From an uncultured Candidatus Thioglobus sp. (lineage in GTDB: Bacteria; Pseudomonadota; Gammaproteobacteria; PS1; Pseudothioglobaceae): a stretch of DNA of 64,000 nt. The stretch covers positions 434,001 through 498,000 of the forward strand of contig CAJJCX010000004.1 in the NCBI GenBank assembly GCA_905182815.1, read 5' to 3'. A model generated the notes under the pieces. The model was not told the DNA's origin, did not search any database, and was given only the letters and a program-made list of their open reading frames with translations. Below, piece by piece: positions 1 through 64,000 of the stretch; within the stretch, counting starts at the first letter, position 1; every line of letters starts with the position of its first letter. Position numbers and translations under genes: made by a program.

Positions 1-249
1 GTAAGAGCAATGGAGATTATTGATGAAGTTGAAGATTTAAAGCGTAATATTTATTCTGGCGCTATTGGCAATTTATCCTGGCATGGTGGAATGGACCTAG
101 CAATTGCTATTCGGACTGCTGTTGTTAAAAACCAGAGACTATATATCCAAGCTGGAGCAGGAATTGTTTATGATTCTTTACCTGAAATGGAGTGGCAAGA
201 AACTATGGATAAAGCACAAGCTCTAATTAAGGCTGCTCAAAATATCTAA
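1..249 (+). CDS. trpE: Anthranilate synthase component I, C-terminal fragment
   Basis: The last 82 codons of TrpE, cut by the window edge; the frame is open from base 1. TrpE converts chorismate plus ammonia (from TrpG) to anthranilate, the first step of tryptophan synthesis. The fragment keeps the C-terminal chorismate-binding signature: a [20 protein letters not shown]-type stretch followed by an AGAGIVYDS motif and the WQET tail typical of TrpE and its paralogue PabB. The [18 protein letters not shown] wording is closest to TrpE as I know the family, so PabB is less likely. No trpG follows; the next gene is dnaE. Confidence 0.85.
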
Positions 250-278
250 CCTTTAAATTAGTTTATTTTTTATAGTTA

Positions 279-324
279 AATTTCAATACTAATTTTTAAA
301 AAGCTAAAAGTTAGTATTGAAATT
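279..324. terminator. Inverted repeat downstream of trpE
   Basis: Two perfectly complementary 14-base arms (279-292 and 311-324) flank an 18-base A/T-rich loop that can pair further. It sits 30 bp after the trpE stop and 45 bp before dnaE. No strong T-run follows, so this may be a weak or bidirectional terminator or an mRNA-stabilising hairpin. Confidence 0.5.
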
Positions 325-368
325 GTTTGTAAAATAGATCAGTAAATTTCATATTTTTTTTCGGATCA

Positions 369-3300
369 ATGAGTTCTGTGGATTTTGTTCATCTTCAATG
401 TCAAAGTGAGTATTCTGTAAAGAATAGCTTAGTTCGCGTTTCAAAACTTATAGAAAGTGTTAAAGAAGCGGGTATGAATAGCATTGCTCTGACTGATGAT
501 ATGAGTCTTTTTTCTGCGATTAAATTTTATCAAAAAGCAACTAGTGCTGGTATAAAGCCTATTATTGGTGCAAAAGTATCTATAGATTTTGATTTAGGCC
601 ATTATGATGTTCTCTTACTTTGTCAAAACCATGAGGGCTATTTAAATCTTTCAGAGCTTATTTCAAAGGCTTACTTAAATGAGCAAGGAATTTCAATTGT
701 TAGTGTTACAGAAGAACAATTAATTTCTCACCAAGAGGGCTTGCTTATGATTGCAACTCCAATCAGCTCAGACATATCTCAATTTCTTTTGACAAATGAG
801 TTGGAACTTGCTCATTCTAAAGCTAAACACTGGCAAGCTATTTTTAAAGACCGATATTATATATCGGCACAAAGAACTGATAGACATTCAGATGAAAATC
901 TTCTTAATCTTACTATTGAATTAGGATTGAAGTTAGATATTCCAGTGGTTGCTACTAATGATGTGCAGTTTATTAGTAAAACTGATTTTGATGCCCACGA
1001 AGCTAGAATCTGCATAGCTGAGGGAGGGCTGCTTGATGATTCCAGGCGTTTAAAATTTTTTAGTGATAGTCAATATCTAAAGACTCCTGATGAAATGTCT
1101 GAATTATTTAAAGACTATCCTCAGTTAATAGAAAATGCTTCTGAAGTAGCCAAAAGATGCAACTTACACTTTAAATTATTCGAAAAGAATTACCTTCCAG
1201 CTTTTCCAACACCAAAAGGAAAGTCTATAGCTGAATTTTTTAGTGAAGAATCAAATAAAGGCCTCCAAGTAAGACTTAAAGACCTTAATGTAAATCAAAA
1301 GAGTTATTTTGAAAGGCTTAATTTTGAATTATCAGTAATTCTTGAAATGGATTTTCCAGGCTATTTTTTAATTGTCTCCGATTTCATAAGGTGGGCAAAA
1401 GAAAATGGAATTCCAGTTGGCCCAGGTAGAGGTTCAGGTGCTGGTTCTCTTGTCGCCTGGGCACTTTCTATTACAAATGTTGATCCTATTCAGCATGATC
1501 TTTTATTTGAGCGTTTTTTGAATCCAGAGCGAATCTCTATGCCAGATTTTGATATTGATTTTTGTACAGATCGTCGTGATGAAGTTATTGCCTATGTTTC
1601 TAACAAGTATGGCTCAGAGAAAGTGTCACAGATCATTACTTATGGAACCATGGCGGCTAAGGGTGTAGTAAGAGACGTAGGGAGGGTGTTAGGGCATCCT
1701 TATGGTTTTAGTGACCAGATCTCTAAAATGATACCAAATGAATTAAAAATGACATTAGGTAAGGCTTTAGAAGACTCTAATGAATTGAAAGCAAGATATG
1801 ATTCTGAAGAAAGTGTTTCAACGCTGATTGATTTATCTCAGGATCTAGAGGGACTTATTAGAAATGTCGGCACCCATGCTGGTGGAGTGGTTATTGCGCC
1901 AAGTAAAATTAGTGATTTCTGCCCAATTTATAAAGGATCTGATGAATCAGATGTTGTTGTGTCACAGTTTGATAAAGATGATGTTGAGGCTGTAGGACTT
2001 GTTAAATTTGACTTTTTGGGATTATCAAACCTAACAGTAATAGATAAAGCGGTAAAAATCATAGCCAAAAAAGGCTTAAGTGAAGGTTTGATTGATATTG
2101 ATAAGCTTAAGCTTGACGACCCAAAAGTATTTAAGTTACTTCAAGATTGCGATACTACTGGAGTCTTTCAGCTTGAATCAGATGGTATGCGTGGCTATTT
2201 AAAAAAGCTTAAACCTGACTCTTTTGAAGATATTGTTGCTATGCTGGCACTTTATAGACCAGGCCCACTGGATGCAGGTATGGTAGATGATTATATCCAG
2301 GTAAAACATGGCGCAAAAGTAAGATATCCACATGAGATGTTAGAGGAAATTTTAAAGCCAACAAATGGGGTATTTTTATACCAAGAGCAAGTAATGAAAT
2401 CTGCTCAAGTTATGGCTGGTTACTCATTAGGTGGCGCAGATATTTTACGTCGCGCAATGGGTAAGAAAAAAGTTGAAGAAATGGCAGAGCAGCGTGAAGT
2501 ATTTGTAAAGGGAGCAGCTGAAAAAAGTATTAATGAGAGTAAGGCAAATGAAATTTTTGATCTTATTGATAAGTTTTCAGGTTACGGGTTTAACAAATCT
2601 CACTCAGTTGCTTACGCTTATATTTCATATCAAACAGCTTGGCTAAAGGCACATTATCCAGCTCCATTTATGGCGGCTGTTTTGTCAGGTGTTATGGACG
2701 ATACTGATCGAGTTGCGTTTACAGTTGGAGAGTCTAAGAAAAACGGAGTTATAGTTATAGCGCCTGATATTAACCAATCTGAATATGAGTTTAGTATTAC
2801 TGATAATAAAACAATTGTATATGGACTAGGTGCTATTAAAGGTGTTGGTGAGGCTCTTGTAAAGGAGATAGTTTTAGAGAGAGAAAAAAATGGAGAATAC
2901 TCTGATATTTTTGATTTATGTTTTCGAATAGAAAAAAAATTCTTAAATCGCAGAGCTATTGAAGCTCTTATATACAGTGGAGCATTTGATTTATTTGATA
3001 TTAAAAGGGCAACATTAATTGCGACGTATCCAAGAGCAGTGAGGCAAGCAGAGCAGAGACAAAGTGATTCATCAAAAGGACAAAACAGCCTTTTTGCAGA
3101 AGTGGATAGCCATACTGAGTATGAAAAAAATTACATAAAAGGAGAGTTTCTCTCTTTTAAAAATGTGATGAAATTTGAAAAAAATGTAATGGGATACTAT
3201 TTAGAACGCCACCCTACGGATTGGTATAAATCAGATTTGAAATCAATAGTTTGTACGCTCCCAAAAGATTTAGTATTCAGAAATAATCGTGAAGTGAGGG

Positions 3301-3779
3301 TTCTTTCACTAATCTCTGACATTGTCTATAGAAATACACGACGAGGCCAAATGGCTAGCCTGACACTTGAAGATGGAGAGAGAAGAATAAATGCAGCGGT
3401 CTTCTCACAAAAACTTGCTGAAAATAGCGAACATATATTATTAGATGAAGTGGTAGTAGTTTCAGGAAAGGTAAATAAAGATTTTAGAGAACAATGGCAG
3501 ATAGTTGTGGATCGGATAGATCCAGTGGATAGAGTTCAAATAAAATATGCTAAATATCTCAAAATTAAACTAACAAAAGAGAACAAAAATGAGTACCTAG
3601 AGCTGTGTGCATTATTGAAAGAATATCCAGGAAAGTGTCCAGTAATTATTGAGTATCAGTCGACTAATTCATCTGGAAGAATCCCTCTTCCTAAAGAATT
3701 TGATGTTTCATTAAATCGAGACTTTTTAGATTTAATTGAGAAAAAATTTGGTCATCAAAAATATCAAATTCAATATTAA
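369..3779 (+). CDS. dnaE: DNA polymerase III subunit alpha
   Basis: The catalytic subunit of the replicative polymerase, 1136 residues (E. coli 1160). It has an N-terminal PHP domain (about 1-275), the C-family polymerase palm and fingers, helix-hairpin-helix and OB-fold regions. The PGRGSGAGS motif is at about 352-360. The acidic residues expected to bind metal are D395 and D397 in PDFDIDFC and D548 in VKFDFLGL. QNSLF at 905-909 matches the internal beta-clamp-binding consensus. The gene is not followed by accA as in E. coli; it ends against a long gap and a convergent coaBC. The ATG start at 369 matches the usual N-terminus (VHLQC...YS). Confidence 0.97.
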   Translation: MSSVDFVHLQCQSEYSVKNSLVRVSKLIESVKEAGMNSIALTDDMSLFSAIKFYQKATSAGIKPIIGAKVSIDFDLGHYDVLLLCQNHEGYLNLSELISKAYLNEQGISIVSVTEEQLISHQEGLLMIATPISSDISQFLLTNELELAHSKAKHWQAIFKDRYYISAQRTDRHSDENLLNLTIELGLKLDIPVVATNDVQFISKTDFDAHEARICIAEGGLLDDSRRLKFFSDSQYLKTPDEMSELFKDYPQLIENASEVAKRCNLHFKLFEKNYLPAFPTPKGKSIAEFFSEESNKGLQVRLKDLNVNQKSYFERLNFELSVILEMDFPGYFLIVSDFIRWAKENGIPVGPGRGSGAGSLVAWALSITNVDPIQHDLLFERFLNPERISMPDFDIDFCTDRRDEVIAYVSNKYGSEKVSQIITYGTMAAKGVVRDVGRVLGHPYGFSDQISKMIPNELKMTLGKALEDSNELKARYDSEESVSTLIDLSQDLEGLIRNVGTHAGGVVIAPSKISDFCPIYKGSDESDVVVSQFDKDDVEAVGLVKFDFLGLSNLTVIDKAVKIIAKKGLSEGLIDIDKLKLDDPKVFKLLQDCDTTGVFQLESDGMRGYLKKLKPDSFEDIVAMLALYRPGPLDAGMVDDYIQVKHGAKVRYPHEMLEEILKPTNGVFLYQEQVMKSAQVMAGYSLGGADILRRAMGKKKVEEMAEQREVFVKGAAEKSINESKANEIFDLIDKFSGYGFNKSHSVAYAYISYQTAWLKAHYPAPFMAAVLSGVMDDTDRVAFTVGESKKNGVIVIAPDINQSEYEFSITDNKTIVYGLGAIKGVGEALVKEIVLEREKNGEYSDIFDLCFRIEKKFLNRRAIEALIYSGAFDLFDIKRATLIATYPRAVRQAEQRQSDSSKGQNSLFAEVDSHTEYEKNYIKGEFLSFKNVMKFEKNVMGYYLERHPTDWYKSDLKSIVCTLPKDLVFRNNREVRVLSLISDIVYRNTRRGQMASLTLEDGERRINAAVFSQKLAENSEHILLDEVVVVSGKVNKDFREQWQIVVDRIDPVDRVQIKYAKYLKIKLTKENKNEYLELCALLKEYPGKCPVIIEYQSTNSSGRIPLPKEFDVSLNRDFLDLIEKKFGHQKYQIQY

Positions 3780-4221
3780 ATAAAACACAAAATTACCTTC
3801 AATTAGTGGCTTAAAGAGCTATATTAAGGCCTTTAACTACGTTAAATTTATTGGAAGTTTTATAAGCATTATTTAATTTAGTTTAACCCAAAAATTAACC
3901 TTTTATTATCGAGCATTAATAGGGATTTAATTTCACCAATTTAGCCTTTAAACCCCAGTCTATAAGGGCAAAACTAAAAAAGTTATCCGCGAATTGATAA
4001 TTTAGTAGTTTGCCTTCTGAAGTAGAAATAAATTCGTAAATTTATAAAAATATAAGTCATTGATTTATAACAAAAAAATTGATATGATTATTTATTAACC
4101 AAAACCATAGAAATTGTTAGTCTAACGCTTAATTTAAGTCTGAATTTTGAGATATCAACAGAGTTATCCACAGTATTGTGGGTAAGTCGATTAACCCTTG
4201 ATTTATAAGCATTTACAGCGT
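3780..4221. other. 442-bp gene-free region with DnaA-box-like sites
   Basis: No convincing gene lies between the convergent ends of dnaE and coaBC. The region is very A+T-rich, with many TTAA/TTTATAA runs. It contains a perfect DnaA box, TTATCCACA (4164-4172), facing a second near-consensus box, TGTGGGTAA (4177-4185, reverse strand), only 4 bp apart. A weaker TTATCCGCG lies at 3983-3991. An A/T stretch resembling an unwinding element lies at about 4060-4100. It could be a DnaA-titrating or regulatory site, or conceivably a replication origin; sequence alone does not decide. Confidence 0.45.
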
Positions 4222-5415
4222 TTAGAAAAAATATTTTGTAACTTTTTTTATTATCTTTTCTGCAATAATTTGCTTACTACTTCTATCTATTTTCTCAGTT
4301 TTTTCTTGCGATATAAAGTGAACTTCATTCTCATCTGAGTTTAGCCCAATTTCACTACTTGAAATATCATTTAAAATAATTGCATCACACCTCTTGTTCT
4401 TTAATTTAGCTTTTGCATTGGCAAGAAAATTTTCAGTTTCAGCTGCAAATCCAATGCAGATAGGTTTATTTCTAAGCTTACAAACACTTTCTAAAATATC
4501 CTTATTTTTTATAAGTTCAATTGAGGCTAAGTTGCTATCTTTTTTAATCTTATTTAGGCTTATTTGTTTTGGTTTGAAATCTGCAACTGCGGCGCAGCTA
4601 ATAAATAAATCTTGAGTTTTTATTTTTTTCATTACTTCATCGTACATTTCATTAGCACTTGTTATGTAAGTTACTGTAGCTCTTTTTTCCACTTCAACTG
4701 ATATTGATCCAACTATCAGTGTAGTTTCTGCTCCAGCTTGGATGCATGCATTTGCTAGCGCCATTCCCATTTTTCCACTACTATGATTTGATATATACCT
4801 AACTGGATCAATTGCTTCTATAGTCCCCCCTATTGTTATTAGAACTTTTTTTCCACTAAGAGCGCTATTTGAAAATATAGTTGCTACTTGTCTTGCAATT
4901 TCTTCTGGCTCTGCAAGTCTGCCTTCACCCACATCTCCACAAGCTTGCTCCCCAAATCCTGGATCTATTGTTATCACGCCTCTATTATTAAGTATCTTGA
5001 GATTTTCCTTAATTGCTTTTGATGCAAACATTTGTTGATTCATTGACGGGGCAATTAGTATAGAAGCATTCGTTGCAAGAATTACTGTTGATAGAAGGTC
5101 ATCTGCCTTGCCATGACAAAGTCTGGCTATGGTATTTGCTGATGCTGGAGCTATGATTACTGCATCAGCCCATTTTGCGAGTTCAATGTGGCCCATTGCT
5201 AGTTCTGCTTCTTTATCCCAGAGGTTGTCATGAACTTTATTTTTTGAAACCGTTTGAAGTGATAGTTCACTAACAAACTCTCTGCCTCCACTAGTAATAA
5301 TGACTCTAACTTCTGCACCTAAATCTTGCAACCTTCTAACAATGTCAGGTGATTTATAGGCAGCAATCGAGCCACTAACTCCTAATAGAATTCTTTTATT
5401 TGTCAAGTTATTCAT
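4222..5415 (-). CDS. coaBC: Bifunctional phosphopantothenoylcysteine decarboxylase / phosphopantothenate-cysteine ligase
   Basis: A two-domain coenzyme A biosynthesis enzyme, 397 residues. The N-terminal flavoprotein half (about 1-185) has GVSGSIAAYKS, the active-site H76 in MGHIELAKWAD, PSMNQQM and C159 in the ACGDVGEGRL loop. The C-terminal ligase half has GGTIEAIDPVR, SNHSSGKMG and AAVADFKP. It joins cysteine to 4'-phosphopantothenate and then decarboxylates the product. Its ATG overlaps the ribD stop as ATGA (5412-5415), so translation of ribD and coaBC is probably coupled. No broken or missing motif seen. Confidence 0.96.
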   Translation of the reverse strand: MNNLTNKRILLGVSGSIAAYKSPDIVRRLQDLGAEVRVIITSGGREFVSELSLQTVSKNKVHDNLWDKEAELAMGHIELAKWADAVIIAPASANTIARLCHGKADDLLSTVILATNASILIAPSMNQQMFASKAIKENLKILNNRGVITIDPGFGEQACGDVGEGRLAEPEEIARQVATIFSNSALSGKKVLITIGGTIEAIDPVRYISNHSSGKMGMALANACIQAGAETTLIVGSISVEVEKRATVTYITSANEMYDEVMKKIKTQDLFISCAAVADFKPKQISLNKIKKDSNLASIELIKNKDILESVCKLRNKPICIGFAAETENFLANAKAKLKNKRCDAIILNDISSSEIGLNSDENEVHFISQEKTEKIDRSSKQIIAEKIIKKVTKYFF

Positions 5416-6455
5416 TTGATAGTGGCTCTAATTTTAATATCACAATCTATTTGACTAACCTCAATAATATTAAGTTTAATTTTGTCAGACATTTTTTTTA
5501 AAGGAATTTCTATCATCGGATTGGCATCACTTCCAAGTATTAATGGAGCAGTGTAGATAATAAACTCATCAATTAGCCCAGCTTCAGTCATAGCCCCATT
5601 AAGACCGCTGCCAGCTTCTAAAAGTAAATTATTAATACCCATTTCTCCTAGTTTTATAAGCGCAGATTTAAGATCTAATTTACCATTAGCAAGCATTTCT
5701 GAATTATTGTTATTTAAAATGAGAGTTTCAGCATCAGATGAAAAAATGTTAAGAGATTTATCAGTAATAATATTATTACTGTCAATAACAACACGAAGTG
5801 GGTTTGAATCTGCACTCTCAGTCCTAACAGTCATCATCGGGTTATCGCTTTTGATTGTGCCTGAGCCTGTCAAAATGGCCTGATTTAAGCTTCGCAGCAT
5901 TTGTACATCCTCTCGAGAAGCTTTAGAAGTAATCCATTTGCTCTCCCCATTTTTCATTGCTGTTCTTCCATCAAGGCTCATTGCAATTTTTGATGTTACA
6001 AAAGGCAAACCACTCGTCATTCTTTTGACAAAACCGCGATTAATTTCATTAGCTTCCTCTTCAAGTAACCCAACTTCAACCTCGATCCCATTATCTTGAA
6101 GCGCCCTAACTCCACTTCCAGAAACTAATGGATTTGGATCAAGCATTGCAATAAATACTTTCTTAACTCCAGCCCTAATTAGTGCGTCAGCACAAGGCGG
6201 CGTCTTACCAAAATGAGTACATGGTTCAAGAGTAATATATACGTTAGTATTCTCACCTTTGTAATTAATTTTTTCTAAGGCATTCACCTCTGCATGGCCC
6301 TCTCCATAAAGGCGATGGTAGTCTTGAGCAATAATTTTATCATCACGAGAAATCACACATCCCACCATTGGATTTGCACCAACAGCTTTGCGACCAAACT
6401 GAGAAAGTTTTAGTGCAAGAGCCATACATTCTGTATCTTGATGAGTGAAAGCCAT
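5412..6455 (-). CDS. ribD: Riboflavin biosynthesis deaminase/reductase RibD
   Basis: Bifunctional diaminohydroxyphosphoribosylaminopyrimidine deaminase and 5-amino-6-(5-phosphoribosylamino)uracil reductase, the second and third steps of riboflavin synthesis from GTP. With the start at 6455 the protein is 347 residues. The zinc deaminase motif is HAEVNAL (H54, E56) with PCTHFGKTPPC (C79, C88). The reductase domain follows from about 150, with the MSLDGRTA and SGLNG stretches. The frame stays open upstream to 6524, into the divergent recA start, but the family N-terminus begins at MAFTHQD; a start at 6425 is also possible. It overlaps coaBC by 4 bases. Confidence 0.95.
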   Translation of the reverse strand: MAFTHQDTECMALALKLSQFGRKAVGANPMVGCVISRDDKIIAQDYHRLYGEGHAEVNALEKINYKGENTNVYITLEPCTHFGKTPPCADALIRAGVKKVFIAMLDPNPLVSGSGVRALQDNGIEVEVGLLEEEANEINRGFVKRMTSGLPFVTSKIAMSLDGRTAMKNGESKWITSKASREDVQMLRSLNQAILTGSGTIKSDNPMMTVRTESADSNPLRVVIDSNNIITDKSLNIFSSDAETLILNNNNSEMLANGKLDLKSALIKLGEMGINNLLLEAGSGLNGAMTEAGLIDEFIIYTAPLILGSDANPMIEIPLKKMSDKIKLNIIEVSQIDCDIKIRATIK

Positions 6456-6503
6456 TATAATAATTGCATATAAATTTATTATCATTTTACGCGGGAGAAC
6501 GGA

Positions 6504-7553
6504 GTGGATGAAAAGAAAAAACAAGCACTACAAGTAGCACTTGGACAAATTGAAAAACAGTACGGAAAAGGGTCTGTCATGTTTTTGGGTGATGAAGAGG
6601 CGAGAAGTGATATTGAAGCTGTATCAACGGGAAGTTTAAGCCTTGATATTGCTTTAGGAATTGGTGGCTTACCTCGAGGTAGAGTTGTTGAAATTTATGG
6701 TCCTGAGTCTTCAGGAAAAACAACTATGACTCTTCATGTTATTGCCGAAATGCAAAAATTGGGTGGAACGGCGGCATTTATTGATGCAGAACATGCTCTA
6801 GATCCCTCTTATGCTAGAAAATTGGGCGTAAATACAGACGACCTTCTAATTTCCCAACCTGATACTGGTGAGCAAGCTTTAGAAATTACAGATATGCTAG
6901 TTCGCTCCGGAGGTGTTGATATTGTTGTTATTGACTCAGTTGCTGCGTTAACTCCTAAAGCTGAAATTGAAGGCGAAATGGGTGCTTCGCATATGGGCTT
7001 ACAAGCTAGGCTAATGTCTCAGGCATTAAGAAAGCTTACATCCAATATAAAGCGAACTAATACCATGGTAATCTTTATTAATCAACTTAGAATGAAGATT
7101 GGTGTGATGTTTGGTAACCCTGAAACTACAACTGGTGGAAATGCTCTTAAGTTTTATGCCTCCGTAAGACTTGATATTCGAAGAATTGGAGCTATTAAAA
7201 AAGGTGATGAAATTCTTGGTAATGAGACGCGTGTTAAGGTTCTCAAAAATAAGGTAGCTCCTCCATTTAAAAAGGCTGAGTTTCAAATTTTATATAATCA
7301 AGGCATCTCTAGGGAGAGTGAGATAATTGATTTAGGAGTTGAGCATGGTTTTGTTGAAAAGGCAGGAGCTTGGTATAGTGTTGAAGGTGAAAGAATTGGT
7401 CAAGGTAAGGATAATTCTCGCGACTTCTTAAAAGAGAATACTAAAATGAGTCAAATGCTTGAGGCTAAAATTCGTGAGAAATTAATGAGTAAGGATAATG
7501 ACGAAATACAGCCTGTAAAGAGCGATAATGACGAAACAGAGTCAGCAGAGTAA
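6504..7553 (+). CDS. recA: Recombinase RecA
   Basis: ATP-dependent strand-exchange recombinase and co-protease of the SOS response, 349 residues. Walker A is GPESSGKT at 66-73; the DNA-binding loops and the [21 protein letters not shown] segment are intact. The C-terminus is acidic (ends DNDETESAE), as usual. The start is GTG at 6504, preceded by GGGAG at 6493-6497; no in-frame ATG fits the family N-terminus. Only about 48 bp separate it from the divergent ribD. No E. coli-type LexA box is obvious there, so SOS control cannot be asserted. recX overlaps its 3' end. Confidence 0.98.
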
Positions 7554-7956
7554 ATGCTACGCAGCCGCATTAAAGATGTTAATGAGGCGAGAGCACTCCA
7601 AATTAGAATTAAGACAAAAATTAAATCTTAAAGATTTTGATGATGCTGTCATTAATGACAGCATCTCTTTATTAGCTGAGCAAAAATACCAGAGCGATGA
7701 AAGGTTTTCTGAAGCTTTTATACTTATGCGCTTTAATCAAGGCAAAGGGCCTATAAAAATTTCTATGGAGCTTAAATCAAGAGGTATTAGTGAGTTTGAT
7801 TTAACTTTATTTAATTGGTTTGAGCTTGCAAAAGACGTTAAGTATAAAAAATTTGGAGATAGCAAATTTTTAGACTATAAAGAAAAGTCTAAGCAAAAAC
7901 GTTTTTTACAATCAAGAGGTTTTGGGTTTGATGAAATAAATCAAGCATTCCAATAA
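7528..7956 (+). CDS. recX: Regulatory protein RecX
   Basis: A small helical modulator that caps RecA filaments, 142 residues. It shows the RecX layout: an N-terminal [19 protein letters not shown] helix pair, a central DERFSEAF segment, a [15 protein letters not shown] repeat and a C-terminal [12 protein letters not shown] repeat. It overlaps the recA 3' end by 26 bases in another frame, so translation is probably coupled. A downstream start at about 7576 (MLMRREHS) would avoid most of the overlap but would cut the first helix. Confidence 0.92.
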
Positions 7957-7962
7957 AGCTAA

Positions 7963-9090
<1,128 letters not shown>

Positions 9091-9101
9091 AGAGATTTAA
9101 T

Positions 9102-10955
9102 CTAATTTAGTGTATTTAGTTCAACTGGATTTTTAATAAAGTATTCGTCTAAAAGTTCTCTTGCCAAAGGTGCTGCTTTTGAGCTACCACTTCCTGCATT
9201 TTCAACAATAATAGCAATTGCCACTTGGGGATCTTCTATAGGTGCAAATCCAGTAAATAGAGCATGATCCCTTAATTTTTCTTCAATATTTTCAGCAATG
9301 TACTCTTCTTCTGGGTCAAGACCAAAAACCTGTGCGGTTCCAGTTTTACCCGCTAGGCTATATTTAAGCTTATTGTTAAGTCTTTTGGCTGTCCCAAATT
9401 TACCATATACTGTTTGCTTCATTGCTTCAATAATTAACTCCCAATTATTGATATCCTTTATAGGTATTTGATTTGATTTTAGGTTTTGTTCTTCAAATAA
9501 ATCACCATTTTTTGATTGAGAATGCATCATTACTTGAGGCATTAATAACTGACCTTTGTTTGCTATAGCTGCTGTTGCTAAAGCGAGTTGAAGAGGGCTT
9601 GTAGTCATAAAACCTTGGCCAATTCCTGTTATAAGAGTTTCTCCTCTATACCAAGGCTCGTCCTTATTAATCTTTTTCCACTCTCTAGAGGGAAGGATAC
9701 CGCCAAGTTCTCCTGGTAAGTCAATTCCTGTTTTTTTGCCAAATTGAAAATATGAAAGGCTATCATGAATTTGATCAATACCCATATTGAAAGCTAAATC
9801 ATAGAAAAATACATCACATGATTGAGCTATAGCCTCAATCACATCTACTTTCCCATGACCAGTTCGTTTCCAGTCATTAAACTTTCTAGAGTAATTATTT
9901 AATTTGTAGTATCCAGGACAAAAGGTACTATCTTTAATAGTTATATTATTAAGCTCTAAACCAGCAAGAGCAACCATTGGCTTGATAGTCGATCCAGGAG
10001 GGTAGAGTCCTTTAATGCTTCTATCAAAAAGTGGTAAGTCTTCGTTATTACTGAGCTCATTATATCTTTCGACTGAAATTCCATTAACAAACCAATTTGG
10101 ATTATATGAAGGGGTACTGACTAAACTGAGTATTGACCCATCCTTAACATTTATAAGTGCGATAACACCTCTACTATCTCCGAGAAGTGATTCAGCTTTA
10201 AGTTGTAAGTCTATATCAATATTTAAGTAGATATCTTGGCCAGCGATAGAGGGCGTTATAATTTTGGTATCCACAATTCGGCCAGCTACATTTCGCTCAA
10301 TTTGTTTAATACCAGATTGCCCATGAAGTAGCTTCTCATATTGTTTTTCAATACCTGTTTTGCCAACAAAATTTGTACCATTATAATTTTTTTTATCATA
10401 AATACCTTTGTCTGCTTTACTCATTGAAGAGACGTATCCAATGAGATGAGCACTCGATTCTCCATAAGGATAAACTCGATGAAAATACGGCTCAACCTCA
10501 ACGCCAGGGAGTTGGTTTTCTACTAAAAATGAAGCAACGGATGACTCGGAGAGATTAAATTTTAAGGGTATGTTATGAAATTTTTTAAAACGACTTAATT
10601 TTTTATTAAATTTTTTAATATCGTCATAAGTAATTAAATCCCTTATTTCTAATCCTATCAATGTTTCGTTTAAATTAGTTACTTTTTCTGGAGTGATCGT
10701 CAATATGTATGAAAATTCATTGGTGGCTAATATTTTCCCATTTCGATCTAGAATATCACCCCTAATTGGTGTTATAGGAAGGTTCTGCATTTGATTACCA
10801 AGCGCTTCTTCTAAATAGTAATCATGCTTAGTTACTTGAAGATTAAAGAGTCTTACTATTAAGATCAGAGTTATCGAAAGCATTATGATTGCGGAAAAAA
10901 TTACTCTTGATTTGAATACTACTTTTTCGCGCTTAATATTTCCAATTTTTTCCAT
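9102..10955 (-). CDS. mrdA: Penicillin-binding protein 2 (elongation transpeptidase)
   Basis: The class B transpeptidase of the elongasome, 617 residues. There is one N-terminal transmembrane anchor (about 17-38), then a dimerisation/pedestal domain with IRGDILDRNG, then the transpeptidase. The catalytic serine is S322 in the STIK box; the second box is SCD (379-381) and the third KTGTA (537-541). It crosslinks peptidoglycan in the periplasm during lateral wall growth. It is the last gene of mreB-mreC-mreD-mrdA, 13 bp after mreD. The rodA glycosyltransferase gene that often follows is absent; a convergent tgt follows. Confidence 0.96.
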   Translation of the reverse strand: MEKIGNIKREKVVFKSRVIFSAIIMLSITLILIVRLFNLQVTKHDYYLEEALGNQMQNLPITPIRGDILDRNGKILATNEFSYILTITPEKVTNLNETLIGLEIRDLITYDDIKKFNKKLSRFKKFHNIPLKFNLSESSVASFLVENQLPGVEVEPYFHRVYPYGESSAHLIGYVSSMSKADKGIYDKKNYNGTNFVGKTGIEKQYEKLLHGQSGIKQIERNVAGRIVDTKIITPSIAGQDIYLNIDIDLQLKAESLLGDSRGVIALINVKDGSILSLVSTPSYNPNWFVNGISVERYNELSNNEDLPLFDRSIKGLYPPGSTIKPMVALAGLELNNITIKDSTFCPGYYKLNNYSRKFNDWKRTGHGKVDVIEAIAQSCDVFFYDLAFNMGIDQIHDSLSYFQFGKKTGIDLPGELGGILPSREWKKINKDEPWYRGETLITGIGQGFMTTSPLQLALATAAIANKGQLLMPQVMMHSQSKNGDLFEEQNLKSNQIPIKDINNWELIIEAMKQTVYGKFGTAKRLNNKLKYSLAGKTGTAQVFGLDPEEEYIAENIEEKLRDHALFTGFAPIEDPQVAIAIIVENAGSGSSKAAPLARELLDEYFIKNPVELNTLN

Positions 10956-10968
10956 ATCTTTAACTTAA

Positions 10969-11436
10969 TTATTGTTTAAGCTTTGCTAATAAGTATCGAA
11001 TTAAGGGCCATAAAATTGCACTAGTAAATGGAGAAAGTAATATTAGCCACTCAAAATTTAGGCCTTGAGTTAATTGCTGAACCAATAAAAATATAATCAA
11101 ATAAATTATAGATCCTAAAAAAATATAAACTTGTTGAGTCGTTAAATTTGAAACAAAAAAAGATTTTTTTACATTTAAAATAAAAGCAGAGCTGAGCACT
11201 AGGGCAACAGCGTTTTGACCTAGAGTTCCTCCCTCAATAATATCAAGTAATATTCCAAGAATAAATGCAGCAGTATAGAAATTCTTACCATTTGAATAAA
11301 TAACCCAGTAGCTAAAAAAAGGTAATAACCAAAAAGGAGAGGCAAGCTCTAGAGAAAACGGCAGCGAAATTGCACCAGTAATGAATGCAATAATAGATAT
11401 TTTAACTAGAAGAAAGAAGTGATTTGAATTAGTCAT
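10969..11436 (-). CDS. mreD: Rod shape-determining protein MreD
   Basis: A small integral membrane protein of the elongasome, 155 residues with about five predicted membrane segments. Sequence is poorly conserved, but size, hydrophobicity, the FILGILLDIIEGGTLGQNA segment and the position between mreC and mrdA identify it. Its start overlaps the mreC stop by 8 bases. Confidence 0.9.
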   Translation of the reverse strand: MTNSNHFFLLVKISIIAFITGAISLPFSLELASPFWLLPFFSYWVIYSNGKNFYTAAFILGILLDIIEGGTLGQNAVALVLSSAFILNVKKSFFVSNLTTQQVYIFLGSIIYLIIFLLVQQLTQGLNFEWLILLSPFTSAILWPLIRYLLAKLKQ

Positions 11437-12232
11437 TTTTTCCTTTAATAATAAGGACCATTTCTAATTTATTCATATTTTGAGATGGCTGAAGCGTAAT
11501 TGATAAGAATGAGGCATCTAAAGAATCATCAATTGAAGTTACCCTTCCCACAAGATAGCCAGATGGGTATGAATTACCAATTCCACTAGTAAGGAATAAA
11601 TCTCCAACTTTAACATCTGAATCTAATGGTACATACTCAACTATCATGCCTTTTTCATTTGATGCCATTCCTTTGGTGATACCTCGAATTCCATTTCTTG
11701 CGTTTTTAACGGGCATAAATTGGGTAGGATCAGTAATAAGCCTAACAGTTGAGAATAGAGGCGTCACTTGTATAACTTGACCAACAACCCCATTAGAAGC
11801 AACTACAAGCTGAGAAAGGGCTACTTCATCATTTAAACCCTTATCAATAACTATTTTATTGGATAGCCTAGACTGAGAGATTGACTTAACACGTGCAAGC
11901 AAAACATCGTGATTTGGTATTTCATAGCTTGAATCTAAAAGCTCTGAAATTTTTTGATTTTCTAAAGCTAGATTATTGTAGGTCTGAAGCCTTGCTTTAA
12001 GTTCAATTAATTGACTTTTTAGATAATCATTTTCACCAATTAGAATCTCATTATCAGCGCCCTTATCGTTGACCCAATTAATGACTTGGCTGGGTAAATC
12101 AACAATTACATAAATTGGGCTGAGAAGAGTTAAGGTGAATTTTTTAAAATTATCTAAGTAAGAAAAGCGAGTATCTAATACAATTAAGATAATTGAAAGA
12201 AGTACTGGTACGAAAAGTTTTAAAAGTCGCAT
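11429..12232 (-). CDS. mreC: Rod shape-determining protein MreC
   Basis: The periplasmic scaffold that links MreB and MreD to PBP2, 267 residues. There is an N-terminal membrane anchor (about 5-22), a predicted coiled-coil around 65-95 (NDYLKSQLIELKARLQ), then the two six-stranded beta-barrel domains with GLNDEV, VVASNGVVGQV and LTSGIGNSYPSGYLVGRV. The family-typical glycine-rich barrel turns are intact. It lies 26 bp downstream of mreB and overlaps mreD. Confidence 0.95.
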   Translation of the reverse strand: MRLLKLFVPVLLSIILIVLDTRFSYLDNFKKFTLTLLSPIYVIVDLPSQVINWVNDKGADNEILIGENDYLKSQLIELKARLQTYNNLALENQKISELLDSSYEIPNHDVLLARVKSISQSRLSNKIVIDKGLNDEVALSQLVVASNGVVGQVIQVTPLFSTVRLITDPTQFMPVKNARNGIRGITKGMASNEKGMIVEYVPLDSDVKVGDLFLTSGIGNSYPSGYLVGRVTSIDDSLDASFLSITLQPSQNMNKLEMVLIIKGKND

Positions 12233-12258
12233 TATTAATTTCTCGACTTATTTTGTAT

Positions 12259-13290
12259 TCACTCAGCTGCTAAAAACCCCATATCATGCTGATTAATCAT
12301 TTCTAGGGCAAGCCCTCCACCTCTTGCAACACAGGTAAGCGGATCATCTGCAATAGTAACAGGCAGGTTTGTTTGATTATGAATTAGCTTGTCAAGACCC
12401 TCTAAAAGTGCACCACCGCCAGTAATAACTAGACCATTTTGCGCAATATCTGATGATAATTCAGGAGGCGTTTGCTCAAGTGCAGTTCTTAGTGCACTAA
12501 TTATCATTCCTAGAGGCTCACTCAAAGCCTCTAATATCTCAGCATTAGTGACTTCAAAAGCAACAGGAAGGCCAGTAGAAACTGCGCGTCCTCTAAACTC
12601 GTTCTTTCGTATAATTTTCGATTCAAAAGCACTTCCAACCTCTTCTTTAATTTGCTCAGCAGTTGCCTCGCCGATAATAATGCCGTGGACCCTTCTTACA
12701 AATTTAACAATAGTGTCATCAAAAACATCTCCTCCAACTCTTAGGGAGTCAGAATAAACAATTCCATTTAAAGATAGTATGGCGATCTCAGAGGTTCCGC
12801 CGCCAATATCAAGAACCATTGCACCTGAAGCCTCTTCAATGGCCATTCCAGCACCAAGCGCTGCCGCCATAGGCTCCTCAATAAGGTAAACATCTCTTGC
12901 TCCAGCGCCTACAGCACTTTCTTTGATCGCGCGCCTTTCAACTTGAGTGGCGCCGCATGGGACACAAATTAACACCTTAGGACTTGGGGAGAAAAAGCCT
13001 GCTTTTAAAACTTTTTTCATAAAGTATTGAAGCATTTTTTCAGTGACCTTAAAGTCAGCAATTACGCCATCTTTCATTGGTCTAATGGCTTCAATTGAGC
13101 CAGGAGTTCTTCCAAGCATATTTTTTGCTTCTTGACCTACAGCTATGACTGTTGACTCTAAAGCGCCCTTTTCATGCCTTAATGCAACAACTGAAGGCTC
13201 ATTGAGGACTACTTTACCGTCCATATAAATAAGTGTGTTAGCTGTTCCAAGATCGATTGATAGATTTTGGCCGTTGAATAAATTGAACAT
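12259..13290 (-). CDS. mreB: Rod shape-determining protein MreB (bacterial actin)
   Basis: A cytoplasmic actin homologue that directs lateral wall synthesis, 343 residues. Nucleotide-binding motifs are intact: phosphate-1 [12 protein letters not shown], connect-1, phosphate-2 [12 protein letters not shown] and the adenosine motif [13 protein letters not shown]. It is first in the four-gene shape operon, so the cell is expected to be rod-shaped. About 92 bp separate it from the divergent fumA start, and that gap must hold both promoters. Confidence 0.98.
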
Positions 13291-13382
13291 AAGGGAATCC
13301 TAGCAAAAAAATGATTAAAATGAAAAGAGATTATAATATATCTTGCTTTAATATACTAGACAATAGGTGAATCCAAATAAAT

Positions 13383-14880
13383 ATGATAATTAAACAAGAC
13401 CATTTAGTAGAAGAGTATTCATTCTGCATTGCAGTATATTTCTTATTATCATTCACCTGATTTTATTAGTGCAATGGTTTCAGCTTATGAAAGAGAGACC
13501 AATCAAAGTGCAAAAAATGCGATATCTCAGATTTTAATTAACTCTAAGATGTGCGCTCTGGGTAAGAGGCCAATTTGTCAAGACACTGGGATTGTTAACG
13601 TTTTTGTTGAAGTTGGAATGGACATTCAGTGGGAGTCTGAGCTTACCCTCGAAGAGATGATCAATGAAGGAGTAAGGAGGGCCTACAATGAGCCTGATAA
13701 CCGCTTAAGGGCTTCAATCGTTAGTGATCCATTATTTAGTCGAAAAAATACTCAAGACAATACTCCTGCAGTTATCCATACCAAGTTAGTTAAAGGAAAT
13801 AAATTAGATATTACGGTTGCTGCAAAAGGAGGCGGCTCTGAAAACAAATCAAAGTTTACAGTTCTAAATCCTGATGATAATCTGACGGATTGGGTTCTGA
13901 AAACAATTCCAACGATGGGTGCGGGTTGGTGCCCTCCAGGAATGATAGGTATTGGAGTTGGCGGAACTGCTGAAAAAGCCATGCTAATGGCTAAATCAGC
14001 GCTCATGGATCCAATTGATATTAATCAAATTAAAGATAAAAGTGATCCCACTGAAATAGAATCCCTAAGAATTGATTTATTTAATAAGATCAACGCGCTT
14101 GGAATTGGCGCTCAAGGTCTGGGCGGTTTAACAACAGTTCTTGACGTTAAGATTCAAGATTATCCAACGCACGCAGCCTCACTGCCAGTTGCAATGATTC
14201 CAAACTGCGCTGCTACGAGGCATGTCCACTTTACGTTAGATGGCTCTGGAGTTGCTGAATTGCCAGAGGTTGATTTAAGTCTCTATCCAGACTTGGAGAT
14301 GGACGTTTCTAAGTACACAAAGGTAGATTTAAATAACCTAACTCAATCTCAAATGGAGCATTGGAATATTGGAGATACACTGCTACTATCTGGAACAATT
14401 ATTACTGGAAGGGACGCTGCCCATAAGCGCCTTAAGTCAATGATTGATGATGGAGAGGGGCTTCCTAAAGGCGTTAATTTTGATAACAAATTTATATATT
14501 ATGTCGGGCCAGTAGATGCTGTGGGTGATGAAGTGATAGGTCCAGCAGGCCCAACAACCGCGAGTAGGATGGATAAATTTACTGACATGATGCTAGAAAA
14601 CACAGGAATTTTGGGCATGATTGGTAAGGCTGAGCGCGGTGAATCAACTATTAAAAGTATTAAAAAGCACAAGGCAAGTTATTTGATTGCTGTTGGCGGC
14701 GCTGCTTACTTAATTTCTAAGTCCATTAAGAAGGCAAAAGTTGTTGCCTTTGAGGAGATGGGAATGGAGGCGATCTATGAACTTGAAGTTAAAGATATGC
14801 CGGTAACTGTCGCAGTTGATACTGATGGTGAAAATATCCATCAAGTGCTGGATAATATTCCTATAACATTTCAGAATTAG
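13383..14880 (+). CDS. fumA: Class I fumarate hydratase, frameshifted near the start
   Basis: Fe-S fumarase interconverting fumarate and malate in the TCA cycle. From about 13414 to the stop the frame is intact, with RPICQDTG, PNCAATRHVHF, GGSENKSKF and the C-terminal swivel domain (DAAHKRL, GPTTASRMD). An ATG at 13383 begins MIIKQDHLVE, which fits the family N-terminus. Removing one base at about 13413 joins it to SIHSALQYISYYH. As it stands, that ATG reads into a stop, and the long frame could start only from TTG at 13429, which lacks the first 16 or so residues. I read this as a one-base insertion, probably a sequence error. The gene is divergent from mreB and is followed by rnpB. Confidence 0.93.
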
Positions 14881-14910
14881 ATAAAGTCTTTATTCGATCT
14901 TAGTGCACTG

Positions 14911-14938
14911 TTTAAACGGTGAATTCCTAGCGTATAAT
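14911..14938 (+). promoter_or_regulatory. Promoter of rnpB
   Basis: A perfect -10 hexamer TATAAT (14933-14938) lies 16 bp after TTTAAA (14911-14916), which can serve as a weak -35. The -10 ends 8 bp before the first base of the RNase P RNA, as expected for a sigma-70 promoter. Confidence 0.65.
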
Positions 14939-14946
14939 TTTCCCTT

Positions 14947-15294
14947 GAAGTTGGCCGGATGGTCGCCGAGTGCAATTGCGCTAGGAGGAAAGTCCGGGCT
15001 CCAAAGAGCAAAGTGCTAGTTAACGGCTAGGCGCAGTGATGCGACGGAAAGTGCAGCAGAAAATAAACCGCCTGTTTCGATAGGTAAGGGTGAAATGGTG
15101 AGGTAAGAGCTCACCGCGTACTTAGTGATAAGTGTGGCATGGTAAACCCCACTTGGAGCAAGCTCAAATAGGAAGGCATTGGCGCTGCTCGCGTTGTCTT
15201 CGGGTAGAGTGCTAAAGATGCTTGGTGACAAGTATCGTAGATGAATGACTATCATGACTTTGGTCATACAGAACCCGGCTTATAGGCCAACTTC
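14947..15294 (+). ncRNA. rnpB: RNase P RNA (M1-type, class A)
   Basis: The catalytic RNA that matures tRNA 5' ends, about 348 nt. The ends pair (GAAGTTGGCC with GGCCAACTTC), forming P1. The universally conserved GAGGAAAGTCCGGGCTCC block (CR-I side of P4) is near 14990-15005. The 3' block ACAGAACCCGGCTTATAGGCC is at about 15268-15288. The internal GGTAAGGGTGAAA and GTAAACCCC segments (P8-P11 region) are also present. A short T-rich tract follows (about 15298-15308) and may end transcription. Any reading frames inside are incidental. Confidence 0.97.
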
Positions 15295-15368
15295 AATTAT
15301 TTTTTATAGTTCTTGTAAAGTTTATTTCTTAAGGTTATACTGTGATTTTTACAGTCAATTTAATCTTT

Positions 15369-15698
15369 ATGACGTACGTTTACTTAGCGCTTGCTATTGT
15401 AGCTGAAGTAGCTGGAACAACGCTTTTAAAGGCTACAGAAGAGTTCACTAGACTCGTACCAACCACATTTTTGGTTATCTTCTACCTTATTTCTTTTTGG
15501 CTAATGACTCTTGCTTTAAGAGAATTGCCGTTAGGCGTGGTGTATGCTGTTTGGTCTGGTTTAGGTATTGTTTTGGTTGCATGTTCTGGGGCAATTATTT
15601 ATAAGGAGATGCCAGATCTTGCCTCATTTATTGGTATGGCGTTAATTATTTCAGGTGTGGTTGTGATGCACCTATTCTCAACATCAATTAAACATTAA
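15369..15698 (+). CDS. Small multidrug resistance (SMR/EmrE-type) transporter
   Basis: An antiporter of four transmembrane helices, 109 residues from ATG 15369 (EmrE is 110). The frame opens at 15342, but the family starts at MTYVYLA. The essential membrane glutamate is E13 in IVAEVAGTTLLK, and the WSGLGIVL motif in helix 3 is intact. The family exports small cations such as quaternary ammonium compounds in exchange for protons; some members export guanidinium. It lies 6 bp upstream of the EutA-like gene, so the two look co-transcribed. Export of a quaternary-amine or solute-related compound is therefore possible; its substrate is unknown. Confidence 0.9.
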   Translation: MTYVYLALAIVAEVAGTTLLKATEEFTRLVPTTFLVIFYLISFWLMTLALRELPLGVVYAVWSGLGIVLVACSGAIIYKEMPDLASFIGMALIISGVVVMHLFSTSIKH

Positions 15699-15704
15699 TT
15701 TATT

Positions 15705-16436
15705 ATGACTATAGAATCAAAAAAATATCAAATATCTGACGCTTTGAGCGAGAGAAGGGATAGGCCATCAGTAGGACTGATAGTTTTAAATACAGATTTC
15801 ACCTTTGAGCGTGACTTTGTAAGGATGTACACAGAGCAAAAACCAGACTATGACTTTTATTTCAACCGAATTCATTTTGCAAACCCTATGACCCCAGAGT
15901 CTTTAGCGGCAATTGGCGATGATTTGACTGAAGCTGCAGCACTAATACTTCCTAATTATGATCTCGATCTAGTTGTATTTAATTGCACCTCTTCATCATC
16001 CATAGTTGGCGATGAGGCAATAGAGTCTGCAATTCATGAAAGTAAGCCAACTGCAAAAGTTCTTTCTACCTCTCAAGCGGTTGTTGCAAATTTTAAGGCG
16101 CGAGGCTTTAAAAAAATCAGCGTTTTAACGCCTTATAGTGAAGAAGTTTCCTCTCTTTTGAGGGGCTATTTAGAGCGCAATGGTGTTGAAATGGTGTCGT
16201 CAATGCATATGGATATGGATGATGACAGAGATGTTGCTATGCTCCCTGCTGATGAAATCATTGCAGCAGCAAAGGCAGCAATTCATGAGGATGCGGATGC
16301 GATTTTTATATCGTGTACAGCAATGAGATCAGCAGAAATAATTCCTGAAATTGAAGCGGCTATTGGTAAGCCAGTCTTTACTTCAAACCAGGCTACTTTT
16401 GATCAAATTTCTCAAATTATAGGCAGTCTTAATTAG
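15705..16436 (+). CDS. EutA/maleate-isomerase-like Asp/Glu racemase superfamily protein
   Basis: 243 residues in the fold shared by aspartate/glutamate racemases, maleate cis-trans isomerases and arylmalonate decarboxylases. The two cysteines expected in the active site are C94 (FNCTSSSS) and C204 (ISCTAMRS). Proteins of this kind named EutA sit in ectoine-use gene clusters of some proteobacteria. The M24 enzyme and Lrp regulator next door suggest the same here, though the exact reaction is not established. It follows the SMR gene by 6 bp and ends at a strong terminator. Maleate isomerase remains an alternative. Confidence 0.8.
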   Translation: MTIESKKYQISDALSERRDRPSVGLIVLNTDFTFERDFVRMYTEQKPDYDFYFNRIHFANPMTPESLAAIGDDLTEAAALILPNYDLDLVVFNCTSSSSIVGDEAIESAIHESKPTAKVLSTSQAVVANFKARGFKKISVLTPYSEEVSSLLRGYLERNGVEMVSSMHMDMDDDRDVAMLPADEIIAAAKAAIHEDADAIFISCTAMRSAEIIPEIEAAIGKPVFTSNQATFDQISQIIGSLN

Positions 16437-16484
16437 CCAGACTAAAGCATCTCTAAGGCCTGTAAAGTACTGATTATTATCATT

Positions 16485-16509
16485 AATTCACACAGCAGTG
16501 AATTTTTTT
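16485..16509 (+). terminator. Intrinsic terminator after the SMR/EutA-like pair
   Basis: A 7-bp perfect stem (16485-16491 with 16498-16504), a six-base loop and a run of seven T (16503-16509). It lies about 50 bp after the EutA-like stop and separates this operon from the regulator gene. Confidence 0.75.
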
Positions 16510-16545
16510 GGTAAATTAAATACCATTTAGAGTCATAATAGTTCC

Positions 16546-17049
16546 ATGCATAAGCTTGATGAAAGAGACATTCAAATACTGGTTATTCTTCAGAAAGAAG
16601 GAAGAATAACTAAAACCGCTCTTGCAGAAAAACTTAATTTATCACTTACCCCTTCCTGGGATCGACTTCAAAGATTAGAGGAGGCTGGGATTATTGAAAG
16701 CTACGGCGCAAGACTGTCCTCTTCATTTTTAGATAATTTTCATCTAGTAATTACTGAGGTTGAACTTGAGAGTCATAAGCAAGGCCAGTTTGCACGATTT
16801 GAAGAAGCTATACTGGGCTTTGATGAAGTACTCTCATGCTGGTCTGTGGGCGGAGGCCTAGACTACATATTAAAAGTCCTTGTTAAAGACGTTACTGGTT
16901 ACCAAGAATTCATTAAGAGAGTCTTAAAGGCAGATATTGGGATGAGGCGTTATTTCAGTTATGCAGTCTTGAATAAAATCAAAGATACTGATGTTATTCC
17001 TGAAGGCTTAATCAAAAAGTCAGACTTAGTGAAGAGAAACCTTACTTAA
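16546..17049 (+). CDS. Lrp/AsnC family transcriptional regulator (DoeX-like)
   Basis: 167 residues: an N-terminal winged helix-turn-helix (about 4-60, LDERDIQILVILQ ... LTPSWDRLQRLEEAGIIESY) and a C-terminal RAM/ACT-like effector domain (about 70-150). Lrp-type regulators bind amino acids or their derivatives. In ectoine catabolic clusters the regulator DoeX/AsnC is of this type and sits beside doeA. Here it is convergent with the M24 gene (8-base overlap of 3' ends), so it probably controls that gene and its partner. The ligand is not known; an ectoine breakdown product is the inference. Confidence 0.85.
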   Translation: MHKLDERDIQILVILQKEGRITKTALAEKLNLSLTPSWDRLQRLEEAGIIESYGARLSSSFLDNFHLVITEVELESHKQGQFARFEEAILGFDEVLSCWSVGGGLDYILKVLVKDVTGYQEFIKRVLKADIGMRRYFSYAVLNKIKDTDVIPEGLIKKSDLVKRNLT

Positions 17050-18220
17050 CTAATAGCTTCCTGGGAACATTAGATAGGCATTCACCGCCATTACTTCCAA
17101 CGCGAATACTCTCAGTCATTTCAAAGCCCCAGTCATCAAACCAGATCGCGGGCATAAAATGAAATGTCATGTTTTCTTCTAAAACTGTTTGATCAGTTCC
17201 TCGAAGACTCATTGTGCGCTCGCCCCAGTCAGGTGGGTAACTGCAACCAATAGGGTAGCCACATCGGTTATTTTTTTCATAGCCATATTTTTTCAGAGTC
17301 GCTGTAAAGTTGTCTGAAATCTGAGCGCAGGTATTGCCCGGCTTGAACATCTCGATAGCATTTACAATGCACTCATTAATAACCTTTTCAATATCTAAGT
17401 ACTGCTGAGGGGGCGTTCCTAAAAATAAAGTTCTTGAGCAGGGGCAGTGATATCTTGCGTACGCTCCTCCAAGCTCTAAAAACATACCTTCATTATTTTT
17501 TAGTGGCTCATCATTCCATGTCATATGACAGGCCGCCGCTTCTTCTCCTGCACCAATAAGAGGAACGAATGAGGCATAGTCTCCATAATGCCCTTGGTGT
17601 CCTTGAACGCCTGCGTGATATATTTCAGCAACCAAGTCATTTTTCTTCATTCCAGGTTCTGCCACCTGCATAACCCTTTCATAAACTCCTTCAATAACCT
17701 TACCTGCACGTTTCATGTAAGTAATTTCAGTTTCAGATTTAACGGCTCTTTGCCAGTTAACTAGCCCTGTCTGATCACTAAAAGTTGCTGCAGGAAGTGA
17801 GCTATATAATGACTCTGCGGCTCTGGCAGAGAAATAATAGTTATCTTTTTCTAGGCCAATTCTTTTATTATGCAGACCTTTCTCTTTTAGGATATTGGCA
17901 AGGAACTCCATTGGATGTCTCTCGGGGCTCATCACATAATCATCTGGATATGAGAGGATATTATTTAACTCAAGGTCTGTAGTAAGTTCTGCCCCTTTTG
18001 CATCAATCCCTCTGCCATACCAAAAAAGACCACCATCTGTTGTAATTACAACGCATTGATGAACATAAAATGACCAGCCATCATAACCCGTTAACCAGAA
18101 CATATTAGCAGGGTCATAAACAATTAAAACTTCTACGTTTAAAGCATTCATTGACTTGCGAGTCTTTAATTGTCTATCAAGGTACTCCTCTTGAGAAAAT
18201 CTTCTTCTTTCTTGTTTCAT
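17042..18220 (-). CDS. doeA: M24-family ectoine hydrolase-like enzyme
   Basis: 392 residues with a creatinase-type N-terminal domain (about 10-160) and a pita-bread M24 domain (about 165-385). H232 in CHMTWND aligns with the catalytic histidine region of creatinase; E249, E367 and E370 line the active-site strands. The metal-binding Asp pair of aminopeptidase P is not kept: the LELGG and YHCPCSRT segments replace the two aspartates, so a non-metallo hydrolase like creatinase or DoeA is expected. DoeA opens the ectoine ring to N-acetyl-diaminobutyrate. It is 18 bp downstream of the PLP gene, with AGGAG before its ATG. DoeB, DoeC and DoeD are not in this window. Other cyclic amidine or C-N substrates remain possible. 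Confidence 0.75.
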   Translation of the reverse strand: MKQERRRFSQEEYLDRQLKTRKSMNALNVEVLIVYDPANMFWLTGYDGWSFYVHQCVVITTDGGLFWYGRGIDAKGAELTTDLELNNILSYPDDYVMSPERHPMEFLANILKEKGLHNKRIGLEKDNYYFSARAAESLYSSLPAATFSDQTGLVNWQRAVKSETEITYMKRAGKVIEGVYERVMQVAEPGMKKNDLVAEIYHAGVQGHQGHYGDYASFVPLIGAGEEAAACHMTWNDEPLKNNEGMFLELGGAYARYHCPCSRTLFLGTPPQQYLDIEKVINECIVNAIEMFKPGNTCAQISDNFTATLKKYGYEKNNRCGYPIGCSYPPDWGERTMSLRGTDQTVLEENMTFHFMPAIWFDDWGFEMTESIRVGSNGGECLSNVPRKLLVK

Positions 18221-18238
18221 TGTATTCTCCTAAAATTC

Positions 18239-19432
18239 TTAAGAAATTTCTTTAAATGCCTGCTCTAAATCAGCAATCAAATCCTCTACATCCTCAATTC
18301 CAGTTGAGTATCTGACTAAGCCTTCAGGAATGCCAGCTGCCCTTCGCTCTTCTGCGCTGCACTCTACATGACTTGTCGTTAATGGAGGGCCAACTACCGT
18401 TTCAACGCATCCCAAATTAGCCGCCATATGGGCATATTTAAGTTTTGGTAAAAATTTCTTAATTGAATCTAGACCACCTTTAACAGAAAAACTTAACATT
18501 CCGCCGTATCCACCATTCATTTGTTCTTTAGCTATCTCATGCCCAGGATGAGATTCCAATCCAGGGTAATTAACCTGTTCAACCAAAGGATGATTTTGTA
18601 AATACGTTGCAATTAACATAGCGCTTTCATTTTGTCTTTCAACTCGAAGCTTTAATGTTTTCATACCTCTTAAGAGGCTATAGGCATCCATTGGAGCAAG
18701 GGTAGCGCCATTTATTTCACGGTAATGATAAACTTTCTTAACTAGGTCTTGATTGCCACAAATTATCCCTCCAAGAGCATCTGCGTGACCCCCTAGATAT
18801 TTAGAGGCAGAGTGCAGAGTAATATCAGCACCAAGCTCAAGCGGTCTTTGATTGATTGGAGTTGCAAATGTGTTATCAACAACAACTAGTGCACCTACTT
18901 TTTTAGCTGCCGCGCTTAAGCGTTTGATATCTGTAATTTTAATGGTTGGATTGGTTGGCGTTTCTAAATATAACACCTTGCAGCCTTTAGCAATTTCACT
19001 TTCTATTTGCTCATAATTACCCGTTTCACAAAGGCTAACATTAATATTAAGTGGCGGTAAAAATTCATTAAAAATGACATTTGTGCCCCCATAACTATCC
19101 TTGATTGAAACAAGGCGGTCGCCAGGCTTTAAAAAGGTGGCTAAGGTATTACTAATTGCCGCCATCCCCGAGGAAAAGCTAGTTGCCGCTTCAGCACCTT
19201 CAAGTTCTTTTACTTTGTCCTCAAAAGCGCGGACTGTTGGGTTTGTATTTCGAGAGTATATATGGCCTTCAGCTTCACCTAGGGCAACTTTATGCCAAGT
19301 ATCAATATCTTCGTAGGCAAATGAAACGCTGTGAACGACTGGTACTTGAGTTGAGCGCTCATATAGTTCGTGCTCTTGCTCTCCACCCCAAATACTTTGA
19401 GTGGATTGACCGATGTGTTTTTTTTCAAGCAT
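18239..19432 (-). CDS. Cys/Met metabolism PLP-dependent enzyme (cystathionine gamma-synthase family)
   Basis: 397 residues, a fold-type I PLP enzyme of the gamma-family. The PLP lysine is K211 in TLHSASKYLGGH; Y59 in YSRNTNPT, the SSGMAAI loop and D186 in VVDNTFATP support cofactor binding. Sequence cannot separate cystathionine gamma-synthase, gamma-lyase and methionine gamma-lyase. The gene is first in an operon with the M24 ectoine-hydrolase-like gene rather than next to other methionine genes. A role in handling a gamma-substituted amino acid of that pathway is therefore worth considering. RBS GAGG precedes the ATG. Confidence 0.85.
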   Translation of the reverse strand: MLEKKHIGQSTQSIWGGEQEHELYERSTQVPVVHSVSFAYEDIDTWHKVALGEAEGHIYSRNTNPTVRAFEDKVKELEGAEAATSFSSGMAAISNTLATFLKPGDRLVSIKDSYGGTNVIFNEFLPPLNINVSLCETGNYEQIESEIAKGCKVLYLETPTNPTIKITDIKRLSAAAKKVGALVVVDNTFATPINQRPLELGADITLHSASKYLGGHADALGGIICGNQDLVKKVYHYREINGATLAPMDAYSLLRGMKTLKLRVERQNESAMLIATYLQNHPLVEQVNYPGLESHPGHEIAKEQMNGGYGGMLSFSVKGGLDSIKKFLPKLKYAHMAANLGCVETVVGPPLTTSHVECSAEERRAAGIPEGLVRYSTGIEDVEDLIADLEQAFKEIS

Positions 19433-19688
19433 AAGTAACCTCTTATAGTTGCGTTGAGTATAAAAAAAAATGATAATAAATCACTTAAATCCTATTTTCA
19501 AGGCAGCGCTTAATAAGCCTTTATCTTGATAAAAATTATTATACATCCACTTCGATGCTTTTGACAATCTTGAATTTTCATATTGATCGAGATTTCAATA
19601 AACTTAGAGCAGTAAATAAATATTGCTAAATTAATAGTTTCTGATATATTGCGAGTCTGCAATACACCACATTCAACTCTTTAAAACT

Positions 19689-20636
19689 ATGAGTATATCT
19701 ACCTCAAAAGAGTCAACTGACAACAAAACAACAATTGTTAAGTCTAACTTTCTTTGTGTGTTTTCTATACTTCTTTTTGCAACGGGCTTTCCTGCTGCTG
19801 AATATTTATTAAAGGACTGGGATGTTGTTAGCGTAATCACAGCTCGAAATGTTTTTTCCTTTATTTTAATTTTTATAATTTGGTTATTTATTGAAGGAAT
19901 ACAAAAAGTCAAATCTGCTAAATGGTTAAAGGGTTTTTTAATAGGCTTATCAGGATTTGGAATTGGGGCTTTTTTAATCCTTATGCTTCAATCATTAACA
20001 ACACCAGTAATCGCAGCACTGGCGGTAGCCACAATGCCAGTTTTTGCTGTGAGTTTGGAGATGCTACTTGATGGACGCAAAATGACATTATGGTTTTTCT
20101 TTGGTGTCGTTCTAGTATTACTTGGTGGCTATATTGCTTCAGGCGCCTCACTAAGAGAGGATAATGTTGGCATAGCTGCTCTCATAGGAATTATTGGAGT
20201 TGCATTATTTGCATGGGGCTCCAGAGCAACAGTCAAAAGCCTTCCTGGCATGTCTAACCTAGGTCAAACAGCAGTCACATCTTTTGGTATGGCGGGGCTA
20301 TCAATATTCTTATATTTTGTCTGTAGTGTATTTTTTGATTTAACTAATGCTACGTCAATTATTACTATTGAGCATTTAGGCTTAGTGCTTATTTACGCTT
20401 GGCTTGGGTTGGGAATTTCTCAAATTTTCTGGATAAAGGCTGTTAGTCAACTCGGAATTGGTTTGGCGTCATTTCATTTAAATGCTGTTCCATTCTACGT
20501 CATGTTTATGCTGTTTCTTCTTGGTGATAGCTGGATATGGCATCAAGCATTTGGAGCTTTAATCGTTATTTCTGGGGTTATATTAGCTCAACAAAAGTCT
20601 TCAAAGAAAAAAGCAGAATTTTTTGAGTTACCTTAG
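19689..20636 (+). CDS. EamA/DMT family transporter
   Basis: 315 residues with ten predicted membrane helices in two EamA repeats (about 20-150 and 165-300). The fold is that of drug/metabolite exporters such as RhtA and YdcZ-like proteins; substrates vary widely. It is divergent from the PLP/M24 operon across a 256-bp gap, so it may belong to the same pathway. That gap holds nothing firm except a small ATTGC/GCAAT inverted repeat near 19649-19664 just upstream of this gene. Its 3' end overlaps the convergent prmC by 9 bases. Confidence 0.85.
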   Translation: MSISTSKESTDNKTTIVKSNFLCVFSILLFATGFPAAEYLLKDWDVVSVITARNVFSFILIFIIWLFIEGIQKVKSAKWLKGFLIGLSGFGIGAFLILMLQSLTTPVIAALAVATMPVFAVSLEMLLDGRKMTLWFFFGVVLVLLGGYIASGASLREDNVGIAALIGIIGVALFAWGSRATVKSLPGMSNLGQTAVTSFGMAGLSIFLYFVCSVFFDLTNATSIITIEHLGLVLIYAWLGLGISQIFWIKAVSQLGIGLASFHLNAVPFYVMFMLFLLGDSWIWHQAFGALIVISGVILAQQKSSKKKAEFFELP

Positions 20637-21422
20637 TTCTGCAAGGATTGCCCTGTCGAGCTTATTGAGGTCTTTAAATGTTTTGATATTTGTAAAAGAC
20701 TCTTCTAATAACTTAATAATTCTATCCTTTTGGTCATATCCGTGCTCAAGCAGTAAATATCCACCAATGTTAAGAAATTCTGTTGATTTGGTGATGATTT
20801 CTCTGATGTCATTAAGCCCATCATCGCCTGAGACTAAGGCCTCAATAGGTTCATATTTTAAATCTTCTAAGTGTGGGTCATGCTCATTAATATACGGCGG
20901 GTTACTGACAATTAAATCAAATTTTGAAAGAGGTAATGGGTCAAACCAGCTGCCACAATAAAAATCAATATCTTTAGTTGAATTGAGTTTGGCAATATTC
21001 AGCGCATCAATCGACTGATCAGTGGCTGAAATCTTCCATTTTGGACGCTTTTCAGAAAGAGTTATGGCTATTATGCCGCTTCCAGTTCCTAGGTCTAGTA
21101 CGCTTATTTTTTTATTTGTATCAAACGTATCAAGTGCAATGTCGATTAATAGTTCTGTTTCGGGTCTTGGAATTAAAGTTGCAGGTGAGACTATAAAATC
21201 AAGATCATAAAATCCTTGAGTGCCTTTGAGATAGGCAAAAGGCTTGCCATTACTTCTTTGCTTAATTAAACTATCGAGTGTTTTCAGTTCTGCATTATTT
21301 AGCTCATAATCCTGATTTGAAAACAACTGCTCTTTAGATTGATCAAGTGCTAAACATAAGAGTTTTAATATATCTTTGACATCCATCTTAAGATAGTCTT
21401 TAGTCGATTTTCTTATAGACAT
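20628..21422 (-). CDS. prmC: Release factor glutamine methyltransferase PrmC
   Basis: Methylates the GGQ glutamine of RF1 and RF2, 264 residues. There is a helical N-terminal domain (about 10-90, with LIPRPETE), the SAM-binding LDLGTGSG motif (109-116) and the catalytic NPPY (174-177). The first methionine is used here, but a start at residue 13 (MDVKDILK) fits the family length about as well. It is usually beside prfA and hemA; here it stands alone between the EamA gene and trmL. Confidence 0.94.
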   Translation of the reverse strand: MSIRKSTKDYLKMDVKDILKLLCLALDQSKEQLFSNQDYELNNAELKTLDSLIKQRSNGKPFAYLKGTQGFYDLDFIVSPATLIPRPETELLIDIALDTFDTNKKISVLDLGTGSGIIAITLSEKRPKWKISATDQSIDALNIAKLNSTKDIDFYCGSWFDPLPLSKFDLIVSNPPYINEHDPHLEDLKYEPIEALVSGDDGLNDIREIITKSTEFLNIGGYLLLEHGYDQKDRIIKLLEESFTNIKTFKDLNKLDRAILAELR

Positions 21423-21565
21423 GGAGTAAATTTAGGTTGCTTGAGATTGTAAAAAGCTTCTAATTTCTATGTAATATTTCATTTTTAATATTATATCAAC
21501 AAGCGAGTTTTGGTAATTGGTTTATGTTCTATGGGATGATAATGTTATTTGTGAAAAGTAGCTGT

Positions 21566-22015
21566 ATGTTAAATTTAGTTTTATACCAACCCGAGATACC
21601 CAGTAACACAGGAAGTCTAATACGTTTGTCAGCAAATATGGGTGCAAATCTTCACCTTATAAAGCCTTATGGATTTGAGATTAATGATAAGCGCTTAAGA
21701 CGAGCTGGGCTTGACTATAAAGAGTTAGCTCAGGTTTATGAATATGAAAATTTTGATGACTACTTAGACAAAGCTAACCCAGCTAAACTCTATTTTGTAA
21801 GTACAAAAGTGAGTAGAAGCTATGCTGACATTAAATACCATAGTGATGATTCATTTCTATTTGGCTCTGAAACTAAGGGCCTTCCAAAAGAGATAATGGA
21901 TGAATATGATGGTATAACTCTACCTATGCAAAAAGGCTCGAGAAGTCTAAACCTTTCAAACTGTGTTTCAATTGTAGCTTATGAGGCTTGGAGACAGGTT
22001 GGATTTTCTAACTAA
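21566..22015 (+). CDS. trmL: tRNA (cytidine/uridine-34 2'-O)-methyltransferase TrmL
   Basis: A SPOUT-class methyltransferase that ribose-methylates the wobble base of leucine tRNAs, 149 residues from ATG 21566. The frame opens upstream at 21524, but the family begins MLNLVLYQPEIPSNTGS. Conserved motifs: NTGSLIRLSANMG, the LFGSETKGLP loop and RSLNLSNCVSIVAYEA, which forms the trefoil knot. It is convergent with fmt (10-bp gap). Confidence 0.94.
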   Translation: MLNLVLYQPEIPSNTGSLIRLSANMGANLHLIKPYGFEINDKRLRRAGLDYKELAQVYEYENFDDYLDKANPAKLYFVSTKVSRSYADIKYHSDDSFLFGSETKGLPKEIMDEYDGITLPMQKGSRSLNLSNCVSIVAYEAWRQVGFSN

Positions 22016-22025
22016 GAATATATTT

Positions 22026-22955
22026 TTAGCTTAGCTCAAGTAATTGGTAAGCATTATTAAAGTCTTTAATTGACACTTCATTTTTTCCAGCAAGCTGGAC
22101 TCTCTTGAGGCTTAAGACGCCATTTCCAGTCGCAATATAACAATTATTTTTACTTTGCTCAATGATTGTTCCTGGGATTTTTGAAGATTCATGTTGAACT
22201 TCATCAGCCTCAATAATTCTAATAACCTTGCTTTCGAATTGTTTAGCTTTTGCGTAAGTTTGAGCTATAGGTCTTGGATTAAAGGCTCTAATCATCAGGC
22301 TTATATTTTTTGCACTTTGATGCCAGTCTATTTGAGCTTCCCCTTTCACAATCTTTTTTGCATAAATCGCGTCTTTATTATTTTGAGGAGTGGCCTTTAA
22401 TTCATTTAATCGATTTAAAGCATTAAAGATTAATTCAGCCCCCATGATTGATAAAGAGTCCGTCAGTGATTGAGAGGTCTCATTGCTGGCAATTAAATAT
22501 TTTTGTTTAAGTAAAACATCTCCAGTGTCCAGCCCCTCATTCATTTGCATTATTGAAATTCCAGTTTCTTTATCTCCTGAAAGGATCGCTCTTTCGATAG
22601 GGGCAGCTCCCCTCCATCTTGGTAGTAGAGATGCATGAATGTTAAGACATCCATGCCTTGGGGTTTTCAGTGCTTTACTTGGAAGTATCTGTCCATATGC
22701 TGCAACTACCATGATATCTGGGTTTAGTGAGGTAAATATTTTTTGATTTTGCTTACTACTGAAATCTTCAGGCTGAATAACTCGCAAATTATTTTCTTCT
22801 GCGTATAGTTTAACTGGGCAGGCTGTTAAAACCTTTCCTCTTCCTTTTGGCCTATCAGGCTGGCAATATACCCCAATTACCTCATGATTAGATTTATGAA
22901 GAATGGCTAGAGATTCGACAGCAAATTTAGGGGTTCCTGCAAAAACTATGCGCAT
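22026..22955 (-). CDS. fmt: Methionyl-tRNA formyltransferase
   Basis: Formylates initiator Met-tRNA using 10-formyl-tetrahydrofolate, 309 residues. The hydrolase-fold domain holds the catalytic LNIHASLLPRWRGAAP segment; an OB-like C-terminal domain starts near 205. Its ATG shares one base with the argH stop (TAATG), indicating coupled translation. The usual partner def (peptide deformylase) is not adjacent. Confidence 0.96.
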   Translation of the reverse strand: MRIVFAGTPKFAVESLAILHKSNHEVIGVYCQPDRPKGRGKVLTACPVKLYAEENNLRVIQPEDFSSKQNQKIFTSLNPDIMVVAAYGQILPSKALKTPRHGCLNIHASLLPRWRGAAPIERAILSGDKETGISIMQMNEGLDTGDVLLKQKYLIASNETSQSLTDSLSIMGAELIFNALNRLNELKATPQNNKDAIYAKKIVKGEAQIDWHQSAKNISLMIRAFNPRPIAQTYAKAKQFESKVIRIIEADEVQHESSKIPGTIIEQSKNNCYIATGNGVLSLKRVQLAGKNEVSIKDFNNAYQLLELS

Positions 22956-24340
22956 TACTTAATGGATTTTCGTCCTGTTTTAATGGCAATTGAAATTTGA
23001 TTTGGGGAGGTTCCACCTAGATGATTTCGAGAGTTAATAGATCCCTCTAGTGAGATTACATCAAAAATATCTTCTTCAATTAATGAGTTAAATTTTTTGA
23101 GCTCATCAATTGAAAATTCACTTAAGTCTTTACCTTCTTTGATTCCATAAGAGACAGCCTTACCAACAACATCATGCGCATCTCTAAAAGCTAAACCCTT
23201 CTTTACAAGATAATCTGCTAAATCAGTTGCAGTTGTATAACCTTTAAGAGCAGATTGATACATGTTTTCTTTGTTAGTTTTGATCGTTGGAACCATATCA
23301 GCAAAAACACGAAGACAAGAATAAATAGTTTCAACACTATCAAATAGCGGCTCTTTATCTTCCTGGTTATCCTTGTTGTATGCCAATGGCTGACCTTTCA
23401 TTATTGTTAATAGGGAAATTAAATTACCAGTTACTCGGCCAGTCTTACCTCGCACTAATTCTGGAACATCTGGATTTTTCTTTTGAGGCATAATGGATGA
23501 GCCCGTGCAAAAGCTATCAGGAAGAGATATGAATTCAAATTGTGCGCTTGACCATAGAATTAGCTCTTCAGAAAACCTTGAAAGATGCATCATAATTAGA
23601 CTCGCATTTGAAGCAAACTCAATCGCAAAATCACGGTCACTGACAGCATCAATCGAGTTTAAGCTTATTCGCTCAAATCCTAAAAGTTCAGCAGTACGTT
23701 CGCGATTAATTGGATAACTAGTTCCCGCAAGAGCAGCGCTCCCTAATGGCATTGTATTAATTCTTTTAAAGCTCTCTTGCAGGCGCTCACGATCTCGCTT
23801 GAGCATCTCAAAATAGGCCAGTAAATGATGGCCAAAGCTAATTGGCTGAGCAGCTTGAAGGTGAGTAAACCCAGGCATAATCGTTTCTTTTTCTTGCTCT
23901 GCAAGATCAAGAAGAGCATTTAAAAGTCTTTCTAACTCTTTTGTAATTAGCCGTACTTGATCTCTAAGGTAGAGTCTAATGTCAGTCGCAACTTGATCAT
24001 TTCGAGAGCGACCAGTATGAAGTTTTTTCCCTGAATCTCCACAAATTTCAGTTAACCTTGATTCAATATTCATGTGAACATCTTCCAGTTCAACTGACCA
24101 ACTAAATTGATCATTAACTATTTCATCTTTGACTTTATCAAGACCTTCAAGAATTTGTTTTAGCTCAGTGCTTGTAAGGACATTAACTTCACAGAGCATT
24201 GTTGCATGAGCAATAGAACCCTCAATGTCATAGAGTGCAAGAACTTTATCAAAGGTAACAGATGCGCCAAAAATTTTGACAAATTCATCTGTTGGCTGAT
24301 TAAAGCGCCCACCCCATAAATGATTTTTTTTAGACTTCAT
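22955..24340 (-). CDS. argH: Argininosuccinate lyase
   Basis: Last step of arginine synthesis, argininosuccinate to arginine and fumarate. 461 residues of the fumarase/aspartase superfamily. Signature [12 protein letters not shown] carries the catalytic serine loop; [14 protein letters not shown] and TRHLQ-like substrate motifs are intact. It forms a tight pair with fmt. A 224-bp gap separates it from the divergent hemC, the same argH/hemC adjacency seen in several gammaproteobacteria. Confidence 0.97.
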
Positions 24341-24564
24341 AGTTCAATTTACTCTGTCATTAATACGAATTTCAATAACTGCACATTATTCCACTATATA
24401 GGCGATAAGTTACTGAAAATAATATAAAAACCTTTTTTAGGTGAGTATTGATTACTAAAAATATATTTTTTATCATTATAAATATAATTGGCAAAAGCCA
24501 ACATTATTAATAAACACCCGATAAAATATTGTTGGTAGTAAATTGAATTGGAGACATTATCACA

Positions 24565-25473
24565 GTGCTTAAAATTGCAACACGTAAAAGCCCTCTGGCC
24601 CTTTGGCAGGCAGAGTTTGTAAAGTCAAGACTGCAATTTTTTAATCCTGATATAGAGGTTGAGTTGGTAAAAATGACTACTCAGGGTGATAAGATATTAA
24701 ATTCACCACTTTCAAAAATTGGCGGCAAAAGCCTATTCATTAAAGAGCTCGAAATAGGTATTCTGGAAGGAAGGGCTGATATTGCTGTTCATTCTATGAA
24801 AGATGTTCCTTATGAGCTTCCAAAGGAATTCGAGGTTGGAGCAATTTTGGAGCGAGAAAATCCTTTTGATGCATTTGTTTCAAATGATTTTGATAGCATA
24901 AGTGAACTTCCACATGGAGCTAGAGTTGGTTCTTGTAGTTTAAGGCGTATAGTTCAATTAAAAGCATTAAGACCTGATTTGACCATTTTAGATTTAAGAG
25001 GAAATGTTAATACTCGATTAAGAAAGCTAGATGAAGGTCAGTATGACGCTATTATTTTGGCATGCTCAGGCCTTATAAGGCTGGGTTTTGAAGGTAGAAT
25101 TAAGCAGCATCTGAGCGCTGAAAAATCCCTACCAGCAGTTGGTCAGGGTGCTTTAGGTATAGAGATTAGAAAAGGTGATATGGACATAATTAGACTTATT
25201 GAGCCGCTTGTAAATAAAAAAACCATGAATGAGGTTTGTGCTGAAAGGGCAATGAATTCTACTCTTGAGGGTGGATGTTCAGTTGCAATTGGTGGCTACG
25301 CAACCAGTAATAACACTGAGATGAGACTTAAGGGTATGGTCGGTAATGTTGATTCTGGAGTTATTTTGAGGGTAGAAGAAAGTGGCGATATATCAAAGCC
25401 AAAGGTATTAGGTGAGCTTGTTGCTAATAAGCTATTATCTATGGGAGCAAAAGAGCTCTTAAACGAGGTTTAA
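24565..25473 (+). CDS. hemC: Porphobilinogen deaminase (hydroxymethylbilane synthase)
   Basis: Assembles four porphobilinogens into hydroxymethylbilane in haem and sirohaem synthesis, 302 residues. The dipyrromethane cofactor cysteine is C238 in LEGGCSVAIG. The ATRKSPLALWQ N-terminus, HSMKDVP and GSCSLRR motifs are intact. It starts at GTG 24565; no nearer ATG gives the family N-terminus. hemD is not downstream; the next gene is phhB, 1 bp away. Confidence 0.97.
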   Translation: MLKIATRKSPLALWQAEFVKSRLQFFNPDIEVELVKMTTQGDKILNSPLSKIGGKSLFIKELEIGILEGRADIAVHSMKDVPYELPKEFEVGAILERENPFDAFVSNDFDSISELPHGARVGSCSLRRIVQLKALRPDLTILDLRGNVNTRLRKLDEGQYDAIILACSGLIRLGFEGRIKQHLSAEKSLPAVGQGALGIEIRKGDMDIIRLIEPLVNKKTMNEVCAERAMNSTLEGGCSVAIGGYATSNNTEMRLKGMVGNVDSGVILRVEESGDISKPKVLGELVANKLLSMGAKELLNEV

Positions 25474-25474
25474 T

Positions 25475-25765
25475 TTGATTTTAACTAATAAACAATTAAA
25501 TGTATATTTAGAAGAGCATAATGACTGGAGTATCGTTAATGAAAAGCTTTCTAAGACGTTTAAGTTTTCTAACTTTATCCAAGCTTTTGGTTTTATGACG
25601 GAAGTTGCAATTACCTCAGAAGCTATGGATCATCACCCAGAATGGTCAAATGTTTATAATAGAGTTGAGATTAATTTGATTACTCATAGTGAGGGTGGAA
25701 TAACAAAGCTTGATACTGAGCTTGCTAAGAAGATTGACACTATCAGTAGCTCTATAAAATCATAA
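25475..25765 (+). CDS. phhB: Pterin-4a-carbinolamine dehydratase
   Basis: 96 residues of the PCD/DCoH family, which regenerates tetrahydrobiopterin after aromatic amino acid hydroxylation and may act in molybdopterin metabolism in bacteria. The signature TSEAMDHHPEWSNVYNRVEI holds the histidines of the active site. The start is TTG at 25475, immediately after the hemC stop. No phenylalanine hydroxylase gene is visible here, so its partner is unknown. It is convergent with ftsY. Confidence 0.92.
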   Translation: MILTNKQLNVYLEEHNDWSIVNEKLSKTFKFSNFIQAFGFMTEVAITSEAMDHHPEWSNVYNRVEINLITHSEGGITKLDTELAKKIDTISSSIKS

Positions 25766-25774
25766 ATAAGTTAA

Positions 25775-26728
25775 CTAATCAAATAAAGCATCAACAAAAT
25801 CTTTTGCATTAAAAGGTTTTAAATCATCGATTGCTTCCCCAACCCCAATAAAACGAATAGGCAGTTTAAGAGAGTCTGAAATTGCAAATAAAACTCCACC
25901 TTTAGCTGTTCCATCAAGTTTAGTGACAGCGAGTCCTGATAGGTTAATGGATTTATGAAATTCATTTGCTTGTTGAATCGCATTTTGACCTGACCCACCA
26001 TCGATAACTAAGAGAGTTTCATGTGGCGCATCTTCATTATGCTTTTTAAGTACTCTCTTAATTTTTTCAAGTTCTTGCATTAAATTATCTTGTGTATGAA
26101 GTCTTCCTGCAGTATCTGCAATTAAGATATCAATATTTTTAGCAATCGCTGACTGGTAAGCATCATATACAACCGAGGCTGCGTCAGCCCCTGTTTTTTG
26201 AGCGATGACTGGAATATCATTCCTCTCTCCCCAAACTTGAAGCTGCTCAACAGCAGCAGCACGAAAAGTGTCTCCAGCTGCAAGCATTACAGATTTTCCC
26301 TCACTTTGAAATAGCTTAGCAAGCTTACCAATCGTGGTAGTTTTTCCAGCGCCATTGATACCAACAACAAGAATAACAAAAGTTTTATCAACATTTGTTT
26401 GTAGTAAATTTTCTTTAATTAAGAATGATTCAAGTTCAATTTTTATAAGTTCATAAAGACCATCACTGTCCTTAAGTTCTTTTCTAGATGCTTTTTTTCT
26501 CACAGATTCAATAACCTTGTCAGTTGTTTGAATACCTATATCTGCTCCAATTAAAAGCATTTCTAAATCTTCAAGAAGTGCTTCATCTATTTTCTTTTTA
26601 CCCATAAGAAGGGATGAAAGACCATCTCCAAGTTTAGTTTTGGATTTAAATAGCCGATCTTTTAGTGAAGGTTTTTTTGTCTCACCTTCAGACTCAGGAC
26701 TTTGATTTTTTTTAAAAAAGTTTAGCAT
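25775..26728 (-). CDS. ftsY: Signal recognition particle receptor FtsY
   Basis: The SRP-receptor GTPase that docks translating ribosomes at the membrane, 317 residues. NG domain with G1 GINGAGKTTTIGKLA, DTFRAAAVEQL, G3 DTAGR and G4 TKLDGTAKGG. It lacks the long acidic A domain of E. coli FtsY (497 residues); the N-terminus is a short charged KKNQSPESEGETKK stretch, as in many compact genomes. The ftsE/ftsX genes are not adjacent. Confidence 0.96.
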   Translation of the reverse strand: MLNFFKKNQSPESEGETKKPSLKDRLFKSKTKLGDGLSSLLMGKKKIDEALLEDLEMLLIGADIGIQTTDKVIESVRKKASRKELKDSDGLYELIKIELESFLIKENLLQTNVDKTFVILVVGINGAGKTTTIGKLAKLFQSEGKSVMLAAGDTFRAAAVEQLQVWGERNDIPVIAQKTGADAASVVYDAYQSAIAKNIDILIADTAGRLHTQDNLMQELEKIKRVLKKHNEDAPHETLLVIDGGSGQNAIQQANEFHKSINLSGLAVTKLDGTAKGGVLFAISDSLKLPIRFIGVGEAIDDLKPFNAKDFVDALFD

Positions 26729-26878
26729 TAAAGTTCAATTATAAAGACTAGGCAAATTTTACTATGTCAATCAACATAATAACTGTTAATCAATAGATAG
26801 TGTTTCATATAACTTCTTTAATTAATCCTATAAATTCATTGTATTCTGACGGTATTATGTAACTATTTTGGAGTTCAA

Positions 26879-27305
26879 ATGCTTTGGATTAAGGCTTTTC
26901 ACATTTTGACGGTAATAACTTGGTTTGCAGCACTGTTTTATTTGCCGCGACTTTTTGTTTACCATGCTATGTCAACTGATGAGATTAGTATAGAGCGCTT
27001 CAAAGTAATGGAGCGAAAACTATATAGAGGCATTATGATGCCAAGCTTCATTATCACAACGCTTATGGGCGCTCTGGATGCTTTATGGCTATGCTTGGGA
27101 AGTCTATGCTGATCAATATTGGCTTCAGCTTAAACTAGCTTTAGTTGCAGTTCTAATTGCGTATCATTTTTATTGTGGCTATTTGGTGAGAGTATTTGCT
27201 GAAGATAAAAATACACGTAGTCATACTTTTTATCGATGGTTTAATGAGTTTCCAGTTTTACTTCTTGTTGGCATTATCATTCTTGTTGTTGTTAAGCCTT
27301 TTTAA
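26879..27305 (+). CDS. hemJ: Protoporphyrinogen oxidase HemJ, frameshifted
   Basis: A membrane enzyme oxidising protoporphyrinogen IX in haem synthesis, about 142 residues when joined. The first part (26879 to about 27068) gives WIKAFHILTVITWFAALFYLPRL with the conserved histidine and PSFIITTLMG. The second, one frame over, gives LWMLYGYAWEVYADQYWLQLKLAL and AYHFYCGYLVRVF. One extra base at about 27067-27072 (GGGCG) breaks the frame. Haem is otherwise made (hemC nearby), so an error in the sequence is as likely as real loss. The next gene is 47 bp downstream. Confidence 0.88.
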
Positions 27306-27352
27306 AAATTTAGTTATATAATTTAAATCTTTATTTCAAAAAAAATAAACTG

Positions 27353-28009
27353 ATGAGCATCTCGCAAGACACAAAAGAGTTAAATTCATATATCAATAAA
27401 AAAGTTGATATTGAATCAGTTGCTTCTTTTAAAGGCAATGAGCACATTATCAAATTAAATCTTAAGTTTGATATTAATCAAATGCGCGAAGCGCTTGATG
27501 AAGTTAAAGCTATGTCAGAGTTTAAAACTGCTGCGTCAGGGTTTCATGCTCTTGCGATGACTCGCAGAAAGAATAGCTCTGTTGAGTCTGATAATAATCT
27601 TGTGGGTCGCTACTATACTCGCTTAGATGATAGCTATGAAGAGATAGCCAAGGATGAGTTAGTTGATGAAGGTTCATTTACTGAGCTTGTTGAAGTGTTT
27701 AAGGGTACTTATTTTGAAACCATTCACAAGGAGCTGTCAGCTCGTTACCCTATTGGAAGGGTTCGCATATTAGAGAAAGATAGCTTTAATTGCAATTCAT
27801 GGCATAGAGATCCTGAGCCAAGGATACATATTCCAATTTATACAAACCCAGGTTCTTTATTTATAGTTAACCATCACTGCACCCACCTTCCTGCTGATGG
27901 CTCCGTATATTTTACGGATACGAGGGGTTACCACACCGCCCTTAATGGTGGAGATGAGCCTAGAACTCATCTTGTAGCCACTTTAGCCTATCCAGAATAC
28001 AAGCCTTAA
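27353..28009 (+). CDS. Aspartyl/asparaginyl beta-hydroxylase-like 2-oxoglutarate oxygenase
   Basis: 218 residues. The C-terminal half is a cupin with the Fe(II) triad H151-x-D153 (SWHRDPEP) and H194 (YHTALNGG). R204, in DEPRTHLVATL, is placed to bind 2-oxoglutarate. The spacing and RIHIP strand match the Asp/Asn beta-hydroxylase family (PF05118-type) as I know it. The N-terminal 110 residues are not recognised. The natural substrate is unknown. The threonine aldolase starts 13 bp later, so the two are probably one operon, which suggests a free beta-hydroxy amino acid product. Confidence 0.75.
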   Translation: MSISQDTKELNSYINKKVDIESVASFKGNEHIIKLNLKFDINQMREALDEVKAMSEFKTAASGFHALAMTRRKNSSVESDNNLVGRYYTRLDDSYEEIAKDELVDEGSFTELVEVFKGTYFETIHKELSARYPIGRVRILEKDSFNCNSWHRDPEPRIHIPIYTNPGSLFIVNHHCTHLPADGSVYFTDTRGYHTALNGGDEPRTHLVATLAYPEYKP

Positions 28010-28022
28010 GAGTAAATCAGTT

Positions 28023-29085
28023 ATGAGCCAATATAAGAAAAATATTAGTAACCAAGAGAAGTTAGAGAGTCCAATAGATTTTCGAAGTGATACAGTTACT
28101 TTGCCATCCCATGAAATGCTTGCAAGTATAGATAATACAAAGCTTGGAGATGATGTTTATGAAGAGGATATTGAAGTAATTGAGCTACAAGAATATGCAG
28201 CGAATCTCTTAGGAAAAGAAGCAAGCTTATTTTTTCCTAGTGGCACTCAAAGTAATTTAACTGCTATGCTCGCCCATTGTCAAAGAGGTGATGAAGTTTT
28301 GATTGGAAGACACTATCATACTAATGTTTATGAGGCTCGAGGAGTTTCAGTTTTAGGTGGTGTGGGGATTTGTCCTATTGATACTTCAGCATCTGGATCT
28401 ATGAAAGTAAGCGATATGCTCAGTCAAATTAAAGATAACGATCCCTCACTATGCTGTAACAAAACTTCTTTGTTTAGAGAACACTTTTTCTGGAAAAGTT
28501 CAGCCTCAACAGGAGCTTGATGCATTGGCAAAAGCTGCGCATAGTAAAGGTTTAAAAGTACATTTGGATGGTGCTCGCTTATTTAATGCACATATACATT
28601 CAGGCCTAACACTGAAGGCTTTAACTGAAAGTTTTGATAGTATATCAATATGCTTATCAAAAGGCTTAGGCGCTCCAATTGGGTCTCTTTTAGTAAGTGA
28701 TCAAGCTACCATTAATAGAGCCTTACGATTACGAAAGATGCTTGGTGGCGGCATGAGACAAGTTGGCGTTATCGCTGCTTATGGAATGTATGCTTTAAAG
28801 AATAATGTAAAGAGGCTTCAAGAGGATCATGATAATGCAAAATATCTTGCTAGTGGCTTGTCATCATTATCAGAATTAACTATAGACTATGGTGAAAATC
28901 AAACAAATATGGTTTTTGTAGATTGTCCAGAACAGCACAGAGAAAGCTTAGGAAAGCACCTTTTTGATAGAAATATTATAATTTCTAATCTTGATCGAGG
29001 AAGGTTAGTATGCCACTTAGGAATTAGTAAAGAAGATATTTTGGTGGTTATTGATGCTTTTAAAGATTATTTTAAAAATATTTAA
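28023..29085 (+). CDS. ltaE: Low-specificity L-threonine aldolase, frameshifted
   Basis: A PLP enzyme cleaving threonine and other beta-hydroxy amino acids to glycine plus an aldehyde, about 353 residues when joined. The first part has DFRSDTVTLPSHEML and FFPSGTQSNLTA. The second has VHLDGARLFNA and the PLP lysine in CLSKGLGAPIGS (codon at 28660). The frames join if one C of CCC at 28443-28445 is removed, giving DPHYAVTKLLCLENTFSG. As written, the first frame stops at 28520. An indel at a homopolymer suggests a sequence error. It is downstream of the 2-oxoglutarate oxygenase. Confidence 0.88.
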
Positions 29086-29089
29086 ATTA

Positions 29090-29851
29090 TTAGATAAGAA
29101 TTTGGTCTAAAAAAGTTTTAGTGCGATCACTTTTTGGGTTATTAAAGAATTCATCTGGAGTATTTTGCTCCACAATCTCACCATCTGCCATAAATATTAT
29201 TCTGTCTGCAACTTGTCTGGCAAAGCCCATTTCATGAGTAACACAAATCATTGTCATGCCGCTATTTGCAAGCTCGACCATGGTATCCAAAACTTCTGAA
29301 ACCATTTCGGGGTCTAGCGCTGAAGTTGGCTCATCAAATAACATGACTTTAGGCTCCATACATAAACTCCTAGCAATAGCAACTCGCTGCTGCTGACCAC
29401 CAGATAGTTGATCTGGATATTTGTCTGCCTGCTCTGGAATCTTGACTTGTTCAAGCATGGCCACTGCTCTTTTTTCTGCTTCTTTTTTATCAATTCCTCT
29501 GACCCAGTTTGGCCCAGCCATGCAGTTTTCAAGGACAGTTAAGTGTGGAAATAAATTAAAATTTTGGAATACCATTCCAATGTCTCGTCGAACAATATCA
29601 ACATCTTTCATGGTTTCATGAAGCTCAACTCCGCTAACATGAATTTTACCTTCTTGATGAGCCTCAAGTCGATTGAGACATCGAATTAGAGTCGATTTTC
29701 CTGATCCAGATGGGCCACAGATGACAATTTTTTCTTTAAGATTTATTTCAAGATTTATATCTTTAAGCGCCTGAAAATCTCCATACCATTTGCTGACACC
29801 ATCCAGTGATATAACAGGGTTTTCATTTTTAGCTTTAGTATTCACAATCAA
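29090..29851 (-). CDS. Polar amino acid ABC transporter, ATP-binding protein
   Basis: 253 residues. Walker [11 protein letters not shown]-loop [11 protein letters not shown], signature LSGGQQQR, Walker [14 protein letters not shown] and the switch histidine (CVTHEMG) are all present. The sequence is of the GlnQ/HisP/AapP type. It overlaps the permease stop by 4 bases (29848-29851). The specific amino acid cannot be told. Confidence 0.93.
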
Positions 29852-30825
29852 GCCTTTTGTTGGTATTTTCTTTCAATGCGAGCTTGAATCATTTCAAGAA
29901 TGATTGTAAGGGCCCAATAAATCATTGCAGCTGTAAGTAGCATTTCTAAATTATTGAAATCTTTCGAGCCAATTTTTTTGGCCATGAACATTAACTCCCA
30001 AATCCCAAGAACAGAAACTAAAGAACTGTCCTTAAGCATCGCAATAAATTGGTTGCCGGTTGGGGGAACTATAATTGGTATTGACTGGGGTAATATAATT
30101 TTTCGAAGTATCAGTCCAAATTTAAAACCTAATGCTCTTGAGGCTTCCCATTGCCCTTTTGGTATGCTTTGAATACCTGCACGAAAAATCTCCGTCATGT
30201 AGGCACCATAACAAAGTGACAGAGCTGCAATACCAGAAGGAATAGCATCAATCATGAATCCTAGTTGAGGAAGGCCCATATAAATTAGATAAATTTGTAG
30301 AAGAAGAGGGAGTCCTCTAAATAAAGACGTATAAAAACTTGCTATCGCATAAGCAAAGCCATTATTTGAAAGTTTAGCAATAGCTCCAACGATTGCTATA
30401 GCAGTAGCAATTGCAATTGAAACTGCTGAAATATAAATCGTAGTAAATAGACCCTTAGAAATCATAAGCCAAATTTTGCTTGGCTCACCGATAAATATAT
30501 ACGCTAACTCAAGATCAAAAGAGTAGGCAAAAGCAAGAAAAAGAAAAAATAATTCAATCCAAACAATGAATATTTGAATTTTCAACCTAGCAAAGCTAAT
30601 TAATAATAAATTTAGGACAAATATTATTGAAAGTACAAACGAAACAACCAGTCGACCAAAAAACCCACTTTCTTGCGGATTTCCAATAACTGGACTGAGG
30701 AATTCACCAAATATGGTGTTGGTAAAATTAAAGGCAAAGAAAAACGCCAATACCGTTATTGATAATCCTAAAAGGAACGCTGGTTTGTGCAGCGACTTAT
30801 CTTCAATAACGGTATCGACGAACAT
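29848..30825 (-). CDS. Polar amino acid ABC transporter, permease
   Basis: 325 residues of the His/Glu/Gln-type permease family. An N-terminal block of about three extra membrane helices (18-115) precedes the core permease (about 125-320), whose EAA loop reads [22 protein letters not shown] single permease gene fused with the extra helices suggests a homodimeric channel. It lies 46 bp after the binding protein gene. Confidence 0.92.
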
Positions 30826-30871
30826 ACCTTTCTCTAAAACTAATTAAAACTTATATAACTAAATGCTCTAA

Positions 30872-31729
30872 TTAAAACGCAATAGTGTAGTCATTTGAAC
30901 TACCATCTGCGTTTTTAAACCACTTCATTGACATCATTGTCAATGTGTAGTCTTTTTTCATAGCAGCAATAATTCTAGCAATCTCTGCATCTAACTCAGG
31001 GTCATCATTACCTTTGTCAGTTGCTACTGAAAGAGGCTCAAAGAAAGCAGGGTCACCTAAGAAACGAATTGGATATCCATCTTCTATAGCGCCTTGAATC
31101 ATCGGAATAGAATCAATAATACCGTCATTACGAACACCAGCACCTAGGCGAGTGTCATCAAGACATGTATGACCGTCAGCAAGCGAAGTAATTGTTCCTG
31201 GCGTAACTTTATATGTAAATGCTGGAGCATCAATCATATCTAGACTTCCTTCAAGATACATTTCCCAAGTTGAGGCTGCTGTAGTACAAACATTTTTTCC
31301 ATTTAAACCTGCCAATGTTGTTATAGGTGAATCTGTATGAACAGCAAAACCAGCTGGAGTGTAATAATAAACTGCAGGGAAGTTGAGCACTTCAGAGCGA
31401 GTTTCTGTTGGCGTCATAGAGCCAACTGATACGTCCCAACGCATATTCCAGTTACCTGAAGTAATAATATCCCATGAAGGAGTGATGAAGCGAGCTTCTA
31501 CACCCATACGCTTAGCAATTTCTCTACCAACATCAACGTCAAAACCTTCCATTTCACCGGCATCGTTAATGTAAGAATATGGTGCCCAGTTTGCATCAGT
31601 TGCAATCATTAATTCATTGTTTGATTTAATATAATCATAAACTGCACCTGCTTGAACTGTCATGTTTAATGATAATAGCGCGACTGCAAATGCAATCGAC
31701 GACTTTGTAAAGCCTAGCTTAATACTCAT
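30872..31729 (-). CDS. Polar amino acid ABC transporter, substrate-binding protein
   Basis: A 285-residue periplasmic binding protein with a signal peptide (about 1-27, cleaved near VQA-GAVYDY). The mature part has the type II amino-acid-binding fold: ATDANWAPYSY, GEMEGFDVDVGREIAKRMG and VGSMTPTETR with the ligand arginine. A cysteine pair (NVCTT, HTCLD) could form a disulfide, as in general amino acid binding proteins. First gene of the transporter operon; the ligand may feed the neighbouring aldolase pathway, but that is inference. Confidence 0.92.
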   Translation of the reverse strand: MSIKLGFTKSSIAFAVALLSLNMTVQAGAVYDYIKSNNELMIATDANWAPYSYINDAGEMEGFDVDVGREIAKRMGVEARFITPSWDIITSGNWNMRWDVSVGSMTPTETRSEVLNFPAVYYYTPAGFAVHTDSPITTLAGLNGKNVCTTAASTWEMYLEGSLDMIDAPAFTYKVTPGTITSLADGHTCLDDTRLGAGVRNDGIIDSIPMIQGAIEDGYPIRFLGDPAFFEPLSVATDKGNDDPELDAEIARIIAAMKKDYTLTMMSMKWFKNADGSSNDYTIAF

Positions 31730-31783
31730 TTGTCTCTCCTATTTATATTTTAAGAATTTACGAATTTACAATTGTACACATAT

Positions 31784-31839
31784 TTTTGAAGAAAATTAGC
31801 CTTCAAAACAGATAGAAACATATAAAAATCTAGATTTTT
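31784..31839. terminator. Paired hairpins after cysM
   Basis: A 16-base palindrome of A5-TCTAGA-T5 form (31824-31839) overlaps the cysM stop, and an 8-bp stem (31784-31791 with 31801-31808) lies just beyond. Read on the minus strand they sit between cysM and the binding-protein gene, and could end or attenuate the hom-thrC-cysM transcript. Confidence 0.45.
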
Positions 31840-32737
31840 AGGCTTTGAAGACCCCTGTAGAAAGATAGCGATCACCGCGATCACAAATAATTGTAACAAT
31901 AACGGCATTATTAACCTGCTTAGAAAGCTCGATTGCTGAAGCTACTGCGCCTCCAGCTGATACACCAGAGAAGATGCCTTCACGAGTTGCAAGATCTCTT
32001 GTTGCTTGCTCTGCACTTGATTGCGAGATATCCATAATTTTATCCACCCTGGTTGAGTCAAAAATAGTGGGGAGATACTCTTTAGGCCACCTCCTAATTC
32101 CTGGAATGTGTGAGTCATCATCAGGCTGAATCCCTACAATTTGTATTGCTGGATTTTTTTCTTTGAGATACCTTGAAACGCCCATAATGGTGCCAGTAGT
32201 TCCCATGGAGCTTACGAAATGTGTAATTTCTCCATTTGTATCATTCCAAATCTCTCTGGCAGTTGAGGCATAGTGAGCGCTTGGATTATCTTGATTAGAA
32301 AATTGGTTAAGCTGAAGGCCTTTATTTTCTGAGCTCATTTGATTTGCAAGGTCACGCGCTCCTTCCATGCCAAGCTCTTTGGTCACTAAAATCAATTCTG
32401 CGCCATATGCAGTCATCGCATCTCTTCTCTCTTGCGATAGATTTTCTTGCATAATTAGAATCATCTTATAGCCCTTAATTGCTGCAACCATAGCTAGGGC
32501 AATGCCTGTGTTTCCACTAGTTGCTTCAATAAGAGTGTCTCCAGGATGAATCTCACCCCTATTTTCTGCCTCAGTAATCATATTAAGGGCAGCGCGATCT
32601 TTAACAGACCCAGCTGGATTATTGCCTTCAAGCTTACCAAGAATTATATTAGTAGGATTTGGATTTAATCTTTGCAGCCTCACTAAAGGAGTTTTTCCTA
32701 TGCATTGATCGATTGTTTTATAGTTTTGATTGCTCAT
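31838..32737 (-). CDS. cysM: Cysteine synthase B
   Basis: PLP-dependent O-acetylserine sulfhydrylase, 299 residues. K46 in LEGNNPAGSVKDRAA binds PLP; that wording is CysM-type rather than CysK-type. TSGNTGIALA and GTTGTIMGVSRYLKE are intact. CysM can also use thiosulfate. It is 39 bp downstream of thrC, making hom-thrC-cysM a probable operon that joins threonine and cysteine synthesis. Confidence 0.95.
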   Translation of the reverse strand: MSNQNYKTIDQCIGKTPLVRLQRLNPNPTNIILGKLEGNNPAGSVKDRAALNMITEAENRGEIHPGDTLIEATSGNTGIALAMVAAIKGYKMILIMQENLSQERRDAMTAYGAELILVTKELGMEGARDLANQMSSENKGLQLNQFSNQDNPSAHYASTAREIWNDTNGEITHFVSSMGTTGTIMGVSRYLKEKNPAIQIVGIQPDDDSHIPGIRRWPKEYLPTIFDSTRVDKIMDISQSSAEQATRDLATREGIFSGVSAGGAVASAIELSKQVNNAVIVTIICDRGDRYLSTGVFKA

Positions 32738-32776
32738 ATTTTGATAGTTATTATCATAAATTTAAAGCCTGAAGAA

Positions 32777-33844
32777 CTACATATTGTTTAAGATGGCTTT
32801 TTTTACTTCCTCAAGTGTTGGATTAACGTTGATCATTGCACTTGGATCGCATTGGGCAATTGCTGTATCTGGATCTTTAAGTCCATGACCTGTAAGCGTA
32901 CATACAACGCTAGAGCCATCAGGTATTTTTCCTGATTTTATATCTCTTAGGGCTCCTGCAACTGATATTGCAGAGGCTGGCTCACAAAAAATTCCTTCTT
33001 TTTCAGTAAGCATCTTTTGTGTTGCTAAAATTTCTTCATCTGAAAATGCATCAAACCATCCGTTTGATTCTTTACTAAGTTTTAAAGCTTGATCCCAACT
33101 TTGAGGATTTCCAATTCTTATTGCAGTCGCAATAGTTTCTGGATTATGAACTCTCGAACCTTGAATAAATGGAGCAGCTCCTTCAGCTTGATAACCAAGC
33201 ATGGTAGGTGTTGAGTCTGCTTTTCCTTTCTCATGATATTCTGTATAGCCCATCCAGTGCGCAGTAATATTTCCTGCATTACCAACAGGGAGGCAGTGGT
33301 AATCTGGAGCATGACCGAGCTCTTCAATAATTTCAAATGCTGCAGTTTTTTGACCTTGAAGCCTAAAAGGATTGATTGAGTTGACTATTGAAACGGGTGC
33401 AAATTCAGCAACATCTTTAACGAGCTGCATGCCGTCATCAAAGTTACCCTTAATTTGAATAATAGTAGAGCCATGTATCATTGCTTGCGCTAATTTACCT
33501 AGCGCAATTTTTCCTTCTGGAATGAGAACAAATGCTTTAATTCCTGCTCTTGCAGCATAGGCAGCAGCTGCAGCCGAAGTGTTTCCAGTTGACGCACAAA
33601 TAATTGCTTTTGAGCCACTTTCCACAGCCTTTGTAACTGCCATAGTCATTCCGCGATCTTTAAATGATCCTGTAGGATTTAATCCTTCATACTTTATATA
33701 TAGTTCAACTTGCGTCCCCATTTCACATGGGATATTTTCAAGTCTAATTAATGGTGTATTGCCTTCACCAAGACTTATGATGCGAGTGTTGTCGCTGACA
33801 GGCAGAGTGTCTCTATATTTGTCAATTAATCCTGTATATCTCAT
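32777..33844 (-). CDS. thrC: Threonine synthase
   Basis: Converts O-phosphohomoserine to threonine with PLP. 355 residues, the short class found with hom in many proteobacteria rather than the longer E. coli type. The PLP lysine is K62 in NPTGSFKDRGM; CASTGNTSAAAAAYAARAG and SLGEGNTPL are intact. It is 16 bp downstream of hom. No thrB (homoserine kinase) is next to it. Confidence 0.96.
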   Translation of the reverse strand: MRYTGLIDKYRDTLPVSDNTRIISLGEGNTPLIRLENIPCEMGTQVELYIKYEGLNPTGSFKDRGMTMAVTKAVESGSKAIICASTGNTSAAAAAYAARAGIKAFVLIPEGKIALGKLAQAMIHGSTIIQIKGNFDDGMQLVKDVAEFAPVSIVNSINPFRLQGQKTAAFEIIEELGHAPDYHCLPVGNAGNITAHWMGYTEYHEKGKADSTPTMLGYQAEGAAPFIQGSRVHNPETIATAIRIGNPQSWDQALKLSKESNGWFDAFSDEEILATQKMLTEKEGIFCEPASAISVAGALRDIKSGKIPDGSSVVCTLTGHGLKDPDTAIAQCDPSAMINVNPTLEEVKKAILNNM

Positions 33845-33860
33845 AGTTCTCTCAATTAGT

Positions 33861-35138
33861 TTAGTCTAATAATTCAATATGTATAATTTGAACTTCTGCT
33901 TGATTAAAGTCGCTCGCTTCAATCGATTTTTTGATACTCATGATTGTTTTAGTGCTAACTTTATCAGTTGTTATTGCAATATGAGCGTTATTGTTTTCAT
34001 CGGCTTGCTTTTGAATTAGCGCATCTATACTAACATTATGGTCATTAAATATCCCTGTAACTTTAGCAAGAACTCCTTTAATATCACTCACTAATAACCT
34101 TAAAAAGAATTCACTTTGAATATCATCACTTTTAATTACAGGGAGTTTTTGTTGAGATTTCCAGCCTAAGATATGATTACTTGTTTGATTGTTAATGATG
34201 TCATTTAGATCAGCAATAACTGCAGAAGCGGTAGCCTCATCACCAGCTCCAGCGCCATAATATAAGCTAGTTCCTAAAGCATCACTTTTAACCATAACTG
34301 CATTCATCACGCCATCGACTTGTGCAATTAATTGTTTATTTGGAACTAGAGTAGGGTGCACTCGAAGTTCGATTCCCTCACCAGCTCTTTTTGCTATTCC
34401 AAGATGTTTAATTGTATAACCGAGCTCTGAAGCATGAATGATATCTTCAGTCGTTATATCACTGATACCTTTGGTAGAAACTTTATCAAATTGTAGTTCA
34501 GTACCAAATGCAATTGCAGCTAGAATAGATAACTTATGAGCAGCATCAATACCCTCAACATCAAAAGTTGGGTCTTCTTCTGCGTAACCTAATGCTTGCG
34601 CCTCTTTAAGAACGTCGTCAAAATCCCTTCCCTTTTCCTTCATATCAGTAAGAATAAAGTTACCCGTCCCGTTAATGATTCCAGCAAGTGATTCAATATT
34701 ATTTGCACTCAGGCCCTGTTCAAGAGATTTTATAATTGGAATACCTCCAGCCACTGAGGCTTCAAATAAAAGCCGTACTTGTTTTTTATTGGCTAATTTA
34801 ATTAATTCATTGCCATGATTCGCAATCAACGCCTTATTGGCAGTAATGACATGTTTTCCATTATTTATGGCTGTTTCAACTAGCTCTTTTGTAAGTCCAA
34901 TTCCACCAATCAGCTCAAGAACTACATCAACATCAGGGTGATTGACAACCTCAAAAGGATCTATAGTTAATTTGATGTTTGAGGTATCGCAGATACGTTT
35001 TTGTTTGACATCTCTAACGCCTGCTAAAACAACTTCTATTTTAACGCCAGTGCGCCTTTCAATAGATTCGCTATTTTTTTGCAATACATTTACAACGCCA
35101 CCACCAACTGTACCAAGACCAAGAATTCCAACTTTCAT
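33861..35138 (-). CDS. hom: Homoserine dehydrogenase
   Basis: Reduces aspartate semialdehyde to homoserine, 425 residues. N-terminal NAD(P) fold GLGTVGGGVV, catalytic domain with the NGTGNFILTDM and YAEEDPTFDVEGIDAAHK motifs, and a C-terminal ACT domain (about 348-425) for threonine feedback. Monofunctional, not fused to aspartokinase. It heads hom-thrC-cysM; a TATAAT hexamer lies upstream on the minus strand (35167-35172). Confidence 0.97.
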   Translation of the reverse strand: MKVGILGLGTVGGGVVNVLQKNSESIERRTGVKIEVVLAGVRDVKQKRICDTSNIKLTIDPFEVVNHPDVDVVLELIGGIGLTKELVETAINNGKHVITANKALIANHGNELIKLANKKQVRLLFEASVAGGIPIIKSLEQGLSANNIESLAGIINGTGNFILTDMKEKGRDFDDVLKEAQALGYAEEDPTFDVEGIDAAHKLSILAAIAFGTELQFDKVSTKGISDITTEDIIHASELGYTIKHLGIAKRAGEGIELRVHPTLVPNKQLIAQVDGVMNAVMVKSDALGTSLYYGAGAGDEATASAVIADLNDIINNQTSNHILGWKSQQKLPVIKSDDIQSEFFLRLLVSDIKGVLAKVTGIFNDHNVSIDALIQKQADENNNAHIAITTDKVSTKTIMSIKKSIEASDFNQAEVQIIHIELLD

Positions 35139-35176
35139 TATTGTATTTTATAAATTCAAATGCGCCATTATACCAA

Positions 35177-35196
35177 CCAGTGAAAAGGCGCACTGG
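35177..35196. repeat. GC-rich inverted repeat upstream of hom
   Basis: CCAGTG (35177-35182) and CACTGG (35191-35196) pair around an 8-base spacer, just upstream of the candidate hom -10. It could be an operator or the end signal of the gabD transcript; there is no adjoining T-run. Confidence 0.35.
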
Positions 35197-35262
35197 AAAT
35201 CATGTTTAAAAATGTTAGTAGAGTTATTGAGCTAGATTAAAGTTATAGGTTTAAAAAAAATA

Positions 35263-36718
35263 TTACTTTAGCCCGCCCATACAAATGTACTTTAGTTCGA
35301 GAAAGTCATCTATTCCATAGTGCGAGCCTTCTCTGCCTAATCCTGACTCTTTGATTCCGCCAAATGGAGCAACTTCATTAGAAATGACGCCTTCATTAAC
35401 GCCAACCATTCCGTATTCTAAGGCTTCAGATACGCGCCATATTCTATTAATATCATTTGTATAAAAATAAGAGGCTAGTCCAAATTCTGTATCATTAGCC
35501 ATATCTATCGCTTCTTTCTCAGTTGAAAATTTGAATACTGGCGCAAGCGGCCCAAAAGTTTCTTCTGTTGCAATTTTCATAGAGCTGTCTACATTGCTAA
35601 TGACCGTTGGCTCAAATGTAGTTCCACCATTTTTATGAGGTTTTCCACCTGCAACAATTACAGCTCCTCGATCAACAGCATCTGACAAGTGATCTTTAAC
35701 CTTATCAAGTGCTTTAAGGCTTATTAATGGACCTTGATTAACTCCCTCATCCATTCCATTTCCAACGTTTAGGGTTTTAACCGCTTCAGCAAGTCTAGTT
35801 ACAAACTCGTCATAAATTCCCTCTTGAACCAAAAAGCGATTAGTACAAACGCAGGTTTGTCCAGTATTTCTAAATTTTGATATTAGTGCGCCTGAAACTG
35901 CAGAATCTATATCGGCATCATCAAAGACTATAAATGGAGCATTGCCTCCTAGCTCCATAGATACTTTTTTCATTGTGTCGGCACAATTCCGAGTTAAAAG
36001 TTTTCCAACAGCAGTTGAGCCAGTAAATGAAAGTTTTCTTACAATTGGGCTGCTGGTTAACGCCTTGTCCAATTTCACTAGAATTAGTTCCAACAACTAC
36101 ATTTATTATTCCTTTGGGTATTCCAGCTTGCTCAGCAAGTTCTGCAATTGCTAGCGCTGATAATGGAGTTTCTGCAGCGGGCTTAATAACAACTGGACAG
36201 CCTGCAGCAATTGCAGGAGCACATTTTCTTGTGATCATTGCGATTGGGAAATTCCAAGGCGTGATTGAAGCTACAACGCCGATTGGCTGTTTAATTACAA
36301 GTATTCTTCTGTCATTTGCGGGCGTTGGAATTATGTCACCATAGGTCCTTTTTCCTTCTTCTGCAAACCATTCTATGAAGGATGCGCCATAACCAACCTC
36401 ACCTCTAGCTTCTGCTAATGGCTTTCCTTGTTCTGCTGTCATTAATATGGCTAAATCCTCTTGATTAGACATAATTAAATCAAACCATTTTTTTAAGATA
36501 ATTGCTCTTTCTTTAGCAGTTCGGCTGCGCCAATCTGGCCACGCGGCATTTGCTGCATCGATGGCCTCATCGGTTTCTTTTTTACCCATGTCAGGCAAAG
36601 TACTAATTACTTCATTTGTATAAGCATTAGTCACATCAAAACGCGATTGAGCATCATCACCAACCCACTGTCCATTGATGTATCCGTGAGCTTTTAAAAG
36701 GTTAGTATTTTTAAGCAT
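35263..36718 (-). CDS. gabD: Succinate-semialdehyde dehydrogenase, frameshifted
   Basis: Oxidises succinate semialdehyde (and probably glutarate semialdehyde) to the dicarboxylate with NAD(P)+, about 484 residues joined. The first part has the N-terminal [11 protein letters not shown] and [13 protein letters not shown]. The second has [11 protein letters not shown], the catalytic Glu in MELGGNAPF and Cys in [11 protein letters not shown], and [14 protein letters not shown]. One extra base near 36067-36070 separates the frames; without it the joint reads [18 protein letters not shown]. It is the last gene after potI on the minus strand, consistent with the end of polyamine breakdown. The indel may be an error. 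Confidence 0.93.
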
Positions 36719-36788
36719 AATTTATCCTTGTAGCTGTATTGAAATTTAAAGGTGCTAATTATAATGCTCTATTGAGCTGAAATGTCCT

Positions 36789-37592
36789 TCACGTATGTTG
36801 CGTTTTTAAAATTTGTTGTTTCTGTCGTCTTCCAATTAATGAGGCGGTTATGACGCCTAGAGTGACAACTCCTACTAAGATTGTTGAAACTGCATTTATT
36901 TCAGGAGTGACTCCTAGCCTTACCATCGAATATATTTTCATTGGAAGGGTTGTAGAGCCTGGACCAGAGGTAAAGCTCGCAATTACTAGATCATCAAGTG
37001 ACAGAGTGAAAGATAAAAGCCAGCCAGAGATAACTGCTGGGAGGATTATTGGAAGTGTTATTAGGATAAACGTTCTAAATGGGGTGCACCCTAAGTCCAG
37101 CGCCGCCTCCGTAAGACTATCATCATAGCTCGACATTCTTGACTGCACAACAACTGCAACATAGCACATTGAAAATGTTATATGAGCCAGAGTCACAGTA
37201 AAAATACCTCGATCAATTGCAAGCGCTACAAACATAAGTAAAGTTGATAGCCCAATGATTACTTCTGGCATAACCATTGGCGCATAGATCATCCCTGAAA
37301 AAAGAGTTCTGCCTTTAAAATTACCAAAACGCGTCATTACCAGGCCAGCAATAGTTCCTAAAATTGTTGCAATAGTTGAAGAAACAAAGGCAACCTTTAT
37401 TGTTACCCAGGCGGCATCTTTTATGCCCTGGTTTTGCAATAGCTCACCATACCATTTAGTTGAGAAACCACCCCAAACTGTAACTAATCTTGATTCATTA
37501 AAGCTAAATAAAATTAATAATATTATTGGTATATATAAAAATGAAAATCCAACAATCAGTGAGAAAATATTGAAGCTACCAAACTTTTTCAT
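36789..37592 (-). CDS. potI: Putrescine/spermidine ABC transporter permease PotI
   Basis: 267 residues, six predicted membrane helices, with the EAA motif EAALDLGCTPFRTFILITLP. The second permease of the PotFGHI-type importer. It overlaps potH by 4 bases. 70 bp separate it from gabD. Confidence 0.94.
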   Translation of the reverse strand: MKKFGSFNIFSLIVGFSFLYIPIILLILFSFNESRLVTVWGGFSTKWYGELLQNQGIKDAAWVTIKVAFVSSTIATILGTIAGLVMTRFGNFKGRTLFSGMIYAPMVMPEVIIGLSTLLMFVALAIDRGIFTVTLAHITFSMCYVAVVVQSRMSSYDDSLTEAALDLGCTPFRTFILITLPIILPAVISGWLLSFTLSLDDLVIASFTSGPGSTTLPMKIYSMVRLGVTPEINAVSTILVGVVTLGVITASLIGRRQKQQILKTQHT

Positions 37593-38503
37593 GAGATTGC
37601 CTTCTCTTGTGATCTTTGGTAAAGCATTATTGGGACAACGAGAATTGCAAGTAGAAGGATTGCGACTGCTGAGGCCACTGGCCAGTCTCGGTTATAGAAA
37701 AACTCTGTCCAAAGAACCTTTCCAATCATTAGCGTTTCAGAGCCGCCAAGTAAATCTGGGATTACAAACTCACCCATAACTGGTATAAAAACCAAGAAGC
37801 AGCCAGCGATAATTCCAGATAGAGAAAGTGGAACAGTTACTGTCCAGAAGGTTTTAAAGGGTCTGCACCCGAGATCAGCCGCAGCTTCTAATAAACTCAT
37901 ATCCATTTTTTCAAGATTTGCATACAAAGGGAGAATCATAAAAGGCAGATAAGAGTAAACAATGCCAATATAGACTGCAAGATCAGTATTCATTATCATG
38001 AGTGGCTTTTCAATAATTCCAATGGACATTAAAGCTAAGTTTAGTAAGCCCTCCGTCTTTAGAATTCCAATCCACGCATAAACTCTTATTAAGAAAGAAG
38101 TCCAAAAAGGAAGAATAACAAGCATTAGCAATATTCCCCTCCATCGAGTGGGAGCTCTTGCGACGCTGTAAGCTATTGAGTATCCTATTATTAGAGTTAG
38201 TATTGTTGAGATAAAAGCAATTTTTAAGCTTGAAAGATAGGCTTTAATATACAAAGAGTCACTAAAAAGAAATAAATAGTTATCAAAGCTTGCTTTAATT
38301 GAAGGTAGCCATGAATCTCCCCAAATTAGAAGGGAGGAGTATGGCGGCCTTGCATAAATTGTTTCTGCAAAACTTATTTTTAAAACATAGATAAAAGGCA
38401 GTAAAAAAAGCAAAAGCAGCCAAATATATGGAATTGCAATTACGGCATTTCTTCCATTAAAGATACTTTTAAAAAAGTTTGGATTTGTTTGCATAAGCTT
38501 CAC
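37589..38503 (-). CDS. potH: Putrescine/spermidine ABC transporter permease PotH
   Basis: 304 residues, six predicted membrane helices with a long periplasmic loop between helices 1 and 2 (ARPPYSSLL ... SFDNYLFLF), typical of PotH/PotB. EAA motif EAAADLGCRPFKTFWTVTVP. It starts 6 bp after potG ends. Confidence 0.94.
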   Translation of the reverse strand: MKLMQTNPNFFKSIFNGRNAVIAIPYIWLLLLFLLPFIYVLKISFAETIYARPPYSSLLIWGDSWLPSIKASFDNYLFLFSDSLYIKAYLSSLKIAFISTILTLIIGYSIAYSVARAPTRWRGILLMLVILPFWTSFLIRVYAWIGILKTEGLLNLALMSIGIIEKPLMIMNTDLAVYIGIVYSYLPFMILPLYANLEKMDMSLLEAAADLGCRPFKTFWTVTVPLSLSGIIAGCFLVFIPVMGEFVIPDLLGGSETLMIGKVLWTEFFYNRDWPVASAVAILLLAILVVPIMLYQRSQEKAIS

Positions 38504-38509
38504 AGGAAG

Positions 38510-39640
38510 CTAAGAAAGAAGAACCACAGCAGAGTGTGGAGCCCATTGAAGGTAAACTTCATCATCCCATGTTAAATGGTGCTCTTTAGTTCTTTCACGA
38601 TTTGCACGTATTGCCTTTAAGATTCTTCCATTATCTAGTTTGACATGGTAAGTGGAAAAGCTTCCTCCATAGGCAATATCTTCAATCGTTCCTTTTAATA
38701 TATTGTGATCATGAGATGGCGCTACTTTAGATATTTCAAGTTTTTCTGGCCTGATTGCAAACCACATTTCATCTTCAACTGAGGCGCCAACTTCTTGTGT
38801 TGCAAACACAATTGAATTTGAGTCTTCAGAAAACAACTGAGTGCCAACTTCATTTTGTCCTTTATAGATTCCTTTTAATATATTAACGTCACCTATAAAG
38901 TCAGCAACATCCTTGTTGATTGGTGCCTCATAGATTTCTGTAGGTGTTGCAACTTGAACTAAATTTCCAGAATCCATAACGCCGATCCTACTTGAAACAG
39001 TCATTGCCTCTTCCTGGTCGTGGGTAACAATAACAAAAGTGACCTCTAGTTTTTCCTGAATATCCATTAGTTCAAACTGAGTTTGTTCTCTCAATCTTTT
39101 ATCGAGTGCCCCTAAAGGCTCATCAAGGAGTAATAATTTTGGACGCTTGGCTAAGCTTCTTGCAAGAGCAACCCTTTGACTTTGACCTCCAGAGAGCTGA
39201 TTAGGTTTGCGATTAGCAAAGTCAGTAAGCTCAACAAGCTCAAGCATTTCTTCTACTCTTTGATTAATCTCGTTAGTAGGAAGATTGTCTTGCTTTAATC
39301 CAAAGGCAATATTTTTTTCAACAGTCATATGAGGAAAAAGCGCATAGGACTGGAACATCATGTTAATTGGTCTTAGGTGAGGAGGTATTTCAGATATATC
39401 TTCTCCATCCACAAGAATCTTGCCATCAGTTATTTTTTCAAAGCCTGCAAGCATTCGAAGGAGCGTTGTTTTTCCACAACCAGAAGGGCCCAGTAAGGAG
39501 AAAAATTCATTTTTGTAGATATCTAGAGTTAAATTATCGATTGCTGTAAATTCGCCAAACCGCTTAGTGACATTTTGAATTTGGATATACGGCTTCTGAC
39601 TTGAATCGAGCCAAGGGCTGAATTTAATATTTTCGGACAT
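38510..39640 (-). CDS. potG: Putrescine/spermidine ABC transporter ATP-binding protein PotG
   Basis: 376 residues. Nucleotide-binding domain with Walker A GPSGCGKTT, signature LSGGQSQR, Walker B LLLLDEPLGALD and the switch histidine in VTHDQEEA. A C-terminal TOBE-type regulatory domain (about 245-370, EMWFAIRPEKLEISK) follows, as in PotA/PotG. It is separated from potF by a terminator-like hairpin. Confidence 0.95.
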   Translation of the reverse strand: MSENIKFSPWLDSSQKPYIQIQNVTKRFGEFTAIDNLTLDIYKNEFFSLLGPSGCGKTTLLRMLAGFEKITDGKILVDGEDISEIPPHLRPINMMFQSYALFPHMTVEKNIAFGLKQDNLPTNEINQRVEEMLELVELTDFANRKPNQLSGGQSQRVALARSLAKRPKLLLLDEPLGALDKRLREQTQFELMDIQEKLEVTFVIVTHDQEEAMTVSSRIGVMDSGNLVQVATPTEIYEAPINKDVADFIGDVNILKGIYKGQNEVGTQLFSEDSNSIVFATQEVGASVEDEMWFAIRPEKLEISKVAPSHDHNILKGTIEDIAYGGSFSTYHVKLDNGRILKAIRANRERTKEHHLTWDDEVYLQWAPHSAVVLLS

Positions 39641-39655
39641 AGAATTATGCTTATT

Positions 39656-39688
39656 AAAAACCCTTCATGATGCATAGCATCATGAAGG
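39656..39688 (-). terminator. Attenuating terminator between potF and potG
   Basis: A 12-bp perfect stem (39662-39673 with 39677-39688), a 3-base loop and, on the minus strand, five T directly after (complement of 39656-39660). It sits 16 bp below the potF stop and 15 bp above the potG start. It should let part of transcription stop after potF, giving more binding protein than membrane subunits. Confidence 0.8.
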
Positions 39689-39704
39689 TAATAGTAGTTT
39701 AAAG

Positions 39705-40796
39705 TTACTGACCTGTTGTGACTTTAGTCCAGGTACGTGTTACTACTCTTTGAGATTTAGAATCGTATGTTGGGCTAATGTATAAACCTTCCATAACCTC
39801 AGGTGTTGGATAAACCGCTGGATCATTTAGAAGGTCTTCCTCTAGGAGAGGTTGAGAGGCTAGATTACCATTCGCATACCAAACATAGTTTGTTGCTGTT
39901 GCAATTTGCTCAGGATCCATTATCCAGTTAATATACTTATGCGCATTATCAGCATTAGGAGCGTCGTCTGGAATTGCCAATTGATCAAACCACATTAGAG
40001 CGCCTTCATCAGGAATCGAATAAACGATTTCTACACCATTCTCCGCATCCCAGGCTGCATATTGAGCCATAAATATATCACCTGACCAGCCAACAACTAG
40101 ACATATATCTCCATTTGCAAGAGCATCAATGTACTGAGAAGAGTGAAATTTTTGAATGTACGGACGAACCTTGGTCAAGACAGCTTCTGCTTTAGCTATA
40201 ACATCCGAATCAGTACTTCTTGGATCTTCACCAAGATAAGCAAGTGCTGCAGGAATTATTTCAGTTGGCGCATTTAGAAGATGAACGCCGCAATCAGCAA
40301 ATTTTGAAACGACATCTGGATCAAAGACCATAGCAAGAGAGGTTGTAGGAGCATTCTCCATCCTTTCACTAATTAAACCATCGTTGTAGCCAATACCTGT
40401 TGTTCCCCACATGTAGTTAACAGAGTAGTCATTTAGTGGACCAAATTGTGCTACCTGCTCTTCAATGTCGCTCCACATATTTCCAATATTTGATAATTTT
40501 GATTTATCCAATTTTTGGAAGACACCCGCTTCAATTTGACGCGCTAAGAAACTACTAGAAGGAACGACAACGTCGTATCCAGAGCTTCCTGCAAGAAGCT
40601 TTGCTTCGAGGACTTCATTAGAATCGAACACATCATAGACAACCTTAATACCTGTTGCAGCTGTAAAGTCTGTATTAACCTGCTCATCAATATAATCAGA
40701 CCAGTTTAGAACATTAACTACTTCTTCTGCAATTACAGCTTGAGCGGTAAATGTTAACGCTCCAGCAATAAGTAGATTATTTAATTTATTTTTCAT
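39705..40796 (-). CDS. potF: Putrescine/spermidine-binding periplasmic protein PotF
   Basis: 363 residues with a signal peptide (about 1-23, cleaved after AVIA). Mature motifs of the polyamine-binding family: LNWSDYIDEQV, YDVFDSNEVLEAKLLAGSSGYDVVVPS and an acidic aromatic pocket (VGWSGD, MWFDQLAIP). Putrescine is the likely ligand given the puuA/puuB neighbours; spermidine is possible. First gene of potFGHI. Confidence 0.94.
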   Translation of the reverse strand: MKNKLNNLLIAGALTFTAQAVIAEEVVNVLNWSDYIDEQVNTDFTAATGIKVVYDVFDSNEVLEAKLLAGSSGYDVVVPSSSFLARQIEAGVFQKLDKSKLSNIGNMWSDIEEQVAQFGPLNDYSVNYMWGTTGIGYNDGLISERMENAPTTSLAMVFDPDVVSKFADCGVHLLNAPTEIIPAALAYLGEDPRSTDSDVIAKAEAVLTKVRPYIQKFHSSQYIDALANGDICLVVGWSGDIFMAQYAAWDAENGVEIVYSIPDEGALMWFDQLAIPDDAPNADNAHKYINWIMDPEQIATATNYVWYANGNLASQPLLEEDLLNDPAVYPTPEVMEGLYISPTYDSKSQRVVTRTWTKVTTGQ

Positions 40797-40835
40797 TATT
40801 ACTCTCCTTTTATTTTTATTTTTACTAACTGGATT

Positions 40836-40859
40836 ATATTAAAGTTTATTCTTTAATAT
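40836..40859. repeat. Inverted repeat between puuA and potF
   Basis: ATATTAAAG (40836-40844) and CTTTAATAT (40851-40859) form a perfect 9-bp inverted repeat, 40 bp upstream of potF. A third copy of ATATTAAAG is at 40892-40900, over the puuA stop. There is no T-run, so an operator seems more likely than a terminator, though the A/T-rich words could be chance. Confidence 0.4.
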
Positions 40860-40894
40860 GCACCTTTTTTTTGAAATTACAATTCAATCATATA

Positions 40895-42252
40895 TTAAAG
40901 ATGCCTTAAATATGAGTTATATTCAAAGTCAGTAATCGTACTTTCAAATCTTTTTATCTCAGATTCTTTGACACATTGATAGGATTTTTGAAACTTTTCA
41001 CCAAAAAATTCTTTAACTACTGGGGATTCACTTGTTTTATGAACAGCTTCTCTCCAGGTTATTCCTAATGCAGCTTCATGCTGCGCATGAGCATTTCCAA
41101 TGGTTTCTTTATCAAGTGGATATTTATTTGTTATTCCTGACAAAACACTTGAAAGAATGGATGCAAATACTAAGTAAGGATTAGAGTCTGCACTTGGAAG
41201 TCTAAACTCTAAACGCGTTGCTTTTGAGGATGCCTCAGGTAATCTTACTAGGGCAGTCCTATTTTCATTACCCCAGCTTAATGTTGTTGGAGCGTGATCT
41301 GCATTATGAACTAAACGTCGATATGAATTTGAGTGGGACGCATAAAAAGAAAGAAAATCAGGGGCATTCTTTAAAAGGCCCGCAATAGAGTTCGCAAAGA
41401 TACCTTGAGGCTGTTTATCTTTGTCGACTGTAAAAACATTGTTACCATCTTTATCAATAATGCTAAGGTGCGCGTGCATACCGTTGCCAGCTTGATCTGA
41501 AAAAGGTTTGGCCATAAAGGTTGCATTCATATTAAATTGTCGAGCGCAGTTTTTAATTAAGCGTTTCATTAAAAAGGCCTGATCAGCCATCAAGAGGGCG
41601 TCATCATGATGTAGTAAATTAATTTCAAATTGTCCAGGTGCACACTCCTTGATGGCAGTCTCAGCAGGAATCCCTAAGAGTGAGCACTTTTTTCTACTAG
41701 GGCAAAGAAGCTTTCAAAGTCATCCATCTCATTCAAGTTGAGAAGCTGAACATCTTCATATCTTCTGTTAGTGCCTGGAATGATTGGCATTTGTGGATGG
41801 CCATTTTTTTGTAATTGTTTATCTACAAGATAAAATTCCATTTCAGGTGCGATAACTGGCTTTAAATTAAGCTTTTGAAAACGCTCAAGAACTGAAGATA
41901 GGATTTGTCTTGGGTCTGCATAAATTGCCTCTCCATCACCATTTTCCATACTAACAAGGCACTGGGCTGTCTTGCGAGTGCTCCATGGCGTGACTGCTAG
42001 TGAGCTTATAACGGGCCTACATATTGCATCACCGTCACCTGACATCACCAGTCCAGTTCCCTTAGGGTTATCACCCCAAACATCAAGTACATAGCTTGAT
42101 ATAGGCATTTTAAGGCCACCATCAAAAGCTTTAATTAAAGTTTTTGGTGCGGCATATTTGCCTCTTGGGATACCATTAAAGTCAACATATATAAATTCAA
42201 TTTTTTCTAAATCTGGGTTATTCTTTAAAAATTCTTCAGCGATATTAGTCAT
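40895..42252 (-). CDS. puuA: Gamma-glutamylputrescine synthetase (glutamine synthetase family), frameshifted
   Basis: ATP-dependent ligation of glutamate to putrescine, the first step of the Puu pathway; about 453 residues joined. The first frame carries IEFIYVDFNGIPRGKYA and APEMEFYLVDK. The second carries AKPFSDQAGNGMHAHLS, ENRTALVRLPEASSKATRLEFRL and SADSNPYLVFA. The frames join if one A is added to the six-A run (T run at 41688-41693), reading VEKKCSLLGIPAETAIKECAPGQFEINLLHHDD. As written the first frame ends in a stop at 41674. A homopolymer deletion, probably an error. It is divergent from the aminotransferase operon. Confidence 0.93.
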
Positions 42253-42359
42253 GTATTTAAAAGTTTGCTATTTAATTATTTATGTTACTTTTGAACAATC
42301 GTAAATTATTTTTTACTCATGATTCAAAAAAGTATTACACTATAACATTTAAAATTGTG

Positions 42360-42386
42360 TTGCAAGATAATTTCAATTTCTTGCGA
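42360..42386. promoter_or_regulatory. Imperfect inverted repeat in the puuA/aminotransferase divergent promoter region
   Basis: TTGCAAGA (42360-42367) and TCTTGCGA (42379-42386) form an inverted repeat with one mismatch and an 11-bp spacer. It lies 33 bp upstream of the aminotransferase start, in the 166-bp gap between two divergent catabolic operons. A plausible operator, not proven. Confidence 0.4.
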
Positions 42387-42418
42387 TTTTAAGTTGATAA
42401 TTTAATTGAGGAATTCCC

Positions 42419-43792
42419 ATGACTATAAGCACATCAGCTCTCCAACAAAAAAATGCCAAGCATTTAATTCAATCCTTTAGTGATTTAAGTTACATCAATA
42501 AGCCTGAGGAAACTCATATCATCAGCCGAGCAGATGGAGTTTATATCTATGACAATGATGGTAAGAAGATTTTAGATAGTATGTCTGGCCTATGGTGCGT
42601 TAATATGGGCTATGGTCAACAATCAATTATTAAGGCTGTGAATGAGCAAATGAAAGAACTTGTTTACTATAATAATTTCTTTGGGTCTAGTCATCCTTCT
42701 GCAATTAAGTTATCTGAAATGATTGCGGATAAAACTCCAGAAGGGATGAATAAAGTTTATTTTTGTGGTTCTGGATCTGAAGCAAATGATACTGTTGTGA
42801 GATTAACAAGACACTATTGGAATGCAAAAGGCAAGCCCTCTAAGTCTGTCATTATTAGTCGCAAAAATGCTTACCATGGCTCTACTATGGCAGGTGCTAG
42901 TTTAGGTGGAATGAGCGCCATGCATGCTCAAGGTGGCTTACCAATTGCTGATATTGAACATGTAGAACAACCCTACTATTATGATGCTTGTGTTGAGGCA
43001 GGTGGAAAAATTGATGAGGATGAATTTGGAATTAAGATGGCTCAAAGCCTTGCTAAAAAGATTGACGAGCTTGGTGAAGATCGCGTTGCTGCATTTATTG
43101 CGGAACCGATTCAGGGTGCAGGTGGAGTTATTATTCCTCCAAAAACTTATTGGCCAGAGATTAGTAGAATTTGTAAAGAGAGAAATATCCTTTTAGTTGC
43201 AGATGAAGTAATATGTGGCTTTGGAAGGACTGGGGAATGGTTTGGTTCTGGACACTTTAACTTTAAGCCAGATTTAATGGCATTTGCAAAGGGAGTAACT
43301 TCGGGTTATCTGCCAGTTGGAGGTGTTATTGTTCATGATGATATTGTCGATGTATTAGCTTCAGCTAAGGAAGAGTTTAATCATGGATATACTTATTCAG
43401 GACATCCAGCCTGTATGGCAGCAGCTATAGCTAACCTTGAATTAATGGAGAGCACTAATATAATTCACCAAGTCAAAAATAATACCGCCCCATACTTGGG
43501 AAGTAAGTGGAAGGATTTAGAGAATCATTCCTTGGTGGGTGAAGCTAGACAACTTGGAATGCTTGCAGCAATAGAAATTGTTGAAGATAAAGAAAATTGC
43601 AAGCGATTTGATAATAGTGGAGAGATTGTTGGAAAATGTCGGGATTTTTGTTATGAGAATGGCATAGTAATGAGGGCAATTAAAAATAAGATGGTTATTT
43701 CTCCTCCTTTAATTTGTACTAATGAGCATATTGACGAGATAATTGAAAAGGTTTGGAAGTGTCTTGATTTGACTGCCAAATCAATTAAGTAA
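42419..43792 (+). CDS. spuC: Class III diamine aminotransferase (putrescine--pyruvate type)
   Basis: 457 residues of the omega-transaminase family. The PLP lysine is K291 in MAFAKGVTSGYLPVGG; D262 in VADEVICGFGRTG and the SGSEANDT phosphate loop are intact. Closest in feel to SpuC-type putrescine/cadaverine aminotransferases; GABA aminotransferase activity is also possible and would complete the route to succinate semialdehyde. First gene of a plus-strand operon with puuB, speB and an amidotransferase. Confidence 0.88.
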   Translation: MTISTSALQQKNAKHLIQSFSDLSYINKPEETHIISRADGVYIYDNDGKKILDSMSGLWCVNMGYGQQSIIKAVNEQMKELVYYNNFFGSSHPSAIKLSEMIADKTPEGMNKVYFCGSGSEANDTVVRLTRHYWNAKGKPSKSVIISRKNAYHGSTMAGASLGGMSAMHAQGGLPIADIEHVEQPYYYDACVEAGGKIDEDEFGIKMAQSLAKKIDELGEDRVAAFIAEPIQGAGGVIIPPKTYWPEISRICKERNILLVADEVICGFGRTGEWFGSGHFNFKPDLMAFAKGVTSGYLPVGGVIVHDDIVDVLASAKEEFNHGYTYSGHPACMAAAIANLELMESTNIIHQVKNNTAPYLGSKWKDLENHSLVGEARQLGMLAAIEIVEDKENCKRFDNSGEIVGKCRDFCYENGIVMRAIKNKMVISPPLICTNEHIDEIIEKVWKCLDLTAKSIK

Positions 43793-43805
43793 ATACTATC
43801 TTTGC

Positions 43806-45080
43806 GTGCAATCTTATTACCTAGCATCTCGAAATATTGAGATTGATCAACCTAAGCTTACTGGCGACGTGCATGCTGACGTTTGCATAATTGGTGGAGG
43901 CTACACGGGTCTATCGACCGCTCTTTATTTGGCAAAAGAAGGAGTAAATGTTCTCCTGCTTGAATCCAACAAGCTGGCATCTGGAGCCTCTGGTGCTAAT
44001 GGAGGTCAAGTATCTGGTGGCATGAGAAGAGACCAGTTCTATCTAGAAAAAACGTTAGGAGTTGATTATGCTAAAGTTTTATGGGAGATTGGCGAGAAAT
44101 CAAAATATCACGCTAAACATCTAATTGATCAATATCAAATTCAGTGTGATTATAAAAAAGGTATTGCCCACCCCAATCATAAGCAAAAATATTGCGAAGA
44201 GTCAAAACAATATGTAGATCATATGAATGAAAACTATGATTATCATGACATTGAGTATTTGGATGATAATGAAATGAGAGATGTGACTGGCTCAAATACA
44301 TATTATGGGGGTAGTTATGATGAAGGTGAGGCTCACTGTCATCCACTTAATTATGCTCTTGGGATTGCAAAAGCTGCTATCTCTGCAGGTGCAAAGATCT
44401 TTGAAAATACTCCTGCATTAAGTTATAAAGTTAATGATGACCATGTTAAGGTAATCATTAAAGATGGCTCCATCAAAGCAGATCGAGTTGTTCTGGCTTG
44501 TAATGGTTACCTTGGTAATTTTGAAAAAAGCTTAACATCAAAAATACTGCCAATGAATAACTATATTGTTGCAACTAAGCCGCTTGACGATGAAACGGTT
44601 CAAAAGATAAACCCAAAAGACATAGCCTTTGCTGACTCAAGATTTGTAATCAACTATTTTAGAATGAGTGCTGATAAGCGCTTACTTTTTGGCGGTGGCG
44701 AGAATTATTCTCAAGAACTTTCAAATAATATTATTCCCATAGTTACTAAGCCTTTAGAGAAAATTTATCCATTTTTAAAGGGCGTAAAAATCGATTACGC
44801 TTGGGGAGGAAAGCTTGCGATAACAATGAATCGCCTGCCATTCTTTACAACTCTTCATAATGAAAAAGTTATATCTGCTCAAGGCTATTCTGGTCAAGGT
44901 GTTGCTCTTGCTAGCTACTCTGGAAAATTAGTTTCTGAGAAAATTACTGGAAATGGGGAGACTTTTGATATTATGGCAAAGATTCCAAGGCAAAGTTTTC
45001 CTGGTGGAAGGTTTCTTAGGAAATCCAAGTATGAAACTCGGCATGCTATATTATTCGCTAATGGACCGATTATAATATGA
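43806..45080 (+). CDS. puuB: Gamma-glutamylputrescine oxidoreductase
   Basis: A FAD-dependent DAO-family oxidase, 424 residues. N-terminal CIIGGGYTGLSTALYLA binds FAD, followed by SGASGANGGQVSGG; the C-terminal QGYSGQGVALASYSGKLV closes the FAD site. It oxidises gamma-glutamylputrescine to the aldehyde. The start is GTG at 43806, 13 bp after the aminotransferase. The N-terminal YYLAS...DQPKLTGDVHADV stretch is typical of PuuB/OrdL. Confidence 0.92.
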   Translation: MQSYYLASRNIEIDQPKLTGDVHADVCIIGGGYTGLSTALYLAKEGVNVLLLESNKLASGASGANGGQVSGGMRRDQFYLEKTLGVDYAKVLWEIGEKSKYHAKHLIDQYQIQCDYKKGIAHPNHKQKYCEESKQYVDHMNENYDYHDIEYLDDNEMRDVTGSNTYYGGSYDEGEAHCHPLNYALGIAKAAISAGAKIFENTPALSYKVNDDHVKVIIKDGSIKADRVVLACNGYLGNFEKSLTSKILPMNNYIVATKPLDDETVQKINPKDIAFADSRFVINYFRMSADKRLLFGGGENYSQELSNNIIPIVTKPLEKIYPFLKGVKIDYAWGGKLAITMNRLPFFTTLHNEKVISAQGYSGQGVALASYSGKLVSEKITGNGETFDIMAKIPRQSFPGGRFLRKSKYETRHAILFANGPIII

Positions 45081-45110
45081 AGCTAGTTTTTCAACATATA
45101 GGAAAAATTA

Positions 45111-46085
45111 ATGAGTACTGATGACTTTGAAGAAATAAAGACTGATCAAGCTTTCACTAAAAAGACTCTCTATGGCAGAGACAATGAAATGACCTATGGC
45201 GGCGCTCTTAGTTTTTTAAGGCGCAAGTATACAAAGAATCTAAAGGGCGTTGATATTGCTGTGAGCGGGATTCCATTTGACGCTGCAACGAGCTTTCGAC
45301 CTGGTGCAAGATTTGGCCCTAAAGCAATAAGAGAAGCCTCAGTTCAGCTTGCAGAATTATTAGCATTTCCAGATGGAATAGACCCCTTCAAAACATTAGC
45401 GGTAACGGATTATGGAGACTGCGAATTGGATTATGGTTTTCATGGAAATGTGGTTGCTCAAATCGAAGCCCATGCTAAAACTATATTAGACTCTGGGGCA
45501 GAGATGCTCACTTTTGGGGGTGATCATTTTGTAACCTATCCACTTTTAAGGGCACACGCTGCAAAGCATGGACCAATTGCGCTTGTTCATTTTGATGCGC
45601 ATACAGATACTTGGCCCGATGAAGATGGAAGGCTTGACCATGGCACGATGTTTTCAAGAGCCATCAAAGAGAATTTAATTGATACCGAGCACTCCATACA
45701 AGTTGGAATAAGAACTCATAATAGCAATACCAAGGGGGTGACTATTCTTGATGCGCCGTGGGTTCATGAGAATGGCGTAAATAAAGTAATTAAAAAAATA
45801 ATTGAAGTCGTTAAAGATCGCCCTGCATACCTTACGTTTGATATTGATGGTCTTGACCCAGCCTATGCACCTGGAACTGGAACACCAGTCTCGGGAGGTT
45901 TAACTTCTGCCCAGGCCTTAGGAATTATTAGGGGCTTAGATGGCTTAAATTTTATTGGCGCAGATGTTGTTGAAGTGGCTCCAGTTTATGATCATGCTGA
46001 GATTACAGCAATTATTGCAGCGACTATTGCGCATGATTATCTAGTCATTAGAGCAAAGCAAAAAATGAAAAAATTAAAAATTTAA
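45111..46085 (+). CDS. speB: Agmatinase / ureohydrolase family enzyme
   Basis: 324 residues with the complete dinuclear manganese site: H139 (GGDHF), D162, H164 and D166 (HFDAHTDTW), D244 and D246 (FDIDGLDPA). Agmatinase makes putrescine and urea from agmatine, which fits the adjacent putrescine genes. Guanidinobutyrase (to GABA) is an equally compatible activity and cannot be excluded. It is 30 bp after puuB. Confidence 0.88.
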   Translation: MSTDDFEEIKTDQAFTKKTLYGRDNEMTYGGALSFLRRKYTKNLKGVDIAVSGIPFDAATSFRPGARFGPKAIREASVQLAELLAFPDGIDPFKTLAVTDYGDCELDYGFHGNVVAQIEAHAKTILDSGAEMLTFGGDHFVTYPLLRAHAAKHGPIALVHFDAHTDTWPDEDGRLDHGTMFSRAIKENLIDTEHSIQVGIRTHNSNTKGVTILDAPWVHENGVNKVIKKIIEVVKDRPAYLTFDIDGLDPAYAPGTGTPVSGGLTSAQALGIIRGLDGLNFIGADVVEVAPVYDHAEITAIIAATIAHDYLVIRAKQKMKKLKI

Positions 46086-46097
46086 TTTCTTAAGAAT

Positions 46098-46817
46098 ATG
46101 ATGAAAATTGGAATATTATTAGTTGGAAGGGCTTCAGAAGACTTGGTTGACGAATATGGTACTTATGCAGAAATGCTTATTGCGCTTATTAATTCTGAAG
46201 AGAAAGTGTTTGAGTTTAAAACATTTAATATTCTTGATTCAGTATTTCCAAAAGATCACCTTGAGTGTGATGGATGGATTGTTACCGGCTCTCCGCACGG
46301 CGTTTATGAGGAGCACTCTTGGATACCAGTAGTCAGTGATCTGATTAAAAATATCTATAAGGACAGCCTGCCAATCTTTGGAGTATGTTTTGGGCACCAG
46401 CTAATTGCCCAAGCGCTTGGAGGCCATGTTGAAAAGTCAATAAAAGGATGGGGTTTGGGGCTTCATACTTACCAAATTAACAATAAAACAGGTTACATGA
46501 GTAACTTGTTGGAAGAGGTGACCTTAAATATTTGTCATCAAGACCAAGTCCTTCAAGCGCCAGTCGGCGCTACTGTTTATGCAAAATCTGATTTTTGTGA
46601 AAATGCTGGTTTTTATATCAAAGATAAAGTTCTTACAATGCAAGCGCATCCCGAATTTTTGGTTGATTTCACAAAGGACCTTCTAGCTGCTCGAAGAGAT
46701 ATAACAATCCCAAAAGAATTTGTAGACCCTGCTTTAATTAAGCTTAAAGCGAAGCCTGAAAGCGTTCAATCAGCGCAGTTTGCTGAGACTATAAGGCAGT
46801 TTTTTAAATTAAGTTAG
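46098..46817 (+). CDS. Class I glutamine amidotransferase-like protein
   Basis: 239 residues, catalytic triad C97 (GVCFGHQLIAQALGG), H184 and E186 (MQAHPEF). The nucleophile elbow is GMP-synthase-like (GATase-1), not the GxCRG type of PuuD (peptidase C26). It follows speB by 12 bp and sits where PuuD would be expected, so it may hydrolyse gamma-glutamyl-GABA, but this is inferred from position only. Its 3' end overlaps lhgO by 9 bases. Confidence 0.82.
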   Translation: MMKIGILLVGRASEDLVDEYGTYAEMLIALINSEEKVFEFKTFNILDSVFPKDHLECDGWIVTGSPHGVYEEHSWIPVVSDLIKNIYKDSLPIFGVCFGHQLIAQALGGHVEKSIKGWGLGLHTYQINNKTGYMSNLLEEVTLNICHQDQVLQAPVGATVYAKSDFCENAGFYIKDKVLTMQAHPEFLVDFTKDLLAARRDITIPKEFVDPALIKLKAKPESVQSAQFAETIRQFFKLS

Positions 46818-48026
46818 TTTGTTATAAGCCTCAGTCGCTTTATCCGTAATATATTTTCCAATTGGTATAGCTGAAGTTGCTGCAGGAGATGGTGCATTAC
46901 ATACATGGATTGATCGCCTGCTCTCAGCAAATAAAAAGTCATGCACAAGTGTGCCATCATCCAAAACTGCTTGTGCTCTAATTCCTGCAGGGTATGGCTG
47001 GAGATCGTTAAGTTTTACTGAGGGGCTATATTTTTGCACCTCCTTTAAATAACCTCTCTTAAAGATTGAATTTTTCATTTCATATAAGCCCGATTTAAAG
47101 TTTCTCATAAGTACTTTATGAAACCCTTTGAATGATAATAACTGAAGGGTGTCCTTTAGGCTGAAATTAAACTGACTATAACCCTCACGCTTAAATCCAA
47201 GAACCGCATTTGGCCCAACTGTTATGCTTCCATCAATCATTTTGGTTAAGTGAACTCCTAGGAAGGGGAGAGTTGGATCAGGTATTGGGTAGATCAAATG
47301 CTTAACGAGATTGTTATGTTTTTCAGGAAGCTTGAAGTATTCTCCTCTAAATGGAACAATTTGAAAGTTAATTTTAATTTTAAGTAGTTTTGCTATTCGA
47401 TCAGCCATTAGCCCAGCGCAGCAAACAAGATATCTTGAGCTGAATGTTTCATTCGAAGTTATTATTTGAATTTTATCTTCGTCTTCTTTAAGATTAATTA
47501 TTTTAGTGTTAAGAAGAAACATGCCACCTAATGACTCAAATTGCTCTGACATTTTCTTTGTAATTAATTTATAGTTAACGATTCCAGTTGACTTGACTAA
47601 AAGCGCACCAATACCAGAGATGTTTGGTTCAATTTCATTTAATGTTTTTTCGTTTAAAATTTCAACTTCAATATTATTCGATTTGCACCGCTCATAAAGC
47701 TCTTTCATCCGCTTCAATTCTGTGTCATTAGTTGCTACTAATAGCTTACCACATTGCTGATATGGGATTTTATGAAGCAAGCAGAATTTGACTGTTTCTG
47801 TTAATCCTTCTCTGCAAAATTTTGCCTTTAAGCTGCCAGGTTCATAGTAAACACCAGCATGAATGACGCCACTATTGTGACCCGTTTGGTGTTGAGCGAA
47901 AGATTCCTCTTTTTCAACAAGCAGGATGCGTTTATCAGGGTGTTTTGTAATAAGCGAAAGTGCCGTCGATACGCCAACAATACCTCCTCCTAAAACTACA
48001 TAGTCGAACATTAGATCCGTCTTCAT
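46809..48026 (-). CDS. lhgO: L-2-hydroxyglutarate dehydrogenase/oxidase
   Basis: A FAD enzyme oxidising L-2-hydroxyglutarate to 2-oxoglutarate, passing electrons to the membrane quinone pool, 405 residues. N-terminal YVVLGGGIVGVSTALSL, GHNSGVIHAGVYY and C-terminal GIRAQAV are characteristic. It is 24 bp downstream of glaH, the same pair as in E. coli, where the substrate comes from glutarate. Confidence 0.94.
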   Translation of the reverse strand: MKTDLMFDYVVLGGGIVGVSTALSLITKHPDKRILLVEKEESFAQHQTGHNSGVIHAGVYYEPGSLKAKFCREGLTETVKFCLLHKIPYQQCGKLLVATNDTELKRMKELYERCKSNNIEVEILNEKTLNEIEPNISGIGALLVKSTGIVNYKLITKKMSEQFESLGGMFLLNTKIINLKEDEDKIQIITSNETFSSRYLVCCAGLMADRIAKLLKIKINFQIVPFRGEYFKLPEKHNNLVKHLIYPIPDPTLPFLGVHLTKMIDGSITVGPNAVLGFKREGYSQFNFSLKDTLQLLSFKGFHKVLMRNFKSGLYEMKNSIFKRGYLKEVQKYSPSVKLNDLQPYPAGIRAQAVLDDGTLVHDFLFAESRRSIHVCNAPSPAATSAIPIGKYITDKATEAYNKLT

Positions 48027-48050
48027 TTTTACAAGTGTATATGGAATAAA

Positions 48051-49010
48051 TTATTTATCATTATCGCCAGTATTTTCAGCAAAAACACCTCTTTGACGAA
48101 GAAGTTCTCTATGAAGGTTCTTTTTGGCTATAAACTTATCTCTTCCATGAAGCCAGCAATAATTATTAATAATAAGCATACTGCCTTCGGGTAATTTTAT
48201 ATTTGAAGTATTCGTCTCTTTTTCAAGTGACTCTCCCATTTCATACAAATAAAGCCCTTGCTCAATATTCAAAGGTTCAACGAATTGATCAATAAAAGAC
48301 ATAATTGGCTTTCCATCACTCATCTCCTCTAAAAAAATTGGATGAGACGTTTTATAAGTAATATTTTTACTAGAGGGCGACCCCCATTGAAGATTTTCTT
48401 TTGCTAATGGATGATGATAAAATTTGTCCAAATCCTTCCAGTCATCAACATGAAGTAGAAGTGAATCACCACCTTCAACATCAACTTCAAGTATTTTTTG
48501 CATGATTACCCAGTCAGTAGTCTCTTCAACATAAGTCCCATCATTGTGGAGTTCCATTCTGCGATGAGCTTGACGGAGATAGCTGTCACTATTATCTTCA
48601 TTTTTAACACTAAATCTGGCATAAAACTTGCCAGACATTGAATCAAGATTTGGAATGCCGATAAGATGAGAAATTGCCGTAGAAAGTAGAACATTGAAAT
48701 CTATAAACTCTATTCCATTAATCGTTGAGTTATTTAATAGCTCACATTCCAGTAATATTGCTCCTGTTGATCGATTCTTAAGAGTTTTTAATAGAAATTT
48801 ACCTAAAGTATCATCAGTTAGCTTGTTTAGACAATCAGCAAGATAAAACCTTAAAAACGGTTTATATTCAATTGATTGAACATTATGATCAACTATTTTC
48901 TTAGAAAATTTTTCTACAGTATTTTTTGACAGCTTAAGGACCTGAACTCTTGAGTTATTTTTGTGTTGGCTCAATTCAAAACCAACATTTAAAGTATTTT
49001 TTGAGTTCAT
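48051..49010 (-). CDS. glaH: Glutarate 2-hydroxylase (CsiD/GlaH)
   Basis: Fe(II)/2-oxoglutarate oxygenase that hydroxylates glutarate to L-2-hydroxyglutarate, 319 residues (E. coli 325). The iron triad is H155, D157 (ELHNDGTYVEE) and H288 (YCWLHGRDKF), close to E. coli H160/D162/H292. The GGDSLLLHVDDW and MSFIDQFVEP motifs match. The C-terminal RELLRQRG segment supplies the 2-oxoglutarate-binding arginine. Pairs with lhgO to turn glutarate into 2-oxoglutarate. Divergent from the GntR gene across an 18-bp palindrome. Confidence 0.94.
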   Translation of the reverse strand: MNSKNTLNVGFELSQHKNNSRVQVLKLSKNTVEKFSKKIVDHNVQSIEYKPFLRFYLADCLNKLTDDTLGKFLLKTLKNRSTGAILLECELLNNSTINGIEFIDFNVLLSTAISHLIGIPNLDSMSGKFYARFSVKNEDNSDSYLRQAHRRMELHNDGTYVEETTDWVIMQKILEVDVEGGDSLLLHVDDWKDLDKFYHHPLAKENLQWGSPSSKNITYKTSHPIFLEEMSDGKPIMSFIDQFVEPLNIEQGLYLYEMGESLEKETNTSNIKLPEGSMLIINNYCWLHGRDKFIAKKNLHRELLRQRGVFAENTGDNDK

Positions 49011-49032
49011 AGTAATATATTAAGTATTTTTC

Positions 49033-49050
49033 AATAATGTCGACATTATT
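49033..49050. promoter_or_regulatory. Perfect 18-bp palindromic operator candidate
   Basis: AATAATGTCGACATTATT is exactly self-complementary. It lies 22 bp upstream of the glaH start and 87 bp upstream of the GntR gene. Its TGTCGACA centre fits the GT-N-AC style sites of FadR/FCD-type GntR regulators. Probable autoregulatory operator for glaH-lhgO and the regulator. Confidence 0.65.
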
Positions 49051-49137
49051 AAATTATAACTACATTTTTAAATAATTCAAGCTATACTGTGGTTAAATTG
49101 TAAATTATCTAACTTTAAATTACATAAAAAATAGTGA

Positions 49138-49890
49138 ATGGATACTTCTAAGCAAAATACAGCTTCTAAAATTCTTGATGCATTAACTAGTGATATTATT
49201 CAGGGCGTGTTCCCACCTGGGGAAAAATTACAAATTAAAACTTTAAAAGATCGCTATAAAGTTGGAACAAGTCCAATAAGAGAAGCACTATCACAACTAA
49301 TTGCCAAGGATTTAGTTGTGTCTGAAAACCAAAAAGGCTTTTATGTTAGTAATATATCTATTGATGATTTAACTGACATTTATCAGGCAAGATCAAAAAT
49401 AGAGGGCTTATGTCTTGATATGGCTATAAAAAAAGGTGGCGATTTTTGGGAGTCAAAAATAATTGCAGCTTCTCATTTATTAGCTAAATATAGTAAATCT
49501 GAAAATATTGATATGGATGAATGGCAAAATCGACATTTTTCATTTCATGAAGCATTAGTTTCTGGTTGTAATTCCCCAAGACTTTTTCAGATAAGGCAAT
49601 CACTTTATGAAAAATCTACCCGATACCGAAATCTTTGGCTTCAAGAAAATGTTACTAACTATGACAGACTGCAAGCAAATCAGAACGAGCATGTTGCGCT
49701 AATGGTATTGGTGCTCGAAAGAGATTCCATACCTGCTCAAAAGCTTATAGAGGCCCACATAATGACACCGGTCGAGATTATAAAGAAAACTACCTTAATA
49801 AAGCTTGATGGCAGTAAACTGCAGAGGCCGAGAAAGTTTTATTGGAATGCTGTGTTCATTTTCAAAAAGGATTGGCGCAAGTGCTTTTAA
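49138..49890 (+). CDS. GntR family regulator, FCD type (CsiR/GlaR-like)
   Basis: 250 residues. Winged helix (about 8-75, GEKLQIKTLKDRYKVGTSPIREALSQL) and an FCD ligand domain (about 80-215) with its metal-binding histidines (HFSFHEALV, HVALM, EAHIMTP). In E. coli, CsiR/GlaR represses glaH-lhgO until glutarate is present; the divergent placement here suggests the same. The last 30 or so residues run antisense through the rppH end and look unlike the family, so the original stop may have been lost or shifted. Confidence 0.88.
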   Translation: MDTSKQNTASKILDALTSDIIQGVFPPGEKLQIKTLKDRYKVGTSPIREALSQLIAKDLVVSENQKGFYVSNISIDDLTDIYQARSKIEGLCLDMAIKKGGDFWESKIIAASHLLAKYSKSENIDMDEWQNRHFSFHEALVSGCNSPRLFQIRQSLYEKSTRYRNLWLQENVTNYDRLQANQNEHVALMVLVLERDSIPAQKLIEAHIMTPVEIIKKTTLIKLDGSKLQRPRKFYWNAVFIFKKDWRKCF

Positions 49891-50331
49891 CATATCTTCA
49901 TAGACCGCTCTTTTAAAGTCAATCACTTCATCAACTGGTTTCCAGTAGTCAACCCACTTCCAGTCATCAAACTCAATATCATGGTGTGAATCAAGAGTGA
50001 TATTGTCATCACCAGATTTAAGCTTTAATAGGAACCAAACCTGTTTCTGACCAATGCAGGTTGGTTTTTGGCGACGCCTTATGTGCTCTACAGGCAGATC
50101 ATAACGAAGCCATTTAGGAGTTTTAGCTAAAAGAGTTACATGGCCTGGATTAAGACCAACCTCTTCTTCAAGCTCTCTATAGAGAGCATCTAGCTCAGTT
50201 TCATCGGTATCAATTCCACCCTGAGGAAGTTGCCATGCATCTTGTTTAAAGCGCTTTGCTAGAAGTATTTGCCTTTTTTCATTAGTAATTACAATGCCAA
50301 CATTTGCGCGATATCCATCGCTATCTATCAC
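49795..50331 (-). CDS. rppH: RNA pyrophosphohydrolase
   Basis: Removes pyrophosphate from mRNA 5' ends to trigger decay, 178 residues (E. coli 176). The N-terminal DSDGYRANVGIVI and WQLPQGGID match E. coli, and the Nudix box GGIDTDETELDALYRELEEE...G is intact. The start is GTG, sharing one base with the stop of the upstream gene (TAGTG). Its 3' end overlaps the GntR gene by 96 bases on the opposite strand. Confidence 0.96.
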   Translation of the reverse strand: MIDSDGYRANVGIVITNEKRQILLAKRFKQDAWQLPQGGIDTDETELDALYRELEEEVGLNPGHVTLLAKTPKWLRYDLPVEHIRRRQKPTCIGQKQVWFLLKLKSGDDNITLDSHHDIEFDDWKWVDYWKPVDEVIDFKRAVYEDMLKALAPILFENEHSIPIKLSRPLQFTAIKLY

Positions 50332-50990
50332 TAATCATCGCCAGAAAACACACCTAATAGGTGAAGAAGGCTTAAGAATAGATTGTAAATAGAAATGTAT
50401 AGAGTAACCGTTGCCATGATGTAATTGGTTTCTCCGCCATGAATTATATTACTTGTTTCATACAAAATAAGACCACTCATTAGTAAAATGAATGCAGATG
50501 AAACTGCAAGAGATAAAGCAGGCATTTGGAAAAAGTAGGCCGCTATACCAGCTAAAAATGCAACTACTATTCCAGCAGTCAGGAAGCCGGACATAAAGCT
50601 AAAGTCTTTTTGAGATGTAATGGCATAGAAAGAAAGCGATAAAAAGATAACCGCAGTTCCTGTCATTGCCATTCCAACAAGCTCTGCCCCATTTGAGAAA
50701 GCAGTTGTGTAGGCTCCAACAATTGGCCCAAGAGTTAAACCCATGAAGCCAGTTAATGCAAATACCGCTAGGATTCCAAAAGCCGAATTTCTAAGCTTTG
50801 CTACCAAAAATAAGAGACCAAAATAGCCACCAAGCGTTATTAAAAGTCCGAAGTAAGGCAGTCTAAGGTACATTGATAAGTAAGCCATTAAACCGCTAAA
50901 AAGAAGCGTAGCAGACAAAAGCTGATAAGTGTTTCTTAACGTACGATTTATTACAATCGCGCTTGAAGTTGTTTGAACATTTGTAGGCAT
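50331..50990 (-). CDS. Bax inhibitor-1/YccA family membrane protein
   Basis: 219 residues, seven predicted membrane helices. The N-terminal ALRNTYQLLSATLLFSGLMAY and the GPIVGAY and C-terminal TLYISIYNLFLSLLHLLG motifs mark the BI-1 family (YccA/YbhL). YccA modulates FtsH in E. coli; other members act as pH-sensitive calcium leaks. Translationally coupled to rppH. Confidence 0.92.
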   Translation of the reverse strand: MPTNVQTTSSAIVINRTLRNTYQLLSATLLFSGLMAYLSMYLRLPYFGLLITLGGYFGLLFLVAKLRNSAFGILAVFALTGFMGLTLGPIVGAYTTAFSNGAELVGMAMTGTAVIFLSLSFYAITSQKDFSFMSGFLTAGIVVAFLAGIAAYFFQMPALSLAVSSAFILLMSGLILYETSNIIHGGETNYIMATVTLYISIYNLFLSLLHLLGVFSGDD

Positions 50991-51052
50991 AATAAAATAG
51001 TGAAGTAAAAGTGTAAAATATAGTCAATTTTGGTCGAAAACACAAGGTTTTA

Positions 51053-52358
51053 ATGAAACTTATTTTAGGGTTAGGTATTACAGGACTTTCTGTAGCCCGT
51101 TTTTTCTTTAAAAAAGATATCTCATTTCGCATTGCAGATTCTCGTCAAGAGCCACCTATGCTTGACATAGCAGAGAAGGAGAGTGTACTTTCAGATAGCC
51201 ACTTTGGTGAATGGAGTAAGTCACTTTTAGAAGGCGTTACAGAAATAATAATTAGTCCTGGAATCTCAGAAGCTGAGTCAATTGTTGACTGGTCTCGGCA
51301 ACAAAGTGTTCCTATTATTAGTGATATTGAGTTATTTGGACGTTATGCAAAGGCACCAATTATTGGTATTACGGGCTCAAATGGAAAATCAACCGTAACT
51401 CAATTATTAGGTGAGATGGCAATTGCTGATGGGAAAAATGCTGTTATTTGTGGCAATATTGGCAAGCCTGTAATGGATAGTTTAAGTGATGAAGCTGAAC
51501 TCTATGTTGTTGAGCTTTCAAGTTATCAATTAGATTATACAAATAAGCTTTCTTTATTAACTGGCGTGATTACGAATATAACTCCTGATCACCTTGATAG
51601 GTACTCTAGCTTTAGTGATTATATTTCCTCTAAGCTTTCTATATACAAGTATTGCCAATTCTCTACTGTAAATCTAGATGTAGATTTGGCTAATGGCGTA
51701 GATGGAGATAACTACTATGGAATTGAATCAAGTAACTTAAGATGTGACTTTATCGCTAAGCAAAATGGTAACACCTATGAAGTTTTTCATAAAGGCAATC
51801 GTCTAATTACAAGTGATGACTTGAAGGTTGTTGGAAGACATAATATAGAAAATCTATTGGCGGCCTTAACGTTGGGCTATCGTTTTGGATTATCCTTAAA
51901 AGTAATGACTCAGGCTGCAATTGACTTTAAAGGATTGGAGCATAGATTGGAATTTGTTTCAACAATAAACAATATAGATTACTACAACGATTCAAAATCA
52001 ACCAACGCAATTTCTACCATAACTGCTATTAATGCTCTTTTTGAAAAATATAATAACTTGACCTTAATTGCTGGTGGAATATCAAAAAAAGAGGATTATT
52101 CAGAGCTTTTTCAAATTAATAAATGAAAAAGTTAATGCAGTTGTTTTAATTGGTGAGTGCAGTAGTGATTTTTCAAAGCAAATTACTGCCCCTCATGTGG
52201 AAGTTGTTAAATCAATGAAAAAGGCGGCATCAATGGCAACTTCAATGGCAGAAGGTGGCGCAGTATTACTTTCACCTGGGTGTGCAAGCTTTGATATGTT
52301 TAACAATTTTAATGAACGTGGAGAGGTTTTTAAGCGCTTCGTTCTTGAAGAAACTTAA
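51053..52358 (+). CDS. murD: UDP-N-acetylmuramoylalanine--D-glutamate ligase MurD, frameshifted
   Basis: Adds D-glutamate to UDP-MurNAc-Ala in peptidoglycan synthesis; about 435 residues joined. The first frame has the Rossmann N-terminus ([13 protein letters not shown]), ATP loop [10 protein letters not shown] and central [10 protein letters not shown]. The second has [26 protein letters not shown] and FKRFV. One T too many in the five-T run at 52107-52111 separates them; removal gives [19 protein letters not shown]. As written the first frame stops at 52126. MurD is normally essential, so error is the best explanation. It is detached from the mur/fts operon at 57-61 kb. Confidence 0.93.
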
Positions 52359-53258
52359 CGGCTTTTTCAATTTCTATTTGATTTAATGTTAGGGCCTTAT
52401 CTTCGTCCCTTAGCCATGTGCATTGACGTTTACATAATTGCCTAGTCGCGATGATTGCTTTTTCAATCATTTCTTGTTTGCTATAGTTCCCTTCAAAATA
52501 ATTCCATGCTTGCCTATAACCAACGGATCTCATAGAGGCTAGATCTAGATTGAGTTTTGTATTTTTTCTAAGTTTTCAACTTCATTAAGAAATCCATCTT
52601 TAATCATTTTTATAAAGCGCTGCTCAATTCTTTGATGAAGCATAGCTCTATCAGGCATGAGTACAATTTTTTTAATATTAAGATCGAGCTTATTCTGATT
52701 TTTTTTGCCTTGAAGTTTGCTTAATATTTCTCCAGAGAGATGAAAAACCTCAAGCGCTCTGGTTACTCTTTGGGAGTCATTTGAATGGATGCGCGCTGCA
52801 GATTTAGGATCAATTTCCGCTAATTTTGAATGAAGTTTTGCACTGCCTTCACTTTTTAAAAGGTCATTAAAATGCTTTCGAGACTCATCAGTAGACGAAG
52901 GGAGTTCAGACAAACCATGCTCTAAAGCGTTAAAGTAGAAAGAAGTGCCACCAACCAGAATAGGTAATTTACCTTCTGCTAGAGCCGATTTAATATGTTC
53001 TTTTGCCAGTGATATAAATTCAGTTACTGAAAAGCTATCTTCAGGCTCACAAATATCAACTAATTCATGTGGATGGGCTGTAAGAATTTCCTTGCTAGGC
53101 TTTGCTGTGCCAATATCCATACCCCGGTAGATCAAGGCAGAGTCGACACTTATTAATTTTGAGTTAATGTGCTTACTAATTTCTATAGCTAACTCAGTCT
53201 TTCCAGAGGCTGTTGGTCCCATCAAAAAAACTACAAAATTTATTGGCTCAATTGCCAT
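52330..53258 (-). CDS. miaA: tRNA dimethylallyltransferase MiaA, frameshifted
   Basis: Prenylates adenosine-37 of tRNAs reading UNN codons; about 308 residues joined. The first frame has P-loop [30 protein letters not shown] and [14 protein letters not shown]. The second has [17 protein letters not shown] and [14 protein letters not shown]. Adding one A to either the A4 or the A6 run (T runs 52555-52558, 52562-52567) joins them as [15 protein letters not shown]. The break is 450 bp from the murD one. Overlaps the convergent murD end. Confidence 0.93.
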
Positions 53259-53329
53259 AATAATAGTAAGTTCATAACTATAAGACCTACATTATAATGG
53301 CACCTTTATATTTTTTATCTCCAAAAACT

Positions 53330-54346
53330 ATGTTTACGGTTTTAAATCAAGTTAGTGGTAAATCATTCAAGTGTGGAGATGAAGAATCTGTTCTAGATGG
53401 AGCGCTTTCAAACGGCTTTAATTTTCCATATGGCTGTCAAAATGGTTTTTGTGGTCAGTGTAAAGCAGTTATCCTTAATGGAGAGATTGATTATGATGGT
53501 GAAATCCCATCAGTTCTAAGCGCTGATGACATTGATTCAAATATGGCATTGCTTTGTCAGTGTAAAGCAAAGAGTGATTTATATATTGCAGTTGATGAGC
53601 TTGACTCTCTGGCAGCTATTGAAGTTCGCAGTATGCCGTGCCGAGTAGAGCAAATTAATCATTTGAATCATGATGTAATCCAGCTAATATTAAAGATACC
53701 TGGCGCTCAATCTTTGCAGTATTTAGCAGGGCAATACCTTGACTTAGAGCATTCAGATTTTGACTCAAGATATTACTCTATAGCCAATGCGCCAACTAAC
53801 TCAAATCTGATTGAGCTCCATATTCGATTGGTTGATGATGGAAAGCTCACTAACTTCATTTTTAATTCGTTAGCCCCTAAATCAATTTTAAGAATTGAAG
53901 GCCCCAAAGGAAGTTTTTTTCTAAGAGAAGAAAGCGAATGCCCAATCATTTTTATTGCTGGAGGAACTGGTTTTGGCCCAGTTAAGGCAATAATAGAGCA
54001 CCTTATTAATATAGGGTCTCAAAGGAAGGTTTATTTATACTGGGGGGTAAGAAGTGAAGTCGATTTGTACTCGAACCTTCCATCTGAATGGAGTGAAAAA
54101 TATACCAACATCTCTTTTATTCCAGTATTATCGGAAGCAAATGAGTCTTGGGATGGAAATAAAGGCTATGTTCATGACTCAGTTATTAAAGATTTTGAAG
54201 ACTTAACAGGATTCGAGGTTTATGCTTGTGGCCCACCTGTAATGGTTAATGCAGCAGCTAAAAGCTGTCTTGAACATCAACTAGTTAAAGAGAATTTCTT
54301 TTCTGATTCTTTTGAATATGCAAATGTGAGTAATGACGATGCCTAG
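53330..54346 (+). CDS. NAD(P)H-flavin/ferredoxin oxidoreductase with N-terminal 2Fe-2S domain
   Basis: 338 residues from ATG 53330 (MFTVLNQ); an upstream ATG at 53297 is less typical. An N-terminal plant-type 2Fe-2S domain (PYGCQNGFCGQCKAV, then CQCK) is followed by an FAD domain (RYYSIANAP) and an NAD domain (IFIAGGTGFGPVKAI, ACGPPVMV). This is the architecture of phenol hydroxylase reductases and CDP-6-deoxy-glucoseen reductases (AscD/DdhD). The electron acceptor is unknown. It overlaps bolA. Confidence 0.88.
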   Translation: MFTVLNQVSGKSFKCGDEESVLDGALSNGFNFPYGCQNGFCGQCKAVILNGEIDYDGEIPSVLSADDIDSNMALLCQCKAKSDLYIAVDELDSLAAIEVRSMPCRVEQINHLNHDVIQLILKIPGAQSLQYLAGQYLDLEHSDFDSRYYSIANAPTNSNLIELHIRLVDDGKLTNFIFNSLAPKSILRIEGPKGSFFLREESECPIIFIAGGTGFGPVKAIIEHLINIGSQRKVYLYWGVRSEVDLYSNLPSEWSEKYTNISFIPVLSEANESWDGNKGYVHDSVIKDFEDLTGFEVYACGPPVMVNAAAKSCLEHQLVKENFFSDSFEYANVSNDDA

Positions 54347-54641
54347 TATGGAAAATCATTTAAAAAATCAACTTGATTTAGCTTTGAGTCCAGAGTATTG
54401 CGAAGTTAGTAATGAGTCTAGTCAGCATTCAGGACCAGCTACTGAGTCGCACTTTAAAATTGTAGTCGTAAGTCCAACCTTTGATGAAATGAAGCTTATT
54501 GATCGTCACCGCTTCATTAATAAGCTTTTTGCTGAAGAGTTAAAGCATATTCATGCTTTGGCAATGCATACCTACAGTCCTGAAGAGTGGAAAAAACGTC
54601 AGATTGCACCTAATTCACCCGAATGCTCAAGTAAGAAATAG
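54333..54641 (+). CDS. bolA: BolA family protein
   Basis: 102 residues. Class II KH-like fold with SSQHSGPATESHFKIVVVS and the C-terminal RHRFINKLFAEELKHIHALAMHTYSPEEW motif, as in E. coli BolA. BolA works with monothiol glutaredoxins in Fe-S handling and affects envelope genes. The ATG at 54333 overlaps the reductase; an ATG at 54348 (MENHLKNQ), just after its stop, is equally plausible. Confidence 0.92.
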   Translation: MTMPSMENHLKNQLDLALSPEYCEVSNESSQHSGPATESHFKIVVVSPTFDEMKLIDRHRFINKLFAEELKHIHALAMHTYSPEEWKKRQIAPNSPECSSKK

Positions 54642-54643
54642 AA

Positions 54644-56182
54644 GTGAGATCTGCTCTTTTATTAATCTTTTTGATTCTTTCTGGCTGTCAATCGGTCATT
54701 GATAAAAATCAAACTTTAGCCAGCCTCAAGAGTAAGTCAGTCAATACTATTCAATACTCTCAAGAGGATGATTTATGGCAAGTTATTGCCAATCGTCAGG
54801 GTATTAAAAGTGTTTCTAATTCAAGAGTTCAAAGTCGTATTGATTGGATAAGTAATCATCCAGAGTATCTATCTTTAATTTCAAAAAGAGCAGAGCCTTT
54901 TTTATATCTTGTTGTCTCTGAACTAGAAAAGCAGAACGTTCCAATTGAAATTGCTTTGCTGCCTATTGTTGAATCTGATTACTATCCATTTTCATATTCT
55001 CATGGAACGGCAGCAGGGTTGTGGCAATTTATACCTTCTACTGGGAGAATGTATGGTCTAGAAGAAGACTGGTGGCATGCAGATAGAAGGGATGTGCTTG
55101 CCTCAACTAAAGCCGCTGCTAATTATTTAAATGATCTAAATAAAATGTTTAAAGGAGATTGGCTTCTATCTATTGCTGCTTATAATGCAGGCCCTGGAAG
55201 AATTCAAAGAGCAATTGATACAAATATTAAGCTTGGAAAAAAGACAGATTTTTGGAGCCTAGATCTACCTCAGGAGACTGAGAAGTATGTTCCTAAGCTC
55301 CTAGCCCTTAGTCAAGTAATTAAAAATCCTTCTCGCTATAATCAAAAACTGCTTGAGATCGATAATAAGCCCTTCTTAAATGAAGTCGAACTAGATTCAC
55401 AGTTTGATTTAGCGCTTATTTCTCAGTGGACTGGCTTAAGTATTGACCAGATTTATAACTACAACCCTGGATTGAAACGCTGGGCAACTCCTGAATCCCT
55501 GCCATACATAATGCTGCTTCCAGAAGAAGTTATTTATAGCTTTAATGACAATTTATCTAAACAAGGCCAAAGACCAAAAATTAGTTGGACTCGTTATAAG
55601 ATTAAGCAAGGCGATAGTCTTAGCCTTATTGCACAAAATTACAATACAACAATTGGTCAAATAATGAGCGTTAATGAGCTTGATAATGATGCCATAAGGG
55701 CTGATAAGTATTTAATTGTCCCTTTAGCTCAAAAATCAGAGGGCTACTACTCTTTGTCAGATAATCAACGGGAAAAAAGTAGATTAAATATTCAAAAAAA
55801 TTCAGAAAAAATTATCTATACGGTTGTTGCTGGAGATAGCCTATGGAAAATTTCTACTAAGTTTGGTACAACAATTAATAATCTTGTAAGGTGGAATCAA
55901 ATTAGTCCCTCGGACTCTTTGTCTATTGGAAAAGAATTAGTTATCTTAAGGGATAACAAAAACAAGACAGAGTTGGCTAAAATAACGAATACTGGAATTG
56001 ATATTAATAGAGATATTTTTTACACGGTAAAGGAGGGCGATAACCTATCAAGGATTGCCCAAAAGTATAATGTTAAAATTGCAGAAATTAGATCTTGGAA
56101 TGATTTGAATGAAGAATATATATTACAACCAGGCGATAAATTAACTATTACTATTAACGTGGTTAACTCAAACTTATCATGA
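54644..56182 (+). CDS. mltD: Membrane-bound lytic murein transglycosylase D (lipoprotein)
   Basis: 512 residues. A lipoprotein signal with lipobox LSGC (lipid-bearing C15) is followed by an SLT domain (about 95-215) with catalytic E110 in IVESDYYPFSYSHGTAAGLWQ and AAYNAGPGR. Three LysM repeats follow (about 317-360, 391-435, 459-504). It cleaves glycan strands from the inner face of the outer membrane. The start is GTG at 54644, 2 bp after bolA. Three LysM units against two in E. coli MltD. Confidence 0.95.
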   Translation: MRSALLLIFLILSGCQSVIDKNQTLASLKSKSVNTIQYSQEDDLWQVIANRQGIKSVSNSRVQSRIDWISNHPEYLSLISKRAEPFLYLVVSELEKQNVPIEIALLPIVESDYYPFSYSHGTAAGLWQFIPSTGRMYGLEEDWWHADRRDVLASTKAAANYLNDLNKMFKGDWLLSIAAYNAGPGRIQRAIDTNIKLGKKTDFWSLDLPQETEKYVPKLLALSQVIKNPSRYNQKLLEIDNKPFLNEVELDSQFDLALISQWTGLSIDQIYNYNPGLKRWATPESLPYIMLLPEEVIYSFNDNLSKQGQRPKISWTRYKIKQGDSLSLIAQNYNTTIGQIMSVNELDNDAIRADKYLIVPLAQKSEGYYSLSDNQREKSRLNIQKNSEKIIYTVVAGDSLWKISTKFGTTINNLVRWNQISPSDSLSIGKELVILRDNKNKTELAKITNTGIDINRDIFYTVKEGDNLSRIAQKYNVKIAEIRSWNDLNEEYILQPGDKLTITINVVNSNLS

Positions 56183-56832
56183 CAAATATCCCGATACAAA
56201 AAACTATTTTAGCAACCTTAGCATTTGCTTTTTCTAATTGGAAGAAGTTACTTGAGGCCAGTATTTTCCCAATACTTTTAGCTCTTCCATTCTTGCCTGA
56301 GCTGGTGCATTTATTATCTATGCTAAAGCCTGGAAGTGAAGTGCCAGAAAATATTAGTTTTCATATAACTTATTTCCTAATGTTTATTTATGCCTCAATG
56401 GCAATATTAATAAATATATATAGACTTGTAATTCTAGGGAGTAATTCTATAAATCGATTTGGTTTTGTTTTGCCTAGCCTAAGGTTTGGCCGCTTCTTTC
56501 TTTTGGCGATTCTTTTAGGTATTGGCCAAGCAGTAACACTTTCTTCAATTTATTTGCTACCGTTTTATCTTTTACTTATCCCATTAACACTTAATTTAGT
56601 ATCAATAGCAAACGATGTGCCCTATAAGAGAATAGAAGTGACATGGCAGGCTCGCTTAAACATTTTTTTAATCAATTTTATAGGCCCATTTATTTTAATT
56701 TCATTGATAGGCCTAATTGAAAATAGCTATCTAGATTCTCTCTTTAGTTTTATCTCAATCTACTGGACTTCAATTAGCATAGCATTGTGCTACAAAGTCA
56801 TAATGGCGAATAGCTCAACGCAAAGCCATTAG
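56179..56832 (+). CDS. Uncharacterised membrane protein
   Basis: 217 residues with about five or six predicted membrane helices (around 10-48, 64-86, 107-125, 127-143, 165-182, 188-207). No family recognised. It overlaps mltD by 4 bases (ATGA), so it is co-translated with it, and its 3' end overlaps the convergent ftsQ by 35 bases. The context hints at an envelope role, nothing firmer. Confidence 0.7.
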   Translation: MTNIPIQKTILATLAFAFSNWKKLLEASIFPILLALPFLPELVHLLSMLKPGSEVPENISFHITYFLMFIYASMAILINIYRLVILGSNSINRFGFVLPSLRFGRFFLLAILLGIGQAVTLSSIYLLPFYLLLIPLTLNLVSIANDVPYKRIEVTWQARLNIFLINFIGPFILISLIGLIENSYLDSLFSFISIYWTSISIALCYKVIMANSSTQSH

Positions 56833-57526
56833 GGTATCTCATATCAAAAATTCCTCTTGTTCTAATTTTTTTATACTTCTTTAGTTTTTCAAAAGATTTG
56901 ATAAATAACTCTAGGCGTTCATTTTGTTTTTGATATCCTAAAATAACCTTTATATTGTTATCTAGCGTTAATTCATCAATGGAAGTCCTTTCAAAAAGAG
57001 AAATTTTAACTGGCTCAAGGATTGACTGGTACATAGTAAAGTCAAAATAAAATTGTTTAACCTCTGATTCAGATACTATTCCAATTGGTTTTCCAGAGTT
57101 AATTGTTAAGTTTGGTTTAAATAATATGCCTCGAGAGGATATATAACCTTCAGTTCCATATCGCATAGCAATATCATGCTTTTCTAATGATATTCGAATC
57201 CTATTCCAAAATATTCTTTCAACTTCTACATTTGAAACCCACGGACTCTGTTCTAGTTTATTTTTAATTTGAGAGAGATTAAGTAAATATTTATTGATAA
57301 GAAGAGGTTTAATTAATTCATCATATTCATAAGCTTGGGCTTGCAATTCTCCCTTTATTTCCCATGAAATATTTGGTTTGAGTAGGGTTGATTTTTCAAC
57401 AAGATATATCAAGAAGGCAATTGAAAGCGCAAAAAGTATATAGAAAACTAATTTAAATATTTTGTTTAAAAAATACTTAAAAGGTTTTTTTGGTTTCTTT
57501 ACGTAATTTTTTCTTTCTCTAGCCAT
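56798..57526 (-). CDS. ftsQ: Cell division protein FtsQ
   Basis: A divisome hub that recruits FtsB/FtsL, 242 residues. Short basic cytoplasmic N-terminus, one membrane helix (about 28-45), POTRA domain (about 50-125) and a beta domain. It is last in the minus-strand operon, overlapping ddl by 8 bases. The usual downstream partners ftsA and ftsZ are absent; a convergent membrane protein gene follows instead. Confidence 0.9.
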   Translation of the reverse strand: MARERKNYVKKPKKPFKYFLNKIFKLVFYILFALSIAFLIYLVEKSTLLKPNISWEIKGELQAQAYEYDELIKPLLINKYLLNLSQIKNKLEQSPWVSNVEVERIFWNRIRISLEKHDIAMRYGTEGYISSRGILFKPNLTINSGKPIGIVSESEVKQFYFDFTMYQSILEPVKISLFERTSIDELTLDNNIKVILGYQKQNERLELFIKSFEKLKKYKKIRTRGIFDMRYPNGFALSYSPL

Positions 57527-58397
57527 TAAGGATTTTGATTACTAATTCTTCAAAACTTATATTGGAGGCTTTAGCTGCAATTGGAACAAGTGAGTGAGAT
57601 GTCATACCCGGCACTGTATTTATTTCTAATAAGTATGGCTTCATATTTTTATCAAGAATAAAGTCAACCCTACCCCAGCCAGATGCCCCAGTTAAATTAA
57701 AGGCCTTTAAAGCTATCATTTGAATATTTTTTTCTTGCGCTATAGTTAAACCTGACGGACAAAGATATTCGGTTTTATTACTAAAGTATTTTGAGTGATA
57801 GTCGTAAATATCATGGTCAGAAATAATTTTTATACTTGGGAGCGTTTTGTTATTTAATATTGCAACAGTATATTCGTCACCTTCAACCCACTGCTCTATT
57901 AATGCCTCATCATTATAATGCCATGCTGCTTTAAGTGCGTCATCAAGTTCATTCTGATTTTTAACCTTTGTAATACCAATACTAGAGCCTTCCAAAGTTG
58001 GCTTTACAGCCCATGGAAGAGGAAAATTTATTGAATCTAAATTCTGCCCTTTTATAGCCACGATTGAGGGAGATAGGGGAAGGCTATGATTACTCCATAA
58101 GTCTTTAGTAGTAGCTTTATTCATGCATAGATTTGATGCAATAGCATTAGATCCTGTAAACGGGATACCTTTTTTTATAAGTTGGGATTGAATGTAGCCA
58201 TCTTCTCCGCCCCTGCCATGTAAGACAATAAACGCTTTATCAAATTCTTTTTCCCAAAGACTTTCAAGATTTTCATGGGTGAGATCAAATGAGAAACAAT
58301 CCACATTACTTTTAAGTAGGGCTTCATAAACAGCATTGCCACTAAGAAGTGATATTTCTCTCTCAGCTGAGTAGCCTCCCATTAATACAGCAATCAT
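57519..58397 (-). CDS. ddl: D-alanine--D-alanine ligase
   Basis: Makes the D-Ala-D-Ala dipeptide for peptidoglycan, 292 residues, DdlB-size. N-terminal GGYSAEREISLLSG, ATP-grasp domain with KPTLEGSSIGITKV and the metal/substrate end LLEINTVPGMTSHSLVP. Overlaps murB by 4 bases and ftsQ by 8. Confidence 0.96.
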   Translation of the reverse strand: MIAVLMGGYSAEREISLLSGNAVYEALLKSNVDCFSFDLTHENLESLWEKEFDKAFIVLHGRGGEDGYIQSQLIKKGIPFTGSNAIASNLCMNKATTKDLWSNHSLPLSPSIVAIKGQNLDSINFPLPWAVKPTLEGSSIGITKVKNQNELDDALKAAWHYNDEALIEQWVEGDEYTVAILNNKTLPSIKIISDHDIYDYHSKYFSNKTEYLCPSGLTIAQEKNIQMIALKAFNLTGASGWGRVDFILDKNMKPYLLEINTVPGMTSHSLVPIAAKASNISFEELVIKILNG

Positions 58398-59227
58398 ATG
58401 ATTATTATTTCAGTTTCAAGTTCAATATTATGTTTATTCTTTATTACACTTTGAATATGAGTAATTAAATTTTCAATATCTGAAGCACTTGCATTATTCT
58501 GATTAATAATATAGTTTGCGTGCATTTCTGAAACACAGGCTCCTCCAATACAAAAGCCTTTAAGGCCAGTTGATTCAATTAATTTAGCTGCATAATGATC
58601 TTTGGGATTCTTAAAAACACTCCCACAGCTTGCTAAACCGATTGGTTGTGTCGAGTTTCTTTTATGAAGCAGGTCCCGAACATTGTCATTGGGCTGCTTT
58701 AAATTAAAGTCAAAAATAGCACTAATAAAAACTTCGTCACTAAATTTATGAAGAGTAGATCGATAAGAAATTTTATAATCTTTGGGAAATCTTTCTTGAA
58801 TCTCTCCAGATAAATTAATGGTTTTGACTGAATGGACATATTGCCATATCTCAGAGCCAAATGCACCTGCATTCATCGCTAATGCGCCGCCTACACTTCC
58901 AGGAATAGCACTAAGGAATTCAGCTCCAAATTTTAAATTTGCTTGAGAAAATCTTGATAATTTTGCGAGAGAGGTTCCTGCTCCTGACTCGATTAATCCA
59001 TTTGAAATAGAAATATCTTTGAGATTTTTTGTATTAATTGTTACGCCATTAAATCCTCTATCACGGATCAATAGGTTACTTCCTAGCCCAACCATTAGAA
59101 CAGGCTTTGTATTGATTTTTAAAAAATTAGAGAGCTCATTTACATCTTCAGGCTTAAGAAATTCACTAGATATTCCTCCTGATCTTAAAGAACAGTGTTT
59201 TGACATTGGTTCATTAAACTTGAGCAT
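58394..59227 (-). CDS. murB: UDP-N-acetylenolpyruvoylglucosamine reductase
   Basis: FAD/NADPH enzyme making UDP-MurNAc, 277 residues (short class without the E. coli insertion). FAD motif VLMVGLGSNLLI, GAEFLSAIPGSVGGALAMNAGAFG, tyrosine segment YKISYRST, catalytic serine in ASCGSVFKNP and the C-terminal Glu in ELETEI. Sits between murC and ddl. Confidence 0.95.
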   Translation of the reverse strand: MLKFNEPMSKHCSLRSGGISSEFLKPEDVNELSNFLKINTKPVLMVGLGSNLLIRDRGFNGVTINTKNLKDISISNGLIESGAGTSLAKLSRFSQANLKFGAEFLSAIPGSVGGALAMNAGAFGSEIWQYVHSVKTINLSGEIQERFPKDYKISYRSTLHKFSDEVFISAIFDFNLKQPNDNVRDLLHKRNSTQPIGLASCGSVFKNPKDHYAAKLIESTGLKGFCIGGACVSEMHANYIINQNNASASDIENLITHIQSVIKNKHNIELETEIIII

Positions 59228-59233
59228 TATCTT

Positions 59234-60646
59234 TTATTCATGAAAATGATCTTTTAGCTGGTGTGGGATTTTATTGACATCACCAGCTCCAAGAGTAAGA
59301 ATTACATCATTTTCAGTAACTATATTTGGAATTATTTCAATTATTTCATCAATATCTTTAACTACGATTGGATCGATTGAACTTCTTCTTCTTATCGAGT
59401 CGGCAAGGGTTGATGAGCTAATTGTATTAATTGGCGACTCATTGGCTGAATATATATTAAGTAAAACTAATACATCTACTTTAGATAGGCAGCTCACAAA
59501 ATCATTGAATAGGTCTCTAGTTCGTGAATATCTATGAGGCTGAAAAATAACCACAAGCCTTTTATCTGGATAGGTATTTCTTAAAGTACTTACAACCTCA
59601 GTGATTTCATTGGGATGATGACCATAATCATCAAAGAGTGGAATAAGAGAAGTGTTTACAGTTAAATTCTGGTGGTAATCAAGCCTTCTTGATACACCAC
59701 TAAAATGAGACAATGCTTTCTGTATTACCTCAAGCTCTATTTCTAGTTCAATTGCAACACTAATTGCAGCAAGAGAATTTAAGATATTATGCCTTCCTAT
59801 TAAATTAAGTGACACAGGAAATTTTTTTTGATATTTTTTACAGTTAACATCAAATGACATTTTCATTTCATTCTGTTTAACGTTTGATGCCTGGACATCT
59901 GCATCATCACTGAAGCCATAACTCAAAACTGGCCTATGAATTTTTTTAAGGATGTCCTTAACTCCGCCATCATCAATACAAGCAACACAAACTCCATAGA
60001 AAGGAAGATTTGATGTAAAGCTTATAAAGGCATCAGTTAGGTTGTCATAGCTATGATTATAAGTACTCATGTGGTCTTCATCAATGTTAGTAATAACACT
60101 CAACATGGGCTGAAGGTGAAGAAAAGATGCATCGCTTTCATCTGCTTCGGCAATTAAATAATCACTTTTTCCTAGTTTGGCGTTCATACCGGTTGCATTT
60201 ATAATGCCCCCAATAATGTAAGTTGGGTCAAGCTTTGCTTCAGTCATTATGTGAACAATCAGGCTGGTTGTAGTTGTTTTGCCATGAGTTCCTGAAATTG
60301 CTATTCCAAAGCGAAAGCGCATAAGCTCTCCCAGCATTTCAGCTCTTGGAACAATTAATAGTTTTTGCTGCCTAGCCTCTTGGAGTTCAGGGTTGTTTTT
60401 ATTGATTGCAGAAGACACAACTACTGCCTGTTTGCCTTTAACATTTTCAGCTTTTTGCGTATAGCTAATATTACAGCCTATTTCTTCAAGTTTTTTTGTT
60501 GCTTGATTGGACTGAATGTCTGATCCAGATATTTCGTAACCTAAGTTAGCAAGAACTTCTGCAATGCCACTCATTCCAGAGCCACCTATTCCTATGAAGT
60601 GTATTTTTTTAATTTTTGAGCGTGTGGGGTTATCTATTAGAGTCAT
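59234..60646 (-). CDS. murC: UDP-N-acetylmuramate--L-alanine ligase
   Basis: Adds L-alanine to UDP-MurNAc, 470 residues. N-terminal HFIGIGGSGMSGIAEVL, ATP loop SGTHGKTTTTS, central IAEADESDASFLHLQP and HPNEI, C-terminal VVIFQPHRYSRT. Overlaps ispF by 4 bases (ATGA) and precedes murB by 6 bp. Confidence 0.97.
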   Translation of the reverse strand: MTLIDNPTRSKIKKIHFIGIGGSGMSGIAEVLANLGYEISGSDIQSNQATKKLEEIGCNISYTQKAENVKGKQAVVVSSAINKNNPELQEARQQKLLIVPRAEMLGELMRFRFGIAISGTHGKTTTTSLIVHIMTEAKLDPTYIIGGIINATGMNAKLGKSDYLIAEADESDASFLHLQPMLSVITNIDEDHMSTYNHSYDNLTDAFISFTSNLPFYGVCVACIDDGGVKDILKKIHRPVLSYGFSDDADVQASNVKQNEMKMSFDVNCKKYQKKFPVSLNLIGRHNILNSLAAISVAIELEIELEVIQKALSHFSGVSRRLDYHQNLTVNTSLIPLFDDYGHHPNEITEVVSTLRNTYPDKRLVVIFQPHRYSRTRDLFNDFVSCLSKVDVLVLLNIYSANESPINTISSSTLADSIRRRSSIDPIVVKDIDEIIEIIPNIVTENDVILTLGAGDVNKIPHQLKDHFHE

Positions 60647-61119
60647 GATTTGCTAACGGTTATGATGGTTATTGCTTGAATTCCTTCGCCTCTTCCAAAG
60701 GCGGTCAATCCTTCACCTGAAGTTGCAGTTATGCCTACATCAGCAATTTTTATTTTGCAGATAGTAGAAATTTTTTGTTTCATAAGATCAATTTTTGGTG
60801 ATATTTTTGGGTTTAAGCATTCTACTGATATTGCTATATGATTTATTTTCCATTCATGCAAATCATCAAGTGCAAGTTGAAGGTATTTACTACTGTCCTT
60901 TTCTCCTTGTTGCACAAGTTTGTCCGCTACTGTCCCTAAAATATTTATACCAGTAATGCTTGATATAGCATTAGTGATTGAATGAAAGACAACATCTGCA
61001 TCACTATTGCCTTTTAAGCCAAAAGAGTGATCAAATTTGATGCCTGATAGTATTAAAGGCTTTCCAGGTTTTTTTTCGAATGCATGAGAGTCTTGTCCTA
61101 TGCCTGTTTTTATAGTCAT
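60643..61119 (-). CDS. ispF: 2-C-methyl-D-erythritol 2,4-cyclodiphosphate synthase
   Basis: Fifth step of the MEP isoprenoid pathway, 158 residues. Metal ligands D10 and H12 in GIGQDSHAF plus the HSITNAI histidine; the GNSDADVVFH and C-terminal ATSGEGLTAFGRGEGI motifs are intact. 3 bp after ispD. Confidence 0.96.
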   Translation of the reverse strand: MTIKTGIGQDSHAFEKKPGKPLILSGIKFDHSFGLKGNSDADVVFHSITNAISSITGINILGTVADKLVQQGEKDSSKYLQLALDDLHEWKINHIAISVECLNPKISPKIDLMKQKISTICKIKIADVGITATSGEGLTAFGRGEGIQAITIITVSKS

Positions 61120-61122
61120 AAT

Positions 61123-61833
61123 TTACTGAAGGTAGTGGTTCGCTTGCTCAAGGTCATCTATTTGAGTAATTTTAATATTACTTGAAGAGCCAACAACAAT
61201 TTTAATTGAATAACCTAGGTTTTCTATTGCTTCAGACTCATCTGTAATATTATGATTAAGTTTTACTGCATTTTCCAATGCATCTTTTAAGACTCCATAC
61301 CTAAACATTTGAGGGGTTTGAGCCTTAAAAAGTTTGCTTCGATCAATTGTAGACACTTTTCCATCAATGGCAACTTGTTTAATTGTATCGACAACACCGG
61401 TAGCTAAAATACCACCAGTTTGATGATTTGATACCTCATTAATCAACATTTCAATGTCTATTTTTTTAACACAAGGGCGAACTGAATCATGCACTAAAAT
61501 CCAGTCATTAGGTTTTGCAATCTTTGCTAGTGAATTTAATGCATTTAGAACAGAATTAAATCTTTCCTTCCCTCCCTTGGCACTTGCTAACATTTTTGAG
61601 TGGTTAAAATAGATTGAAGATTTAAATAAAGTGTCTTTTTCAGAAAGAGCAATGACAAAGCCCGAAATTACGTCAACCTTTAGTAGTGTTTTAAGGCATT
61701 GATCTATTATAGTTAGGCCATTACTAAGCTTGAGGTATTGTTTTGGGGTTTCAGATTTCATCCTCTTCCCCATGCCACTAGCTGGCATTACCAAGTAATA
61801 ATTATCATTATTCATGTCAGCAAAAGGCTTCAT
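61123..61833 (-). CDS. ispD: 2-C-methyl-D-erythritol 4-phosphate cytidylyltransferase
   Basis: Third step of the MEP pathway, 236 residues from the first ATG; ATG at 61815 (MNNDNYYLVMPASG) fits the family better. The nucleotide loop is PASGMGKRMKSETPKQY, with ILVHDSVRPCV and KAQTPQMFRYGVL intact. The usual AAGxGxRM loop reads PASGMGKRM, a mild variant. Confidence 0.94.
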   Translation of the reverse strand: MKPFADMNNDNYYLVMPASGMGKRMKSETPKQYLKLSNGLTIIDQCLKTLLKVDVISGFVIALSEKDTLFKSSIYFNHSKMLASAKGGKERFNSVLNALNSLAKIAKPNDWILVHDSVRPCVKKIDIEMLINEVSNHQTGGILATGVVDTIKQVAIDGKVSTIDRSKLFKAQTPQMFRYGVLKDALENAVKLNHNITDESEAIENLGYSIKIVVGSSSNIKITQIDDLEQANHYLQ

Positions 61834-61858
61834 TATAAGATTGAGATAATGCCATTAA

Positions 61859-62218
61859 TTATAAAGAAGAATCAATAGTTTCTTCTAAATTATCAGTTAC
61901 GATAATCTTATTAATTTTAAAAAAATATTCCCCTTCCTTAATTAGGCCATATTTAAATCTAGCTTTAGACTCAACCAATCTTGAGTCTTCTTCAGTAAAG
62001 CTGTTTATTTGACCTTCAATCAGAGCATTTTGATCTATTAAATTAGTATTAGTTTTCTTAATATCATTGATTATTTTTTGTTTATTTAAAACAATATATG
62101 GGAAATTATTAGTAAAAATATTCTGCTTTATTAGAGAAAATAAAATAACAATGAGAACCAGAGTAAGTTTATTTCTATTAATAAACCCAATTAGTCCTGT
62201 GGCAGATCTATTACTCAT
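61859..62218 (-). CDS. ftsB: Cell division protein FtsB
   Basis: 119 residues of the FtsB/DivIC family: basic N-terminus, one membrane helix (about 17-35), a predicted coiled coil (about 43-75), then the short globular GLIKEGEYFFKI motif typical of the family. It precedes ispD, the same order as in E. coli (ftsB-ispD-ispF). It forms the FtsQBL complex; ftsQ is at the end of this operon. Confidence 0.87.
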   Translation of the reverse strand: MSNRSATGLIGFINRNKLTLVLIVILFSLIKQNIFTNNFPYIVLNKQKIINDIKKTNTNLIDQNALIEGQINSFTEEDSRLVESKARFKYGLIKEGEYFFKINKIIVTDNLEETIDSSL

Positions 62219-62623
62219 TTATTTATGAATTTCAGTAAGGTAAGTTTTCGAATAGTAATCATGCAATGGAAGCTTATATTTATTAAAAAACTGAAATATA
62301 AAGCCAATTCCTGCTAATGAAGTTATCGCTAATATTAACCTTATAAGAGATTGCTTATAAGTGACATTTTCACCATCTTGCTGGGTAATTTCAAACTTCC
62401 ATGCTCTCATGCCCAGAGTCTGTTTACCTTTAACCCATGATATGGAGAAGTAAGAGAAGATTACTGGAAGCGTTAAAAGATAAAAGAAAAGACTATTAGT
62501 GATAGGCTCTTTTTGGTTGATAAGAATGACTATTCCGGCAATAAAAAATACAAATGAGAATACAAGCAATAGATCATAAGTAATTGAGCCTAATCGTCTT
62601 AAAAATGAAACATTAGATTGCAT
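62219..62623 (-). CDS. RDD family membrane protein
   Basis: 134 residues with about three predicted membrane helices. The family Arg-Asp-Asp-like N-terminal motif appears as RRLGSITYDLLLV, and KGKQTLGMRAWKFEI is characteristic. Function of the family is poorly defined (ion or membrane homeostasis). It abuts ftsB with no gap. Confidence 0.85.
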   Translation of the reverse strand: MQSNVSFLRRLGSITYDLLLVFSFVFFIAGIVILINQKEPITNSLFFYLLTLPVIFSYFSISWVKGKQTLGMRAWKFEITQQDGENVTYKQSLIRLILAITSLAGIGFIFQFFNKYKLPLHDYYSKTYLTEIHK

Positions 62624-62652
62624 AATTAAATTTACTAGAGTGTTGATGTACT

Positions 62653-63918
62653 CTAATTATCCTCTTTCTTTGTAACTTTTGAAATGACTTTACCGTCATG
62701 AAATTTAGTGACAATAAGGTCTCCAGAATTAATTTTTTTAAATGAAACTATAACTTTTTCTTTTTCATTATGCGTTATTGTGTAACCCCTTGAAAGAGTA
62801 TTAAGAGGTGATAGAAGATTAAGAAGACTGGCTTTATTACTTAATTGATTTTTTTGGTGCTTAATGAAGTAATCTGAGTAGTTTTTTAATCGAGTTATTT
62901 GTTGATTAAGATTTGTCTTATTTTTATCAATTAGGCTATTTGTAATCCTAAATAAGCGCATCTCGTAGTCATCAAGTTTTTGAGCATTTTGAAGTAATTG
63001 TTGACTTGGATCAATAATTTTGAGCTGAAGCATATTTAGGTATGCATGCTTTTGATCTAAAGACTGAACCATTAAATCTTGCAAATTTTTTCTCAATTTA
63101 GATGCTTTATAGATTAAAACGTTTCGGTCAGGCGTTGCAGAAACAGCAGCAGCAGATGGGGTTGGTGCTCTTACATCAGCAACAAAGTCAGCAATTGTTG
63201 TATCAGTTTCATGACCTATAGAGCTAATTATGGGAGTTGAGCATTTAAATATTTCTCGAGCAAGCTCTTCTTCATTGAAAGCCCATAAGTCTTCTAATGA
63301 TCCACCACCTCTTGCCAGAATAAGAACATCACAATTTTTTTGACTGTCGGCAGCTTGAAGCGCTTTAACTATTTTTTTATGCGCATTTTCACCTTGAACA
63401 ACTGTGTCATAAAGCAGAATTTCGGCAAAAGGGTAGCGTGAATTTAAAACTTTAATTATGTCCTTTATAACTGAACCAGTGGATGAAGAGATAACGCCAA
63501 TTTTTTTAGGATATAAGGGCAGGTCTTTTTTATTCTCCAATTCAAATAATCCCTCAATCCTTAACTTATTCTTTAGTTGGTCAAACGCAAGCTGAAGGTT
63601 TCCAATTCCTGCGGGCTCCATTTGTTGAACTATTAGCTGAAAATCTCCTCTTTGTTCATAAAGTGTTGGCGCCCCTCTAATAATTACAGACATTCCATTT
63701 TCAGGATTAAATTGTACTTTTCTCTGATTTAACCTAAAAAATGCACATCTGATTTGACCACTTGAATCTTTTAATGAAAAATACCAATGCCCAGAAGATG
63801 GTTTAGATAAGTTTGAAATTTCACCTTGAATGAAGCAATGTGGCACATTTTTTTCAATTGAGCTTCGACACAACCTCAAGAAGTTAGATACTGTATAAAT
63901 TTCATCAATATTAAACAT
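62653..63918 (-). CDS. xseA: Exodeoxyribonuclease VII large subunit
   Basis: Single-strand exonuclease subunit, 421 residues from ATG 63918 (MFNIDEIYTVSNFL). The frame is open to 63984, but the extra 22 residues are not family-like. N-terminal OB domain (YFSLKDSSGQIRCAFFR), the catalytic GVISSSTGSVIKDI and ARGGGSLEDLWAFNEE, then a long coiled coil and the C-terminal LSRGYTITHN motif. It heads the nine-gene minus-strand operon. Confidence 0.95.
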   Translation of the reverse strand: MFNIDEIYTVSNFLRLCRSSIEKNVPHCFIQGEISNLSKPSSGHWYFSLKDSSGQIRCAFFRLNQRKVQFNPENGMSVIIRGAPTLYEQRGDFQLIVQQMEPAGIGNLQLAFDQLKNKLRIEGLFELENKKDLPLYPKKIGVISSSTGSVIKDIIKVLNSRYPFAEILLYDTVVQGENAHKKIVKALQAADSQKNCDVLILARGGGSLEDLWAFNEEELAREIFKCSTPIISSIGHETDTTIADFVADVRAPTPSAAAVSATPDRNVLIYKASKLRKNLQDLMVQSLDQKHAYLNMLQLKIIDPSQQLLQNAQKLDDYEMRLFRITNSLIDKNKTNLNQQITRLKNYSDYFIKHQKNQLSNKASLLNLLSPLNTLSRGYTITHNEKEKVIVSFKKINSGDLIVTKFHDGKVISKVTKKEDN

Positions 63919-64000
63919 TTGCTTTGAGGTGAACAAAAACAGCCCCAGTTCCGCCCATTTCCTGCGTGCAGGAGCAGAATGCAAGCACTTCTGGGTGTTG
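63911..64000 (-). CDS. Possible C-terminal end of an unidentified protein
   Basis: An open frame of 29 codons enters from the right edge and stops at TAA 63911-63913, overlapping the xseA start by 8 bases. It reads HPEVLAFC ... MGGTGAVFVHLKANV. Not recognised. The stretch is richer in G+C (35 of 60 bases at 63941-64000) than the rest of the window. It could be real coding, or foreign or chimeric sequence. Confidence 0.3.
   Translation of the reverse strand, partial: QHPEVLAFCSCTQEMGGTGAVFVHLKANV

Follow-up and report, generated by a model that had tools for sequence, protein, structure and literature searches.

The window analyzed here, a 64,000-nucleotide stretch of DNA from an uncultured Candidatus Thioglobus sp., contains at positions 27353-29085 what is probably a two-gene catabolic operon, whose products would beta-hydroxylate a free amino acid and then cleave it by a retro-aldol reaction, within the metabolism of quaternary ammonium compounds and N-methyl amines; we put the probability of this reading at about 0.55. 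The order of the two genes, their catalytic residues, families, fold and neighborhood association can be read from sequences; the activity, the reaction order and the substrate are inferred. The contig that holds the window, contig 4, belongs to a 1.32-Mb assembly that is 76.8% complete, and the closest named relative of the source genome is Candidatus Pseudothioglobus aerophilus (L059), which has a 98% identical oxygenase and is 95.8% identical to the window in DNA sequence over 16.7 kb.

The first gene (27353-28009, plus strand) is an intact open reading frame for a 218-amino-acid 2-oxoglutarate/Fe(II)-dependent oxygenase, predicted from its sequence and fold match to Cpz10 to be a free-amino-acid beta-hydroxylase, and it ends 13 bp before the start of the aldolase coding region on the same strand. 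The original prediction, an oxygenase 13 bp upstream of an aldolase, was right in positions, strand and families, but the aldolase is present here as two open reading frames and not as one (28023-28520 and 28525-29085, 165 and 186 codons, both plus strand). It also correctly placed an amino acid ABC importer directly beyond the pair on the other strand: at 29090-31729 the minus strand encodes the ATPase of a polar amino acid importer (29090-29851; ABC_tran, GlnQ-like at 312 bits), a 325-amino-acid permease (29848-30825; PF00528, HEQRo_perm_3TM) and a family-3 solute-binding protein (30872-31729; PF00497, Lys/Arg/Orn-type at 100 bits, which is below the cut-off). The importer is a possible partner of the pair (below).

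The oxygenase and its relationship to Cpz10

The oxygenase has no Pfam or NCBIfam match at E 0.001, and the only PDB entries related to it in sequence at E < 1 are those of the Cpz10 beta-hydroxylase of caprazamycin biosynthesis (7v4f; E 1e-17). An AlphaFold2 model built from 44 homologues (pLDDT 82.8, pTM 0.84) has Cpz10 as its best fold match (TM-score 0.81 by target length), and the next matches of this predicted fold are L-proline cis-4-hydroxylase and proline 3-hydroxylase. These proline hydroxylases share a related fold and the use of free amino acids as substrates, but they are less than 20% identical to the window protein, their substrate is cyclic and, to our knowledge, they are not paired with an aldolase. 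Cpz10 is the closest solved protein in both sequence and fold and has the same facial triad; it differs in being only ~25-27% identical, in serving antibiotic biosynthesis and in lacking the longer N-terminal part of the window oxygenase. The nearest solved relatives of the oxygenase, Cpz10 and the L-proline hydroxylases, act on small molecules, and Cpz10 beta-hydroxylates an amino-acid moiety (PMC9814697).

The HxD...H triad and 2-oxoglutarate arginine of Fe(II)/2-oxoglutarate oxygenases are all found, as H151, D153, H194 and R204, and are invariant among the homologues. H151 and D153, the first two Fe ligands (H151-R152-D153, codons at 27803-27811, plus strand), align with Cpz10 H115 and D117, and H194, the third ligand (27932-27934, plus strand), aligns with H160; these three Cpz10 residues form its facial triad (PMC9814697). 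R204 (27962-27964, plus strand) aligns with Cpz10 R170, and is the predicted 2-oxoglutarate-binding arginine, a role that we assign to R170 from our own reading of the alignment. The 44 homologues share 54-87% identity with the window protein, and 53 of its 218 residues do not vary in any of them; this suggests that one substrate may be shared across the family.

Could the enzyme instead hydroxylate Asp or Asn residues of proteins as AspH does, with the aldolase as an unrelated neighbor? An oxygenase homologue in the SAR11 phage Pelagibacter phage Mosig (MT647606.1:92436-93002; 35% identical) is annotated Asp_Arg_Hydrox, and this is the observation that favors the idea. The window protein, however, does not match Pfam Asp_Arg_Hydrox at E 0.001, it has the HxD acid ligand, its nearest folds are small-molecule hydroxylases and its gene is repeatedly paired with genes for small-molecule enzymes. 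The missing Pfam match and the fold neighbors led us to reject AspH-like activity as the main reading, and we consider it extremely improbable.

The family is patchily distributed, mostly in marine lineages: 196 candidate stretches were found in ~85,000 species genomes, and at E 1e-40 the oxygenase is absent from the other 397 genomes of an even phylum sample (398 including its own), so it is rare. Viral contigs carry 20 homologues at 26-42% identity, with no sign of orthologues among them. Two public bins, L080 (labelled Myxococcales) and L065 (PS1 clade), contain oxygenases of 81-86% identity that cluster within Pseudothioglobus, and their labels look like mis-binning or misnaming.

The aldolase and its interrupted reading frame

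The aldolase belongs to the L-threonine-aldolase, PF01212, PRK10534 and GntG families. Its first piece matches PF01212 at 5e-32 and the GntG family at 8e-42, and its second piece, which contains the pyridoxal phosphate (PLP) lysine motif SKGLGAP, matches them at 2e-41 and 2e-58; scored singly, both pieces are below the curated NCBIfam cut-offs, and the intact L059 protein exceeds them (low-specificity threonine aldolase, 366 bits with a cut-off of 312; GntG family, 384 bits with a cut-off of 230). Residues H99, D182, R185, K213 (the lysine of SKGLGAP) and R327 are invariant in 17 aldolases, and presumably have the roles of their counterparts in LtaE. Among solved structures it is closest to L-allo-threonine aldolase and E. 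coli LtaE (E < 1e-90); 8pum, which we take to be mouse Tha1 (E 1e-60), is a more distant match. Both LtaE and Tha1 efficiently cleave 3-hydroxytrimethyllysine (PMC11016064), and the aldol-cleavage step is therefore chemically realistic for this aldolase family.

DNA alignment with L059 shows that an extra C near 28443 (site 28440-28446, plus strand) splits the window gene: the tail of the first piece beyond ~28443 is out of frame, and the frame of the second piece is open from ~28447. In the other genomes of the genus that carry the whole gene it is one open frame of about 354-380 codons. Values of dN/dS relative to L059 are 0.035 for the first piece, 0.12 for the second and 0.09 for the oxygenase, so by this comparison both aldolase pieces are under purifying selection. 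A similar one-base C insertion relative to L059 breaks hemJ at 27074, the gabD-like (~36000), puuA-like (~41630) and murD-like (~52100) genes also appear to be in two pieces within the window, and there are more split genes elsewhere in the source genome. These frame breaks suggest that indel errors in this assembly are systematic. Because the gene is intact in relatives, purifying selection acts on both of its pieces here and further genes of the window look broken in a similar way, the break in the aldolase is probably an assembly error, a very recent real mutation being the less likely alternative. The one-base frameshift could also mean a true pseudogene, with a pair that is functional in relatives and non-functional here, but the hemJ insertion and the other broken genes in the window and elsewhere in the genome point to sequence errors and, together with the selection on both pieces, make this very unlikely.

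Conservation of the pair and a second partner of the oxygenase

The oxygenase is present in 23 of 29 genomes of the genus Pseudothioglobus and absent from all 54 genomes that represent ten other genera of the same family. The order hemJ-oxygenase-aldolase occurs in 21 of the 22 genomes in which it could be assessed (the 23 carriers minus one with the gene at a contig edge), with oxygenase-aldolase gaps of 2-13 bp where measured; the exception is G032, in which the aldolase follows hemJ and the oxygenase is elsewhere in the genome. Among 60 more distant oxygenase homologues, 24 have an aldolase in the locus. It directly follows the oxygenase on the same strand, at a distance of -50 to +72 bp in the 21 loci measured, and these pairs are spread over several separate clades of the oxygenase tree. 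One cultured bacterium with both genes is Denitrobaculum tricleocarpae (L089). The other 36 loci show no aldolase, some of them being cut by contig ends. Adjacency in relatives had been proposed as a check on the pair, and the two genes are not rare neighbors.

The coupling is nevertheless not strict. In the assemblies of G012, G019, G020 and G029 the aldolase follows hemJ and no oxygenase was detected, so retention of the aldolase does not depend on the oxygenase. An MmgE/PrpD gene accompanies the oxygenase in 24 of the 60 distant loci, often without an aldolase; it lies directly after the oxygenase gene, in some cases overlapping it, in the aldolase-free loci L085, L087, L092, L102, L110, L126, L128 and L138. 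These MmgE/PrpD neighbors only weakly resemble IRG1 and iminodisuccinate epimerase. Both the four aldolase-only genomes and the many oxygenases with an MmgE/PrpD partner argue against tight coupling, and are the basis for a different view, namely that the aldolase is a general threonine/allo-threonine aldolase with no obligate role as the next step, and that the oxygenase acts chiefly in a different pathway, together with MmgE/PrpD as a dehydratase, decarboxylase or epimerase. The near-perfect adjacency in the genus and the tight spacing in several separate clades would be left unaccounted for, and L118, L131, L135 and L099 hold oxygenase, aldolase and PrpD genes in one operon; we regard this view as rather unlikely, and favor joint action of oxygenase and aldolase.

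Quaternary-amine genes around the oxygenase

The recurrent neighbors of the distant homologues are MTTB-family methyltransferases, GbdR-like regulators, MmgE/PrpD proteins and a Dpp-type importer, and fewer loci have betaine-type Rieske oxygenases with their reductase, BADH-like dehydrogenases or sarcosine-oxidase subunits (SoxA/SoxB). An MTTB gene is present in the stretch around the oxygenase in 16 of 49 loci, where 1.19 are expected from the genome-wide MTTB counts in the 49 genomes, a control that covers MTTB only; 10 of the 16 are within 110 bp of the oxygenase. The Poisson P value of 2.5e-13 overstates the significance of this association because related genomes are not independent, and by our own count at least seven lineages contribute to it.

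Two arrangements within the genus lead to the same view. In G032 the oxygenase (86% identical) is followed after 11 bp by a Rieske gene whose best PDB match is the carnitine monooxygenase CntA, in a locus that also holds LysR, FolD, DAO, SoxBDAG and what looks like a ProU-like transporter; the window's genome has this same locus (Rieske protein 84% identical) without the oxygenase. In G015 (L155, G015:C52, 1264-12182) PrpD, a GbdR-like regulator and SBP5/DppBCDF stand directly behind oxygenase and aldolase, so that a Dpp-type importer adjoins the pair instead of the family-3 importer, and the same set accompanies the oxygenase in other families and orders. The pair in the window has no betaine gene next to it, and none of the three MTTB genes in the window's genome is nearby. 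A search for TauD-family proteins in the incomplete source genome found no eukaryotic-type TMLH or gamma-butyrobetaine hydroxylase; its only match is a CsiD-like gene in the window.

We conclude that the association of the oxygenase with betaine catabolism is real. The original guess of an N-methylated substrate gains from the betaine and N-methyl catabolism genes near distant homologues and from the G032 and G015 arrangements, but the sequences hold no evidence for the substrate as such.

Proposed pathway and candidate substrates

In the favored route the oxygenase, with O2, Fe(II) and 2-oxoglutarate, would hydroxylate the beta-carbon of a free amino acid, the PLP-dependent aldolase would split the product into glycine and an aldehyde, and a dehydrogenase of the betaine-aldehyde/aminobutyraldehyde type would oxidize the aldehyde. 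The families, fold and catalytic residues of the enzymes and the conservation of gene order back the idea first proposed, hydroxylation followed by aldol cleavage of a free amino acid. In L082 the gene immediately behind the aldolase encodes a BADH-like dehydrogenase, and L083 has one close to its aldolase; the only aldehyde-dehydrogenase candidate in the window is the broken gabD-like gene 6 kb away. The tie to N-methyl metabolism could be that the substrate carries a methylated nitrogen, or that the products enter the quaternary-amine network.

PLP chemistry needs a free alpha-amine, and any methylated nitrogen of the substrate should therefore be on its side chain. Trimethyllysine is the best-known free amino acid with such a nitrogen. 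It would yield glycine and 4-trimethylaminobutyraldehyde, and then gamma-butyrobetaine; a betaine-type aldehyde of this sort fits the BADH-like dehydrogenase behind the aldolase in L082, and free trimethyllysine (laminine) has been reported in seaweeds (PMC3890275). Free N-epsilon-trimethyllysine is our leading, though tentative, candidate for the substrate. It is likewise possible, at well below even odds, that bacteria use the pair as a unit for degrading trimethyllysine (laminine). The oxygenase would then define a trimethyllysine-hydroxylase family separate from eukaryotic TMLH; together with the aldolase and a betaine-aldehyde-type dehydrogenase it would produce gamma-butyrobetaine, which MttB- or Rieske-type enzymes could demethylate.

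The two-step chemistry would also fit an ordinary basic amino acid (lysine, ornithine or arginine) or one freed by prior N-demethylation, in which case the N-methyl neighbors merely share glycine and one-carbon metabolism with the pair; lysine, for example, would be converted to glycine and 4-aminobutanal, an entry point to the GABA route. The binding protein of the adjacent importer is nearest to Lys/Arg/Orn-type proteins, the L082 dehydrogenase also scores as an aminobutyraldehyde dehydrogenase, and a cluster that by the appearance of its open reading frames is for putrescine/GABA catabolism (35263-46817; gabD-like, PotABCD-like importer, PuuA-like, aminotransferase, PuuB-like, agmatinase-like and PuuD-like genes) lies 6 kb further on. 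This cluster is, however, a separate set of operons, and the MTTB, GbdR-like and betaine Rieske neighbors in distant lineages would remain unexplained, so we think a basic amino acid unlikely as the substrate.

The original proposal mentioned the importer alongside this route, and its link to the pair is weaker. Orthologues of its binding protein (53% identical, L096) and permease (58% identical, L082) are found 2-7 kb from the pair in Oceanospirillaceae, which mildly supports a link, but the importer is still beside the aldolase in the oxygenase-less genomes G012, G019 and G029. Structure searches with the binding protein returned only generic amino-acid/opine and peptide/heme/nickel binders, and gave no clue to its ligand.

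Comparison with known pathways

The pair resembles the first three steps of eukaryotic carnitine biosynthesis (TMLH, HTML aldolase and TMABA dehydrogenase) in its predicted 2-oxoglutarate-dependent beta-hydroxylation, its predicted PLP-dependent retro-aldol step and, in some relatives, a putative betaine-aldehyde-type dehydrogenase. TMLH is of the TauD/gamma-butyrobetaine-hydroxylase type, and unlike eukaryotic-type TMLH the window oxygenase is not a member of the TauD family (PF02668); in addition, no carnitine genes are beside the pair and its apparent use is catabolic. The pair may correspond, in bacteria, to the first half of carnitine synthesis. The L-carnitine pathway has reportedly not been seen in prokaryotes (PMC8085414). 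In the open-access literature we found no publication on a bacterial trimethyllysine hydroxylase/aldolase route.

The cyanobacterial guanitoxin enzymes GntD and GntG likewise combine an oxygenase with a PLP-dependent retro-aldolase, and their chemistry is hydroxylation plus retro-aldol cleavage as proposed for the pair. The intact L059 aldolase scores above the NCBIfam GntG-family cut-off (above). GntG performs the retro-aldol reaction (PMC10367076). The guanitoxin pathway is biosynthetic, makes a toxin and acts on enduracididine, and no other gnt genes (enduracididine cyclase GntC etc.) are evident among the window's open reading frames. Members of the MttB superfamily and of the Rieske betaine demethylases (MtgB, GbcAB, CntA) recur as neighbors of the oxygenase, but they are outside the pair and none is adjacent to it in the window.

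What is new here is an uncharacterized oxygenase family in a conserved hydroxylase-aldolase operon, the chemistry being already known from carnitine biosynthesis and guanitoxin. If the main reading is correct, marine bacteria have a dedicated means of breaking down a free and probably methylated amino acid into glycine and an aldehyde, and the oxygenase family that they use for it is outside the Pfam and NCBIfam models. If trimethyllysine is the substrate, bacteria would gain the first half of the carnitine pathway, the methylated amino acids of seawater would have a fate, and free algal methyl-lysine would be connected with the betaine and one-carbon metabolism of marine bacteria.

Other genes in the window

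Adjoining the polyamine cluster are genes for LhgO-like, CsiD-like (glutarate 2-hydroxylase) and GntR-type regulator proteins (46809-49890). On the other side of the pair, at 15705-19432, Asp/Glu-racemase-like, Lrp-type, M24-peptidase-like (ectoine-hydrolase-like) and PLP gamma-lyase-like genes were recognized by eye, and these form a possible ectoine or amino-acid catabolism cluster.
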